Shown here piece by piece: positions 1 through 43,983 of a DNA stretch of 43,983 nt. The notes beneath the pieces were generated by a model. The model did not search any database and had not been told where the DNA came from. It was given only the letters and a program-made list of their open reading frames with translations. Position 1 is the first letter of the stretch. Each line of letters begins with the position of its first letter. A program made the position numbers and the translations under genes. This stretch comes from an uncultured Burkholderiales bacterium (GTDB lineage: Bacteria; Pseudomonadota; Gammaproteobacteria; Burkholderiales; Burkholderiaceae_C): positions 1-43,983 of the forward strand of contig CAIMNS010000129.1 in NCBI GenBank assembly GCA_903842945.1, read 5' to 3'.

Positions 1-1277
1 AGGCCACCATCTCCATACTGGCTCATGCCCAAGGTGTTGGGCAGTTCGACCCACTCCACGGCATCCACATAGACCGACAAGTACCAAGCATGGACCAGTT
101 GGGGTTGAACGCCCAAAAGCAGCGTAAAAAGACCCGTCACCATGAGTCGCTGGATGTGGTGTGCGTAGCCGTGCTCTAGGGTCTGCGTCACAGCGTCTCG
201 CAGACACGCCATGTCAGTCTGACCGGTCCAGAAAAACTCCGGAAGATGCTCTTGGGCATTGAGCGCATTGCGCTCCATGTAGCCAGGCATTTGAGTCCAA
301 TAGATACCACGCACGTATTCCCGCCAGCCCAGAATTTGACGGATGAACCCTTCAGCGCTTTGCAGTGGAACCCATCCAGCTCGGTACGCATGTTCTGCGG
401 CCTGAACCACCTCGCGTGCGGACAACAACTTCAGGTTCATGGCCGAAGACAGGTGTGAATGATAAAGCCAGGGCTCTCCAGGCCACATCGCATCCTCATA
501 ACGCCCAAAAAGTGCTAGACGCTCATCCACAAACCTTTGAAGTGCCTCCAAGGCCTGCGTGCGGTTGACGGGCCAGCCAAAGCTGTCCAGTTTACCGGGG
601 TGCTTGGCAAAGCGTGCGCGCACAAGCTCCATCACCTCTTTGGTGATGGCGTCCGGTGCAAAGAAGGAGCGTGTGGGTAACTCACCAGGTCCTTTGGCCC
701 CAAAGGTCTCTCGGTTGTCTGCGTCAAAATTCCATTGGCCTTGGACGGGCTCATCGCCGTCCATCAAAACATGGTGGCGCTTGCGCAGTTCACGGTAAAA
801 GTACTCTAGGCGCAAGGACTTGCGACCCTTGGCATGGGCCTCGAAGTCACCCACCGTGGTGAAGAAATGCCGATCTTCGCGAACTTCAAGGGGCACGCCC
901 ACGGCTTTGGCCACGGATGTCAACTGTTGGACAACTCGCCAGTCACCCGCCTGGGTCATGATCACCCGAGATGGTGAGAGCTCTAAGAGATCTGCATGCA
1001 ATTTGCTACCCAAGCTGTTCAAAGCGGCCGCAGGGCCTGTGTCATCCAGGCGGTGGTAGAGGAGCGGTCGTTTGGCCTTGTGAAGCGCTTGTGCAAAGTG
1101 ACGCATGGCACTCAAAAAGAGAGCGATGCGTTGCTTGCTCGACCCAACGTGGGTGGACTCTTCCTGGGCCTCGGCCATCCACACCAGATCATGCTTGGCA
1201 TCAAAACCATCAAAGGCTGCAGCCTCCAAGTCGAGCTGGTCTCCAAGGACCACAATCAAATTTCTTGTAACAGGCAT
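1..1277 (-). CDS. Cryptochrome/photolyase family protein (FeS-BCP type), 3' end cut by window edge
   Basis: The reading frame is open from an ATG at 1277 to the left edge, giving 425 visible residues. The start MPVTRNLIVVLGDQL and the following region match the N-terminal domain of deoxyribodipyrimidine photolyase-related proteins, the family that includes Agrobacterium PhrB. A helical FAD-binding region follows, with motifs such as EGFIRQILGWREYVRGIYW and GYAHHIQRLMVTGLFTLL. Members repair UV pyrimidine dimers, often (6-4) products, with FAD and a [4Fe-4S] cluster. One probable cluster cysteine (DMACLRD) is visible and the other three should lie beyond the edge. Family length is about 500 residues, so roughly 80 are missing. 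It is a separate unit from the SDR gene, 166 bases further up on the same strand. The family call is firm; dimer specificity is not determined. Confidence 0.88.
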   Translation of the reverse strand, partial: MPVTRNLIVVLGDQLDLEAAAFDGFDAKHDLVWMAEAQEESTHVGSSKQRIALFLSAMRHFAQALHKAKRPLLYHRLDDTGPAAALNSLGSKLHADLLELSPSRVIMTQAGDWRVVQQLTSVAKAVGVPLEVREDRHFFTTVGDFEAHAKGRKSLRLEYFYRELRKRHHVLMDGDEPVQGQWNFDADNRETFGAKGPGELPTRSFFAPDAITKEVMELVRARFAKHPGKLDSFGWPVNRTQALEALQRFVDERLALFGRYEDAMWPGEPWLYHSHLSSAMNLKLLSAREVVQAAEHAYRAGWVPLQSAEGFIRQILGWREYVRGIYWTQMPGYMERNALNAQEHLPEFFWTGQTDMACLRDAVTQTLEHGYAHHIQRLMVTGLFTLLLGVQPQLVHAWYLSVYVDAVEWVELPNTLGMSQYGDGG

Positions 1278-1443
1278 CGTTGACCTAAAGAAGCGTGTTC
1301 GCACGCCACCCTAGGGGTGCATGCGACAAGCGGGTTAAAACGGATAGGAGCGCAGCCAAGTGGACTCAAGGTGTTGGTTTTCAAAATCGTCCTCAAGCAG
1401 CACACAACATCCTTGGCATGATCCACACAAGAGCTTTTCACCT

Positions 1444-2118
1444 TCACCATAAAATGTCTTGGCCCTTGAAGTCGATGAAATGCGCCCCAGACTTGGGCTG
1501 GAGTCGCTCCATGGCTTTTAACATCTGACTCACCGAGTCTTTGGCGCTCATCGCATCCAAGCTTTGGACAAAGGGCTTTGAGAGGACCGAAGCCACCGTG
1601 CCAGGCTGCAATGCAACAAAAACAGCTTTTTTATTGCGCCGGTGATGCTCGATGGCTGCCGTTTGAAGAACCATGTTGAAGGCCGCTTTAGAAGCGCGGT
1701 AACTGTACCAGCCACCCAATTTGTTGTCGGTGATGCTACCCACTCGAGCTGACAGCTTGGCATAGATGCACCTCTCGCTTGAGAGCCTGGGAAGCAGCAA
1801 CTTTAACAAGAGCGCCGGGCCAATGCAATTGACCCACATGGCTTGGCTCATGACGTCGCCTTCAAGCGACTTCAGGGATTTTTCTGGTCCCACGGCATCA
1901 AGGGTCAATGCACCCGTCGCATCAACGATCAAGTCAAAGGGCCCCGTGAATTTTGCATCTGAAAGCGCCTCTTCAATGCCCCGCTCATCGCAAAGATCAA
2001 AACTTGGGCAGAGGGTCCGGTTCATTTCAACAACAGGTGCGCAATGGGTATCTTGGTTCAATGCTTCAACAAAAGCCGCACCTATAGAGCCACTAGAGCC
2101 TATGACAAGAGCGTTCAT
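1444..2118 (-). CDS. Short-chain dehydrogenase/reductase (SDR)
   Basis: A classical SDR of about 224 residues. The N-terminus has the Rossmann nucleotide-binding pattern GSSGSIG directly after the first strand (NALVI). The catalytic part has a serine in the SARVGS region and the active-site YxxxK as YSYRASKAAFN. The product is a soluble NAD(P)-dependent oxidoreductase of unknown substrate, closest by eye to the C-factor/CsgA-like SDRs. The start at 2118 was chosen because the fold begins there. In-frame ATG 2142 and TTG 2151 are possible, and none of the three has a clear ribosome-binding site. It lies just downstream of the DUF4149 gene on the same strand and is probably co-transcribed with it. 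Confidence 0.82.
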   Translation of the reverse strand: MNALVIGSSGSIGAAFVEALNQDTHCAPVVEMNRTLCPSFDLCDERGIEEALSDAKFTGPFDLIVDATGALTLDAVGPEKSLKSLEGDVMSQAMWVNCIGPALLLKLLLPRLSSERCIYAKLSARVGSITDNKLGGWYSYRASKAAFNMVLQTAAIEHHRRNKKAVFVALQPGTVASVLSKPFVQSLDAMSAKDSVSQMLKAMERLQPKSGAHFIDFKGQDILW

Positions 2119-2161
2119 TTTTTTGGCAAGGTCATGGGTCATGGTGTTCAAACGCCATGGA

Positions 2162-2548
2162 TCAAAGCATGACCACTGGTCGTGTCAACAAGTAGGTAAA
2201 AAGTCCCATTTGAAGCAAATTGATGCACACACTGAGCATGTGCAATTGTTTAAAAAGCTTCAGTTGATGAGCGTCTTTGGCTGCATTGATTCTAGGTGTT
2301 AAAAATAAAGCCAGAAAGAGGAACAAAACACCACAGCTCACAGAGCTTCCTATCAAGGTGAGGTCTTCGCTAACAACAGCAGCAAGGAGGCAGGCAGCTG
2401 CCAAATAGAGGTAGTACTTTGGGAAAAAGTGTCGAACGTACACCCCCGCCCACTCTGCTGGCAGGACTTTAAATACCGTCGGCGCGACGGCCAAACTAAA
2501 GAAAAACATGATACCCAAATTGGATGCAATTAAAAGGTGACTCCACAT
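2162..2548 (-). CDS. DUF4149 (TMEM205-like) small membrane protein
   Basis: A 128-residue protein with about four hydrophobic segments. It carries the family wording around residues 15-45 (SLAVAPTVFKVLP, then FFPKYYLYL) and the LTPRINAAKDA...FKQLHMLSVCINLLQ region near the end. These match the DUF4149/TMEM205 domain common in beta- and gammaproteobacteria. The molecular function is unknown. It is the first gene of a probable two-gene unit with the SDR gene, since the gap between its stop and the SDR's in-frame candidate starts is only tens of bases. The start is an ATG. Upstream is the 312-base region shared with the divergent fasciclin gene. Confidence 0.85.
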   Translation of the reverse strand: MWSHLLIASNLGIMFFFSLAVAPTVFKVLPAEWAGVYVRHFFPKYYLYLAAACLLAAVVSEDLTLIGSSVSCGVLFLFLALFLTPRINAAKDAHQLKLFKQLHMLSVCINLLQMGLFTYLLTRPVVML

Positions 2549-2704
2549 GAACGGACTCTTCCAAAATATAGGGAAATATTGAATTGATACCAGCTCATTT
2601 TAGATGTTTCGTTGAAAGAAAAAAATTCAAGACCTCAAACCCACTTTGATGGATCCGAAAGTGTGAATTAGAAAGCTAAAAGCTCATTGGTTTTGCTCTC
2701 GTTC

Positions 2705-2722
2705 ATGTCATATTTATGTCAT
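2705..2722 (+). promoter_or_regulatory. Pho-box-like direct repeat upstream of the fasciclin gene
   Basis: Two identical 7-base half-sites ATGTCAT are separated by ATTT, giving the 11-base period of a PhoB Pho box (consensus CTGTCAT, four AT-rich bases, CTGTCAT). Each half-site matches 6 of 7. The same stretch sits inside a perfect inverted repeat, GTTCATG (2701-2707) with CATGAAC (2720-2726), so another dimeric regulator could also bind. A weak -10 candidate CACAAT lies at 2736-2741. It is about 140 bases upstream of the fasciclin start, in the 312-base divergent gap 2549-2860, where I see no gene. Confidence 0.45.
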
Positions 2723-2860
2723 GAACAAGCGTCGTCACAATAACCCTTTCTAAAGACGGCTATTGATATGTCTAAGGGCATGGATCGGGACAGATGAATA
2801 GGATCGCGGTGTAGTATTTTCTACAAACTAATCGCTCTTGAAGCGCAATTGAGGTATCTC

Positions 2861-3316
2861 ATGAAATCATTTTTAATCGCATCGGTGCTTGCATTCGGTT
2901 TGTCCGTTTCTGCGCAAGCAAAAGACATCGTTGACACAGCCGTAGGTGCTGGAAACTTTAAAACTCTAGCAGCTGCATTGACAGCAGCTGGCTTGGTTGA
3001 CACCTTAAAAGGCAAAGGACCCTTCACGGTTTTTGCGCCCACAGACGAAGCTTTTGCCAAGATTCCTAAAGCTGATCTGGACGCTCTTCTTAAAGACAAA
3101 GCCAAATTGACATCCATCCTCACCTACCACGTTGTCGCAGGCAAGGTCATGGCTGCAGATGTCAAAGCTGGCAAGGTCAAGACCGTACAAGGCTCAGAGA
3201 TCACGATCAGCACCACCTCTGGCGTCAAAGTGGACAATGCCAATGTGATCAAAACTGACATCACAGCCGACAATGGCGTGATTCACGTTATTGACTCTGT
3301 TGTCATGCCAAAATAA
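2861..3316 (+). CDS. Secreted fasciclin (FAS1) domain protein
   Basis: A 151-residue protein with a cleavable signal peptide ([20 protein letters not shown], cut before KD) followed by a single FAS1 domain. The two conserved blocks are visible: H1-like [13 protein letters not shown] at about residues 54-66, and the H2-like end [14 protein letters not shown], with the YHVVAGKV motif between them. Bacterial proteins of this size are periplasmic or secreted and linked to adhesion or the envelope; no enzymatic role is known. ATG 2861 is preferred over the in-frame TTG 2849 because GAGG at 2851-2854 is well spaced for it and the signal peptide begins there. It is a single-gene unit followed by an intrinsic terminator. 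Confidence 0.93.
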
Positions 3317-3423
3317 TTCACTGAAGAGTTTTCAACCCGGTCTTGATGACCTGGTTGGAACCTGGGTTTTGATGGACTTTTATTGATCCAAAAAATCAAA
3401 GACTCCCTTTGAAAAACTTTTTA

Positions 3424-3449
3424 AAACACCCTATGAGGGTGTTTTTTTT
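3424..3449 (+). terminator. Intrinsic terminator downstream of the fasciclin gene
   Basis: A 9-bp perfect stem AAACACCCT / AGGGTGTTT with a 3-base ATG loop is followed by an unbroken run of eight T. It lies about 110 bases after the fasciclin stop codon and reads in that direction. On the opposite strand the trailing T run is short, so it would be a weak stop for transcription leaving accC. Confidence 0.8.
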
Positions 3450-3593
3450 GAGCTTCACGGATTTGATCCATGCTCATGGTGTTGAACAAAACGCATGCTG
3501 GATTTTTTAAAGAATGCTTTGAAAGAAGACTGAAGTTTGAAGTCTGTTCAACTTGCAGCAAGCCATGACCCCAAGCCCTTCAAAGGCAAGCCC

Positions 3594-4955
3594 TCAATTC
3601 AAATGGAAGGCTTGGCTTAGAAACTGAGTGTTGAACTCACCCTGCGTGAATGTCGGATGATCCAAAATCTCCAGGTGAAGCGCCTTGGTCGTGCTCACCC
3701 CCTCGATGCGCAACTCATGCAGCACCCGCCTCATGCGAGCGAGGGCCTCAGCTCGATCACGCCCCCAACAGATTACTTTGGCAAGCAAAGAGTCGTAGTA
3801 CATAGGGACTGTGTAACCCTGAAACACATGGGAGTCAATTCTGACGCCTGGCCCCCCTGGGAAATGGACTGCACTGAGCTTACCAGGTGAAGGCATGAAG
3901 TGGTTCTTGCTGTCTTCTGCGTTGATCCTGCACTCAATGGCGTGCCCTTTTGACAAGAGATCTTCTTGCTGGATTTCTAAAACTTGGCCAGAGGCAATCT
4001 GGATCTGTGCCTTGACCAAATCAAACGACGTGACCATCTCGGTCACGGGGTGCTCGACTTGAATTCGGGTGTTCATCTCCATGAAATAAAATTCTTGACT
4101 GTCCATATCCAAAATAAACTCAATCGTGCCGGCATTTTGGTAGCCCACATGTTGGCACAATTGAAGGGCTGCTGAGGCAATTCTTTGTTGCAGCTTGGCG
4201 TCCAAACCAGACGCAGGACTTTCTTCAATGAGTTTTTGATTTCTTCGCTGAATTGAGCAATCTCGTTCACTGAAGACCAACACTTTTTCCAAGTCGGCCA
4301 AAACTTGAATCTCAATGTGCCTGATGTTGGTGAGGTATTTTTCGATGTAGATGGATTCATCGCCAAAAAATGACAGGGCCTCGCGCTTGGCTTCATTGAA
4401 AGCCCGCTCAAGCTCGGACCCAGCATGGACAATGCGCATGCCTTTGCCCCCGCCTCCTGCTGAGGCTTTTAAAAGAACCGGGTAACCGATCTTGCCCGCG
4501 ACCTCTAAGGCCTCTTCCAAGCTGCCTACGATGCCGTCGGAACCCGGCGTGGTCGCAACGCCGGCTGCTTTGGCCACACTTTTGGCACTCGACTTGTCCC
4601 CCATTTGAGCGATCACTTGAGCGCTTGGGCCAATGAAGATGAATCCATGCTCTTGGCAAAGTTTTGCAAAATCGGCATTTTCAGATAAAAACCCATAGCC
4701 TGGATGAATGGCCTGAACCTTGAAGCGCTTGGCAGCTTCGATGATGTGGTTTTTGTTCAAGTAACTTTGAGCCGATGGTGCTGGACCAATGCACAGGGAC
4801 TCATCGGCCATCTGAACCGCCATGGAATGGCGGTCTGCCATGGAATAGACTTGAACCGTTTTGATCTCGAGCTCTTGGCAAGCGCGATGAATTCGAACGG
4901 CAATCTCTCCACGGTTGGCGATCAAAACCTTTTGTATCGTCACGGGGTGCTTCAT
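3594..4955 (-). CDS. accC: Biotin carboxylase subunit (AccC family)
   Basis: A 453-residue ATP-grasp biotin carboxylase that carboxylates biotin on a carrier protein using ATP and bicarbonate. It has the N-terminal KVLIANRGEIAVRI block, HPGYGFLSENADF, the glycine-rich ATP loop ASAGGGGKGMR, the catalytic region MEMNTRIQVEHPVTE, and the C-terminal biotin-carboxylase domain. Length is the family norm. The ATG at 4955 overlaps the TGA of accB (TGATG), so translation is probably coupled; a TTG codon just upstream is less likely. It is the last gene of a long minus-strand run with a PycB/OadA-type carboxyltransferase instead of AccA/AccD. The acceptor is therefore more likely pyruvate (or oxaloacetate in reverse) than acetyl-CoA. 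It could still be the housekeeping acetyl-CoA carboxylase subunit; context argues against this. Confidence 0.93.
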   Translation of the reverse strand: MKHPVTIQKVLIANRGEIAVRIHRACQELEIKTVQVYSMADRHSMAVQMADESLCIGPAPSAQSYLNKNHIIEAAKRFKVQAIHPGYGFLSENADFAKLCQEHGFIFIGPSAQVIAQMGDKSSAKSVAKAAGVATTPGSDGIVGSLEEALEVAGKIGYPVLLKASAGGGGKGMRIVHAGSELERAFNEAKREALSFFGDESIYIEKYLTNIRHIEIQVLADLEKVLVFSERDCSIQRRNQKLIEESPASGLDAKLQQRIASAALQLCQHVGYQNAGTIEFILDMDSQEFYFMEMNTRIQVEHPVTEMVTSFDLVKAQIQIASGQVLEIQQEDLLSKGHAIECRINAEDSKNHFMPSPGKLSAVHFPGGPGVRIDSHVFQGYTVPMYYDSLLAKVICWGRDRAEALARMRRVLHELRIEGVSTTKALHLEILDHPTFTQGEFNTQFLSQAFHLN

Positions 4956-5533
4956 CAATCAGGCCGAATCCAAAACAAGACCTGACCAAATTCAACAGGC
5001 TCGTTGTTCTTGACCGCGACCTCAGCGATGGTGCCCTTGACGCCCGCCTCAATGGAAGACATCAACTTCATCACTTCGATGATGCAGACCTGCGTATCCT
5101 CTTCCACCCTTTGCCCAAGAACTGCAAAAGGTGCCGCGCCTGGCTCAGGCGCAGCATAAAAGGTCCCAACCATAGGAGAGGTGACTTGGAGGAGCCCTTC
5201 GTGTGTGGACGCCATCGAAGGGACCTTTGAAGCGCTCGCTGCAGAAAAGGCTTGACTCGCTTGGCGTTTGACAGCAGCAAGGCTGGGCTCTCGCTCCTCT
5301 TCTCGTAGCTCTTCTCCTAGCTCTTTTCCTAGCTCTTCTCGCTGCACAGGACTTGTGTTGTCACGAGACCCGCCCCTCCAAGGGCTGGGGGCCGCTAGAG
5401 GAAGCGCTCCTTTTTTCTCTAGGATGAGCTCCAAGTCCAAATACCTCAAATGGAATCGATTGAATTCACTAGAAGCTTCAAAGGATTGGATCAAAGAGAC
5501 GATTTCATCGTAGGTTAAATTTTGCTGTGTCAT
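4955..5533 (-). CDS. accB: Biotin carboxyl carrier protein (AccB family) with unusual linker
   Basis: A 192-residue BCCP. The C-terminal biotinyl domain has the AccB-type thumb SPMVGTFYAAPEPGAAPF (about 119-136) and the biotin attachment motif EVMKLM with Lys156. The N-terminal 40 residues match AccB N-termini. The linker between them is odd. Instead of Ala/Pro-rich sequence it carries PSPWRGG and a charged stretch EELGKELGEELREEE, encoded by a 12-base tandem repeat. This makes the protein longer than the roughly 150-170 residues usual for AccB. It sits between the PycB/OadA-like gene (31 bases upstream) and accC, with which it overlaps. Its job is to carry CO2 between AccC and that carboxyltransferase (inferred). 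Confidence 0.92.
   Translation of the reverse strand: MTQQNLTYDEIVSLIQSFEASSEFNRFHLRYLDLELILEKKGALPLAAPSPWRGGSRDNTSPVQREELGKELGEELREEEREPSLAAVKRQASQAFSAASASKVPSMASTHEGLLQVTSPMVGTFYAAPEPGAAPFAVLGQRVEEDTQVCIIEVMKLMSSIEAGVKGTIAEVAVKNNEPVEFGQVLFWIRPD
5297..5341. repeat. 12-base tandem repeat within accB
   Basis: Three full 12-base units (CTCTTCTCGTAG, CTCTTCTCCTAG, CTCTTTTCCTAG) and a partial fourth run from 5297 to 5341. On the coding minus strand they encode repeats of the form EELG/EELR in the accB linker. Because the unit is a multiple of three, copy-number change by slippage would lengthen or shorten the linker without shifting frame. Confidence 0.85.
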
Positions 5534-5564
5534 GATGCAAGGATGGGGTGTTGATGAAACTCAA

Positions 5565-7082
5565 TCAGTGGGACAAATACAGATTCATGTCTGAAGAAGT
5601 GATGGAAACTTTGCCCAAATCGCCCTTTTGACTCAATGCGTGCACCAAGGACAAGACCTCCGCTTTACCTAGGCTTCTTTCTTTCAAAGTGGCAAGGGAT
5701 GGCGTGGAGCCATTTGTGGATCGATTGAAACCGAAGGACGGCTGGGCGGGCGGGTTGTTCAAACGTTCGAACTGCTCATTGCCGCCCAAGTAGCGCAGGA
5801 TCAACTCGTCATCTGAGACGCTCGGTCCGCCAAACTTCTCTCGAATTTCCCCCAAGCTCAATTCAGGTGGCGTCCAATTGATCAGTTTCTTTGCCTTGGA
5901 GCTGGAGAAGATCATGTCCTTGACATTTGCATCAAAGGCTTGACTCTCCGTCTCGCCCCAAAGACCGATGGCGTATTGAATCGTCTGGTCGCTCAATTCT
6001 TTGTACCGTTGGCCGGACATCACGTTCAAGGTCGCTTGCACGCCAACAAACTGAGAATAAGGCGTCACCATGATGGGATAGCCAAAGTCTTTCCTCACCT
6101 GAACGATTTCATCGAGCACCGCATCCAATCGATCGATCATGTTCATCTGGCTCAATTGATGGCGCAAATTGGAGATCATGCCTCCCGGTACTTGGTGGGT
6201 AAAGTGAGACTCTCGGTACTCCAAGGGAGCTCCTATGGTCAAACCCTTGGACTTGGCATAGGCAAGAAGCCCTTCGCTGATTCTCCCCACCCGTGAAAGA
6301 TCTAGATCGGTGGTGTAGCCTAAAGAACGGGCATTTTCAAGCACATTGAGGACCGACGGATTGGACGATCCGTTGGACAAGGGGGGCATCGCTGTGTTGA
6401 TGATCCTGACACCGGCTTTGATCGCCTCCATCGCACACAATGGACCCAGTCCGGTGTTGCAATGGGTGTGAAACTCGATGGGCAAATGGGTGTGCTTTAA
6501 AAACAAGGCGCACAAAGCAGCCGTTCTCTCGGGTGTCAACAGCCCGCCTGGATCCTTGAAACAAATTCGATCCGGCCCAACCAAGTGAGCCTCTTTGATT
6601 TTGCGCTCAAAATACGCATCCGAGTGGACGGGTGAGACGGTGTAGATGATGTTGAGAACGGTGCCCAAGCCAATTTTTTTACAATCCGATACCCTTTGTT
6701 GCCAGTACTTGGCCGTGTTGGAGCTGTCTGAGATTCGGACCTCTTGTATGCCATTGGCAAAGAGCCTCTCCAAATACAAGTAAGAAATGGAGGCCGGCAT
6801 GAATTCAAAAGAGGAAGCCGAGCGGCCCACAATGGCTCTGAGCTTGGTTCGTTTTGAGAGTTGTGCCGCCTGCCGAATCCTGTACCAAGGATCCTCGCCC
6901 ATCTCACGGATCATCTTCTTAAAAAACGCTGTTGCCACCAGTTCATAGGACTGGTAGCCCACAGCATCTAAATCTTCAATGTAGGGAAGTATTTGCGAAT
7001 TGGGCAGTCCACCCGCCCACAGGCTGGCATTGCCATCCCGAAAGGTGGTGTCAACAAAAAAGACCTCTCCCAAGGAGCCCAT
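5565..7082 (-). CDS. Biotin-dependent carboxyltransferase, pyruvate carboxylase subunit B / oxaloacetate decarboxylase alpha type
   Basis: A 505-residue HMGL-like TIM barrel plus PYC_OADA domain. Visible are the first-strand motif DTTFRDGNASLW (usual form DTTLRDAHQS), the lysine motif CFKDPGGLL (usually carboxylated in this family), the metal-binding HTH in FHTHCNTGLG, and the C-terminal block TPYSQFVGVQATLNVMSG plus RYKELSDQTIQYAIGLWG. It transfers a carboxyl group between biotin and pyruvate/oxaloacetate. It lacks a biotinyl domain, so it must use the separate BCCP encoded next. Its ATG at 7082 overlaps the TGA of the upstream lyase gene (TGATG). Direction (pyruvate carboxylase or oxaloacetate decarboxylase) is not decidable. 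The absence of OadB/OadG sodium-pump genes and the presence of AccC favour an ATP-driven carboxylase. Confidence 0.85.
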   Translation of the reverse strand: MGSLGEVFFVDTTFRDGNASLWAGGLPNSQILPYIEDLDAVGYQSYELVATAFFKKMIREMGEDPWYRIRQAAQLSKRTKLRAIVGRSASSFEFMPASISYLYLERLFANGIQEVRISDSSNTAKYWQQRVSDCKKIGLGTVLNIIYTVSPVHSDAYFERKIKEAHLVGPDRICFKDPGGLLTPERTAALCALFLKHTHLPIEFHTHCNTGLGPLCAMEAIKAGVRIINTAMPPLSNGSSNPSVLNVLENARSLGYTTDLDLSRVGRISEGLLAYAKSKGLTIGAPLEYRESHFTHQVPGGMISNLRHQLSQMNMIDRLDAVLDEIVQVRKDFGYPIMVTPYSQFVGVQATLNVMSGQRYKELSDQTIQYAIGLWGETESQAFDANVKDMIFSSSKAKKLINWTPPELSLGEIREKFGGPSVSDDELILRYLGGNEQFERLNNPPAQPSFGFNRSTNGSTPSLATLKERSLGKAEVLSLVHALSQKGDLGKVSITSSDMNLYLSH

Positions 7083-7843
7083 CAAGGCACCTCGCCTTTA
7101 TAAACCACCGTGTCATTGATCACCTGCATCAAGTCACCCGCAATGGGGTTGGAGATCTCCTCAAGGATTTGTCCAACCAAGCCTGGGGCGCGGGAAATCA
7201 ATGAAAATCCTCGCATGATCTTAAAAGGCACACCAATCTCCGCCAGCAAGGCGGCAATCCCCGCGGTTGCGTTGATGGTGATGTGCTTGCCAACGACCTC
7301 ATCGACCACGCGTGACATCAACAAGAGGGCATTGACGTAGTCACCCTTGACCTTGGCTTTCCTAGCAACTTCAAGAAGCTTAGGGGTTCTTGGATCATCT
7401 GGCTTGAAATCGTTGTGCCCAAAACCCGGAAGCGCTTTTTTACGTGCGCGGTGTTGGGTGATGATCTCTCTGGCCTTGGCCTCTTGATCAGGCGCTTTGA
7501 CGATGTCGTCCAAGTACTGGCCCACTTGCTCCATGACGCCGCCAAATTGACTTCCCATCCCAAGAAGACCCGCTGCCACGGCACCTTGCAAGGAGTCAGG
7601 CGCGTTGCGGTAAATCAACCTGGCGTTGAACCCTCCCGACATCCCATGGTCCATCAAAGTCACCAGCACAGCGTCCAAAATGCTGAGCTCTTCAGGGGTG
7701 GGCATTTTGCCCAAAATATAGAAGTAAATCATTTTTGAAAATGAAACTTCTCCAATCAAATCCCTGGACAAGTTCTTGCCTCGAATCGTTGCACCGGTTT
7801 CATCAAACGTGGACAAGCTAGAGCTTATTTCGCGGTTCGTCAT
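7082..7843 (-). CDS. Citrate-synthase-family protein, citryl-CoA lyase-like
   Basis: A 253-residue protein with the C-terminal catalytic part of the citrate synthase fold, the form found in citryl-CoA lyases. Recognisable blocks are LMDHGMSGGFNARLIYRNAPDSLQGAV, then PGFGHNDF (His143, corresponding to the PGFGHR histidine), and PFKIMRGFSLISRAPGLVGQ. By eye alignment, the usual LHGGA histidine is replaced by Phe100 in SQFGGV, and the usual catalytic aspartate is Asn191, so the chemistry may differ from true citrate synthase or citryl-CoA lyase. Inferred reaction: C-C cleavage or condensation of a CoA thioester such as citryl- or citramalyl-CoA, giving a 2-oxoacid. It overlaps the carboxyltransferase gene; a CoA-transferase and Bug receptors lie upstream on the same strand. 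Confidence 0.75.
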   Translation of the reverse strand: MTNREISSSLSTFDETGATIRGKNLSRDLIGEVSFSKMIYFYILGKMPTPEELSILDAVLVTLMDHGMSGGFNARLIYRNAPDSLQGAVAAGLLGMGSQFGGVMEQVGQYLDDIVKAPDQEAKAREIITQHRARKKALPGFGHNDFKPDDPRTPKLLEVARKAKVKGDYVNALLLMSRVVDEVVGKHITINATAGIAALLAEIGVPFKIMRGFSLISRAPGLVGQILEEISNPIAGDLMQVINDTVVYKGEVP

Positions 7844-7884
7844 AATTGTTCTTTAAGTTAAAGGGGTTGATGGTGAGGGGTTGT

Positions 7885-7898
7885 TGGCATCGATGCCA
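7885..7898. promoter_or_regulatory. 14-base perfect palindrome upstream of the citryl-CoA lyase-like gene
   Basis: TGGCATCGATGCCA is a perfect 14-base palindrome located 42-55 bases before the lyase start, in the 121-base gap between that gene and the Bug receptor gene upstream of it. It could be an operator for an internal promoter. No clear -35/-10 pair was identified beside it. Confidence 0.35.
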
Positions 7899-7964
7899 TG
7901 TTTTGAAAGCGTGGACGTTTTGAGTCTGAAGGGCACGGCCAACTGCGTTGGTCAAAGCAAGACC

Positions 7965-8933
7965 TCAATCGAGCTTGACGCCCACAGACTTGATCACCTT
8001 GCCCCACTTGTCGCTGTCAACTTTTAAAATCTGCGCCAACTCCTGAGGCGAGCTGCCCATGGGCGTGGCGCTGACATTTAAAAACATTTTCATGACCTCA
8101 GGCTCATGCAAGACGTCGCTGACGGCCAATGCAATCTTGTTCACCACACTGGCTGGCATGTTGGGAGGGCCGACCAAGTTACCCGACGTCGTTGCACTGA
8201 ATCCTGCTAGCGTCTCACTGATCGCAGGCACATCGGGCAATGAGGGGTTGCGCTTCAAGCTGCTCACAGCAATGGCTTTGACTTTGCCCGATTTGATTTG
8301 TGGCAAAGCGGCACTCAATTCAGAAAACATCAAATCGATATGCCCCCCCAAGACCGCCACAAGGGCTGGCCCCGTGCCATTGAAGGGAATGTGCGTGAAT
8401 TTGACCTCTGCAGTGGAGCTCAACATCTCTGCGGCCAAATGCCCCGTGCTTCCCGAGCCAGGTGAGCCATAGGTCAATTTACCCGGATTTTCTTTGGCAA
8501 AGCGAATGAGTTGCTGCATGTTGTCGATCGGAACGGTGGTTGCCACCAAAAGGACATTTGCGCTTTCATAGATCTGTGAGATGGGGCTGAACAACATCGA
8601 ATCAAAGTTCATCTTTGAGAACAAATGACGGTTGATGGTCAATGGTGGTGGCGGCGTTAACAACAGCGTGTGGCCATCTGGGGGTGAACGAAAGACGTAC
8701 TCAGAACCAATGTTGGCACTTCCCCCAGGTTTGTATTCCACCACCACGGGCTGTCCCCACTTTTGCTGCAAACGATCGCTCAAGAGTCGAAGGGACATGT
8801 CCGTGCCCCCTCCGGCTGCATAAGGTGAAATCAGTTTGATGGGTTTGGTGGGAAAGTCTTGCGACAGAGCTGATCCGAGAGTCAGCAGCTGTACAACAAC
8901 GAACGCGAGAAGTCCGAGGGGATTTAAAGTCAT
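7965..8933 (-). CDS. Bug/TctC-family periplasmic solute receptor 1
   Basis: A 322-residue tripartite tricarboxylate transporter receptor. The signal peptide is MTLNPLGLLAFVVVQLLTLGSALS, followed by DFPTKPIKLISPYAAGGGTD, the conserved ligand-loop entry of the family. The mid-protein GKLTYGSPGSGSTGHLAAE block, the IPFNGTGPALVAVLGGHIDLM block and the C-terminal domain are all typical. It binds a carboxylic acid (citrate-, glutarate- or nicotinate-like in known members) in the periplasm. No TctA/TctB membrane partners are in the window, the usual state for orphan Bug receptors in this order. It lies between the CoA-transferase and lyase genes, so its ligand is probably the substrate of that module. 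Confidence 0.93.
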   Translation of the reverse strand: MTLNPLGLLAFVVVQLLTLGSALSQDFPTKPIKLISPYAAGGGTDMSLRLLSDRLQQKWGQPVVVEYKPGGSANIGSEYVFRSPPDGHTLLLTPPPPLTINRHLFSKMNFDSMLFSPISQIYESANVLLVATTVPIDNMQQLIRFAKENPGKLTYGSPGSGSTGHLAAEMLSSTAEVKFTHIPFNGTGPALVAVLGGHIDLMFSELSAALPQIKSGKVKAIAVSSLKRNPSLPDVPAISETLAGFSATTSGNLVGPPNMPASVVNKIALAVSDVLHEPEVMKMFLNVSATPMGSSPQELAQILKVDSDKWGKVIKSVGVKLD

Positions 8934-8984
8934 GAGAGAGATGTCCTGCTGGGTCTTGTTAAGGTAGGTTCAACACGGTTTGGA

Positions 8985-10193
8985 CTATGTCGTTTTTTTG
9001 GAAGACTCAGCGCTTGATGCGATGGCGCCTTCCGACACAAAGGCATCGATGGTTTTGGCATCAAAGCCCAGTTGCTCGAGCACCTCCAGGCTGTGTTCAC
9101 CCAACACTGGGGGAGCCAAGTCCCCGCCTGAGCGGTCACCGTCATAGAGAACCGGTCGTTGCGTGTTTTTGACGACCCCCATGCTGGGGTGCTTCAACTC
9201 TTTAAATACACCGTTGTGCACGACCTGGGGATCGGCCACCACCTGGTCAATGTTTGAAATGGGCGCATGCGGAATATCGTGTTCAGTCAGGCACACTTGC
9301 CAATGGGCCATGTCGTGTTCAGCAAAGGCCGCTTGCAGCAACTGGGTCAAGACCTCGTAATGGGCTTGGCGCGCCAGCACTGTAGAAAAACGCTCGTCAC
9401 TGGCCCATTCTGGGTGACCAACAGCGGTGGTCAGATTTTGAAAAAACTTGTCCACCGAGGCCAAGTGCAACGCGACCCATCCACCATCTGCACATTGCAA
9501 AGCATAGGACTGCGAAGCACGGGGTCGGCTGATCGGTCCATGGACCTGACCAGAGGAAAAATAAGAAGCAAAGGCCGACGCACCAAAAGCAATCATGCTG
9601 TCAAGCATGGCCACCTCCACTCGCCGACCGACTTGCGTGCGTCCACGCTCGACCAAGGCGCCAAGAATACCGTAGGCCGCGTACATACCGCTCACCGTGT
9701 CTGCCACCGCTGGGCCCAAGATGCGCGGTGGTGTGGGCGCCATGGTTTGACTCAGGTACCCGCTCAAGGCTTGCGCAACGGTGTCGTAGCAAGGTCGGTC
9801 CACATAGGGCCCGGTGGCGCCAAAACCCGTGACAGAGCAATACACCAAGCGAGGATGGCGTTCGTGCACAGCATCCCAACCGAACCCAAGTTTATCGAGC
9901 ACCCCAGGTCGATAATTTTCAAGCAGCACATCAGACTGAGCGAGCAACTTGTCCAAAATAACTTTGGCGTGGGGGGACTTGAGGTTCAGGGCCAAACTGC
10001 GCTTACGAGCGTTGTAGGTCTGAAATTGAGAGCTGTATTGTGAGCCTTGATAGCCCCGAAAAGGGTCACCACTTCCAGGCTGCTCGACCTTGATCACATC
10101 GGCGCCTAAATCGGCCAACATCATCCCCGCGCAAGGACCGGTGATGAAGGTCCCCAACTCAAGGACACGAACATGTTCCAGCACTTTGGTCAT
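8985..10193 (-). CDS. CaiB/BaiF (family III) CoA-transferase
   Basis: A 402-residue CoA-transferase. Its N-terminus VLEHVRVLELGTFITGPCAGMMLADLGADVIKVEQPG is diagnostic of family III. The catalytic aspartate is Asp137 in CYDTVAQALSGYL, and the NARKRSLALNL and PENYRPG-like (LENYRPGVLDKLG) blocks are present. It moves CoA between acids through enzyme-bound anhydrides. The start at ATG 10193 is chosen by homology. There is no good ribosome-binding site, and an in-frame TTG at 10244 would add 17 residues without family similarity. It sits between two Bug receptor genes and upstream of the citryl-CoA lyase-like gene; the inferred role is activating the imported acid as a CoA thioester. Substrate unknown. 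Formyl-CoA transferase is a related option, but no oxalyl-CoA decarboxylase is present. Confidence 0.92.
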   Translation of the reverse strand: MTKVLEHVRVLELGTFITGPCAGMMLADLGADVIKVEQPGSGDPFRGYQGSQYSSQFQTYNARKRSLALNLKSPHAKVILDKLLAQSDVLLENYRPGVLDKLGFGWDAVHERHPRLVYCSVTGFGATGPYVDRPCYDTVAQALSGYLSQTMAPTPPRILGPAVADTVSGMYAAYGILGALVERGRTQVGRRVEVAMLDSMIAFGASAFASYFSSGQVHGPISRPRASQSYALQCADGGWVALHLASVDKFFQNLTTAVGHPEWASDERFSTVLARQAHYEVLTQLLQAAFAEHDMAHWQVCLTEHDIPHAPISNIDQVVADPQVVHNGVFKELKHPSMGVVKNTQRPVLYDGDRSGGDLAPPVLGEHSLEVLEQLGFDAKTIDAFVSEGAIASSAESSKKTT

Positions 10194-10229
10194 AAGGAGG
10201 CCCCATGCATTGGTTTCAAACGATTCAAA

Positions 10230-10246
10230 CCTTGGATCCGCCAAGG
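10230..10246. other. Inverted repeat in the leader of the CoA-transferase gene
   Basis: CCTTGG and CCAAGG, separated by five bases, form a perfect 6-bp hairpin within the 210-base gap between the CoA-transferase start and the preceding Bug gene. There is no T run, so it is not a terminator. It could be a leader structure or an operator half. Confidence 0.3.
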
Positions 10247-10403
10247 ACAGTTGTCAGATGGATGTTCATGAACGGGGGTGTCTGCATGGCACCAACAGGT
10301 GGCTTGGGCGTTGTACATCTGTAGGGTAGGCATGAAGGTGAGCTCTAGGCAGGACGCGAGATCAACTCGGCTCCTGAGGGAAGTGAAGTAAGAAGGGATG
10401 GAT

Positions 10404-11378
10404 TCAGTCGACTTTGATCGCGGCTTGAGCAATCACTTTCTTCCAATTGGCATTTTCACGCGCTAGAAATTGCGCAAAGTCTGCGGGTGAATGCGTTGCA
10501 GGAATTTCAAAGCCCAAGGCCATCATTCGCTCAACATAGTCTTTGTTGTTTTGCAATTTTTGAAGTTCAGCGTTCAGCCGCTGAACGATGTCGTCTGGCG
10601 TTTTCAAGGGTGCAAACAAGCCATACCACGGGACCACGTCAAAACCGGGCACACCCGACTCGGATAGCGTAGGCACATCAGGGAAAAGTGAAGACCTCTT
10701 GGGTGTTGTGATGGCCAAAATTTTGAGTTTCCCCGTACGAACCAAGGTGGCTATCTTGGGCTGACTGAAGTGAAAATTAACTTCCCCAGACAGGAGAGCT
10801 GCATCAGCTTGCGGGACATCCTTGTATGGGATATGGACCACATCGATACCGGCGCTGCTCTTCAAGATCTCTACGGACAAATGCGGGGGCGTGCCGATAC
10901 CAGCAGAGGCGTAATTCAATTGCCCAGGTTTTTGCTTGGCTTGCTGAATCAAATCGTTCACAGACTGGATGCCTGATTGGGTGCTCACCACCAACAGCAT
11001 GGGGGACGATGCGCCGTTGGCGATCGGAGAAAAATCTTGGTAGCCGTTGTAGGGAAGTTTTTTGTTCAAATGAGGGGTGATGACCATGGCGCCAGATGCA
11101 GAAAAAAGCAAGGTGTAGCCATCGGCAGCGGCACGCGACACTGATTCAGTACCGACCACGCCTCCTGCACCCAGTCGATTCTCAACAATGAAGGTCTGCC
11201 CCATGGACTCGCTTAATTTTTGCGCCATGATGCGGGCAATCAAATCGGTAGGACCGCCAGCTCCGTTGGGGACCACGATGCGGACCAATCGGTTGGGGTA
11301 GCTTGGATCCTGAGAGCTTGCTTGAAAAGACAAGCCCAAAGTGAGTGCAAAAGTAAGCGTTTGAAAAAAAAGTTTCAT
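10404..11378 (-). CDS. Bug/TctC-family periplasmic solute receptor 2
   Basis: A 324-residue receptor with signal peptide MKLFFQTLTFALTLGLSFQASS and then DPSYPNRLVRIVVPNGAGGPTDLIAR, the family's first ligand loop. Other family blocks are GKLNYASAGIGTPPHL-like, VVHIPYKDVPQADAALLSGEVNF, and PTLSESGVPGFDVVPWYGLFAP. It is predicted to bind an organic acid in the periplasm. It is the first gene of the minus-strand run that includes the CoA-transferase, receptor 1, lyase and carboxylase genes. The start ATG at 11378 begins the signal peptide. A 6-bp inverted repeat (CCTGAT/ATCAGG, 11422-11438) lies upstream in the divergent gap. No transporter membrane subunits are nearby. Confidence 0.93.
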   Translation of the reverse strand: MKLFFQTLTFALTLGLSFQASSQDPSYPNRLVRIVVPNGAGGPTDLIARIMAQKLSESMGQTFIVENRLGAGGVVGTESVSRAAADGYTLLFSASGAMVITPHLNKKLPYNGYQDFSPIANGASSPMLLVVSTQSGIQSVNDLIQQAKQKPGQLNYASAGIGTPPHLSVEILKSSAGIDVVHIPYKDVPQADAALLSGEVNFHFSQPKIATLVRTGKLKILAITTPKRSSLFPDVPTLSESGVPGFDVVPWYGLFAPLKTPDDIVQRLNAELQKLQNNKDYVERMMALGFEIPATHSPADFAQFLARENANWKKVIAQAAIKVD

Positions 11379-11489
11379 GGGTGAACAAAAGATTCTATCC
11401 TTTTAAGATACCACCATGCTGCCTGATCTCCCATCAGGGTTTGCCTTGATATGCCTCCTACCGTCAAGCGATTAAAGACGCCTTTGAAA

Positions 11490-11517
11490 TTGGATTGCAA
11501 CGAATAGGCTCTAAAAT
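11490..11517 (+). promoter_or_regulatory. Candidate sigma70 promoter for the amidase-Bug pair
   Basis: TTGGAT (11490-11495), a 16-base spacer and TAAAAT (11512-11517) lie in the 255-base divergent gap between Bug receptor 2 and the amidase gene. Predicted transcription starts about 110 bases before the amidase ATG. Confidence 0.4.
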
Positions 11518-11633
11518 TAAAGATCAGTGACTTCTCTGAGAACCCCCTTCACGATGGATCCCATCCACGGGCATTCTGGTACCCATCCAACGGTCCATGA
11601 ACCCTTCAGTTCCTTTTTACATCGCCATCACCA

Positions 11634-12947
11634 ATGAACCAACGCACAACATGGGTCAACCAAACCGCCTTCGAAACAGCCAAAGCATTGCAAAACCGCT
11701 CCCTATCGGCCTATGACTACACCATGTCCTGCCTTGAACACATCGAAAGGCTTGAACCCGATGTCCACGCCTTTGCTTACCTGAACAAAGAGGGCGCACT
11801 CGCACGTGCTCGCTCGCTGGATACCCAGGCCATCCAGGGCGGCCTGCACGGGCTGACGGTGGGCATCAAAGACGTGTTTGAGACCTGGGACATGCCAACA
11901 CAAGGGGGCTCAGAGGTGTTCAAAAACAACCAAGCTCACCAAGATGCTGCCTGTATCGCTTCGCTTCGCGCGGCTGGGGCGGTGATGCTTGGAAAAACCA
12001 TCACCACCGAACTTGCCACCTTCCCGACCAACGGGACCAGAAACCCGCTGAATTTAGCGCACACACCAGGTGGATCTTCTTCGGGCTCCGCAGCAGCGGT
12101 CGCGGCCAAGATGGTGAGCTTTGCCACAGGGACTCAGACCATGGGCTCAACGATCCGACCCTGTGGCTATTGCGGGGTCACGGGCTTTAAGCCCAGTTAC
12201 AACCTGATCCCCAAAAGGGGGGTTTGGCCCAATGCTGATTCTGTTGACACCGTGGGTTTGGTCGCAAGAGATGTGAGAGATGTGGCATTTTTCGCCTCTG
12301 AAATGGTGGGCTATCCAGCTTTGCGTATCACACAGGACATGGACCAAGACTTGGCCAAACCCACCATCGGCATGTGCCGCTCACATGAATGGGAGAAAGC
12401 CGACGAGCACATTCACGCAGCCTTTGAAAACAGCAAAAAAATCTTCATCGATCAAGGCGCACGTGTCATCGATATCGTCTTGCCCCATGACTTCCAAGGC
12501 CTCCTTCAAGCCCACCGCACCATCGTGAACTTTGAGATGAGCCGAGGCTTCATGGACATTTTAAAAAGACACGCAAGCCTGATGCGACCCGAGCTCTTGG
12601 CCAGAACCTTGGAGGGTCTCAAGGTCACACCCGAGGATTACCAAGCTGCGCAAAGATTGGCCAGACAGTGCAGACAAGGCTTGGATGCCGTTATGGGAGA
12701 ATGCCACGTCTTGTTCACACCAGCTGCAACCGGTGAGGCACCAGAGGGTCAAGCCTACTCAGGAGACACGACCATGAACCAAGTCTGGACCCTGATGCAC
12801 GGGCCTTGCATCTCTGTCACGGGTGGACATGGGCCCCATGGATTGCCACTGGCCATGCAGGTCGTGGGACGCATCGATGACGATGCCAGCACGCTCAAAG
12901 CTGGACACTGGATCGATACGGTTTTAAAACGTCAACTTAAATCTTGA
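11634..12947 (+). CDS. Amidase-signature family hydrolase
   Basis: A 437-residue amidase-signature enzyme with the Ser-cisSer-Lys triad: Lys79 in VGIKDVFET, the cis-serine in PGGSSSGS (about residue 149-150), and the nucleophile Ser172 in GTQTMGSTIRP. The GTQTxGSxIRP form is the variant seen in one common amidase subgroup rather than the GTDTGGSIR form. It hydrolyses an amide or related C-N bond; the substrate is unknown. ATG 11634 is the only reasonable in-frame start, and no strong ribosome-binding site is visible. It is followed 16 bases later by a Bug receptor gene with a strong ribosome-binding site, so the two form an uptake-plus-hydrolysis pair transcribed away from module A. Confidence 0.92.
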   Translation: MNQRTTWVNQTAFETAKALQNRSLSAYDYTMSCLEHIERLEPDVHAFAYLNKEGALARARSLDTQAIQGGLHGLTVGIKDVFETWDMPTQGGSEVFKNNQAHQDAACIASLRAAGAVMLGKTITTELATFPTNGTRNPLNLAHTPGGSSSGSAAAVAAKMVSFATGTQTMGSTIRPCGYCGVTGFKPSYNLIPKRGVWPNADSVDTVGLVARDVRDVAFFASEMVGYPALRITQDMDQDLAKPTIGMCRSHEWEKADEHIHAAFENSKKIFIDQGARVIDIVLPHDFQGLLQAHRTIVNFEMSRGFMDILKRHASLMRPELLARTLEGLKVTPEDYQAAQRLARQCRQGLDAVMGECHVLFTPAATGEAPEGQAYSGDTTMNQVWTLMHGPCISVTGGHGPHGLPLAMQVVGRIDDDASTLKAGHWIDTVLKRQLKS

Positions 12948-12963
12948 GCTCAAGGAGATCAGC

Positions 12964-13929
12964 ATGTTGAATTTGACAAAGTTGAAGTGGATGATCGCAC
13001 CACTTTTTTGTATGGGTGCTGCCTTGGCAGACACTTATCCTAACCAAGCCCTGCGCATGATCATGCCTTTTGCACCCGGCACCGCATCAGAAAATGCCAT
13101 GAAAATCATTCTTGAAAAACTTCAAGAAAACCTCAAGGTCTTTATCCTCTTGGACAACAAGCCCGGTGCGGGCTCGACACTGGGCACAGACATGGCGGCC
13201 AAAGCACCCGCAGATGGCTACACCTTGGTCGCGTCTTACAACTCCTCCATCTCTCCAGGCACCCTCCTCTACAACAAATTGCCCTACGATGCTTTGAAAG
13301 ATTTCAAGCACATTGCGCTCATTGGTGTCTTTCCTCAATACATGGTGGTCAAGGGTGACTATGGGGTCAAAAATATCCAAGAGTTTTTGGCCTTGGTTAA
13401 AAGCAAGCCTGGCGCCTTGAACTACTCCTCGGCGGGTGTGGGTACTTCAGGCTTTTTGGCGGTTGAATTGCTCAAGCAAACCTTGAATTTGGACTTGGTT
13501 CATGTGCCTTACAAGGGAACTGGTCCGGCCATGACGGACTTGCTCGGAGGGCGCTTGGACATGGTGATGACCTCCAGCGCGGCCTCGTTGGTAGCGTCTG
13601 GCAAAATCCGTGTCCTGGCTGTCTCCAGCGATCAACGCAACCCCAATTACCCAGAGACGCCCACATTGTCTGAAATTTCACCCCGTGTGCATGCCGTGTC
13701 GTGGATGGGTATATCCGCACCTGCACAAACCCCAGCCGCTGTTGTGCAAAAACTCGAGAAAGAAATTCTTGGTGTTTTGAACCAGCCAGACATCAAGACC
13801 AAACTCTCGGAACCCTCTTTGGGCATGAGCTTGACACCCTTGGGTTCAGAGAAGTTTTTGGAATTCATTCAAAATGAAACGAACAAATGGCGGCCAGTGA
13901 TCAAAGCAGGCAACTTCCAAATCAACTAA
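12964..13929 (+). CDS. Bug/TctC-family periplasmic solute receptor 3
   Basis: A 321-residue receptor with signal peptide MLNLTKLKWMIAPLFCMGAALA followed by DTYPNQALRMIMPFAPGTASENA, where the usual GG of the loop is replaced by GT. Later family blocks include ALNYSSAGVGTSGFLAVELL, LVHVPYKGTGPAMTDLLGGRLDMVM, and PTLSEISPRVHAVSWMGISAP. AAGGAG six bases before the ATG makes this start certain. It is co-transcribed with the amidase and so likely delivers the amide or a related acid to the cell. It ends in a convergent gap with the dioxygenase gene. Confidence 0.93.
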   Translation: MLNLTKLKWMIAPLFCMGAALADTYPNQALRMIMPFAPGTASENAMKIILEKLQENLKVFILLDNKPGAGSTLGTDMAAKAPADGYTLVASYNSSISPGTLLYNKLPYDALKDFKHIALIGVFPQYMVVKGDYGVKNIQEFLALVKSKPGALNYSSAGVGTSGFLAVELLKQTLNLDLVHVPYKGTGPAMTDLLGGRLDMVMTSSAASLVASGKIRVLAVSSDQRNPNYPETPTLSEISPRVHAVSWMGISAPAQTPAAVVQKLEKEILGVLNQPDIKTKLSEPSLGMSLTPLGSEKFLEFIQNETNKWRPVIKAGNFQIN

Positions 13930-13971
13930 GCTTCAGGGGTTTGATCTTGATACCCTCTTCTAAAAGACCAT

Positions 13972-13991
13972 CTTTTTTGTGACACAAAAAG
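13972..13991. terminator. Possible hairpin in the convergent gap between Bug receptor 3 and the dioxygenase gene
   Basis: CTTTTTTGTG and CACAAAAAG are inverted with almost no loop, flanked by short T/A runs, in the 96-base convergent gap 13930-14025. It may serve as a weak two-way terminator. The stem is AT-rich, so confidence is low. Confidence 0.3.
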
Positions 13992-14025
13992 ATCTGTTCA
14001 AAATAGGATGGATATGCCATCCAAT

Positions 14026-14628
14026 TCAGCCCAAGGTTAACTTGAATTTTAAATGACAATGGGCATGCCACCTTGACCAATCTCTTCCTGGATGCACGCT
14101 TGAACAATGGGTGCAAGTACGGGATTCTTCTGAAGACTCATAAAATTGATTGAAGGCTTTTGGCAAATCATCAACAATACTTTTCAACTGAATTTCAACC
14201 CGAGTCACGAGTGACGCGCAATTTGCACAATACCATTCAAACGCATCGATCTCATGGTCTGTACGATTGCGCTCTATCACGGTGCACAAGCTGCCCTCTT
14301 CCGTCCTTTGAGGAGAATGTCTCACATGAGGCGGGAGCAAGAAAACATCCCCCTCACGCAAATGCACCCGTTCAAATTGGCCCCTGTCAGCAATGAGGAT
14401 GGAGGCATTGCCCTTGAACTGATGGAAATACTCCTCAAAAGGGTCGTCGTGGAAATCGGTTCTTTGATTGGGGCCTCCAACCACAGTACAAATCAGATCT
14501 GAATTTTTCCATATTTGCTGGTTGTTGACGGGTGGCACAAGTTGAGAGGCATTGTCATTCAACCATGATGGCAAGTTGATCGGTTGACTGTAGTGATCTG
14601 CTCTGTACGTTGGATGGGATTTTTGCAT
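14026..14628 (-). CDS. nbaC: 3-hydroxyanthranilate 3,4-dioxygenase
   Basis: A 200-residue cupin that fits bacterial 3-hydroxyanthranilate dioxygenase along its whole length. Iron ligands are His60, Glu66 and His104; substrate-binding Arg56, Arg108 and Glu119 are present. The C-terminal rubredoxin-like CxxC pairs are intact (WYCANC and TCTHC). The family enzyme opens 3-hydroxyanthranilate to 2-amino-3-carboxymuconate semialdehyde, which cyclises to quinolinate unless removed. About 15 residues follow the usual VHPGR end, giving a His/Trp-rich tail. It is the last gene of the minus-strand arm, 12 bases after the DapA-like gene. No kynurenine-pathway partners (kynureninase, ACMS decarboxylase) are in the window, so it is more likely a ring-cleavage step of the local pathway than NAD biosynthesis (inferred). 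Confidence 0.9.
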   Translation of the reverse strand: MQKSHPTYRADHYSQPINLPSWLNDNASQLVPPVNNQQIWKNSDLICTVVGGPNQRTDFHDDPFEEYFHQFKGNASILIADRGQFERVHLREGDVFLLPPHVRHSPQRTEEGSLCTVIERNRTDHEIDAFEWYCANCASLVTRVEIQLKSIVDDLPKAFNQFYESSEESRTCTHCSSVHPGRDWSRWHAHCHLKFKLTLG

Positions 14629-14640
14629 GGTAAAAAGTAT

Positions 14641-15624
14641 CTAAATTTTTAAGCCTGATTGCTTAAAAGCACTTTGGATGACGTCCTTTTCAGCTGGGGT
14701 CAATTGCAGCAAAGGTCTTCTGACTTTTCCTCCAGATTGACCCAACAATTCTTGCCAATATTTTGCATGTGCCTGGGGCTTGCCCTTGGGCTTGGAAGCT
14801 TTAAAGGCCTGGCGAACCGGGTCCAAGCTGTCGTTGACCTTTTTGGCTGCTGCAAAATCCCCCTTAAAAGCCAATTGCGTGTATGCATTCATGCGTTGAT
14901 CAACCTTGGACTGAAGCAAGAAGGGTGGCGTTGAACAAAGGTACAGATTCCAATGAAGTTCCTCCATGTTTCGAAGCCAATCGTCCTCGTCGGGGTTGCT
15001 GATTTGTATCTCTGAGCCCGACAACTGTGTTAACTTTTTATACAAATCTCTGTCTGTGCTGTATTTGATGGCGACCATGTTGGGCAGCTTGGCTATTTTT
15101 GCGCACAACTCAGGAGACATCACATACCCACAATCAGGGTGGTTCCACATGGCAATACCAATGTCAAGTTGCTCGGACAAATAACGATAGTATTCATAAA
15201 TCGTCTCATCGGTATGGGCACCAAAATGAAGCACTGGGCTGTGAACAATCACATAATCTGCACCAATGTGCTCTGAGTAGCGAGCCAAATCCAACACCAC
15301 ATCTAAATTGGTGTCCGAACAAGAGGTGATGATCCCAGCATGCCCCACGCCCTTGCGGTCTCCCAAATCCTTTGCGACTTCAACGGATATCTCCATCATT
15401 TTCTTTCTCTCGGCAATGGACATGGAGAAAAATTCAGCTTGCTTGCCAGCGATAAAAATCCCGCCCAAATGAAGATCGTTCAACCAATGAAGAAGATTGG
15501 ACCGGTAGGCCTTTTCATCAAAATTCAATGCCTCATCAAAGGGCGTTAAGTTGGCAGCCCAAATTCCTCTCATGTGCTCTTTTGCGTAGGCTTTGGCATC
15601 GTTTTTTTTGTATTTCATGTTCAT
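14641..15624 (-). CDS. Dihydrodipicolinate synthase/N-acetylneuraminate lyase (DapA) family protein, divergent active site
   Basis: A 327-residue TIM-barrel protein of the class I aldolase DapA superfamily. The Schiff-base lysine is Lys187 in MVAIKYS. Other signature positions differ: the GTTGE phosphate/carboxylate loop reads AGKQAE (60-64 region), and the catalytic-tyrosine motif PYY reads Pro130-Val-Leu. It is therefore neither DHDPS nor a standard NanA. Related proteins act as hydratase-aldolases in aromatic breakdown, and such a role is possible here. The C-terminal extension (about 250-327) is Lys/Gln-rich. The ATG at 15624 overlaps the preceding gene's stop (ATGA) and follows a strong AAAGGAG. 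A second ATG two codons later is equally spaced. Confidence 0.83.
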   Translation of the reverse strand: MNMKYKKNDAKAYAKEHMRGIWAANLTPFDEALNFDEKAYRSNLLHWLNDLHLGGIFIAGKQAEFFSMSIAERKKMMEISVEVAKDLGDRKGVGHAGIITSCSDTNLDVVLDLARYSEHIGADYVIVHSPVLHFGAHTDETIYEYYRYLSEQLDIGIAMWNHPDCGYVMSPELCAKIAKLPNMVAIKYSTDRDLYKKLTQLSGSEIQISNPDEDDWLRNMEELHWNLYLCSTPPFLLQSKVDQRMNAYTQLAFKGDFAAAKKVNDSLDPVRQAFKASKPKGKPQAHAKYWQELLGQSGGKVRRPLLQLTPAEKDVIQSAFKQSGLKI

Positions 15625-17702
15625 ACTTCTCCTTTAGATCGTCTCAATAAGTTCCACAACTTCTCTGAAGTCAATGGAAAATCAATGTCCTCTTCAACCG
15701 ATAAGTTCAAGGCATCTCTTGCTGCGTTCAACAAAGAGGCCGGTACACCAATGCAACCCGCCTCCCCAACCCCCTTGGCCCCTAACAAATTATGAGGACT
15801 GGGTGTGCATTCGCTGTGAATCTGAATGTAAGGGATGTCGTCCGCCCTGGGCATAGCATAATCCATTAACGAACCGGTTAAAAGTTGTCCATGTCCATCG
15901 TAGATCATCTGCTCCATCATGGCTTGTCCGATGCCTTGGGCACACCCTCCAAGCAACTGATCTTTCACCAAGTCTGGATCGATTTGATGACCTGCATCAT
16001 CCACGTAGACCATGCGCTCGATTAAGGGTTTACCCGTATCAACATCGATGGAAAGTCTGCAGATGACACATCCATAGCCCCAGGCCTCTTTGGAATTGAA
16101 AACCTCATGAACCGCAATGGGAAGGGCCTGCCCGCTGTTCTTCAAACGAAGCACTTCGCGACAAGCTTTGACGATTGCACTTCCTCCAATGGCAATGCTG
16201 CGACTTGCCAATGTACCCAGGCCTGGGGGGCCGAAATCCGTGTCGCCCAAATTGACTTTGATCTTAGAGACACTGCAGTTGAGTTCTTTGGAAACTATAT
16301 TTGCAAACGTGGTCTCATGGCCTTGCCCCTGAGCGGGCGAGCCACAGTAAAGTGTTATCGCTTCATCGCTGTGCCATTCAATTGAGGCCGACTCCCAACC
16401 CATGCCACAAGGTTCTATATAAAAACCAATACCGATGCCCACGCACTCGCCTCTTTCTTGACGTCTCGACTGATCTTCTCTTTCTTTTTGATAGTCAAAG
16501 AGTTCGCAGGCTTTTAGCAAGATTTTGGAATAATGACCAGAATCCAGGACTTCACCAGTTGGGGTGACATAAGGCATTTCCTCAGAAGAAATCAAATGCT
16601 GGAGCCTGAAATCGACGCTGTCGATGTTGAAAGACTTGGCCGCTTTCTCCATCAAGGTTTCCATCAAGATGGCCGCCTCTGGCCGCCCGGCTCCACGATA
16701 AATGTTCACAGGCGCTTTGTGGCTCAGGTGGGCATGCCCTTCAATGTCAATCATGGGCACGTGGTAGGGGCCAGGTAAAATTCTGCAGGCATTGCGCAGT
16801 GGCACAACGGCTGAAAACGGCAACCAAGCCCCAAGATCAAAGGAGAGATGGGCTCGAAGGGCTTGAATTTTTCCGCTTGGAGAAAGTTTCAATTGTCCAA
16901 ATGAAGTTGATCCTCGTCCATGCATACCACTTAAAAAATCTTCAGACCTGGTGGACACCCACTTGATTGTCTTTTTTAGAAATTGACAACACAAAGCGAT
17001 GATCAACTCCTCCGGATACACAGAGGATTTGAATCCAAATGCACCGCCTACATTGACCATGGTCACTCGCACCCTAGACAAAGGAACATCCAAAATATTG
17101 GCCATGTCGCTTTGAGCTCTGCTGGGTGTTTGACTGCCCAAGAACAGATGATACGAATCTGTTTCGGACATGTACCTGGCCAACATTGAACGTGGCTCTA
17201 GGGGGAGTGCGACCACCCGTGGCTGATGGAGTTGAGCCGAGACGACGTTGGGGTTCGCATCGTCAAGTCCGTCGTGATTTTTAAAAACAGACGTGAAGAG
17301 GGCTTCATCGGTTTTGTTGACTTCGTAGGACGGGTCGCTTTCAATGTTCAATTCAATCGCCTCACACGCGTTGTGTGCTTCCCAATAACTATGGGCAAGA
17401 ACAACGCCCAAGGGTTCACCCACATAAGAGATTTTTTCAGACGATAAAACGGGAAATTCAATGGGCTTGTTGGATTTCAGCAAGGCATTGAATGCCGGCA
17501 TGACGAGGCCTTTAAAGTGATGGCCTTTAAAAACATCAATGACGCCAGGCATTTTTAGGGCCTTTGAGACATCCATGGACTTGATCCGTCCAGATGAAAA
17601 TTGACTTCGAAAAAAAACCGCATGCACGCATGGGCTTGAGTCGAAATCGTCAATGAATTTTCCAAGTCCCAGCAGCAAACGATCATCTTCAAGTCTAGAC
17701 AT
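15621..17702 (-). CDS. Xanthine dehydrogenase/CO dehydrogenase-family molybdopterin-binding (large) subunit
   Basis: A 693-residue molybdenum hydroxylase large subunit. It opens with SRLEDDRLLLGLGKFIDDF, the standard start of this family. The substrate-loop YRGAGRPEA (form II type, not the AYRCSFR loop of true CO dehydrogenase) and the catalytic glutamate in GAKGVGEAGCIG are present. Such subunits hydroxylate N-heteroaromatics, purines or aldehydes using molybdopterin cytosine dinucleotide. It is shorter than most (about 750-800). No FAD or [2Fe-2S] partner gene is in the window, so electrons must leave through partners encoded elsewhere. The ATG at 17702 has GAGG at good spacing; a TTG six codons upstream is less likely. 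It follows the MarR gene by 53 bases. Confidence 0.88.
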   Translation of the reverse strand: MSRLEDDRLLLGLGKFIDDFDSSPCVHAVFFRSQFSSGRIKSMDVSKALKMPGVIDVFKGHHFKGLVMPAFNALLKSNKPIEFPVLSSEKISYVGEPLGVVLAHSYWEAHNACEAIELNIESDPSYEVNKTDEALFTSVFKNHDGLDDANPNVVSAQLHQPRVVALPLEPRSMLARYMSETDSYHLFLGSQTPSRAQSDMANILDVPLSRVRVTMVNVGGAFGFKSSVYPEELIIALCCQFLKKTIKWVSTRSEDFLSGMHGRGSTSFGQLKLSPSGKIQALRAHLSFDLGAWLPFSAVVPLRNACRILPGPYHVPMIDIEGHAHLSHKAPVNIYRGAGRPEAAILMETLMEKAAKSFNIDSVDFRLQHLISSEEMPYVTPTGEVLDSGHYSKILLKACELFDYQKEREDQSRRQERGECVGIGIGFYIEPCGMGWESASIEWHSDEAITLYCGSPAQGQGHETTFANIVSKELNCSVSKIKVNLGDTDFGPPGLGTLASRSIAIGGSAIVKACREVLRLKNSGQALPIAVHEVFNSKEAWGYGCVICRLSIDVDTGKPLIERMVYVDDAGHQIDPDLVKDQLLGGCAQGIGQAMMEQMIYDGHGQLLTGSLMDYAMPRADDIPYIQIHSECTPSPHNLLGAKGVGEAGCIGVPASLLNAARDALNLSVEEDIDFPLTSEKLWNLLRRSKGEV

Positions 17703-17755
17703 GCATACAGCCTCAATCAAGGGATTCGTGAAGTTTAGATCAGGTGAGTGCTATT

Positions 17756-18247
17756 TTAAGAGGCATCGTCATTAGCAAGATTGTTCAAGATCGCGAGCAA
17801 TACTCTGCGCGTTGTAGCGACCTCTTGCGAGCTGATCCCTTTGACACTGACTTGGTTGACTTGCTCGGCCAAGGGCACCAAAATTTGCTTGAGTTTGCGC
17901 CCCTTTGGCGTCAAGTAAACGTAGAGGTTTTTTTTATTTTCAGCAGAATGACGTCTGGTGATGTACCCCAAACTTTCCATTTTCTTCATGGCTGAAAAAG
18001 TCGTGGGCTCCATGACGCCAGCTTGAACGCTCAGCTCACTTTGCGTCAAGCCATCTGACTCCCAAAGAATTCTTAAAAAGGTCCAATGCCCAAAGGGCAC
18101 ATCGTGTTGACCCAAGCGAACTTGAAGAGCACGTGAATACGCCCTACCCGAATCCCGCACCAGGTGCGCCAATCGATCGTCTGGCACAGCATTTTGCCAG
18201 TGCTTGAGGATCAGTTGCGTTTCTTCTTTGTTTTTTTTCATCACCAT
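17756..18247 (-). CDS. MarR-family transcriptional regulator
   Basis: A 163-residue winged-helix protein. The central DNA-binding part reads GHWTFLRILWESDGLTQSELSVQAGVMEPTTFSAMKKMESLGYITR, followed by the wing (RRHSAENKKNLYVYLTPKGRK), which is the typical MarR layout with helical dimerisation ends. Members usually repress nearby catabolic genes and release DNA when an aromatic acid or CoA ester binds. It is embedded in the catabolic minus-strand arm, and its ATG overlaps the stop of the Gfo/Idh/MocA gene. A likely operator is the palindrome at 20452-20465 (inferred from position and symmetry). Confidence 0.92.
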   Translation of the reverse strand: MVMKKNKEETQLILKHWQNAVPDDRLAHLVRDSGRAYSRALQVRLGQHDVPFGHWTFLRILWESDGLTQSELSVQAGVMEPTTFSAMKKMESLGYITRRHSAENKKNLYVYLTPKGRKLKQILVPLAEQVNQVSVKGISSQEVATTRRVLLAILNNLANDDAS

Positions 18248-19437
18248 TGAAGGGGTTCAACTTGATGGCTTGGCAAAACTGTTTTGTTGCTTTGGGCCGA
18301 CTCCAAGATGGCAAGACTGATTTCCGTCGTGGCACGGGCCCAATCCCCGCTGTGTAAAACAGGTTTTTGATGAACAACCGCATTGTAGAGTTCATCGATC
18401 ACCTCTTGACGCGGCACGACAGGGTCAGGGATTTCAACAAGCTGGGAATGGGTATCGCCATCGATCCACAAACCGTTAGGAACAGGCCTCAAATCAGCCT
18501 TGTCGCAACTGATGATCAAAGGACCAAAGTGCTGATGCTTCGCAGTGAGGTTGGGCTTAGCTTGGTTTTGCCAATCTGATGCCCCATAATTTCTAGCCGC
18601 TTTGAGGGCGGATTCTTCCTCTTTGGTTTGAACTGTCGCAAGTCTGCGCTTTGCCAAGCCGTAGGCCATGTTGGTTTTGTCTTGCCCCAACTCTCCCACC
18701 TGACCCATCCACATATCGCTGTCGAAATGCGCATATCCGCTGTAGGTGACAGTTGCAAATGCGCCATTGGCAAAGCTCAACAGCGCACTGTAAGCGCCCT
18801 GTGTCGGTCTATGGGGGTCCCATGCACCTGTGCGAGCAGAGACACTGGTCACCAACCCACCACCAAGCAATCTGACGATGTCCAGTTGATGCGCCGCTTG
18901 GCTGAAAAGAACACCCCCTCCTTGGCTCGTATCAAGCTCCTCAGGTCTTCGAGGACGGTATAAAAAATCAGTGTAGTTCAGTGCGGTGATCATTCTCACC
19001 TGACCAAACTCCCCACTTCTGATGCGATGGTAAGCTTGCAAGATGGGTGCATTGAAACTATGGCTATGACCCACCACCATGATCGTACCTGCTCTTTTGA
19101 CAGCTTGGATCATTCGGTTGCATTCGTCCAGGGTCAAGGCCATGGGTTTTTCAACCAAAATATGCTTGCCATTTGATGCAGCCAGTTCCACATGTCTGGC
19201 GTGCAGTTGATGCGGTGTCGCAATGTAGACCACGTCAAGGTCTGGATGGGCGCAAAGCTCTTCAATGCTTTTTACACATTTCGCTCCAAAGTCACGCTCA
19301 AATTGTGCGCATGCCTCTTGCTGAGGATCGGTTGCACATACCAACTGAACACGGACATCTTTGACAAAGCTGGGCAGCATCAAGGTGAAGGCACGACCTA
19401 AGCCCGCCACACCTATGCGAAGCACAGGCCCACTCAT
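18241..19437 (-). CDS. Gfo/Idh/MocA-family dehydrogenase, phthalate 4,5-cis-dihydrodiol dehydrogenase-like
   Basis: A 398-residue NAD(P)-dependent oxidoreductase. The N-terminal Rossmann motif is IGVAGLGRAF, the family EKP motif is ILVEKPMALT (about residues 93-102), and the C-terminal domain carries NYTDFLYRPRRPEELDTSQGGGVLFSQAAHQLDIVRLLGG. That last block is what I recognise from Pht4/OphB-type phthalate dihydrodiol dehydrogenases and their relatives. The expected role is to re-aromatise the cis-dihydrodiol made by a Rieske dioxygenase, giving a diol and NADH. Context supports this: the upstream gene is the Rieske reductase (ATGA overlap at 19434-19437), and a Rieske oxygenase is divergent from it. 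Substrate is unproven. Confidence 0.87.
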   Translation of the reverse strand: MSGPVLRIGVAGLGRAFTLMLPSFVKDVRVQLVCATDPQQEACAQFERDFGAKCVKSIEELCAHPDLDVVYIATPHQLHARHVELAASNGKHILVEKPMALTLDECNRMIQAVKRAGTIMVVGHSHSFNAPILQAYHRIRSGEFGQVRMITALNYTDFLYRPRRPEELDTSQGGGVLFSQAAHQLDIVRLLGGGLVTSVSARTGAWDPHRPTQGAYSALLSFANGAFATVTYSGYAHFDSDMWMGQVGELGQDKTNMAYGLAKRRLATVQTKEEESALKAARNYGASDWQNQAKPNLTAKHQHFGPLIISCDKADLRPVPNGLWIDGDTHSQLVEIPDPVVPRQEVIDELYNAVVHQKPVLHSGDWARATTEISLAILESAQSNKTVLPSHQVEPLQW

Positions 19438-20387
19438 CGGTCCAGCACCAATTCATTGGAGCGCGCTCGAGAGACACAGATCATGATGTTTTGACGTCTT
19501 TCATCATCGAGCAAGACCAGGTCTCGGTGCTCGACCTCACCAGACATGAAACCTGTTCGACACGAACCACACGTGCCGCTCTCGCAAGAGCTCGAGACGC
19601 TCTCGCCATTGGAGCGCAAAGCCTCCAGGATTGAAACATCGGCGCCAACGTGGATTCTCTTGCCTGTGGATTGTAAGACGATATCAAAAGGGGTGTTTTG
19701 CTCAAAGGCTGTTGGTGGCACACCAAAACTTTCAAAATGGATGTGTTCACTCGGCCAGTGTCCGGTCATGTCACGCACACTGTCCATCAAACCCTGAGGC
19801 CCACAACAATAGACATCCGCAGCGATGGGTTGCTCAAAGATGGGCCAAAAATCCAAGGCCTGCTGAAGATCTCCATGGTCGTGATGCAGTTGGACTCGAT
19901 CGACCAAGGAGGGCGACTTCAACTCTTCTAAAAATGCCGTGCTGAGGGCATCCCGGGTGCAGTAATACAGCTTAAAGTTGCTTTTCCCTTGACTGAGCAA
20001 ATGCCTGATCATAGAAAGAATGGGGGTGATGCCAATACCACCGGCCACAAAGACATGGAATTTTGCAGCGTCATGGAGCTCAAAGAGGTTGCTGCATTGA
20101 AGGACTTCTAGGAGATCACCCTCAAGCAAGCCATCGGCCATGCTTATTGAGCCTCCTCGCCCCAAGGCCTCTCGCTTGATCGCAATTTGCCACTGATCGG
20201 CATCGTTGGGTGAGCTGCACAAGGAATAATGACGGTGTGAACCCTTGGGTGTTTTGACGGTGATGTGGGCACCAGGCGTGAAGCTTGGCAAGGACAAGCC
20301 TTCGGGGTGAGCCAAGTCGAACATGAACACATCAGGGGTTAACGCCTGTTTGTGGGTCACTTTTAGAAATATTGAAGGTTCGCTCAT
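19434..20387 (-). CDS. PDR/VanB-family ferredoxin-type reductase for Rieske oxygenases
   Basis: A 317-residue three-domain reductase. It has an FMN-binding barrel with HRHYSLCSSP (about 51-60), an NAD domain with VAGGIGITPILSM (114-126), and a C-terminal plant-type [2Fe-2S] domain with Cys268, Cys273, Cys276 and Cys304 (CESGTCGSC...C). This order is that of phthalate dioxygenase reductase and VanB. It passes electrons from NADH to a Rieske oxygenase and is the only such reductase here for two oxygenases. ATG 20387 fits the family N-terminus. An in-frame ATG at 20435 would add 16 residues but leaves a leader of only a few bases from the predicted promoter. It is the first gene of the minus-strand arm. 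Confidence 0.92.
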   Translation of the reverse strand: MSEPSIFLKVTHKQALTPDVFMFDLAHPEGLSLPSFTPGAHITVKTPKGSHRHYSLCSSPNDADQWQIAIKREALGRGGSISMADGLLEGDLLEVLQCSNLFELHDAAKFHVFVAGGIGITPILSMIRHLLSQGKSNFKLYYCTRDALSTAFLEELKSPSLVDRVQLHHDHGDLQQALDFWPIFEQPIAADVYCCGPQGLMDSVRDMTGHWPSEHIHFESFGVPPTAFEQNTPFDIVLQSTGKRIHVGADVSILEALRSNGESVSSSCESGTCGSCRTGFMSGEVEHRDLVLLDDERRQNIMICVSRARSNELVLDR

Positions 20388-20424
20388 AAAAAAATTTGTG
20401 TACCCAGGGGTCACTTGGACGGAC

Positions 20425-20453
20425 TTGACAAGCATTGAAACATGCCATAATCT
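20425..20453 (+). promoter_or_regulatory. Sigma70 promoter for Rieske oxygenase I (plus strand)
   Basis: A perfect -35 TTGACA (20425-20430), a 17-base spacer and -10 TAATCT (20448-20453). Predicted transcription starts near 20460, about 45 bases before the oxygenase start at 20506. The -10 overlaps a palindrome. Confidence 0.72.
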
Positions 20454-20478
20454 TAGCGATCTAAGTATTTATTGGCAA
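20450..20478 (-). promoter_or_regulatory. Sigma70 promoter for the reductase-to-dioxygenase arm (minus strand)
   Basis: Read on the minus strand, -35 TTGCCA (20478-20473), a 17-base spacer and -10 TAAGAT (20455-20450). Predicted start near 20443. This gives a leader of about 55 bases for the reductase ATG at 20387. The promoter interlocks with the plus-strand promoter, so the two -10 boxes overlap. Confidence 0.62.
20452..20465. promoter_or_regulatory. Candidate MarR operator between divergent promoters
   Basis: The inverted repeat CTTAG-CGAT-CTAAG covers the end of the plus-strand -10 and start site, and also the spacer and -10 of the minus-strand promoter. A dimeric repressor bound here would block both arms. 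The MarR protein encoded in the minus arm is the obvious candidate (inferred). Confidence 0.55.
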
Positions 20479-20505
20479 GTTGAATTGTCGTATCGGGGGA
20501 CAAAA

Positions 20506-21771
20506 ATGCTGACATTTGAAGAAAATGAACTCTTGTGCAGAGTTGAAGGTGAAGCGGTCATGGGGCAATTGATGCGTCGCCATTGGCAAGTCATTTGCTT
20601 ATCGGAAGAGGTCAATGAACCCGACGGCACACCCATACGCGCTCGCGTGCTAGGGGAAGACTTGGTGGTTTTCAGAGACAGTGAAGGTCGTTTGGGCGTT
20701 TTAGGTGAACACTGTCCCCATCGAAGGGCCTCCTTGGTGTACGGTAGAAATGAGTTCTCAGGTTTGAGGTGTCTCTACCATGGATGGAAAATGGATGTGT
20801 CGGGTCAAGTGGTTGACATGAGCTCGGAGCCCAATGCAAGCGGCCTCAAAGAGAAAGTCAAACACATGGCTTACCCCGCGCATGAATGGGCGGGGATGGT
20901 TTGGGCCTACATGGGCCCAAGCGAGACCTTGACCCCCTTCACCCCACCTGCTTGGGCGCCGAATGCATCCGTTCGAGTCTCCATCTCTAAAATGGTGATC
21001 CCCTGCAATTGGGCGCAAATCATGGAAGGACAAATCGACTCGGCCCACAGCTCTAGCCTTCACTCTTCGGACATGACCCCTTCTAGGGTGCCAGGCGCCA
21101 CGGTCAATGACAGCGCTTGGTTGCGCCCTTCAACAGACAAAGCCCCAAGAATGCAGACCCAAAGGGATGACTATGGCTTTCGCTACGCTGCCATCAGGCG
21201 CCCTATTCAAAATGCCAACACCCATGAATACATTCGCGCAACCGTCTTTGTGGCGCCTTCAACGGCATTGATTCCTCCCAACAACATGTACAACGTGGCC
21301 AACATCAACACAGCCATCGACGACACCCACACAGCCTTTCACTTCATCGCATGGGGTCCCCATGAGACGACGCCGGACACGGACCAATGGCGTCGATTCA
21401 TGAGCACACAAATCGACGTTGATCTGGATGCCAATTACAAGCCCCACCGGGATGTGAGCAATCATTTTTTACAAGACCGCGCCGCAATGAAGTCCGGCAA
21501 CTTCACAGGCATCAAAGGCATCCCTAACCAAGACATGGCCATGTGGATCACCATGGGCCCGATTGCCGACCGCTCTCAGGACCGATTGGGCGCCAGTGAC
21601 ATGGCCGTTGTAGAGTTTCGCAAACAAATGATCGATGCTGCGAAACGCTTTGCAAAGGGTGAGCCCCCCATTGGCGTAGGCGAACTTAAAATTCCACCAA
21701 CGGTTTGCTCGTTTCAAGCCATCGTGCCTAAAGAGCTTGACTGGAGAGAGTTTGAAGCAGCACCAGTCTGA
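20506..21771 (+). CDS. Rieske non-heme iron aromatic ring-hydroxylating oxygenase I (phthalate 4,5-dioxygenase-like)
   Basis: A 421-residue oxygenase of the single-component phthalate dioxygenase type. The Rieske [2Fe-2S] ligands are Cys70, His72, Cys89 and His92 (CPH and CLYH). The mononuclear iron site is Asp178, His181 and His186 with Glu174 (EGQIDSAHSSSLH). It inserts O2 into an aromatic acid or demethylates one, using the reductase encoded divergently. The start at ATG 20506 is set by GGGGGA five bases before it; an upstream in-frame ATG at 20323 would run back into the reductase gene. Its nearest partners by context are the PDR reductase and the cis-dihydrodiol dehydrogenase-like gene. 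Confidence 0.92.
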   Translation: MLTFEENELLCRVEGEAVMGQLMRRHWQVICLSEEVNEPDGTPIRARVLGEDLVVFRDSEGRLGVLGEHCPHRRASLVYGRNEFSGLRCLYHGWKMDVSGQVVDMSSEPNASGLKEKVKHMAYPAHEWAGMVWAYMGPSETLTPFTPPAWAPNASVRVSISKMVIPCNWAQIMEGQIDSAHSSSLHSSDMTPSRVPGATVNDSAWLRPSTDKAPRMQTQRDDYGFRYAAIRRPIQNANTHEYIRATVFVAPSTALIPPNNMYNVANINTAIDDTHTAFHFIAWGPHETTPDTDQWRRFMSTQIDVDLDANYKPHRDVSNHFLQDRAAMKSGNFTGIKGIPNQDMAMWITMGPIADRSQDRLGASDMAVVEFRKQMIDAAKRFAKGEPPIGVGELKIPPTVCSFQAIVPKELDWREFEAAPV

Positions 21772-21898
21772 ACGAAGGTCAATGATTTCTCAAAACACCC
21801 TCATCCACTGAAGGTCTCTTTTTTTAGCCAAGTCCCTCTAGAGTTTTTTAAGAACCCTTTGACCTTGTCGGCTGCAGGTCGATGGGCTTTCTAGGCTG

Positions 21899-21927
21899 TT
21901 GACAAGAAGAGACTCCTATCGTATGTA
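21899..21927 (+). promoter_or_regulatory. Sigma70 promoter for the Bug receptor 4 - Rieske II pair
   Basis: TTGACA (21899-21904), a 17-base spacer and TATGTA (21922-21927) lie in the 275-base gap after oxygenase I. The predicted leader is about 113 bases and contains the inverted repeat at 21994-22009. The pair can therefore be expressed apart from oxygenase I. Confidence 0.6.
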
Positions 21928-21993
21928 CCAATTCATTATGTTCAAACATTGAAATAGTCTAAGCAGGGTGTGTGAATTCAATACCGCGGGCAT

Positions 21994-22014
21994 GTCTACT
22001 GGTGTAGACCGGTC
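21994..22014. promoter_or_regulatory. Inverted repeat in the leader of Bug receptor 4
   Basis: GTCTAC-TGGT-GTAGAC (21994-22009) is a perfect 6-bp inverted repeat with the same 4-base spacing as the 20452 palindrome. It overlaps a second perfect palindrome, GACCGGTC (22007-22014). The position, between the predicted start site and the ATG, suits a repressor site or an RNA leader hairpin. Confidence 0.4.
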
Positions 22015-22046
22015 CGTGAAGTCTTACAAAAAAAGGTCGTCGTGAT

Positions 22047-23006
22047 ATGAAATTTAAACTTCTCATTCAACTCGCTCTGTTGTCCATGGTGGGTCTCGTT
22101 CAGGCCCAGGACTATCCAAGCAAACCCGTCAAATTCTTGGTGGGCTACGTAGCAGGAGGCAGCCCTGACTTTGTAGCTAGGGCTCTAGCGCAAAAGCTCT
22201 CAGACATTTTGAACCAGCCGTTCTTGGTCGAAAACAAACCCGGTGGAGGCGGCATCACCGCCACTGCACAGTTGGTCAAGATGCCAGCGGATGGCTACTC
22301 TTTGCTTTTGGGAGACACCTCACAACTTGGCATCGCACCCTACATCTTTAAATCCCTTCCCTACGACACATTAAAAGATTTGACATCCATTGCTGGCCTT
22401 ACTTCAGAGCCCTTGATGATCGTCTCCAATTCAAAATCAAACATCAAAACGCTGAACGAACTGCTTCAAGGTGCAAAATCCAATCCCAACAAGTTCAACT
22501 ACGGATCCTCAGGTGTTGGGAGCATTCACCACATCGCCATGGAGGCCTTCAAAGCGGATGCTGGCGTAGACATCACCCACATCCCTTACAAGGGCAGCGG
22601 GCAATCTGTACCAGCCATTCTCTCTGGGGATGTGACCATTTTGGTCACGGCATTCACGGCCTCAGCGCCACACATCAAGGCCAATTCTCTCAACCTATTG
22701 GCCGTGACTTCCGCAAAACGCTGGTCTCGTTATCCAGACACCCCAGCCATTTCTGAGGTCATCAAAGATTTTGATTTTTCAGCTGAAACGGGCGTGTTGG
22801 CCCCTGCGGGCTTGCCGCCCAGCATCGTGCAAAAGCTCACCGTTGCCATCAAACAAGCCACCGAGAGCCCAGACTTCATCAGCAAGTTCAAAGAAACGGC
22901 CTTCTCAATTGGCTACATGAACCCTGCTGAGTACACAGAACAAATCAAGAAAAATCTTAAGAAATACGAAAGAGCAGTTGCTCTGTCAAAAATTCAAGCT
23001 GAATGA
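22047..23006 (+). CDS. Bug/TctC-family periplasmic solute receptor 4
   Basis: A 319-residue receptor with signal peptide MKFKLLIQLALLSMVGLVQA and then QDYPSKPVKFLVGYVAGGSPDFVAR. Other family blocks are FNYGSSGVGSIHHIAMEAF, ITHIPYKGSGQSVPAILSGDV and PAISEVIKDFDF. Placed between two Rieske oxygenase genes, it probably captures the aromatic acid they degrade. Bug receptors for aromatic carboxylates such as terephthalate are known (TphC). It has no membrane transporter partner in the window. ATG 22047 begins the signal peptide; the ribosome-binding site is weak and far (AAAAAGG). Confidence 0.93.
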   Translation: MKFKLLIQLALLSMVGLVQAQDYPSKPVKFLVGYVAGGSPDFVARALAQKLSDILNQPFLVENKPGGGGITATAQLVKMPADGYSLLLGDTSQLGIAPYIFKSLPYDTLKDLTSIAGLTSEPLMIVSNSKSNIKTLNELLQGAKSNPNKFNYGSSGVGSIHHIAMEAFKADAGVDITHIPYKGSGQSVPAILSGDVTILVTAFTASAPHIKANSLNLLAVTSAKRWSRYPDTPAISEVIKDFDFSAETGVLAPAGLPPSIVQKLTVAIKQATESPDFISKFKETAFSIGYMNPAEYTEQIKKNLKKYERAVALSKIQAE

Positions 23007-23050
23007 AGATCAGTTGTTTTTGTTGAACGATTGCCAACAACCGATACCTC

Positions 23051-24343
23051 ATGCTCACCCGCGAACAAAATGATTTACTGACTCAAGTTGGCCCTGCAAC
23101 GGGCATGGGCAAGTTACTGAGGTGCTACTGGATGCCTGTTGCTGGCGTCTCTGAATTTGACAGCATCCAAAGTAAACCCCTGAAAATCTTGGGCGAAGAC
23201 TTGGTGCTGTACAAAGACTTGTCGGGACGTTTCGGACTGGTTGACCGCAACTGCGTGCACAGAAGAGCCGATTTAAGCGCTGGCATGGTTGAAAAGCAAG
23301 GTATTCGCTGCCACTACCATGGCTGGCTTTTCAGCGCCAACGGGGACTGTCTAGAGCAACCCTACGAAGATACAGCTCATCCAGAAGCCAACAGCAAATC
23401 CAGACTCAAGATCAAGTCCTACCCCACCGAGGTGAAGGGGGGACTGATTTGGGCTTATTTTGGCCAGGCCCCTGCTCCACAGCTGCCCGACTGGGAGGCA
23501 TTTTCATGGAAGAATGGCTTTGTTCAAGTCGTCATCTCAAGTGTGCCTTGCAATTGGTTTCAATGCCAAGAGAACTCGATCGACCCCATCCATTTTGAAT
23601 GGATGCATGAAAATTGGGGCAACCGATTAAGAACAAACAAGCTTGAATTTGGCGCCAAACACTTGAAGGTGGACTTCAAAGAGTTTGAACATGGCTTTAC
23701 CTACCACCGCATCAAAGAAGGCAGTGATGAGCAAGATGAGGCCTGGCAAATAGGTCGCGTTTGTTTGTGGCCCAATGGGTTTTTCTTGGGCGAGCACTTT
23801 GAGTGGAGGGTTCCCATTGATGATGAAAACACCCTGAGTGTGACATGGAAATACACCCGAGTTCCAAAAGAGATGGAGCCCTTTGAGCAGTCGGTCATTC
23901 CAACTTGGTACGGCCCCGTCTTTGATGAAAAGGGGCAACCCATCAACACGCATGTCATGAACCAAGATTTTCTGGCATGGATGGGTCAGGGAACGGTTGC
24001 AGACCGAACGAAAGAGCATATCGGCGCAAGCGACAAAGGCATCGTCATGATGCGCAAAAGGTTTTTTGATGAACTGCAAAACCACGCCCATCAAAAGCCC
24101 CTCAAAGCGATCATCCTAGACGCCAGCATGAACCATCACATCCCACTTCCTATGGTCTATGGGCATCAAGTGACCCAAAGTAGAAGCATTCAAGAAATCA
24201 AAGAGCACAAAAGCTTGTATCCCTTTTACAAATCTTATGTTTTTCAAGCTGGACAACCCGATTGGGTCAAAAAAATGTCAAGCCAAGCCTTTGGGATGGA
24301 GGTTGAAGAATTCGATGGCATTGTCATACCCAGGCAAACCTAA
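23051..24343 (+). CDS. Rieske non-heme iron aromatic ring-hydroxylating oxygenase II
   Basis: A 430-residue paralogue of oxygenase I. Rieske ligands are Cys68, His70, Cys87 and His90 (CVH and CHYH). The iron site Asp178, His181, His186 with Glu174 (ENSIDPIHFEWMH) falls at exactly the same residue numbers as in oxygenase I. The C-terminal half differs clearly, so the substrate probably differs too. It lacks its own reductase and is assumed to share the one at 19434-20387. It starts 44 bases after Bug receptor 4, without a clear ribosome-binding site. It ends in a convergent gap with a strong terminator. Confidence 0.92.
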   Translation: MLTREQNDLLTQVGPATGMGKLLRCYWMPVAGVSEFDSIQSKPLKILGEDLVLYKDLSGRFGLVDRNCVHRRADLSAGMVEKQGIRCHYHGWLFSANGDCLEQPYEDTAHPEANSKSRLKIKSYPTEVKGGLIWAYFGQAPAPQLPDWEAFSWKNGFVQVVISSVPCNWFQCQENSIDPIHFEWMHENWGNRLRTNKLEFGAKHLKVDFKEFEHGFTYHRIKEGSDEQDEAWQIGRVCLWPNGFFLGEHFEWRVPIDDENTLSVTWKYTRVPKEMEPFEQSVIPTWYGPVFDEKGQPINTHVMNQDFLAWMGQGTVADRTKEHIGASDKGIVMMRKRFFDELQNHAHQKPLKAIILDASMNHHIPLPMVYGHQVTQSRSIQEIKEHKSLYPFYKSYVFQAGQPDWVKKMSSQAFGMEVEEFDGIVIPRQT

Positions 24344-24418
24344 AAAAGCTTGGGATTTGAAGACCCATGGATAGGCAGCTTCTCTCTTGATGATTTCACT
24401 TTGATCCAAGACTACAAA

Positions 24419-24449
24419 AAACCCCACAGAATTTTCTTCTGTGGGGTTT
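24419..24449. terminator. Strong intrinsic terminator between Rieske II and the lipoprotein hydrolase
   Basis: A 13-bp perfect stem (AAACCCCACAGAA / TTCTGTGGGGTTT) with a 5-base loop. Read on the minus strand it is followed by six T, so it ends the hydrolase transcript 25 bases after that gene's stop. On the plus strand the tail is only TTTC, so it is a weaker stop for the oxygenase transcript. Confidence 0.88.
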
Positions 24450-24473
24450 CAATTGAAGACGATGAGCCAAGTA

Positions 24474-26513
24474 TCAGGGAGCGTAAATATTTTTACTTGC
24501 TGCTGTGGCTTTGAATTTATCGCCATCCTCAGCCAACAGATATCGGTTTCTCACCAAATCGTCGACTGCTTTTCCTACAGCACTGACATAATCAGCTTTG
24601 GTGGGATATCTCTCTTCGATCGAAATCCTAGGGTCTCCAGTTGAAATCCTAGATGCCTTGGTCAAAGGGAAAGGAATATATTGTCCCGTCAAAGCGCAAT
24701 CTTCATTCTCTGCAAAGGGTGCTCGACGCAGACTCCATCCCGTGTAGGTTCCTAAGGGAGCTTTCACGTTGGGGTTCAAGACACCAGCCACCTCGTTGCC
24801 ATCAGCATCAGTTTTAGGCACTGTGACGACATACTCTTTACCTTTCATCCACATGTTAGGTAAGCTGGTTTTATCTTTAACAGCAACTGGAATATAAAAG
24901 CCTGTGTAATTCACCCCAGGGATTTTAGGAAATGCATTGGACTGGGGCAAAGAAGCCACCGAGGTACCGTCTCCTATTTTTGGATACTGGCTGGGCGGTG
25001 GTTCAACTCCTTTGGTTGCCCAGTCATCAAGAGCAACGAACAAGGCACGCACGACTTCGTTGTGTGGATTGGGATTGCTCAATTGTTGGCATGTGGGCGT
25101 TACCGCAGCAGTTGCAGACGGCCCGTGCTGGGTGCCGGATACCAAATAAACACGAACATTCTGTGGCAACGAGATGTCTCGACCTAGACCATCGGTGGTG
25201 ACCAGGTTGTTGGCTTTCAAAAACGCTTCATTTCCACTGTCTGTGTGCATGATTTTTGGACATGTGTTGGTCAGCTGACATCTGTTAAAGATTCCATCTG
25301 TTTGCACACTCACTGGATCAAACCGAACTTCATAGGTGAATGGAAACTCCATTTTTGAAGACAACTCGCGTTGATAACTTCTCCCTGTCGCATTCGAATC
25401 CCCAAATCGATCGTTTGAAGCAATTGCATGAGCACCAGAGATTTTGGGTTGAATACCTTCAAAGACCATTCGCCCAGCACTGTCTTCGTTGAACCCCCAG
25501 TACAAAAAGCCTTTTAAATATCTCCCGCTTTGAGATGAACCATGCGAGATTGCATACTTGATAGAATTTCGAATTGGGTTGAGATTGGACGTGTCATTTT
25601 TTAAGAATGAAACAACATCTCTTGTTGCAGCAAAACCAAGTCCTAAAACCACGGGGTCTTTGGCTGGATAAACAAATTCAAATGCAGCTCCCTGGTCATA
25701 AGCTGCAAGAAAAGCATTTTTGCGGTCCACTTGTACTGTCTTGTTATCAACATAGGACCATACAGATTTGGGAACTTCAACTCGATCAATCAAACTCGTA
25801 CCACCGAATTTTGAATGGTTGTGCACCAGCATTTTCGCTTGACTCTGATCTAAGTTGGCAGCTGGATAGGACAATGGAATCTGATTACCCGTTGGCGCAT
25901 CAAAGATAACCTCGGTGATGGTATTTTCCACAACAGATGAGCCATCCTTGTTTTTTGCGATGGGTAATTTAGCTAAAGCTCTATCGCCACCGGGAGCTAC
26001 AAGGCTTTCATCCTCCCAGCCAGAAAAAACCATCGTATACCCTAAGCGCATCAGCATTCCATTACCAGCATCCGCTGCAGTTGAAGGATTGTTGGGTCCC
26101 ACGTCATTAAAAAAACTATGCCCTTTATTCCCACGGTTCACCACATCATAAAAAATACGGTTGTTGCCCTTGGCCATATCGGTCGGTTTAAAAATATGTA
26201 CATCCATCGAGTACTCAACCAAACCGTTTGCATTTTTTGGAGCCAAATTGATATCAGTGATCAAGGCGTTTCTTCGATCAGTAGGATCAACGACGCCATA
26301 GGCTTTGGCGAATATTTTGTCGTAAGTTCCAACAGCACCAAACTTAGTTCCACCAAATGAGGCGGTCTCTGTGGATATGATATCGAGCCTTGTGATCCCT
26401 GTTTTACTATCTGTGTTGTTGCTGCCACTGCACCCATAAATCAAAACAACACAGGCCGCCAAACAAAAGGCCAAGAGTTTACCGAAAGTGAATTTTTTAT
26501 AGTTGAGTTTCAT
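24474..26513 (-). CDS. Exported alpha/beta-hydrolase domain lipoprotein (esterase-like)
   Basis: A 679-residue protein with an N-terminal lipoprotein signal ending at Cys28 (VVLIYGCSGS). The rest matches the large 'alpha/beta hydrolase domain' family often found beside ester- and aromatic-degradation genes. The nucleophile elbow is SHGSSQSGRYLKGF (Ser327 or Ser329), and a likely catalytic histidine is in VSGTQHG. A pair of cysteines (CQLTNTC) suggests a disulfide and export. The substrate is unknown; an ester of an aromatic acid would suit the neighbouring Rieske genes, but the gene is convergent to them, with its own promoter region and terminator. It is a single-gene unit. Confidence 0.8.
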   Translation of the reverse strand: MKLNYKKFTFGKLLAFCLAACVVLIYGCSGSNNTDSKTGITRLDIISTETASFGGTKFGAVGTYDKIFAKAYGVVDPTDRRNALITDINLAPKNANGLVEYSMDVHIFKPTDMAKGNNRIFYDVVNRGNKGHSFFNDVGPNNPSTAADAGNGMLMRLGYTMVFSGWEDESLVAPGGDRALAKLPIAKNKDGSSVVENTITEVIFDAPTGNQIPLSYPAANLDQSQAKMLVHNHSKFGGTSLIDRVEVPKSVWSYVDNKTVQVDRKNAFLAAYDQGAAFEFVYPAKDPVVLGLGFAATRDVVSFLKNDTSNLNPIRNSIKYAISHGSSQSGRYLKGFLYWGFNEDSAGRMVFEGIQPKISGAHAIASNDRFGDSNATGRSYQRELSSKMEFPFTYEVRFDPVSVQTDGIFNRCQLTNTCPKIMHTDSGNEAFLKANNLVTTDGLGRDISLPQNVRVYLVSGTQHGPSATAAVTPTCQQLSNPNPHNEVVRALFVALDDWATKGVEPPPSQYPKIGDGTSVASLPQSNAFPKIPGVNYTGFYIPVAVKDKTSLPNMWMKGKEYVVTVPKTDADGNEVAGVLNPNVKAPLGTYTGWSLRRAPFAENEDCALTGQYIPFPLTKASRISTGDPRISIEERYPTKADYVSAVGKAVDDLVRNRYLLAEDGDKFKATAASKNIYAP

Positions 26514-26527
26514 AGTAAGTTCAATAG

Positions 26528-26571
26528 ATTATTGACGCTTGAAAATGTATTCAAGTCCAAGTGTCAATAAT
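26528..26571. promoter_or_regulatory. 14-base inverted repeat upstream of the lipoprotein hydrolase
   Basis: ATTATTGACGCTTG (26528-26541) and CAAGTGTCAATAAT (26558-26571) form an inverted repeat with one mismatch and a 16-base centre. The arms contain nested TTGAA/TTCAA. It begins 15 bases before the hydrolase start codon, so it is either an operator at the promoter or a large hairpin in the mRNA leader. Confidence 0.5.
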
Positions 26572-26930
26572 GCCGTCTTTTACTCCATCAACTTAGCGTA
26601 CTTACCCTCATTTTTCATCTGTTTTCAAATATATAACTTAGCGAAAAAATGAACTTGGTCATGTTGCATTGCAAAAAATGTTCTTTTCGAGGCAGTAAGA
26701 AAGAGTCAAAAGACCATCTTAAGCATATTTTATTAAAATTATAATTTTATGACTTTTATATTTTTTAACATTTGTCTTTCGCAATCTGCAGCAGATCTTT
26801 TTAATGTAAGTTTATTTCTACCAAATCTATACGCCCTTAAGCCGGAGGTACTCATCACCCACTTATTTAGAAAAGTTTTAAGGTGAATTTTTTTGTACGC
26901 CTTGGCATTAGATGAGCCCCACTTCATGGA
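26572..26930. other. AT-rich intergenic stretch with a 16-base palindrome
   Basis: Part of the 511-base gap (26514-27024) between two divergent lipoprotein genes. It is clearly richer in A/T than the surrounding genes and holds a perfect palindrome TAAAATTATAATTTTA at 26734-26749. No convincing gene is visible. A 62-codon minus-strand frame across 26739-26927 has no recognisable product. It may be a promoter or nucleoid-protein binding region, or the scar of an old insertion. Confidence 0.4.
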
Positions 26931-26963
26931 GTGTCATGAAATTTTCATATCGATTCGTACAAT
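26931..26963 (+). promoter_or_regulatory. Pho box and -10 element before the 5'-nucleotidase gene
   Basis: GTGTCAT-GAAA-TTTTCAT (26931-26948) matches the Pho box layout of two 7-base half-sites at an 11-base period (6 of 7 and 5 of 7 to CTGTCAT). A -10 box TACAAT (26958-26963) follows after nine bases, near the ten seen at E. coli phoA. A further TTCAT lies one period upstream. The site suits PhoB activation of a phosphate-scavenging gene. Confidence 0.55.
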
Positions 26964-27024
26964 GTTTAAAAGAGTTGTGTCGTATAAACCCTTTTTGAAA
27001 TTCTTTACCTTTTACGGATCATCT

Positions 27025-29100
27025 ATGTCTATCTTCAAATACCTCGGCTTCATTGCAGTTGCATCACTTGCAGCATGCTCAGACACTTCCGCTTTGTATC
27101 CCAATGGAACAACCGTGACCGTGTCCTTGCTTGAAACAACTGATATTCATCAAAATTTACTCAGTTATAACTATTACAGCCTGACTGCCGATACCTCTTT
27201 GGGCCTAGAGCGTGGCGCAACTTTGATTGCCTCTGCCCGCGCTGAAAATCCAAACGTCGTTTTACTCGATGACGGCGACAATATTCAAGGCACCTTGCTG
27301 GGCGATTTACAAGCTCAAGCACAACCTATTCCTTGCACGCAAACCCTGGCCATGCACAAGGTGATGAATTATTTGAAATACGACGGTGCGGGTGTTGGCA
27401 ACCATGAATTCAACTATGGCTTACCGTTTCTCAGCCAAGTGACCAACACAGACTTTGGCATTCCTGGCGTTTCTAAAGGAAGTAATTGCGGCGCTCCTTC
27501 GTTTCCAGTGGTGCTGTCCAATGTGGATGGCGTTTCAAGCGGCAAACCCATCTTCAAACCTTATGCTTTGATTGACAAGAGTTTTACAGCTAAAAAACCT
27601 GATGGAACCACCGTGCAAGTTCCGATGAAGGTCGGTATCCTTGGTTTCGTGCCACCGCAAATCATGCAATGGGACCAAAAGAACCTAGAGGGCAAAGTGG
27701 TTGTGAACGGCGTGGTGGAGTCCGCCAACAAATACATACCTGAAATGCGCACGCAAGGTGCGAATTTGATCGTGGCTATGTCGCATGGAGGTCTTGATGC
27801 GGCACCCTACAGCCCCAAAATGGAAAACGCCAGCTACTATCTCACGAACACCGACATTGACGCTTTGATGGTTGGTCATTCACACCTGATTTTTCCAACA
27901 CCCAAAGAAGTGAATGGCCCTAAAATTGATGCCTCTTTCACCGCTTTCAAGGCAGCTCTTCCTGCTGGTGTCGTGGATGAAGTCACTGGTATCGTGAACG
28001 GCAAACCCACTGTGATGGGACAAAGCTGGGGACGTCGCTTAGGGATCATTAAAATGACTCTGGTCTTCAATGACGGCAAATGGACGGTTCAAAAGGACAA
28101 GACTGCTGTTGAGTCACGCGGCTTTAAATACAAAGACGGTGTGACCAACGTGGATGCCGATCCAGGGTTTGCTCCGCTGATTGATGCCGAGCACAAGGCC
28201 ACCATTGCCTATGCCTCTGGCTCACTGGGTACGTCCACCGAGTTTCCAATGAATGCTTACTTTTCCTTGTTGGGGGACGTGAGCGCCATTCAAATTGTCA
28301 ATCAGGCCCAACAAGCCTACGTGAAGGACAAAATCGCCACTGATCCCAGCTTAGCTGCCTTCAAGGGCATTCCCGTTTTGTCCACCAGCGCACCTTTCAA
28401 AGCCGGTCGCAATGGTCCATCGGACTTTACCGATGTCGCAACGAGCGCTACTGTTGCTTCTCCTGTCGGACTGCAAGTGCGCAACCCTGGGGACCTTTAC
28501 ACCTTCAGCAACAACAACCTGCAGGCCGTTAAGATCAAAGGCAAAGATCTCAGAGCATGGTTGGAAGTTGTGGCCGGTCAGTTCGGACAGATCGACCCCA
28601 CATTGACCACCGAGCAGGACTTGGTGCCTTCTTATGGTACGGTGTACAACTTTGACGTGTTTTACGCTGACAACAACGGCCTGCAGTATCAGATCGACGT
28701 CACAAAAGCTGTTGGCAATCGCATTGCCAGTCTGACTTACAACGGTGCAGCTTTGGACAACAATGCCGATTTCATTGTTGCCACCAACGACTACCGTGCT
28801 GGTGGAAAACTCATCCCAGCCCTTGACGGAAGCACGATCTTCATCAAGTCGCCCGACGCCAACCAGGATGTCGTTGCAGCCTACATCAAAAAATCAGCAC
28901 CTAAGCTGACTTACGCGGCCAATGGATCTGCTCGTTCATGGAGCTTTGTCAAAACAACCACGGCTGGACCTGTATTTTTGCGTGTAGCTCCAGGCAAGTT
29001 CTCTGTCGCACAAGCGCAGTCCATTGCACAGGTCACTGCTGCTGAATACGCGACAGATGCGAATGGATTTGGAAAATACCGTGTTGATTTGAGCAAGTAA
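27025..29100 (+). CDS. Bifunctional 2',3'-cyclic-nucleotide 2'-phosphodiesterase/5'-nucleotidase lipoprotein
   Basis: A 691-residue exported nucleotidase. The N-terminal lipobox LAAC gives lipidation at Cys18. The metallophosphatase domain carries ETTDIHQNL, LLDDGDNIQGTLLGD, GNHEFNYGLPFL, AMSHGG and GHSH, which bind the two metals. The C-terminal 5_nucleotid_C domain (about 380-650) includes VGLQVRNPGDLYTF and NDYRAGG. It releases phosphate and nucleoside from extracellular nucleotides. ATG 27025 is chosen because the signal peptide starts there; the in-frame TTG at 26893 would place the predicted Pho-regulated promoter inside the gene. The Sel1 lipoprotein gene begins three bases after its stop. 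Confidence 0.92.
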   Translation: MSIFKYLGFIAVASLAACSDTSALYPNGTTVTVSLLETTDIHQNLLSYNYYSLTADTSLGLERGATLIASARAENPNVVLLDDGDNIQGTLLGDLQAQAQPIPCTQTLAMHKVMNYLKYDGAGVGNHEFNYGLPFLSQVTNTDFGIPGVSKGSNCGAPSFPVVLSNVDGVSSGKPIFKPYALIDKSFTAKKPDGTTVQVPMKVGILGFVPPQIMQWDQKNLEGKVVVNGVVESANKYIPEMRTQGANLIVAMSHGGLDAAPYSPKMENASYYLTNTDIDALMVGHSHLIFPTPKEVNGPKIDASFTAFKAALPAGVVDEVTGIVNGKPTVMGQSWGRRLGIIKMTLVFNDGKWTVQKDKTAVESRGFKYKDGVTNVDADPGFAPLIDAEHKATIAYASGSLGTSTEFPMNAYFSLLGDVSAIQIVNQAQQAYVKDKIATDPSLAAFKGIPVLSTSAPFKAGRNGPSDFTDVATSATVASPVGLQVRNPGDLYTFSNNNLQAVKIKGKDLRAWLEVVAGQFGQIDPTLTTEQDLVPSYGTVYNFDVFYADNNGLQYQIDVTKAVGNRIASLTYNGAALDNNADFIVATNDYRAGGKLIPALDGSTIFIKSPDANQDVVAAYIKKSAPKLTYAANGSARSWSFVKTTTAGPVFLRVAPGKFSVAQAQSIAQVTAAEYATDANGFGKYRVDLSK

Positions 29101-29103
29101 ACC

Positions 29104-29841
29104 ATGCGCTTAAAAACGTATTGGTACGCAGTGTGCATGTGTTTGGTCTTTGTAGGTTGCGAGAGCCAGCACACAGCATTGCCATCAAGCGCTGAAATCG
29201 AGTCGGTGGGTATCTTGGCTATTCAGGCTAGGAAACCCGCTGCCGTGTCCCAGCTTGCACGTTGGGCTAAAGACGGTCACTTGGTGGCTCAACGTGAATT
29301 GGCACTGGCCTATTCACTCAACTCTGACAACTGGTCTCAGGCCGTGCATTGGTTTCAAAGCGCTGCTGAGGGTGGTGATCGAGAAGCTCAATTCGAATTG
29401 GCCAACGCTTACCTTTATGCCAAACTAGGTCTACGGCAAGACTACCCCAAAGCATGGGCATTTTATGAAAAAGCCGCCTTGCAAGGTGAAGGCAAAGCCA
29501 GCTTCATGCTGGCCAGAATGGCGAGACATGGTTGGGGGGTGTCAGAAAGTGCAGAGCAAAGTGCCCACTGGTTGATGGAGTCAAGTCGCCAAGAAAATGC
29601 ACAAGCGATGTACGAGTTGTCGGTCGCATATGCCCAGGGAGATGGCTTACCGCGCGACACGGTTCAGTCTCGTTACTGGCTGAACATGTCTGCTGAAAAT
29701 GAGTACAAGATTGCCATGCAAGCTTTGGCATTGGAGCTGGAGGGTCAAGGGGGCAAAGACTCCAAGTCCTCTCAACGCAGTAAACTGCTGATGAAAGAAG
29801 CTAGCGATCACCGGTTGATGAATTGGAACACCAATTTATAA
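29104..29841 (+). CDS. Sel1-repeat (TPR-like) lipoprotein
   Basis: A 245-residue lipoprotein with lipobox VFVGC (Cys19). From about residue 60 it has four to five Sel1 repeats, recognisable as AQRELALAYSLNS...WSQAVHWFQSAAEGGDREAQFELANAYLY...DYPKAWAFYEKAALQGEGKASFMLARM and similar. Sel1 arrays are scaffolds for protein contacts, often in the envelope. The ATG is only three bases after the 5'-nucleotidase stop, so the two are co-expressed and the protein may assist or anchor that enzyme (inferred). No enzymatic motif is visible. Confidence 0.85.
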   Translation: MRLKTYWYAVCMCLVFVGCESQHTALPSSAEIESVGILAIQARKPAAVSQLARWAKDGHLVAQRELALAYSLNSDNWSQAVHWFQSAAEGGDREAQFELANAYLYAKLGLRQDYPKAWAFYEKAALQGEGKASFMLARMARHGWGVSESAEQSAHWLMESSRQENAQAMYELSVAYAQGDGLPRDTVQSRYWLNMSAENEYKIAMQALALELEGQGGKDSKSSQRSKLLMKEASDHRLMNWNTNL

Positions 29842-30140
29842 GAAACCTTCAACGTACGACAGCTAAGCCACAGCTTGATCAGTATTTTTTCATAAAAACA
29901 CAGGAAAAAAAACCTCATAGTGCTGGTGCACCCATCTGGTCTAGACTCATAAAATTGGGGACTCTCAATCGTCTTTAAGTCAATCCCGTCCCTACCCTCA
30001 GATTGATCACAAAGAGGTAAAAACACCATCCATCGTAAAATTACAAGTCAACTTGCTGGTGGATGAGCATTTGAACCAGGAAACGCCGCTACAACACACT
30101 GCGTTGAGCTTCAAGAGACTCAATGCACTGAGGCCGTGGC
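29842..30140. other. Intergenic region after the Sel1 gene
   Basis: About 300 bases with no gene I can support. A weak AAGC/GCTT hairpin followed by a T-rich run near 29865-29890 might end the nucleotidase-Sel1 transcript. The right end leads into the promoter of the nucleotidyltransferase pair. Confidence 0.35.
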
Positions 30141-30169
30141 TTGCAATATGTTGTTCTCAACCGTAAAAT
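30141..30169 (+). promoter_or_regulatory. Sigma70 promoter for the AbiEii-like pair
   Basis: TTGCAA (30141-30146), a 17-base spacer and TAAAAT (30164-30169). The expected start is at about 30175-30177, which coincides with the ATGATG of the first gene, so the transcript would be nearly or fully leaderless. Confidence 0.55.
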
Positions 30170-30174
30170 AGCCC

Positions 30175-30528
30175 ATGATGATCAAAGAAACTTGCATGGA
30201 TGTTGATGGACTAAAAATGGCTGATGCTATGCAAAACAAATTCGACGTCAATGTGTTGAAGGTGTTCTCACGTAAATACATATGGTGGAAAAGTCCCGAA
30301 GATGCAATCTTATGTCCTCAAAGAGTGATTGCACAAGTGATGAACATCGGTGACTATGAGGACGTCCAAAAACTAGCTAACCAAATAGGGGATGAAGCCT
30401 TAAGAAATGCCTTGCTCCAAGCTCAACCGGGTCAGTTCAATGAGCGGTCTTGGTCCTATTGGCACTATCGCCTTGGTTTGGCATCCCATCCCAATTTGCC
30501 ACCTTTACCCATCAGAAAATTAGCATGA
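30175..30528 (+). CDS. Antitoxin-like partner of an AbiEii-type nucleotidyltransferase
   Basis: A 117-residue protein of the small family that regularly precedes AbiEii/DUF1814 nucleotidyltransferase genes in betaproteobacteria. The recognisable part is VFSRKYIWWKSPEDAILCPQRVIAQVMNIGDYEDVQKLANQIGDEALRNAL, then PGQFNERSWSYWHYRLGL and PPLPIRKLA. No catalytic motif is seen. The stop overlaps the next ATG (ATGA), so the two are translated together. The start may be 30175 or internal (30196 or 30217), since the conserved part begins near residue 28. By analogy it would neutralise or regulate the toxin. The functional call is inference from pairing. Confidence 0.72.
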   Translation: MMIKETCMDVDGLKMADAMQNKFDVNVLKVFSRKYIWWKSPEDAILCPQRVIAQVMNIGDYEDVQKLANQIGDEALRNALLQAQPGQFNERSWSYWHYRLGLASHPNLPPLPIRKLA

Positions 30529-31214
30529 CTTTTAAGCCGTGCATGAGCATCCTGCCAGCGATTCAACAACGTCTATGGCCTGCTCTTGCTCCTACCAAAA
30601 GACTCGGTTTCGTTTTATATGGTGGTACTGCCATCGCACTTCGTTGTGGTCATAGGCAATCGATTGATTTTGACTTTTTTTCAGACGAACCCGTGAACAG
30701 AGAGTCCCTGCTGGGTTCAATGCCGCTCTTAGAAAAAGCCACCGTCATCCAAGATCAAGGCCAAGCATTCACTTTGTTGGTCAACTATGTTGACGACGTG
30801 GACTCCAACGTCAAAGTCTCATTTTTCGGCGCCTTGAAGATGGGCCGAGTAGGCACACCTGAGATAACCGAAGACCATGTCATTCAAGTTGCTTCACTTG
30901 ATGACTTGATGGCAACAAAACTCAAAGTCATTCTTCAACGTGCTGAGGCCAAAGACTATAGTGATATTGATGCGATGATCGAAAATGGCATCAGTCTCTC
31001 AAAAGGCTTATCGAGCGCCCGATTAATTTTTGGTCCCAATTTTCAACCCAGCGAGAGTCTAAAGGCGCTGGGATACTTCAAGGATGGCGACCTCCATTCT
31101 TTGTCGAAAGCTACAAAAGAGCGCCTTGTCCGTGCAGTGAGCGCCGTTAAAGATTTACCTCAAGTTGCACTTCTTTCACCCAAGCTCCACGTCACGACTC
31201 AGACAAACAAGTGA
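30525..31214 (+). CDS. AbiEii/AbiGii-family nucleotidyltransferase (toxin-like)
   Basis: A 229-residue nucleotidyltransferase of the AbiEii/DUF1814 group. The NTase signature is FVLYGGTAIALRCGHRQSIDFDFFSD, combining the GG-T/S loop and the metal-binding DxD. The later KxKDYxDIxAM region (ATKLKVILQRAEAKDYSDIDAM) is also typical. Related proteins inhibit growth as toxins of type IV-like toxin-antitoxin or phage-abortive systems by adding nucleotides to tRNA or other targets. The start at 30525 overlaps the stop of the preceding gene. The pair is a compact two-gene insertion between the nucleotidase and formate dehydrogenase regions. Confidence 0.8.
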   Translation: MTFKPCMSILPAIQQRLWPALAPTKRLGFVLYGGTAIALRCGHRQSIDFDFFSDEPVNRESLLGSMPLLEKATVIQDQGQAFTLLVNYVDDVDSNVKVSFFGALKMGRVGTPEITEDHVIQVASLDDLMATKLKVILQRAEAKDYSDIDAMIENGISLSKGLSSARLIFGPNFQPSESLKALGYFKDGDLHSLSKATKERLVRAVSAVKDLPQVALLSPKLHVTTQTNK

Positions 31215-31240
31215 CTTGATCGACACTTTTCCTTTGATGG

Positions 31241-31266
31241 CCCATTGATTCGACTGCACCAATGGG
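31241..31266. other. Hairpin in the convergent gap between the nucleotidyltransferase and fdsD
   Basis: CCCATTG (31241-31247) and CAATGGG (31260-31266) form a perfect 7-bp stem with a 12-base loop, centred in the 99-base convergent gap. It has no T tract, so terminator function is uncertain. Confidence 0.35.
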
Positions 31267-31313
31267 TGAGCGAGTCAAACTGCCTGCTCTGCACTTGCTG
31301 ATGAACATCCAAT

Positions 31314-31562
31314 CTATTTTCTAGGCGCCACCCTTTGAGTTGCCAGCAACGCCAAATTCTCTTTGACTGCTTCACGAACGATCTCATGCAAGTCACTGGT
31401 CGATGCGTCATCGATGTTGGTGATGAGCGCTTCTCGCATACGTGGCTCCCAGAACTTTTTAAGATGCTGTGCAATGTCTTGCTTGGCTACTTGACGATCA
31501 GGCATGCTTTGGAAAAAATCCCCAATTTGATTGGCCATTTTCACTAAATTACCTGTGTCCAT
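31314..31562 (-). CDS. fdsD: Formate dehydrogenase subunit delta
   Basis: An 82-residue protein beginning MDTGNLVKMANQIGDFFQSMPD and continuing with HLKKFWEPRMREAL, the recognised FdsD pattern. In Cupriavidus, FdsD is needed for an active enzyme and binds the core; it carries no cofactor itself. It is the last gene of the fds operon, 15 bases after fdhD, the same order as fdsGBACD. Confidence 0.92.
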   Translation of the reverse strand: MDTGNLVKMANQIGDFFQSMPDRQVAKQDIAQHLKKFWEPRMREALITNIDDASTSDLHEIVREAVKENLALLATQRVAPRK

Positions 31563-31577
31563 TTTTCCTAACCCATT

Positions 31578-32414
31578 TCATCCAGTTGAGAGAACGCTTT
31601 GACAAAAGCGTTCAGGGAAACTGTACACCACCATCTTTTCATCGCGAACATACCCCGCTAGGGCCAGGTTGTTTTCTTTTGCAACCTCAATGGCAAAGCA
31701 AGTCGGCGCAGAAACCGCTGCTAGCAAGCCCGCCCCAAAGACCACGGCCTTTTGAACCATTTCAAAGCTAGCTCGACTGGTGATGCAAAAAAAGCCAGAG
31801 GCAGGATTGACCTTGTGGCGCACCAAGTGACCAATCAGCTTGTCCAGCGCAATGTGGCGCCCAATGTCCTCTCTGACCTGCAAAATTCCACCCGTCAGAT
31901 CGACCCAAGCTGCAGCATGCGTAGAACCCGTTAGCCTTTGGACATGCTGCCAATTGCGCAAGTCTTTTTCCGCTTTGATGACCGCCTGTGCGCTCACCCG
32001 CACAGGACCCACAGGCAGCAAATTTCTGCGCACCTGAGAGAGGCTATCTGTCCCACAAAGTCCACACCCCGTTCTTCCTGCAAGGCTTCTACGGCGCTCT
32101 TTAAGGCGCCACTCACATGCAGAGGAAACCTCCATATGCAACTCCATGCCCGCCTCAACGGCTCGCGTCTCGACACCGTAAAGCTCTTGGGCAGCGTCAA
32201 GCAAACCCTCGGTCAATGCAAACCCAAGTGCAAAATCTTCCAAATCTGCGGGACTGGCCATCATGACCGCATGCGAAATGCCGTTGAAAATCATTGCCAC
32301 AGGGACCTCTTGTGCAATGAAATCTTGCCTCAATTGGTGATGCTCAGATGTGAAACTCGCGACCACAAGTTGGCTGACCCCAGTTGGAAGTACCTCAACA
32401 GAGTTGGCCATCAT
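31578..32414 (-). CDS. fdhD: Formate dehydrogenase accessory sulfurtransferase FdhD (FdsC)
   Basis: A 278-residue FdhD protein that transfers sulfur to the molybdenum cofactor before its insertion into the formate dehydrogenase alpha subunit. The sulfur-carrying motif is intact as RTGCGLCG (Cys117 and Cys120), and the family block LEDFALGFALTEG is present (about 58-70). ATG 32414 overlaps the fdsA stop (ATGATG context), so the two are coupled. In Cupriavidus the gene in this position is called fdsC. Confidence 0.94.
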   Translation of the reverse strand: MMANSVEVLPTGVSQLVVASFTSEHHQLRQDFIAQEVPVAMIFNGISHAVMMASPADLEDFALGFALTEGLLDAAQELYGVETRAVEAGMELHMEVSSACEWRLKERRRSLAGRTGCGLCGTDSLSQVRRNLLPVGPVRVSAQAVIKAEKDLRNWQHVQRLTGSTHAAAWVDLTGGILQVREDIGRHIALDKLIGHLVRHKVNPASGFFCITSRASFEMVQKAVVFGAGLLAAVSAPTCFAIEVAKENNLALAGYVRDEKMVVYSFPERFCQSVLSTG

Positions 32415-35293
32415 TTGTTGAGGGTCTCAGCGTGTTGGGCGTCGGTCTTGGGCAACAAATCGATTTGATGCTTGCTGAATTTCACGTAGCGCTTTTGCCA
32501 ATCAGAGGGCTGGCTCACGGCAACCACTTGAACGGCCGTGACCTTGTATTCGGGGCAATTGGTCGCCCAATCAGAGCTGTCGGTCGTGATCACATTGGCA
32601 CCAGACTCGGGGAAGTGAAAGGTCGTGTACACCACGCCAGGCTGCATGCGATCACTCACCTCTGCACGCAACACAGTCCGTCCTGCACGACTCTCGATGC
32701 CTACCCAATCCATGTGCTTGATGCCGCGCTCTAGTGCATCATGAGCATGGATCTCCAATCGATCTTCGCTGTGCCAGACGTTGTTGGCTGTGCGACGAGT
32801 TTGCGCACCCACGTTGTATTGAGACAAGATTCTCCCCGTGGTGAGCAACAAAGGAAACTTTTGCGTCACCTTTTCATCGCTTGCGATGTACTGGGTGTTG
32901 AAGAACCTTCCCTTGCCCCGCACAAAATGGTCAATGTGCATGGTGGGTGTTCCGCCCTCTTGCGTCTCTTCGTTACAAGGCCACTGCAAGCTGCCCAAGC
33001 GTTCAATCTTCTCATAACTGACACCTTGAAAGCTCGGGGTCAAGTCGGCGATTTCCTGCATGATTTGCTCGGGGTGATCGTAATGCATCTTGTAGCCCAG
33101 TGCATGGGCGAACTTCAAAGTCACCTCCCAATCTGCCAAGCCAGCTTGGGGAGGCATCACTTGGCTCACCCTTGAAATACGACGCTCAGCGTTGGTGAAG
33201 GTACCGTCCTTTTCTAAAAATGAGCTGCCTGGTAGGAACACGTGCGCAAATTTAGCCGTTTCATTGAGGAAGATGTCCTGGACCACAATGCAATCCATGG
33301 CAGACAAGGCGGCCTCAACGTGCTGTGTATTGGGGTCTGATTGGACAATGTCCTCGCCTTGGCAATACAAGCCCTTGAAGCTTCCATCCAAAGCCGCTTC
33401 AAACATGTTGGGAATTCGAAGACCCGGCTCAGGACTCAGGGTCACGCCCCAAGCATCTTCAAAGAGCGTGCGAGTTGTCGTGTCCGAGATATGACGGTAT
33501 CCGGGCAACTCATGGGGAAAGCTCCCCATGTCACAGCTTCCTTGCACATTGTTTTGACCACGCAAGGGACTGATGCCAACACCTTCTCGACCGACCATCC
33601 CGCAAGCCATGGCCAAATTGGCAATACCTAGAACCATGGTGGAGCCTTGGGCATGCTCCGTGACGCCTAGACCATAGTAAATGGCTGAATTGGGGCCACT
33701 TGCATACAAACGAGCCGCCGCACGAACTTCTCCCGCAGGCACGCCTGTGATCGCTTCAAACGCTTCGGGTGAGTTTTCAACTTTTGAGACAAACTCGCTC
33801 CAGTCCTTGAAACTTTGGTCTTCGCAACGCTCTTTGACATAGGCGTCGGCGATCAAACCTTCGGTCACAACGACATGCGCCAAAGCGGTGATGATGGCGA
33901 CATTCGTGCCAGGTTTCAGCGCAAGGTGATGGTCAGCCTTCACGTGAACAGAATTCACCAAATCTATTTTGCGCGGGTCCATCACAATCAATTGAGCGCC
34001 CTTGCGAAGGCGGCGTTTCATGCGAGAGGCAAAGACGGGGTGTGCGTCCGTGGGGTTGGCGCCAATGACCATGATGACATCTGCATGTTGAACGGACTTA
34101 AAAGTTTGTGTTCCTGCAGAGGTGCCCATGGTTTGTCCTAAACCATAGCCCGTCGGTGAATGACAAACGCGGGCACAGGTGTCGACGTTGTTGTTTCCAA
34201 AAGCAGCACGAACCAGTTTTTGGACCAAATAGGTTTCTTCGTTCGTGCAGCGAGACGAGGTGATGCCACCAACAGAATCTATGCCATGCTCGACTTGGAT
34301 CTTCTTGATGCGACTGGCTGCATAACTGAACGCCTCCTCCCAACTCACAATCTTCCAAGGATCGCTGATCTTGTCACGAATCATGGGTGTGGTGATGCGG
34401 TCTTGATGGGTCGCGTAACCCCAAGCAAAGCGCCCTTTTACACAAGAATGTCCCTCATTGGCCTTGCCCTCTTTCCATGGCACCATTCGAACAACGGTGT
34501 TGCCCTTCATTTCGGCTTTGAAGCCGCAACCTACCCCACAGTAGGCACACGTTGTGATGATGCTGTGCTCGGGTTGACCCAGCTCGATGATCGATTTTTC
34601 TTGCAAAGTGGCCGTCGGACAAGCTTCAACACAGGCACCACAAGAAACACAGTCACTCTCCATGAAGCTTTGGTCTTGACCGGCTGACACACGGCTCTCA
34701 AAGCCACGCCCAGAAATGGTCAGCGCAAAGGTACCTTGCGTTTCTTCACAGGCCCTGACGCAGCGGTTGCAAACGATGCACTTGCTGGGATCGTAGGTGA
34801 AATAGGGATTGGACTCGTCCTTTTCTAGGTCACAATGGTGAGCGCCCGCTTGGGCTCCCACGCCATAACGCACATTGCGCAATCCCACCACACCCGCTTG
34901 GGTTTGCAATTCACAGTTGCCATTGGCACTGCAGGTCAAACAATCCAAGGGATGGTCACTGATGTACAGCTCCATCACACCTTTGCGCAACTCTTGCAAT
35001 CGAGGTGTTTGCGTGTGCACCACCATGCCCGCTTCAGCAGGGGTTGTGCATGAGGCAGGCGTGCCTTTTCGACCATCGATCTCCACCAAGCAAAGACGGC
35101 ATGAGCCAAAAGGCTCCAAACTATCGGTGGCACACAGCTTGGGCACTTGAATTCCTACATCGACTGCTGCACGCATCAAAGACGTTCCCTGAGGCACTGA
35201 AACTTGATAACCGTCGATCGTCAAGTCGACCCATTCCAAGGACTCTCTAGCTGGGGTCCCGTGATCAATGTCTTGTTTGAATGGATTTAACAT
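32411..35293 (-). CDS. fdsA: NAD-dependent formate dehydrogenase alpha (molybdenum) subunit
   Basis: A 960-residue catalytic subunit that oxidises formate to CO2. From the N-terminus: a [2Fe-2S] domain (Cys54, 65, 68, 82), a His-Cys3 [4Fe-4S] site (His114, Cys118, 121, 127), two ferredoxin-type clusters (Cys172/175/178/182 and Cys215/218/221/225), the molybdopterin-domain cluster (Cys249, 252, 256, 284), and the active-site Cys377-His378 (ARVCHSP) that ligates molybdenum. It uses cysteine, not selenocysteine. AAGGAGG four bases before ATG 35293 overlaps the end of fdsB and fixes the start. It works with FdsB and FdsG to reduce NAD+. Confidence 0.96.
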   Translation of the reverse strand: MLNPFKQDIDHGTPARESLEWVDLTIDGYQVSVPQGTSLMRAAVDVGIQVPKLCATDSLEPFGSCRLCLVEIDGRKGTPASCTTPAEAGMVVHTQTPRLQELRKGVMELYISDHPLDCLTCSANGNCELQTQAGVVGLRNVRYGVGAQAGAHHCDLEKDESNPYFTYDPSKCIVCNRCVRACEETQGTFALTISGRGFESRVSAGQDQSFMESDCVSCGACVEACPTATLQEKSIIELGQPEHSIITTCAYCGVGCGFKAEMKGNTVVRMVPWKEGKANEGHSCVKGRFAWGYATHQDRITTPMIRDKISDPWKIVSWEEAFSYAASRIKKIQVEHGIDSVGGITSSRCTNEETYLVQKLVRAAFGNNNVDTCARVCHSPTGYGLGQTMGTSAGTQTFKSVQHADVIMVIGANPTDAHPVFASRMKRRLRKGAQLIVMDPRKIDLVNSVHVKADHHLALKPGTNVAIITALAHVVVTEGLIADAYVKERCEDQSFKDWSEFVSKVENSPEAFEAITGVPAGEVRAAARLYASGPNSAIYYGLGVTEHAQGSTMVLGIANLAMACGMVGREGVGISPLRGQNNVQGSCDMGSFPHELPGYRHISDTTTRTLFEDAWGVTLSPEPGLRIPNMFEAALDGSFKGLYCQGEDIVQSDPNTQHVEAALSAMDCIVVQDIFLNETAKFAHVFLPGSSFLEKDGTFTNAERRISRVSQVMPPQAGLADWEVTLKFAHALGYKMHYDHPEQIMQEIADLTPSFQGVSYEKIERLGSLQWPCNEETQEGGTPTMHIDHFVRGKGRFFNTQYIASDEKVTQKFPLLLTTGRILSQYNVGAQTRRTANNVWHSEDRLEIHAHDALERGIKHMDWVGIESRAGRTVLRAEVSDRMQPGVVYTTFHFPESGANVITTDSSDWATNCPEYKVTAVQVVAVSQPSDWQKRYVKFSKHQIDLLPKTDAQHAETLNK

Positions 35294-35302
35294 CTCGCCT
35301 CC

Positions 35303-36862
35303 TTAAGATTTCTCTTGTTCAAGTGCTTGGATACCAAAATCCTGAGGATAGTGATTCAAGGCTGACAACACCGGGTAAGGCGTCATGCCACCCATGGCAC
35401 ACAAACTGCCACTGAGCATGGTGCTGCACAAGTCACGCAACAGATGCACTTGTTGTTCCTTGTTCTGGTTCGAGGTGATGCGATCAATCACCTCGACCCC
35501 GCGAGTTGAACCAATTCGACAGGGTGTGCATTTACCGCAACTCTCTAGCGCACAGAACTCCATGGCATAACGCGCCAGTTGAGACATGTCTGCTGTGTCA
35601 TCGTGAACCACAAGGCCACCATGCCCAACCACCGCACCGATTGCGGCGTAGGCCTCGTAATCCAGGGGCACGTCCCATTGCGATTCTGGCACATAGGCGC
35701 CGAGTGGTCCACCTACTTGTACCGCTTTGATCGGGCGAGCGCTTCGGCTGCCGCCCCCAAAATCGTACAAAAGCTCACGCAAGGTGACGCCAAAGGCTTT
35801 TTCAACCAATCCACCCTGTTTGATGTTCCCAGCGATTTGAAATGGCAAGGTGCCGTGGGAGCGGCCCACACCAAAGTCACGGTAGAAAGAGGCTCCCTTG
35901 GCCAAGATCAAGGGGACTGTGGCGAGCGTGATCACATTGTTAATGACAGTGGGAAGGCCAAACAAACCCTCCACCGCAGGCAAGGGTGGTTTGGCACGCA
36001 CAATACCGCGTTTGCCTTCAAGGCTCTCAAGAAGGGCTGTTTCTTCGCCGCAAACGTAGGAGCCAGCGGCTTTTCTCACGGTCAACGTGAACGCATGGCT
36101 CGTCCCACAAATGCTTGGACCTAAGTACCCAGCCTTGGTAGCAAGTTGGATGGCCTCGTTCATCACGGCAACAGCTCGTGGATACTCAGAACGGATGTAG
36201 ATATAGCCTTCATCAGCACCGACGGCGAGGCCTGCGATGACCATCCCCTCAATCAACATGAAGGGGTCGCCTTCCATCGTCATGCGATCTGAAAACGTAC
36301 CCGAGTCCCCCTCGTCTGCATTGCAAACGATGTACTTTGAGTGGCCCGGTGCATTCAAGACGGTGCGCCATTTGATGCCAGCTGGAAACGCTGCACCTCC
36401 GCGACCACGCAAACCAGCGTCAGTGACCTCTTGAACAATGGCCGCACCCTCCATGGACAAGGCGCGCTTTAACCCTGCCCAACCTGAGTGAGCTTCGTAA
36501 TCCACCAATGACAAAGGATCGGTGACCCCCATTCGGGCAAACGTCAGGCGTTCTTGCTTTGCAAGGTAAGGTATTTTTTCAGTGATGCCATGACAGAGTG
36601 GATGCGCCTCACCCTTGAGCATACCGGCGTCTAAGAGAGACGAGACATCTTCTTTTTCAACGGGCCCGTAAGCAACTCGGCCACGAGATGTCTCCACCTC
36701 AAGCAGTGTTTCCAACCAAAAAAGGCCACGAGAGCTGTTTCGAACGATCTGAACAGCCAAGCCACGTGACTTGGCTTGCTTTTCTACTTCCGCAGCAACC
36801 TCATCTGCACCTACGGCCAGTGCAGCGCTGTCACGGGGCACAAAAACCTTGATGGCACTCAT
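35303..36862 (-). CDS. fdsB: Formate dehydrogenase beta (NADH-binding, NuoF-like) subunit
   Basis: A 519-residue diaphorase subunit. It has a short thioredoxin-like N-terminal part, then the FMN/NAD region with LRGRGGAAFPAGIKW, NADEGDSGTFSDR and the GEETALLESLEG block. It ends with the [4Fe-4S] domain ESCGKCTPCRIGSTRG plus a later cysteine (LCSTML region). It passes electrons from the alpha subunit's clusters to NAD+. Its ATG overlaps the fdsG stop (ATGA, 36859-36862), and fdsA follows ten bases after its stop. Confidence 0.95.
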   Translation of the reverse strand: MSAIKVFVPRDSAALAVGADEVAAEVEKQAKSRGLAVQIVRNSSRGLFWLETLLEVETSRGRVAYGPVEKEDVSSLLDAGMLKGEAHPLCHGITEKIPYLAKQERLTFARMGVTDPLSLVDYEAHSGWAGLKRALSMEGAAIVQEVTDAGLRGRGGAAFPAGIKWRTVLNAPGHSKYIVCNADEGDSGTFSDRMTMEGDPFMLIEGMVIAGLAVGADEGYIYIRSEYPRAVAVMNEAIQLATKAGYLGPSICGTSHAFTLTVRKAAGSYVCGEETALLESLEGKRGIVRAKPPLPAVEGLFGLPTVINNVITLATVPLILAKGASFYRDFGVGRSHGTLPFQIAGNIKQGGLVEKAFGVTLRELLYDFGGGSRSARPIKAVQVGGPLGAYVPESQWDVPLDYEAYAAIGAVVGHGGLVVHDDTADMSQLARYAMEFCALESCGKCTPCRIGSTRGVEVIDRITSNQNKEQQVHLLRDLCSTMLSGSLCAMGGMTPYPVLSALNHYPQDFGIQALEQEKS

Positions 36863-37335
36863 GGGCTTGCCTCCAATTGGTTCAAGATGTCCTTTAACTT
36901 TTGAGCAGACACACGGGCGAACAATCGGTCATCGAGCTGAATGGCTGGAGAAGAGGCACAAAGGCCTAAGCAGTAAGCTGCCTCTAAAGTGACTGCGCCG
37001 TTTGAGCTTGTGGCGTTGGTCTTGCACCCCAAGATGTTTTCTGCAAGCACCATCAAGTCCTCTGCTCCGCAGGCTTGACAAGACTCAGCTCGACACACTT
37101 GCAAGGTGTGTTTCCCCGCTGGCTGTGTTTTGAAGAAATGATAGTAGCTGATCACGCCATGCACTTCAGCTCTTGACAAGTTCAAACCCTCTGCAATGGC
37201 ACTCACCGATTCAGGAGGGACATGACCGATGTGGTCCTGAATCGCATGCAAGAGGGGCAACAAAGCCCCTTTCATGCTCTGGTGAGACTCAATCAACTCA
37301 TGGATTAAAACAAGTTGATCAGATGTGATGTTCAT
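36859..37335 (-). CDS. fdsG: Formate dehydrogenase gamma (NuoE-like) subunit
   Basis: A 158-residue [2Fe-2S] thioredoxin-like subunit. Cluster ligands are Cys81, Cys86, Cys122 and Cys126 (VCRAESCQAC and YCLGLCASSP). The N-terminal helices (LLPLLHAIQDHIGHVP) and VISYYHFFKTQPAGKH are family hallmarks. It is the first fds gene, 84 bases after the oxlT-like gene on the same strand. The ribosome-binding site before ATG 37335 is poor. Confidence 0.95.
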   Translation of the reverse strand: MNITSDQLVLIHELIESHQSMKGALLPLLHAIQDHIGHVPPESVSAIAEGLNLSRAEVHGVISYYHFFKTQPAGKHTLQVCRAESCQACGAEDLMVLAENILGCKTNATSSNGAVTLEAAYCLGLCASSPAIQLDDRLFARVSAQKLKDILNQLEASP

Positions 37336-37419
37336 GATGGAGGCGCGAAAGCTAAGTTTGAGGACAGGTGATGAAAGCTAAGGCTCAAGGGGTCGCAAGT
37401 TAGCCACCCCTTTGCACAC

Positions 37420-39090
37420 TTAGTTAAAAAACTTACCGACGCTTAGACCCGTGCGATAGACACCCCAAGCCAAGGGAACACCCACAGCGGCCCAGGCCAG
37501 CCACACCCATTGAGCTTTGTTTTGATGAAAGGCCTCGTCACTGCTACCAAGCTCAGAGGCAGCAGCACGCTCATGCGCGAGTTTTTTCTCTTGAGCCAAC
37601 TCTGCGTCAGTCATGAAGTACTTGCGATCCACGGGTTGAACCAACAAGTTACAGATCAAGCCAATGACCAACATCCCGACCAAAATGTACATGGTCTGGT
37701 TGTAGACCTGCTCACGTGGAATGCCCAAGCTCAATTGATAGTCACGCATGTAGTTCACCACCACTGGCCCCAAAATCCCGGCTGTGGCCCATGCTGTCAA
37801 CAAGCGACCATGGATCGCGCCAACCATTTGCGTACCAAACAAATCGGCCAAGTAAGCGGGTACCGTCGCAAAGCCTCCACCGTACATGCTTAAAATAATG
37901 CAAAAAGCCGACACGAACAAGAGCTTGTTGCCAGAACCCGCACTTGCAGGAATGCTTGCATACAACAGTCCGCCCAGCACAAAAAAGACGACATACGTCA
38001 TCTTGCGGCCGAGTTTGTCTGAAAAGCTGGCCCACACAAAACGCCCACCAATGTTGAACAAGCTGAGCAGTGCAGTGAAGCCCGCCGCGACACCAGCAAT
38101 GGCCGTCAACTGCGCTTTGTCGAGTTCGCCAAATTTTACGTCGAGGCCCATCAAGGCTCCACCAAACACCTCTTGAAGCATGGGACTGGCCATGCCAATC
38201 ACACCTATGCCTGCCGAGACGTTCATGCAAAGCACCATCCACACCAACCAGAACTGAGGAATACCCCATACTTTGCTGACATGCACGTGACCTTGGGTGA
38301 TCATGGCATTGGAGCTTTGTGCCAAAGGAGGGGTCCAATTGTTGGGCTTCCAGCCTGTGGCTGGCACACGGTAGGACAATGCACCTCCTATCATGAAAAC
38401 AAAATAGGCTATGGCCATCGAGATGAAGGTCTGAGTCACGCCAACATCGGTGTCGCTCGCAAAGGTCTTCATCAACTCAGCGGCCAAGGGCGAGCCAATC
38501 ATCGCTCCACCACCAAAGCCCATGATGGCCATGCCCGTGGCCATGCCCCGTCGGTCTGGGAACCACTTGATCAAGGTGCTGACCGGCGAGATGTAGCCAA
38601 GCCCAAGCCCGATGCCCCCAATCACCCCAGAGCCCAGCAACATGAGCCAGAACTGATGCAGGTGCACACCCAGTGCGGAGATCAACATTCCGCCACACCA
38701 GCAAAAGGCACTGACCACACCAGCCTTGCGAGGGCCAACACGCTCAAGCCACCCACCCCACAAAGCAGCAGAGGAGCCCAGCAACACAAAGAAAAGTGTG
38801 TACATCCAGCCTAAGGTTGAGATCTTCCAATCGCAGTTGGTCACGAACAGCTCTTGAAAGAAACCAATTTCAGGGCCGCATTTGATGGCCTCCTTGATGC
38901 CCAAAGCTTTTGACAATGGCAACCAAAAAACAGAAAAGCCGTAAGCCATGCCAATGCACAAGTGAATGGCCAAGGCGGCGGGCGGCACCAGCCAGCGGTT
39001 GAATCCAGGATTGGCGATGATTCTTTGCTTTGATAAAAAGCTTGCCTGATCATGCGCCTCAGCGTCTTCTGCATGAGCGTCTATGGTCAT
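37420..39090 (-). CDS. OFA-family MFS transporter (oxalate/formate antiporter OxlT-like)
   Basis: A 556-residue, about 12-helix major facilitator of the oxalate:formate antiporter family. Visible are the N-terminal NRWLVPPAALAIHLCIGMAYGFSVFWLPLSKALG, the long first periplasmic insert with Cys residues (KCGPEIGFFQELFVTNCDWK), SPVSTLIKWFPDRRGMATGMAIMGFGGGAMIG, and RFVWASFSDKLGRK in the second half. A charged cytosolic insert and a C-terminal extra hydrophobic segment make it longer than OxlT itself. AAAGGAG precedes ATG 39090. As the gene just upstream of fdsG it likely supplies formate or exchanges oxalate and formate; the direction is not known. Confidence 0.88.
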   Translation of the reverse strand: MTIDAHAEDAEAHDQASFLSKQRIIANPGFNRWLVPPAALAIHLCIGMAYGFSVFWLPLSKALGIKEAIKCGPEIGFFQELFVTNCDWKISTLGWMYTLFFVLLGSSAALWGGWLERVGPRKAGVVSAFCWCGGMLISALGVHLHQFWLMLLGSGVIGGIGLGLGYISPVSTLIKWFPDRRGMATGMAIMGFGGGAMIGSPLAAELMKTFASDTDVGVTQTFISMAIAYFVFMIGGALSYRVPATGWKPNNWTPPLAQSSNAMITQGHVHVSKVWGIPQFWLVWMVLCMNVSAGIGVIGMASPMLQEVFGGALMGLDVKFGELDKAQLTAIAGVAAGFTALLSLFNIGGRFVWASFSDKLGRKMTYVVFFVLGGLLYASIPASAGSGNKLLFVSAFCIILSMYGGGFATVPAYLADLFGTQMVGAIHGRLLTAWATAGILGPVVVNYMRDYQLSLGIPREQVYNQTMYILVGMLVIGLICNLLVQPVDRKYFMTDAELAQEKKLAHERAAASELGSSDEAFHQNKAQWVWLAWAAVGVPLAWGVYRTGLSVGKFFN

Positions 39091-39136
39091 GTCGTCTCCT
39101 TTTTAGTTTTAGGTATTAATTCCTAGAAATCAATAG

Positions 39137-39155
39137 ATATGCTTTGAATGCATAT
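39137..39155. promoter_or_regulatory. Inverted repeat at the predicted oxlT/fds start site
   Basis: ATATGC-TTTGAAT-GCATAT is a perfect 6-bp inverted repeat at the predicted transcription start. It is nested within TTCCTA (39120-39125) and TAGGAA (39163-39168), giving two concentric dyads suited to a dimeric or tetrameric regulator. Confidence 0.42.
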
Positions 39156-39159
39156 AGAT

Positions 39160-39187
39160 AGTATAGGAAATACGCTTTAACATCAAA
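39160..39187 (-). promoter_or_regulatory. Candidate sigma70 promoter for the oxlT-fds operon
   Basis: On the minus strand, -35 TTTGAT (39187-39182), a 16-base spacer and -10 TATACT (39165-39160). The predicted start near 39153 gives a leader of about 60 bases to the OxlT-like ATG. A dyad overlaps the start site. Confidence 0.45.
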
Positions 39188-39264
39188 CGAACGTAACAAA
39201 TGGCTAGATACAAACCCTTATAAAAGTTTGAATTGAATCAGAAAATATGATTTTTTTTAATAAG

Positions 39265-40080
39265 TTAAAACTTCACCCCAGTTCTGAACGCTTCAAGGCG
39301 AGCTTTTATTTGAGGGGCAATCAACTGTCCGTAGTGCTGCATCTCTTGAATTTCAATGGCCTTCATGGGCTGCAAAATACTTTGATGAAATTGTGGCAGT
39401 CCTTGAACTCGAGTCCACCATTTTTTGATGTGAGCTTGGTCTTCCAACCACACATTCAACAAGTCTAGAAAATGCAGGCGAGCCACATAAGGGATCAAAT
39501 TCACATCCGCCAGGGTCAACTCCTGGCCCAATATCCAAGGTTGATCATGGCTCAAAGCGGACTCTAGCAAAACAAAGGCCCTGTCATAGGCCTGAATGGC
39601 GTAGCCAACAAAGGGGGACTCCACGCCTTTCTCAAAGGTGGATTGAAAACGGTCGTACCTCTTTTGATCACCTACATTTCTGAGCCTGACCTCTCTTTCA
39701 GCAGGCGTCATGTTCTTCATCTTTTCTCTGAACATCGCAGAAAAACTGATCTCTGAAATCCCCTCATGCAAGCCTTCATCGACCAATTTGCTCCAAATAC
39801 GCATTTGAGACTTCAAGTAAGGGTCTTGGGGCGTGAGCTTTGGCGTCGGATAGATATCGTCCAAGTATTCACAGATCAACGTCGACTCGACAACAGAGCG
39901 GTTATCGTGCACCAAGGTTGGTACAACCCCTTTGGGGTTTAATTTCAAATATTTTTCTTCGTATTGTTCACTTTTAAAAAGATTGACCTGAACAGATTGC
40001 CACTCAAGGTTCTTCAAGCTCAAGGTCAAGCGTACTTTTTGGCAGCACACTGAATTTCCAAATTCATACAAAGTCAACAT
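39265..40080 (-). CDS. Glutathione S-transferase family protein
   Basis: A 271-residue GST. The N-terminal thioredoxin-fold domain begins MLTLYEFGNSVCCQKVRLTL, where the Ser/Cys after the first strand occupies the catalytic position. It continues with LNPKGVVPTLVHDNRSVVESTLICEYLDDIYP (cis-Pro and the glutathione-binding ES). The helical C-terminal domain holds LTLADVNLIPYVARL. It is longer than typical GSTs (about 220) through an insert around 110-160, resembling LigE/LigF- or dehalogenase-like relatives; the substrate is unknown. ATG 40080 fits the domain start, and an in-frame TTG at 40095 is less likely. It lies separate from the oxlT promoter region. Confidence 0.88.
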   Translation of the reverse strand: MLTLYEFGNSVCCQKVRLTLSLKNLEWQSVQVNLFKSEQYEEKYLKLNPKGVVPTLVHDNRSVVESTLICEYLDDIYPTPKLTPQDPYLKSQMRIWSKLVDEGLHEGISEISFSAMFREKMKNMTPAEREVRLRNVGDQKRYDRFQSTFEKGVESPFVGYAIQAYDRAFVLLESALSHDQPWILGQELTLADVNLIPYVARLHFLDLLNVWLEDQAHIKKWWTRVQGLPQFHQSILQPMKAIEIQEMQHYGQLIAPQIKARLEAFRTGVKF

Positions 40081-40194
40081 AGATTTTTCAGTCAAAGTTT
40101 AAAGGATCTAAAAAGAATTCAAGGCGGCATCAACTGAGCATGCCCAAGAGGTCGCATTGACCCAAGGCATCCATGACTTCTGAGGAAGAACGTC

Positions 40195-40803
40195 TCAGGC
40201 ATTGGTTTTTGTTCCCAAGGCCAAGAAAATGGGGTAAGCGCCATTTTTGCGCTCTGCAACATGGGCCGTTACAAACCTGATGTCCCTAAAACCAAACTCT
40301 TTGAGTTTGGAGGCAAACTCATCGCGATCAAACCCCAGATGAAAAACTCCCTCTGTGGGCGTGGCATGAAAACCGCCATCCTCGGTGTCCAAGTCTGCCA
40401 AAGCAATATGACCACCAGGTTTGAGATGCTCGGCAAATTTTTGAACCATGTTGTTGGTGTCTTCAACATGGTGCATGGCCATTGCACTCATGATCAGATC
40501 ATGTTCAACGCCCATGGGATGGGCCGTGATGTCTTGACAAAGAATCTCCACCTTGCCTTGCAAGTCTGGTTTTGACATCAACTTCTCTAACATGGACTCG
40601 GAGACATCCACTGCGGTAATTTTTTTCACAAAAGGTGCCACTTGAGAACTGATCAAGCCAGTACCTGCTCCAAAATCCATGACCGTCATCTGATCGTTCA
40701 ATGGCACATTGTCCAAAATGGCGGCTCCAATGGCTTGAGACATCTTTTTCCTCATCTCATTGGCATCCCAATTTGTGGATTTTTCTTTGAATAAATCAGT
40801 CAT
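40195..40803 (-). CDS. Class I SAM-dependent methyltransferase
   Basis: A 202-residue methyltransferase. The SAM-binding motif I is VMDFGAGTGLISSQVAPFV (about 41-59), followed by the acidic residue in ITAVDVSESML, motif IV DLIMSAMAMHHVED, and LKPGGHIALADLD. These fix the fold but not the substrate. The N-terminal FKEKSTNWDANEMRKKMSQAIGAAI is common in a group of small Comamonadaceae methyltransferases. It is 88 bases downstream of the TauE/SafE gene on the same strand and may be co-transcribed with it. Confidence 0.88.
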   Translation of the reverse strand: MTDLFKEKSTNWDANEMRKKMSQAIGAAILDNVPLNDQMTVMDFGAGTGLISSQVAPFVKKITAVDVSESMLEKLMSKPDLQGKVEILCQDITAHPMGVEHDLIMSAMAMHHVEDTNNMVQKFAEHLKPGGHIALADLDTEDGGFHATPTEGVFHLGFDRDEFASKLKEFGFRDIRFVTAHVAERKNGAYPIFLALGTKTNA

Positions 40804-40891
40804 GTTTTGATTCCTTTTTTAAATTTGAAACTGCTCTGACAAGAACTTTTTAAGTTTTTTTTCACCGAGGATTGAACACCCGTTTGAACGC

Positions 40892-41713
40892 TCATGACAA
40901 GTAATTTGTAGATGCTTGAACGAGCATATAAACCGATACACACAGCAACAAAGCAGAAAAACCAAGTTGCACTTGCCAAGCTTCTAGCCGATGGGACAGT
41001 TGACGCCCAAGCAGCATGCCCGTGATCATTGAAGCCACAAAACCAAGGGTCTCGGTCACTGGAAGTTGTGCGCCGAGCAGCAAGGCATTGATCACACCTC
41101 CAGTGCCAACCAGTGTAATGACAAAGAGGGACGTTGCAACAATTCCGGGGATGGCCAGGTGGGTAAAACGTCTCATCAGGGGTACGATCAAAAATCCCCC
41201 ACCTACGCCGAGCAAGCCCGTCATGAGACCCGTTAACACTCCAATGGCAGCAAGGACACACGCGGCAACAGGCGTCCAAATGAATTTACCCGTCTCAGAA
41301 TGGATGAAAGCAAGCCTTAAGGCCTCCTCTTCAAAAGCAACTTGTGTTTGCTTGGATGATTTGTAAAAGCGCCATGAAACGACGATCATGATCAATGAAA
41401 ACACGCCCATCAAAACAAACTGAGGCAGGACTTGAGCCCATTTTTGTCCTACATGGGCCATGGGAAGGCCACAAAGGGCCATCAGCATAGCGGCCTTGTA
41501 CCTGACCAAGCCGTGCCTAAAGCCGTCCAGTGCACCGACTGCCGCGCCTGAGGCGACCGCGATCAAAGCCACTGGAGCAGCCTCTTGCATGCTCCAGTGC
41601 ATACCTGCCACCAGGACTGGAACAGCCAAAATCCCACCACCTGCACCAGTAAGCCCCATGATGGCGCCAATCAAGATACCCAACACCATCACCATCACCA
41701 GGCTCATACACAT
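40892..41713 (-). CDS. TauE/SafE-family sulfite/organic anion exporter
   Basis: A 273-residue integral membrane protein with about eight hydrophobic segments. It has the two internally similar glycine-rich motifs of the TauE/SafE (DUF81) family: IGAIMGLTGAGGGILAVPVLV near the N-terminus and LTGLMTGLLGVGGGFLIVPLM in the second half. Members export sulfite, sulfoacetate or related anions; the substrate here is open. ATG 41713 or 41707 are both possible starts, and neither has a strong ribosome-binding site. It is divergent from the secreted metallo-beta-lactamase-fold gene. Confidence 0.9.
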   Translation of the reverse strand: MCMSLVMVMVLGILIGAIMGLTGAGGGILAVPVLVAGMHWSMQEAAPVALIAVASGAAVGALDGFRHGLVRYKAAMLMALCGLPMAHVGQKWAQVLPQFVLMGVFSLIMIVVSWRFYKSSKQTQVAFEEEALRLAFIHSETGKFIWTPVAACVLAAIGVLTGLMTGLLGVGGGFLIVPLMRRFTHLAIPGIVATSLFVITLVGTGGVINALLLGAQLPVTETLGFVASMITGMLLGRQLSHRLEAWQVQLGFSALLLCVSVYMLVQASTNYLS

Positions 41714-41921
41714 TCACTCATCATCATCCCTTGACTATAAGTTGAAAATCATCGCTTCACCCTTGAGCCAAGAGCAACTAGGGGTTTACGCTGAAGCCCA
41801 TCGTGTCCATGAATCACGATCATCCACTTCAATGCAAGATCTTGATGAAGTGATCTTATACTAGCTTTCTATGAACCCCTTGACCCATCAAAATGGGATC
41901 GATCACGCGAACGGAGAAACC

Positions 41922-42890
41922 ATGAAAATTTTAAAATCAATCCTCTTCTCTGCTTTGGTGCTCGGCAGCTTGGTTTGCCAAGCACAAAGCAGCCCAGGCA
42001 GTCCAAGCACCTTGATCATGCTGGGCACTGGGGGCGGTCCTTTGCCCCGAGCACACAGAGCACAAACCTCTCACGCATTTGTCGTCAATGGTCAACCTTA
42101 TCTGATTGATGCAGGAGACGGGATGACCAGAAGAGTGGCGCAAGCGGGTCTCAATTTTACCAAAGTCAATCAAATTTTCATCACCCATCTGCACAACGAT
42201 CACATGGCTGGATTGGCCACATTTTTAGACACCTCATGGCAATACTCAAGGCGAACTGCACTGAATGTTTATGGTCCCATGGGAACTGAGGCCACGGTCA
42301 AAGGTGCGATTCAATACATGTCGATCGAAGCAGAAATTCGTGGAATTTCTGAAGGAAAAAATGTCCCACTTGCAACGGTCTTTAAAGGCAACGATGTCAA
42401 GGAAGGGGTCATTTTTCAAGATGCCAACATCAAGGTCACCGCGACTCAAAATAGCCACTACCAGTTTTCAGCTGAAGATGCCAAGCGCCATCAATCTTTC
42501 GCCTACCGGTTTGAGAGCAAAGACAAGTGCGTGGTGTTCACTGGCGACACAGGACCGAGCGCCAACGTTGAGAAATTGGCCAAGGGGTGTGACATTTTGG
42601 TGGCCGAGGTCGGTCAAGTGGAAGATGTCATCGCCCTACAGGAAAAAAATGGTACTTGGCAAATGAAAACCCAAGATGAAAAAACATCTTGGATCAAACA
42701 CATGGTTGAAGAACACATGACCCCTAAACAAGTGGGTGAACTGGCCCAGCGCGCGGGCGTCAAGCTCTTGATCTTGAGCCACCTGCTGCCCTCATCAGAC
42801 CCAAACGATACCTATGAAAGGTTCAAAGTTGAGGCCTCAAAATTCTACAAGGGCGAAGTTGTGGTTGCCAAAGACTTGATGAAATTTTAG
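41922..42890 (+). CDS. Secreted metallo-beta-lactamase-fold hydrolase
   Basis: A 322-residue exported hydrolase. The signal peptide MKILKSILFSALVLGSLVCQAQ is followed by an RNase Z/arylsulfatase-like metallo-beta-lactamase domain. The metal motif is THLHNDHMAGL (HxHxDH); a second-sphere aspartate is in FTGDTGPS, and a late histidine in LILSHLLPS completes the site. The substrate is unknown; periplasmic members act on lactones, esters or phosphodiesters. ATG 41922 is preferred because GGAGA precedes it and the signal peptide starts there; an in-frame ATG at 41871 adds 17 polar residues. It is convergent with the PhoD-like gene. Confidence 0.88.
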   Translation: MKILKSILFSALVLGSLVCQAQSSPGSPSTLIMLGTGGGPLPRAHRAQTSHAFVVNGQPYLIDAGDGMTRRVAQAGLNFTKVNQIFITHLHNDHMAGLATFLDTSWQYSRRTALNVYGPMGTEATVKGAIQYMSIEAEIRGISEGKNVPLATVFKGNDVKEGVIFQDANIKVTATQNSHYQFSAEDAKRHQSFAYRFESKDKCVVFTGDTGPSANVEKLAKGCDILVAEVGQVEDVIALQEKNGTWQMKTQDEKTSWIKHMVEEHMTPKQVGELAQRAGVKLLILSHLLPSSDPNDTYERFKVEASKFYKGEVVVAKDLMKF

Positions 42891-42915
42891 ATCGCTGGAG
42901 AGGGCCTTACAGTGT

Positions 42916-43983
42916 TTAGGTTCTTAGAAATTTTTGCGTATGAAAGGGCTGAAGGGTCTCAATGTCGTCCACCGATTGCGAGTTCCTGTCCCATTTGAAG
43001 AGCTTGATTTCAACCGCATCTTCAGTGAACTCGGCAAGGGTGAAACCATGGTTTTCAATGGGCTTGATCATCTCCTCCATGGTCAAATGAAGAGAGGGTT
43101 GAGCGCCGATTTTTCTAGCACCTGAAGGCCACCCTCCGGGGCGAGTCCCTATGGGCCCGGTCAAAACAGAGATCACCGGGTTGCTTGATAAATCTGTCTC
43201 ACCGCTCTTAGAGATACGGCCCAAGCCCAGCGCGTGAAGATCCCCACTCATGGACAAGGGCAACTTGTGATCCATCTTTGACATGGCCGCCAAGAGACGG
43301 TCATGTTGTGACAACCATCCCCTTTGCCAGTACGGCTTTTTGATGTCCAAACTTAATTTCCCGTTTTTATCCAAAACATCTGGGTACCACTCACCCCATT
43401 TGCCCGCTGTCCAGCCTTGCGGGTTCGAAGGGGCATGAACGACGTGGGCGGCATGAGAGTTTGACATCCGATCCTTGAGCCACGTCTCAACGGTGTCCTC
43501 AACGAAGACCGCACTTGGACCGGCCATGCTCATCGTGGGTCTCACACTGTAGAGAAGAATTTCCAAAAGCTTTCCATAGCGAAGCGTTCCAAAGCTTTCA
43601 CTCACACCTTGGTCCCGCCCCAAAATAGCCGAACCGGGTAGGCCTAGGGGCCTGGTGCTGTCGGCAAGGAATTCCGGATAGTACATAGACTGAGTTGCTC
43701 GAGCCATCTGCTTCATAAAGAAGTCGGGCGGAAAGGTGATGATCTCGTCATAGGCATCGTCGTTGTCAAAATAATCGTGATCATCTTGTACGAAGAAAAC
43801 AGGCGTGGATCTAAAATTTGTTCCATACACAGGGGTGATCTGTGGGGTAACGGCCCTCTTCAGAAGCATTTCATTGTTGCTGCCTAAAGCCACCATGGAT
43901 CTATCGAACTCACCACCTATCAGTTCTTTGGCCTTCGGAGATGCGCCAGAGGCTTTCGCCGTCAATGGAGAACGTAAATCCCA
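42916..43983 (-). CDS. PhoD-like alkaline phosphatase family protein, 5' end cut by window edge
   Basis: The frame is open through the right edge, leaving 355 visible C-terminal residues; the codons up to the edge read WDLRSPLTAKASG, so the protein continues upstream. PhoD-family metallophosphatase features are FFVQDDHDYFDND (metal-binding DxH region), LPLSMSGDLHALGLG (GDLH) and a C-terminal tail. Family members are exported phosphodiesterases or phosphatases dependent on Ca/Fe. The N-terminal signal and first metal motif should lie outside. With the Pho-box-linked nucleotidase it adds a second phosphate-scavenging enzyme to the region, though their regulation cannot be compared here. Confidence 0.82.
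   Translation of the reverse strand, partial: WDLRSPLTAKASGASPKAKELIGGEFDRSMVALGSNNEMLLKRAVTPQITPVYGTNFRSTPVFFVQDDHDYFDNDDAYDEIITFPPDFFMKQMARATQSMYYPEFLADSTRPLGLPGSAILGRDQGVSESFGTLRYGKLLEILLYSVRPTMSMAGPSAVFVEDTVETWLKDRMSNSHAAHVVHAPSNPQGWTAGKWGEWYPDVLDKNGKLSLDIKKPYWQRGWLSQHDRLLAAMSKMDHKLPLSMSGDLHALGLGRISKSGETDLSSNPVISVLTGPIGTRPGGWPSGARKIGAQPSLHLTMEEMIKPIENHGFTLAEFTEDAVEIKLFKWDRNSQSVDDIETLQPFHTQKFLRT

Follow-up and report, generated by a model that had tools for sequence, protein, structure and literature searches.

3-Hydroxyanthranilate (3-HAA) holds a central place among the products of tryptophan breakdown, and it is here that the path to quinolinate and NAD branches off. Its classical lower pathway comprises 3-hydroxyanthranilate 3,4-dioxygenase (HAO), the decarboxylase ACMSD, a RidA-type deaminase, muconic semialdehyde dehydrogenase and the meta enzymes. 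Phthalate breakdown by way of a 4,5-dioxygenase is represented by the oph/pht cluster on pPNAP04 of Polaromonas naphthalenivorans and by the phthalate cluster on plasmid 2 of Variovorax WDL1, both of which have a protein in the place of the usual 4,5-dihydroxyphthalate decarboxylase (OphC). In the opa pathway of Pseudomonas PTH10 phthalate is instead degraded through 2,3-dihydroxybenzoate by a meta route, according to the available part of the report (PMC6362003).

The locus described here has elements of the first two systems, with HAO common to it and the classical 3-HAA pathway. It lies in a contig of 43,983 nucleotides (CAIMNS010000129.1), analyzed in its entirety and referred to as the window, from an uncultured Burkholderiales bacterium that is probably a freshwater organism. 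A preliminary description had named two Rieske oxygenases, a dehydrogenase, a Mo-hydroxylase, a DapA-like protein, HAO, a reductase, a receptor and a MarR regulator, and all are present at or near the positions given there, with matches to the expected families. The genes are as follows.

14026..14628, minus strand: HAO, 3-hydroxyanthranilate 3,4-dioxygenase, 200 aa (NF009763, TIGR03037, alignment with 1yfu)
14641..15624, minus strand: DapA-like putative hydratase-lyase, 327 aa (PF00701)
15621..17702, minus strand: CoxL-like Mo-hydroxylase large subunit, putative aldehyde oxidoreductase, 693 aa (PF20256, PF02738, PF01315)
17756..18247, minus strand: MarR regulator of the phthalate type (PF01047)
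18241..19437, minus strand: OphB, phthalate dihydrodiol dehydrogenase of the Gfo/Idh/MocA family (7wzd, 476 bits)
19434..20435, minus strand: OphA1, PDR/VanB-type reductase (PF00111, PF00175, PF00970)
20506..21771, plus strand: OphA2/PDO, oxygenase of phthalate 4,5-dioxygenase (7fjl, 716 bits)
22047..23006, plus strand: TctC receptor of a tripartite tricarboxylate transporter (PF03401)
23051..24343, plus strand: RO2, second Rieske oxygenase (PF00355 and a weak match to PF19301)

OphA1, OphB, MarR, CoxL, the DapA-like gene and HAO lie on one strand, separated by −4, −7, +35, −4 and +12 bases. The CoxL reading frame extends to 17720 with a probable ATG start at 17702, and with that start the MarR-CoxL gap becomes about +53. 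Because the six genes share a strand and the gaps are small, they could form a single transcript; scans for promoters and terminators in the window found sites no more numerous than in shuffled sequence. The GC content is 51.5–53.5% in OphA1, OphB and PDO, 48% in MarR, and 46–48% in CoxL, the DapA-like gene and HAO. The locus consists of two modules, a phthalate system (OphA1-OphB-MarR with the divergent PDO) and CoxL-DapA-like-HAO. At a probability of about one half, our main reading is that a phthalate 4,5-dioxygenase system is combined here with an alternative lower branch for 3-HAA.

The oxygenase arm closely resembles described systems. PDO aligns with 7fjl, which we take to be the KF1 enzyme, over 418 residues; alignment places its start at about 20506 rather than at 20323 as first proposed. 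S182, R207 and R244 are all retained in the alignment, and phthalate-binding roles are assigned to them in the available text of PMC12445078. OphB, initially called simply a dihydrodiol dehydrogenase, is more closely identified as a Gfo/Idh/MocA protein nearest to 4,5-dihydroxyphthalate dehydrogenase (7wzd). The Polaromonas and Variovorax clusters contain the same gene types as this arm, MarR included. Identities to the Polaromonas cluster are 69% for PDO, 59% for OphB, 49% for the reductase and 64% for MarR; MarR is 60% identical to that of Variovorax, where OphA1-OphB-MarR likewise lie on a single strand. As judged by sequence, OphA1, PDO, OphB and MarR thus form a phthalate 4,5-dioxygenase system of an already known kind. 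Unlike those clusters, the window has no match to OphC, and CoxL, the DapA-like gene and HAO are found instead. The best OphC relatives elsewhere in the genome are 48, 46 and 44% identical, whereas the Polaromonas and Variovorax proteins that take the place of OphC share 77% with each other. With OphC, CoxS and CoxM all missing from the contig, the enzymes are not the complete set that was at first supposed.

The assignment of HAO has held up well. It scores above two NCBIfam equivalog cut-offs (NF009763, 246 bits against 220; TIGR03037, 222 bits against 146), and 101 of 170 residues are identical to 1yfu. All ten positions that we take to serve as iron ligands, substrate contacts and cysteines tied to 3-HAA are kept. 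No kynureninase was matched in the genome, and there is therefore no visible source of 3-HAA within it.

The DapA-like protein matches PF00701, and lies below every NCBIfam cut-off for the DapA family. Its best score is to KdgD, a DapA-family dehydratase that also decarboxylates, far under the KdgD cut-off. It is not DapA itself (4-hydroxy-tetrahydrodipicolinate synthase), scoring 69 bits to TIGR00674 where 206 are needed. With the DapA/N-acetylneuraminate lyase family it has in common the TIM barrel and, by alignment, a lysine that is presumably the Schiff-base lysine. It differs in having W160 in place of the catalytic tyrosine, and K61-Q62 in place of the threonine pair of GTTGE. K61, Q62, W160 and K187 are invariant across an alignment of 45 sequences. 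Since the tyrosine and the threonine pair are absent, a retro-aldol step by this protein would not be assured. The AF2 model has a mean pLDDT of 93 and Foldseek matches it best to DHDPS (TMq 0.79); the NahE/PhdJ hydratase-aldolases are not named among the matches listed (60 of 112 solved structures).

CoxL belongs to the same large-subunit family as the solved CO dehydrogenase subunit 8uem (307 bits). The CSFR loop is a mark of CO dehydrogenase, and where 8uem has YACSFR the window protein has YRGAGR. With this loop missing and neither CoxS nor CoxM in the contig, the test for an aerobic CO dehydrogenase was negative. Elsewhere in the genome there are 16 CoxS-type matches, and of the 11 whose surroundings were examined 10 apparently adjoin a CoxL of their own (at C49 no reading frame was called for the CoxS), while the surroundings of the remaining one, C277, were ambiguous. 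The clade of the window's CoxL sits on a long stem (0.87) in the tree, which could reflect a changed role.

CoxL, the DapA-like gene and HAO recur together in other genomes. In 80 named loci with a DapA-like gene, only 35 of which have full flanks, HAO lies nearby in 71 and CoxL in 61, with a cut CoxL in three more. Within our table of 93 rows CoxL is present in 70 and an aldehyde dehydrogenase (counted at an identity of at least 45% to the Phaeobacter enzyme) in seven, and none has both. The chance of such zero overlap is 2.6e-5, or 3.3e-5 without three duplicate rows, kinship being ignored. Below that identity, a gene of the aldehyde dehydrogenase family accompanies CoxL at locus L128 (32% identity to the Phaeobacter enzyme) and another occurs at L104 (30%); at L086, L087 and some further loci the fetched stretch contains neither oxidizing enzyme. 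Because an aldehyde dehydrogenase replaces CoxL in other clusters, CoxL more probably acts as an aldehyde oxidoreductase than as a ring hydroxylase. Aspartate dehydrogenase is found in 46 of the 93 rows and kynureninase in five, so that the amino-aromatic substrate proposed earlier fits this three-gene part, though not the whole locus as a pathway for one substrate. The window itself has no aspartate dehydrogenase; the single one in the genome lies in another cluster, beside a thiamine-diphosphate enzyme. In the window's clade all near-invariant columns are kept except one in HAO, three in the DapA-like protein and seven in CoxL.

These genes and the classical route keep apart. HAO is present in 25 of 399 genomes of the order, accompanied by the DapA-like gene in 12 and by ACMSD in 11, by both in none and by neither in two; zero overlap among the 25 has a chance of 1.7e-5. 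In one genome (G100) the DapA-like gene is present but HAO is not. Across 87 stretches of the DapA type there is a single match to ACMSD, at 25% in L087, and none to RidA, dmpG, dmpF or two FAH genes. The window's own genome gave no ACMSD match at E 1e-60, and a Pfam scan of the 30 window reading frames found no RidA-type deaminase or meta enzymes. We read eight other HAO clusters from 77 plasmid records with HAO. Their HAO proteins are 52–62% identical to that of the window; ACMSD is present in seven and a RidA match in all eight (one partial), and none has the DapA-like gene, CoxL or aspartate dehydrogenase. Thus where the classical pathway has ACMSD, RidA, dmpG, dmpF and FAH, the relatives of the window have the DapA-like gene, CoxL or an aldehyde dehydrogenase, and often aspartate dehydrogenase. 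Literature matches listed, covering few subscription journals, included neither a description of a lower branch with a DapA-like protein nor an assay of its enzymes other than HAO. The three-gene set is apparently an undescribed second way of breaking down 3-HAA that recurs in many bacteria.

The existence of this alternative branch is well supported by genomics, which also supports the opening of the 3-HAA ring by HAO to give 2-amino-3-carboxymuconate semialdehyde, with the other genes standing in for the ACMSD route. We infer the chemistry that would follow. CoxL, or elsewhere CoxLSM or an NAD aldehyde dehydrogenase, would oxidize the semialdehyde to 2-amino-3-carboxymuconate. By means of its Schiff-base lysine, the DapA-like enzyme would add water to this and might then perform a retro-aldol cleavage to a C4 product, iminosuccinate or oxaloacetate, and the C3 product malonate semialdehyde; aspartate dehydrogenase, if present, would take the C4-nitrogen product. 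More tentatively, this may be a widespread second lower branch for tryptophan and 3-HAA that keeps the carboxyl removed by ACMSD, with Mo- or NAD-dependent oxidation and a split, by a DapA-like enzyme whose active site is unusual, to iminosuccinate (and so to aspartate) and malonate semialdehyde, recruited in the window into a phthalate operon. If so, bacteria have a second lower branch, separate from the textbook one throughout the sampled genomes, the DapA family gains a new reaction, and in many genomes the annotations 'dihydrodipicolinate synthase family protein', 'xanthine dehydrogenase family protein' and 'succinate-semialdehyde dehydrogenase' would need correction.

The joining of the modules in the window can be read in other ways. 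OphA1A2 and OphB might turn a phthalate-type acid into a diol such as 2,3-dihydroxybenzoate, the oxygen analogue of 3-HAA; HAO would cleave this diol, and the branch would then yield oxaloacetate and malonate semialdehyde in a nitrogen-free pathway. Such a pathway would account for the lack of both OphC and aspartate dehydrogenase, and the close spacing of the six genes and the low identity of the OphC relatives in the genome are consistent with it. Ring-oxygenase parts also lie near some relatives, a PDO-like gene (37%) and MarR (39%) at L120 and a reductase at both L072 and L124, the former with a short RO2-like match as well. The PTH10 pathway, like this reading, ends phthalate breakdown in meta cleavage of an ortho-substituted benzoate, but in the available part of PMC6362003 its oxygenase, dehydrogenase and ring-cleavage enzyme are of other classes and a decarboxylase is used. 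Moreover PDO retains phthalate 4,5-dioxygenase residues, and the product of such an enzyme is unsuited to HAO, which for its part keeps its 3-HAA positions. Close homologues of the phthalate genes (PDO at 45% identity or above, or OphB at 40% or above) occur in none of the 93 other rows. We therefore regard a merged pathway as unlikely. The combination of genes is indeed unusual, as originally claimed, with the join to close phthalate homologues seen in the window only; the CoxL/DapA-like/HAO part recurs elsewhere. A single new pathway for one substrate is not supported, since one part is a phthalate system of known kind and the other recurs without close homologues of it, and two functions under one regulator are more likely. 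A naphthoate-type route, with cupin ring cleavage, a PhdJ-like aldolase and a Mo aldehyde oxidase leading to phthalate and then to the phthalate enzymes, was rejected because HAO keeps the 3-HAA positions and the three-gene set occurs elsewhere without close phthalate homologues.

Within the branch itself, the DapA-like gene and ACMSD exclude one another as would be expected were the DapA-like protein a different decarboxylase feeding the classical 2-aminomuconate route, and KdgD as its top score would agree. However, the classical-route genes RidA, dmpG, dmpF and FAH are unmatched in the 87 stretches and aspartate dehydrogenase would have no evident role, making this quite improbable. It is distinctly unlikely that the HAO product self-cyclizes to quinolinate, with CoxL then hydroxylating this ring and the DapA-like enzyme assisting in its opening. 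The spontaneous cyclization is already known (available part of PMC7842363), and quinoline 2-oxidoreductase and nicotinate dehydrogenase are among the solved Mo relatives of CoxL, yet aldehyde dehydrogenase of one type replaces CoxL in seven rows, never beside it, and a hydroxypyridine ring-opening enzyme is annotated in none of seven plasmid stretches of the DapA type that were read. Finally, the window genes might be decaying or the contig mis-joined from two unrelated pieces, given the absent CoxS and CoxM, the long CoxL stem, the drop in GC and a junction of modules observed once. We consider this very improbable, as the reading frames are open, invariant residues are mostly kept, neighboring genes mostly overlap by a few bases in an operon-like manner, and other loci too have CoxL without CoxS.

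The second Rieske oxygenase, RO2, has 7fhr as its best solved relative (167 bits), and other genomes of the family encode relatives that are 49–66% identical to it.

The window is an entire contig (43,983 bases) of a 3.2 Mb draft genome, and two gene arms occupy positions 14026-24343 within it. The minus-strand arm runs in the order OphA1 (reductase), OphB (phthalate dihydrodiol dehydrogenase), a MarR regulator, CoxL (Mo-hydroxylase large subunit), a DapA-like protein (putative hydratase-lyase) and HAO (3-hydroxyanthranilate 3,4-dioxygenase), with intergenic gaps of -4, -7, +35, -4 and +12 bases. The plus-strand arm comprises PDO (phthalate 4,5-dioxygenase oxygenase), the transporter receptor TctC and a second Rieske oxygenase, RO2. 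The GC content is 51.5-53.5% for OphA1, OphB and PDO, 46-48% for CoxL, the DapA-like gene and HAO, and 48% for MarR. This gap between modules is consistent with a join from two sources, but is not proof of one. The preliminary description had treated the genes as one catabolic island; the genes and the oddity of their arrangement are real, but two modules had been merged into one.

PDO matches the structure 7fjl, which we take to be KF1 phthalate dioxygenase, with 716 bits and retention of S182, R207 and R244. OphB matches the 4,5-dihydroxyphthalate dehydrogenase 7wzd with 476 bits. Work on the related isophthalate enzyme (PMC12445078) gives S182, R207 and R244 as the phthalate-binding residues of the KF1 enzyme. 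Polaromonas pPNAP04 and Variovorax WDL1 each carry a cluster that shares its oxygenase, reductase, dehydrogenase and MarR types with the window, and in WDL1 the OphA1-OphB-MarR order is identical. Judged by sequence, the genes of the oxygenase arm make up a phthalate system of known kind. The two clusters differ in also having a protein in the position of OphC, annotated in Polaromonas as 4,5-dihydroxyphthalate decarboxylase; no OphC match was found in the window. The best of 11 matches in the window's genome has 48% identity, compared with 77% between the two plasmid proteins, so that no clear orthologue was found in this genome. On another of its contigs (L159, G000:C278) an OphC-like protein lies in the same run as two sets of CoxL with its partners CoxS and CoxM, together with TctC receptors.

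The CoxL-DapA-HAO set recurs widely. Querying named genomes with the DapA-like family yielded 388 candidate stretches, of which the best 80 were kept; these come from Burkholderiales (Limnohabitans, Acidovorax, Roseateles, Paucibacter, Hydrogenophaga and others) and Alphaproteobacteria. Their fetched flanks contain HAO in 71/80, CoxL in 61/80, aspartate dehydrogenase in 34/80 and aldehyde dehydrogenase in 4/80; flanks were full for 35/80 loci only, and absences are therefore uncertain. On plasmids of Phaeobacter and Roseateles XES5 the DapA-like gene is clustered with HAO, aspartate dehydrogenase, an NAD 'succinate-semialdehyde dehydrogenase' and kynureninase (by annotation). Plasmids of Ruegeria and Rhizobium have aldehyde dehydrogenase in the cluster, with no kynureninase annotated nearby, and in Chelatococcus and Paroceanicella it is clustered with CoxL. 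CoxS was found in 50/85 sources searched, and CoxM likewise in 50 (two loci checked with Pfam). In two loci, L086 and L087, the DapA-HAO pair has neither CoxL nor aldehyde dehydrogenase in the fetched stretch.

Two patterns of exclusion were seen. Among 93 rows of the locus table CoxL occurs in 70 and aldehyde dehydrogenase (at least 45% identity to the Phaeobacter enzyme) in seven, and never both, which suggests that they perform the same step, oxidation of a semialdehyde. Three of the 93 are duplicates, without which the result is unchanged, and relatedness among loci remains in the statistic. A distant aldehyde-dehydrogenase-family gene is present in L128 (32%, alongside CoxL) and L104 (30%). 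Of 399 genomes of the order, 25 contain HAO, accompanied by the DapA-like gene in 12, by ACMSD, the decarboxylase of the classical 3-hydroxyanthranilate route, in 11, and by both in none; two (G143 and G180) have neither. The counts come from three samples, treated as one because their genome identifiers agree. Thirteen genomes of the order have DapA-like matches of at least 53% identity, including G100, the sole case lacking HAO; 15 with only 33-37% matches were left out, none of them among the HAO or ACMSD genomes. For comparison we took, from 77 plasmid records with HAO, eight HAO clusters that do not belong to the DapA set. ACMSD is present in seven and a RidA match in all eight (one partial); all eight lack the DapA-like gene, CoxL and aspartate dehydrogenase. 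In 87 DapA-type stretches there is no match to RidA, dmpG, dmpF or two FAH genes, and a single weak ACMSD match (25%, in L087). As a branch, CoxL-DapA-HAO is well supported by genomics; it is widespread and forms an alternative to the ACMSD route. No description of it was found among the matches listed in the literature searched, most subscription papers lying outside the search.

We propose a chemistry for the branch. The HAO family is established to convert 3-hydroxyanthranilate to 2-amino-3-carboxymuconate semialdehyde, and of the proposed steps only this one rests on a characterized family. Oxidation of the aldehyde would give 2-amino-3-carboxymuconate (C7H7NO6), which on hydration and retro-aldol cleavage could yield iminosuccinate (C4H5NO4) and malonate semialdehyde (C3H4O3). 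The formulae for hydration and cleavage balance, and iminosuccinate as product would supply a role for aspartate dehydrogenase. The DapA-like protein is predicted to have a barrel fold of the DHDPS type (mean pLDDT 93; Foldseek TMq 0.79) and keeps the Schiff-base lysine (K187). Unlike DapA, it has Trp in place of the catalytic Tyr and Lys-Gln in place of the Thr pair; none of these residues varies across 45 aligned sequences. Its sequence score indicates that it is not DapA.

In a quick tree of 66 sequences the window CoxL groups with those of L052 and L093 (support 100). Their clade has a stem of 0.87 changes per site and lies within a set of CoxL proteins that are accompanied by CoxS and CoxM. 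The clade departs from near-invariant columns once in HAO, three times in the DapA-like protein and seven times in CoxL. Several of these departures are conservative, so its chemistry is probably that of its relatives. No CoxS or CoxM was found in the window, nor near CoxL in L117, L121, L126, L128, L129, L131, L135 and L137, all with full flanks. Kynureninase has no match in the window's genome.

Ring oxygenases may feed the branch in some species. In a Rhodospirillales genome (L120, 4378-7168) a PDO-like oxygenase (37%) and MarR (39%) lie upstream of the DapA-HAO pair within 6 kb, possibly a second, independent meeting of ring oxygenase and branch; in L072 the module is followed by a short RO2-like match and a reductase, and L124 has a reductase near it. 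The matches in these three loci are distant. Neither PDO (at least 45% identity) nor OphB (at least 40%) was found near the DapA-like gene in any of the 93 rows.

RO2 has just 28% identity to the Polaromonas PDO, and relatives of 49-66% identity are found in other genomes of the same family. In L227, L228, L230 and L232 the relative adjoins a PDO-like gene (32-34%) and TctC, with a reductase in three of the four, and in L221 it adjoins a protein weakly matching class III extradiol dioxygenases. One cluster (L226, G769:C1) combines relatives of RO2 (58%) and OphB (58%) with an acyl-CoA ligase and several TctC genes, possibly a further phthalate-like pathway.

Elsewhere in the window there are three further features.

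3594-10244, minus strand: biotin carboxylase, biotin carrier protein, PYC/OAD-type carboxyltransferase, citryl-CoA lyase-like protein, TctC receptor and class III CoA-transferase; this looks like a route from a citrate-type acid to oxaloacetate/pyruvate.
30450-31214: AbiEii-type nucleotidyltransferase.
31578-37335: genes resembling an NAD-linked formate dehydrogenase operon, with FdhD (from Pfam alone).
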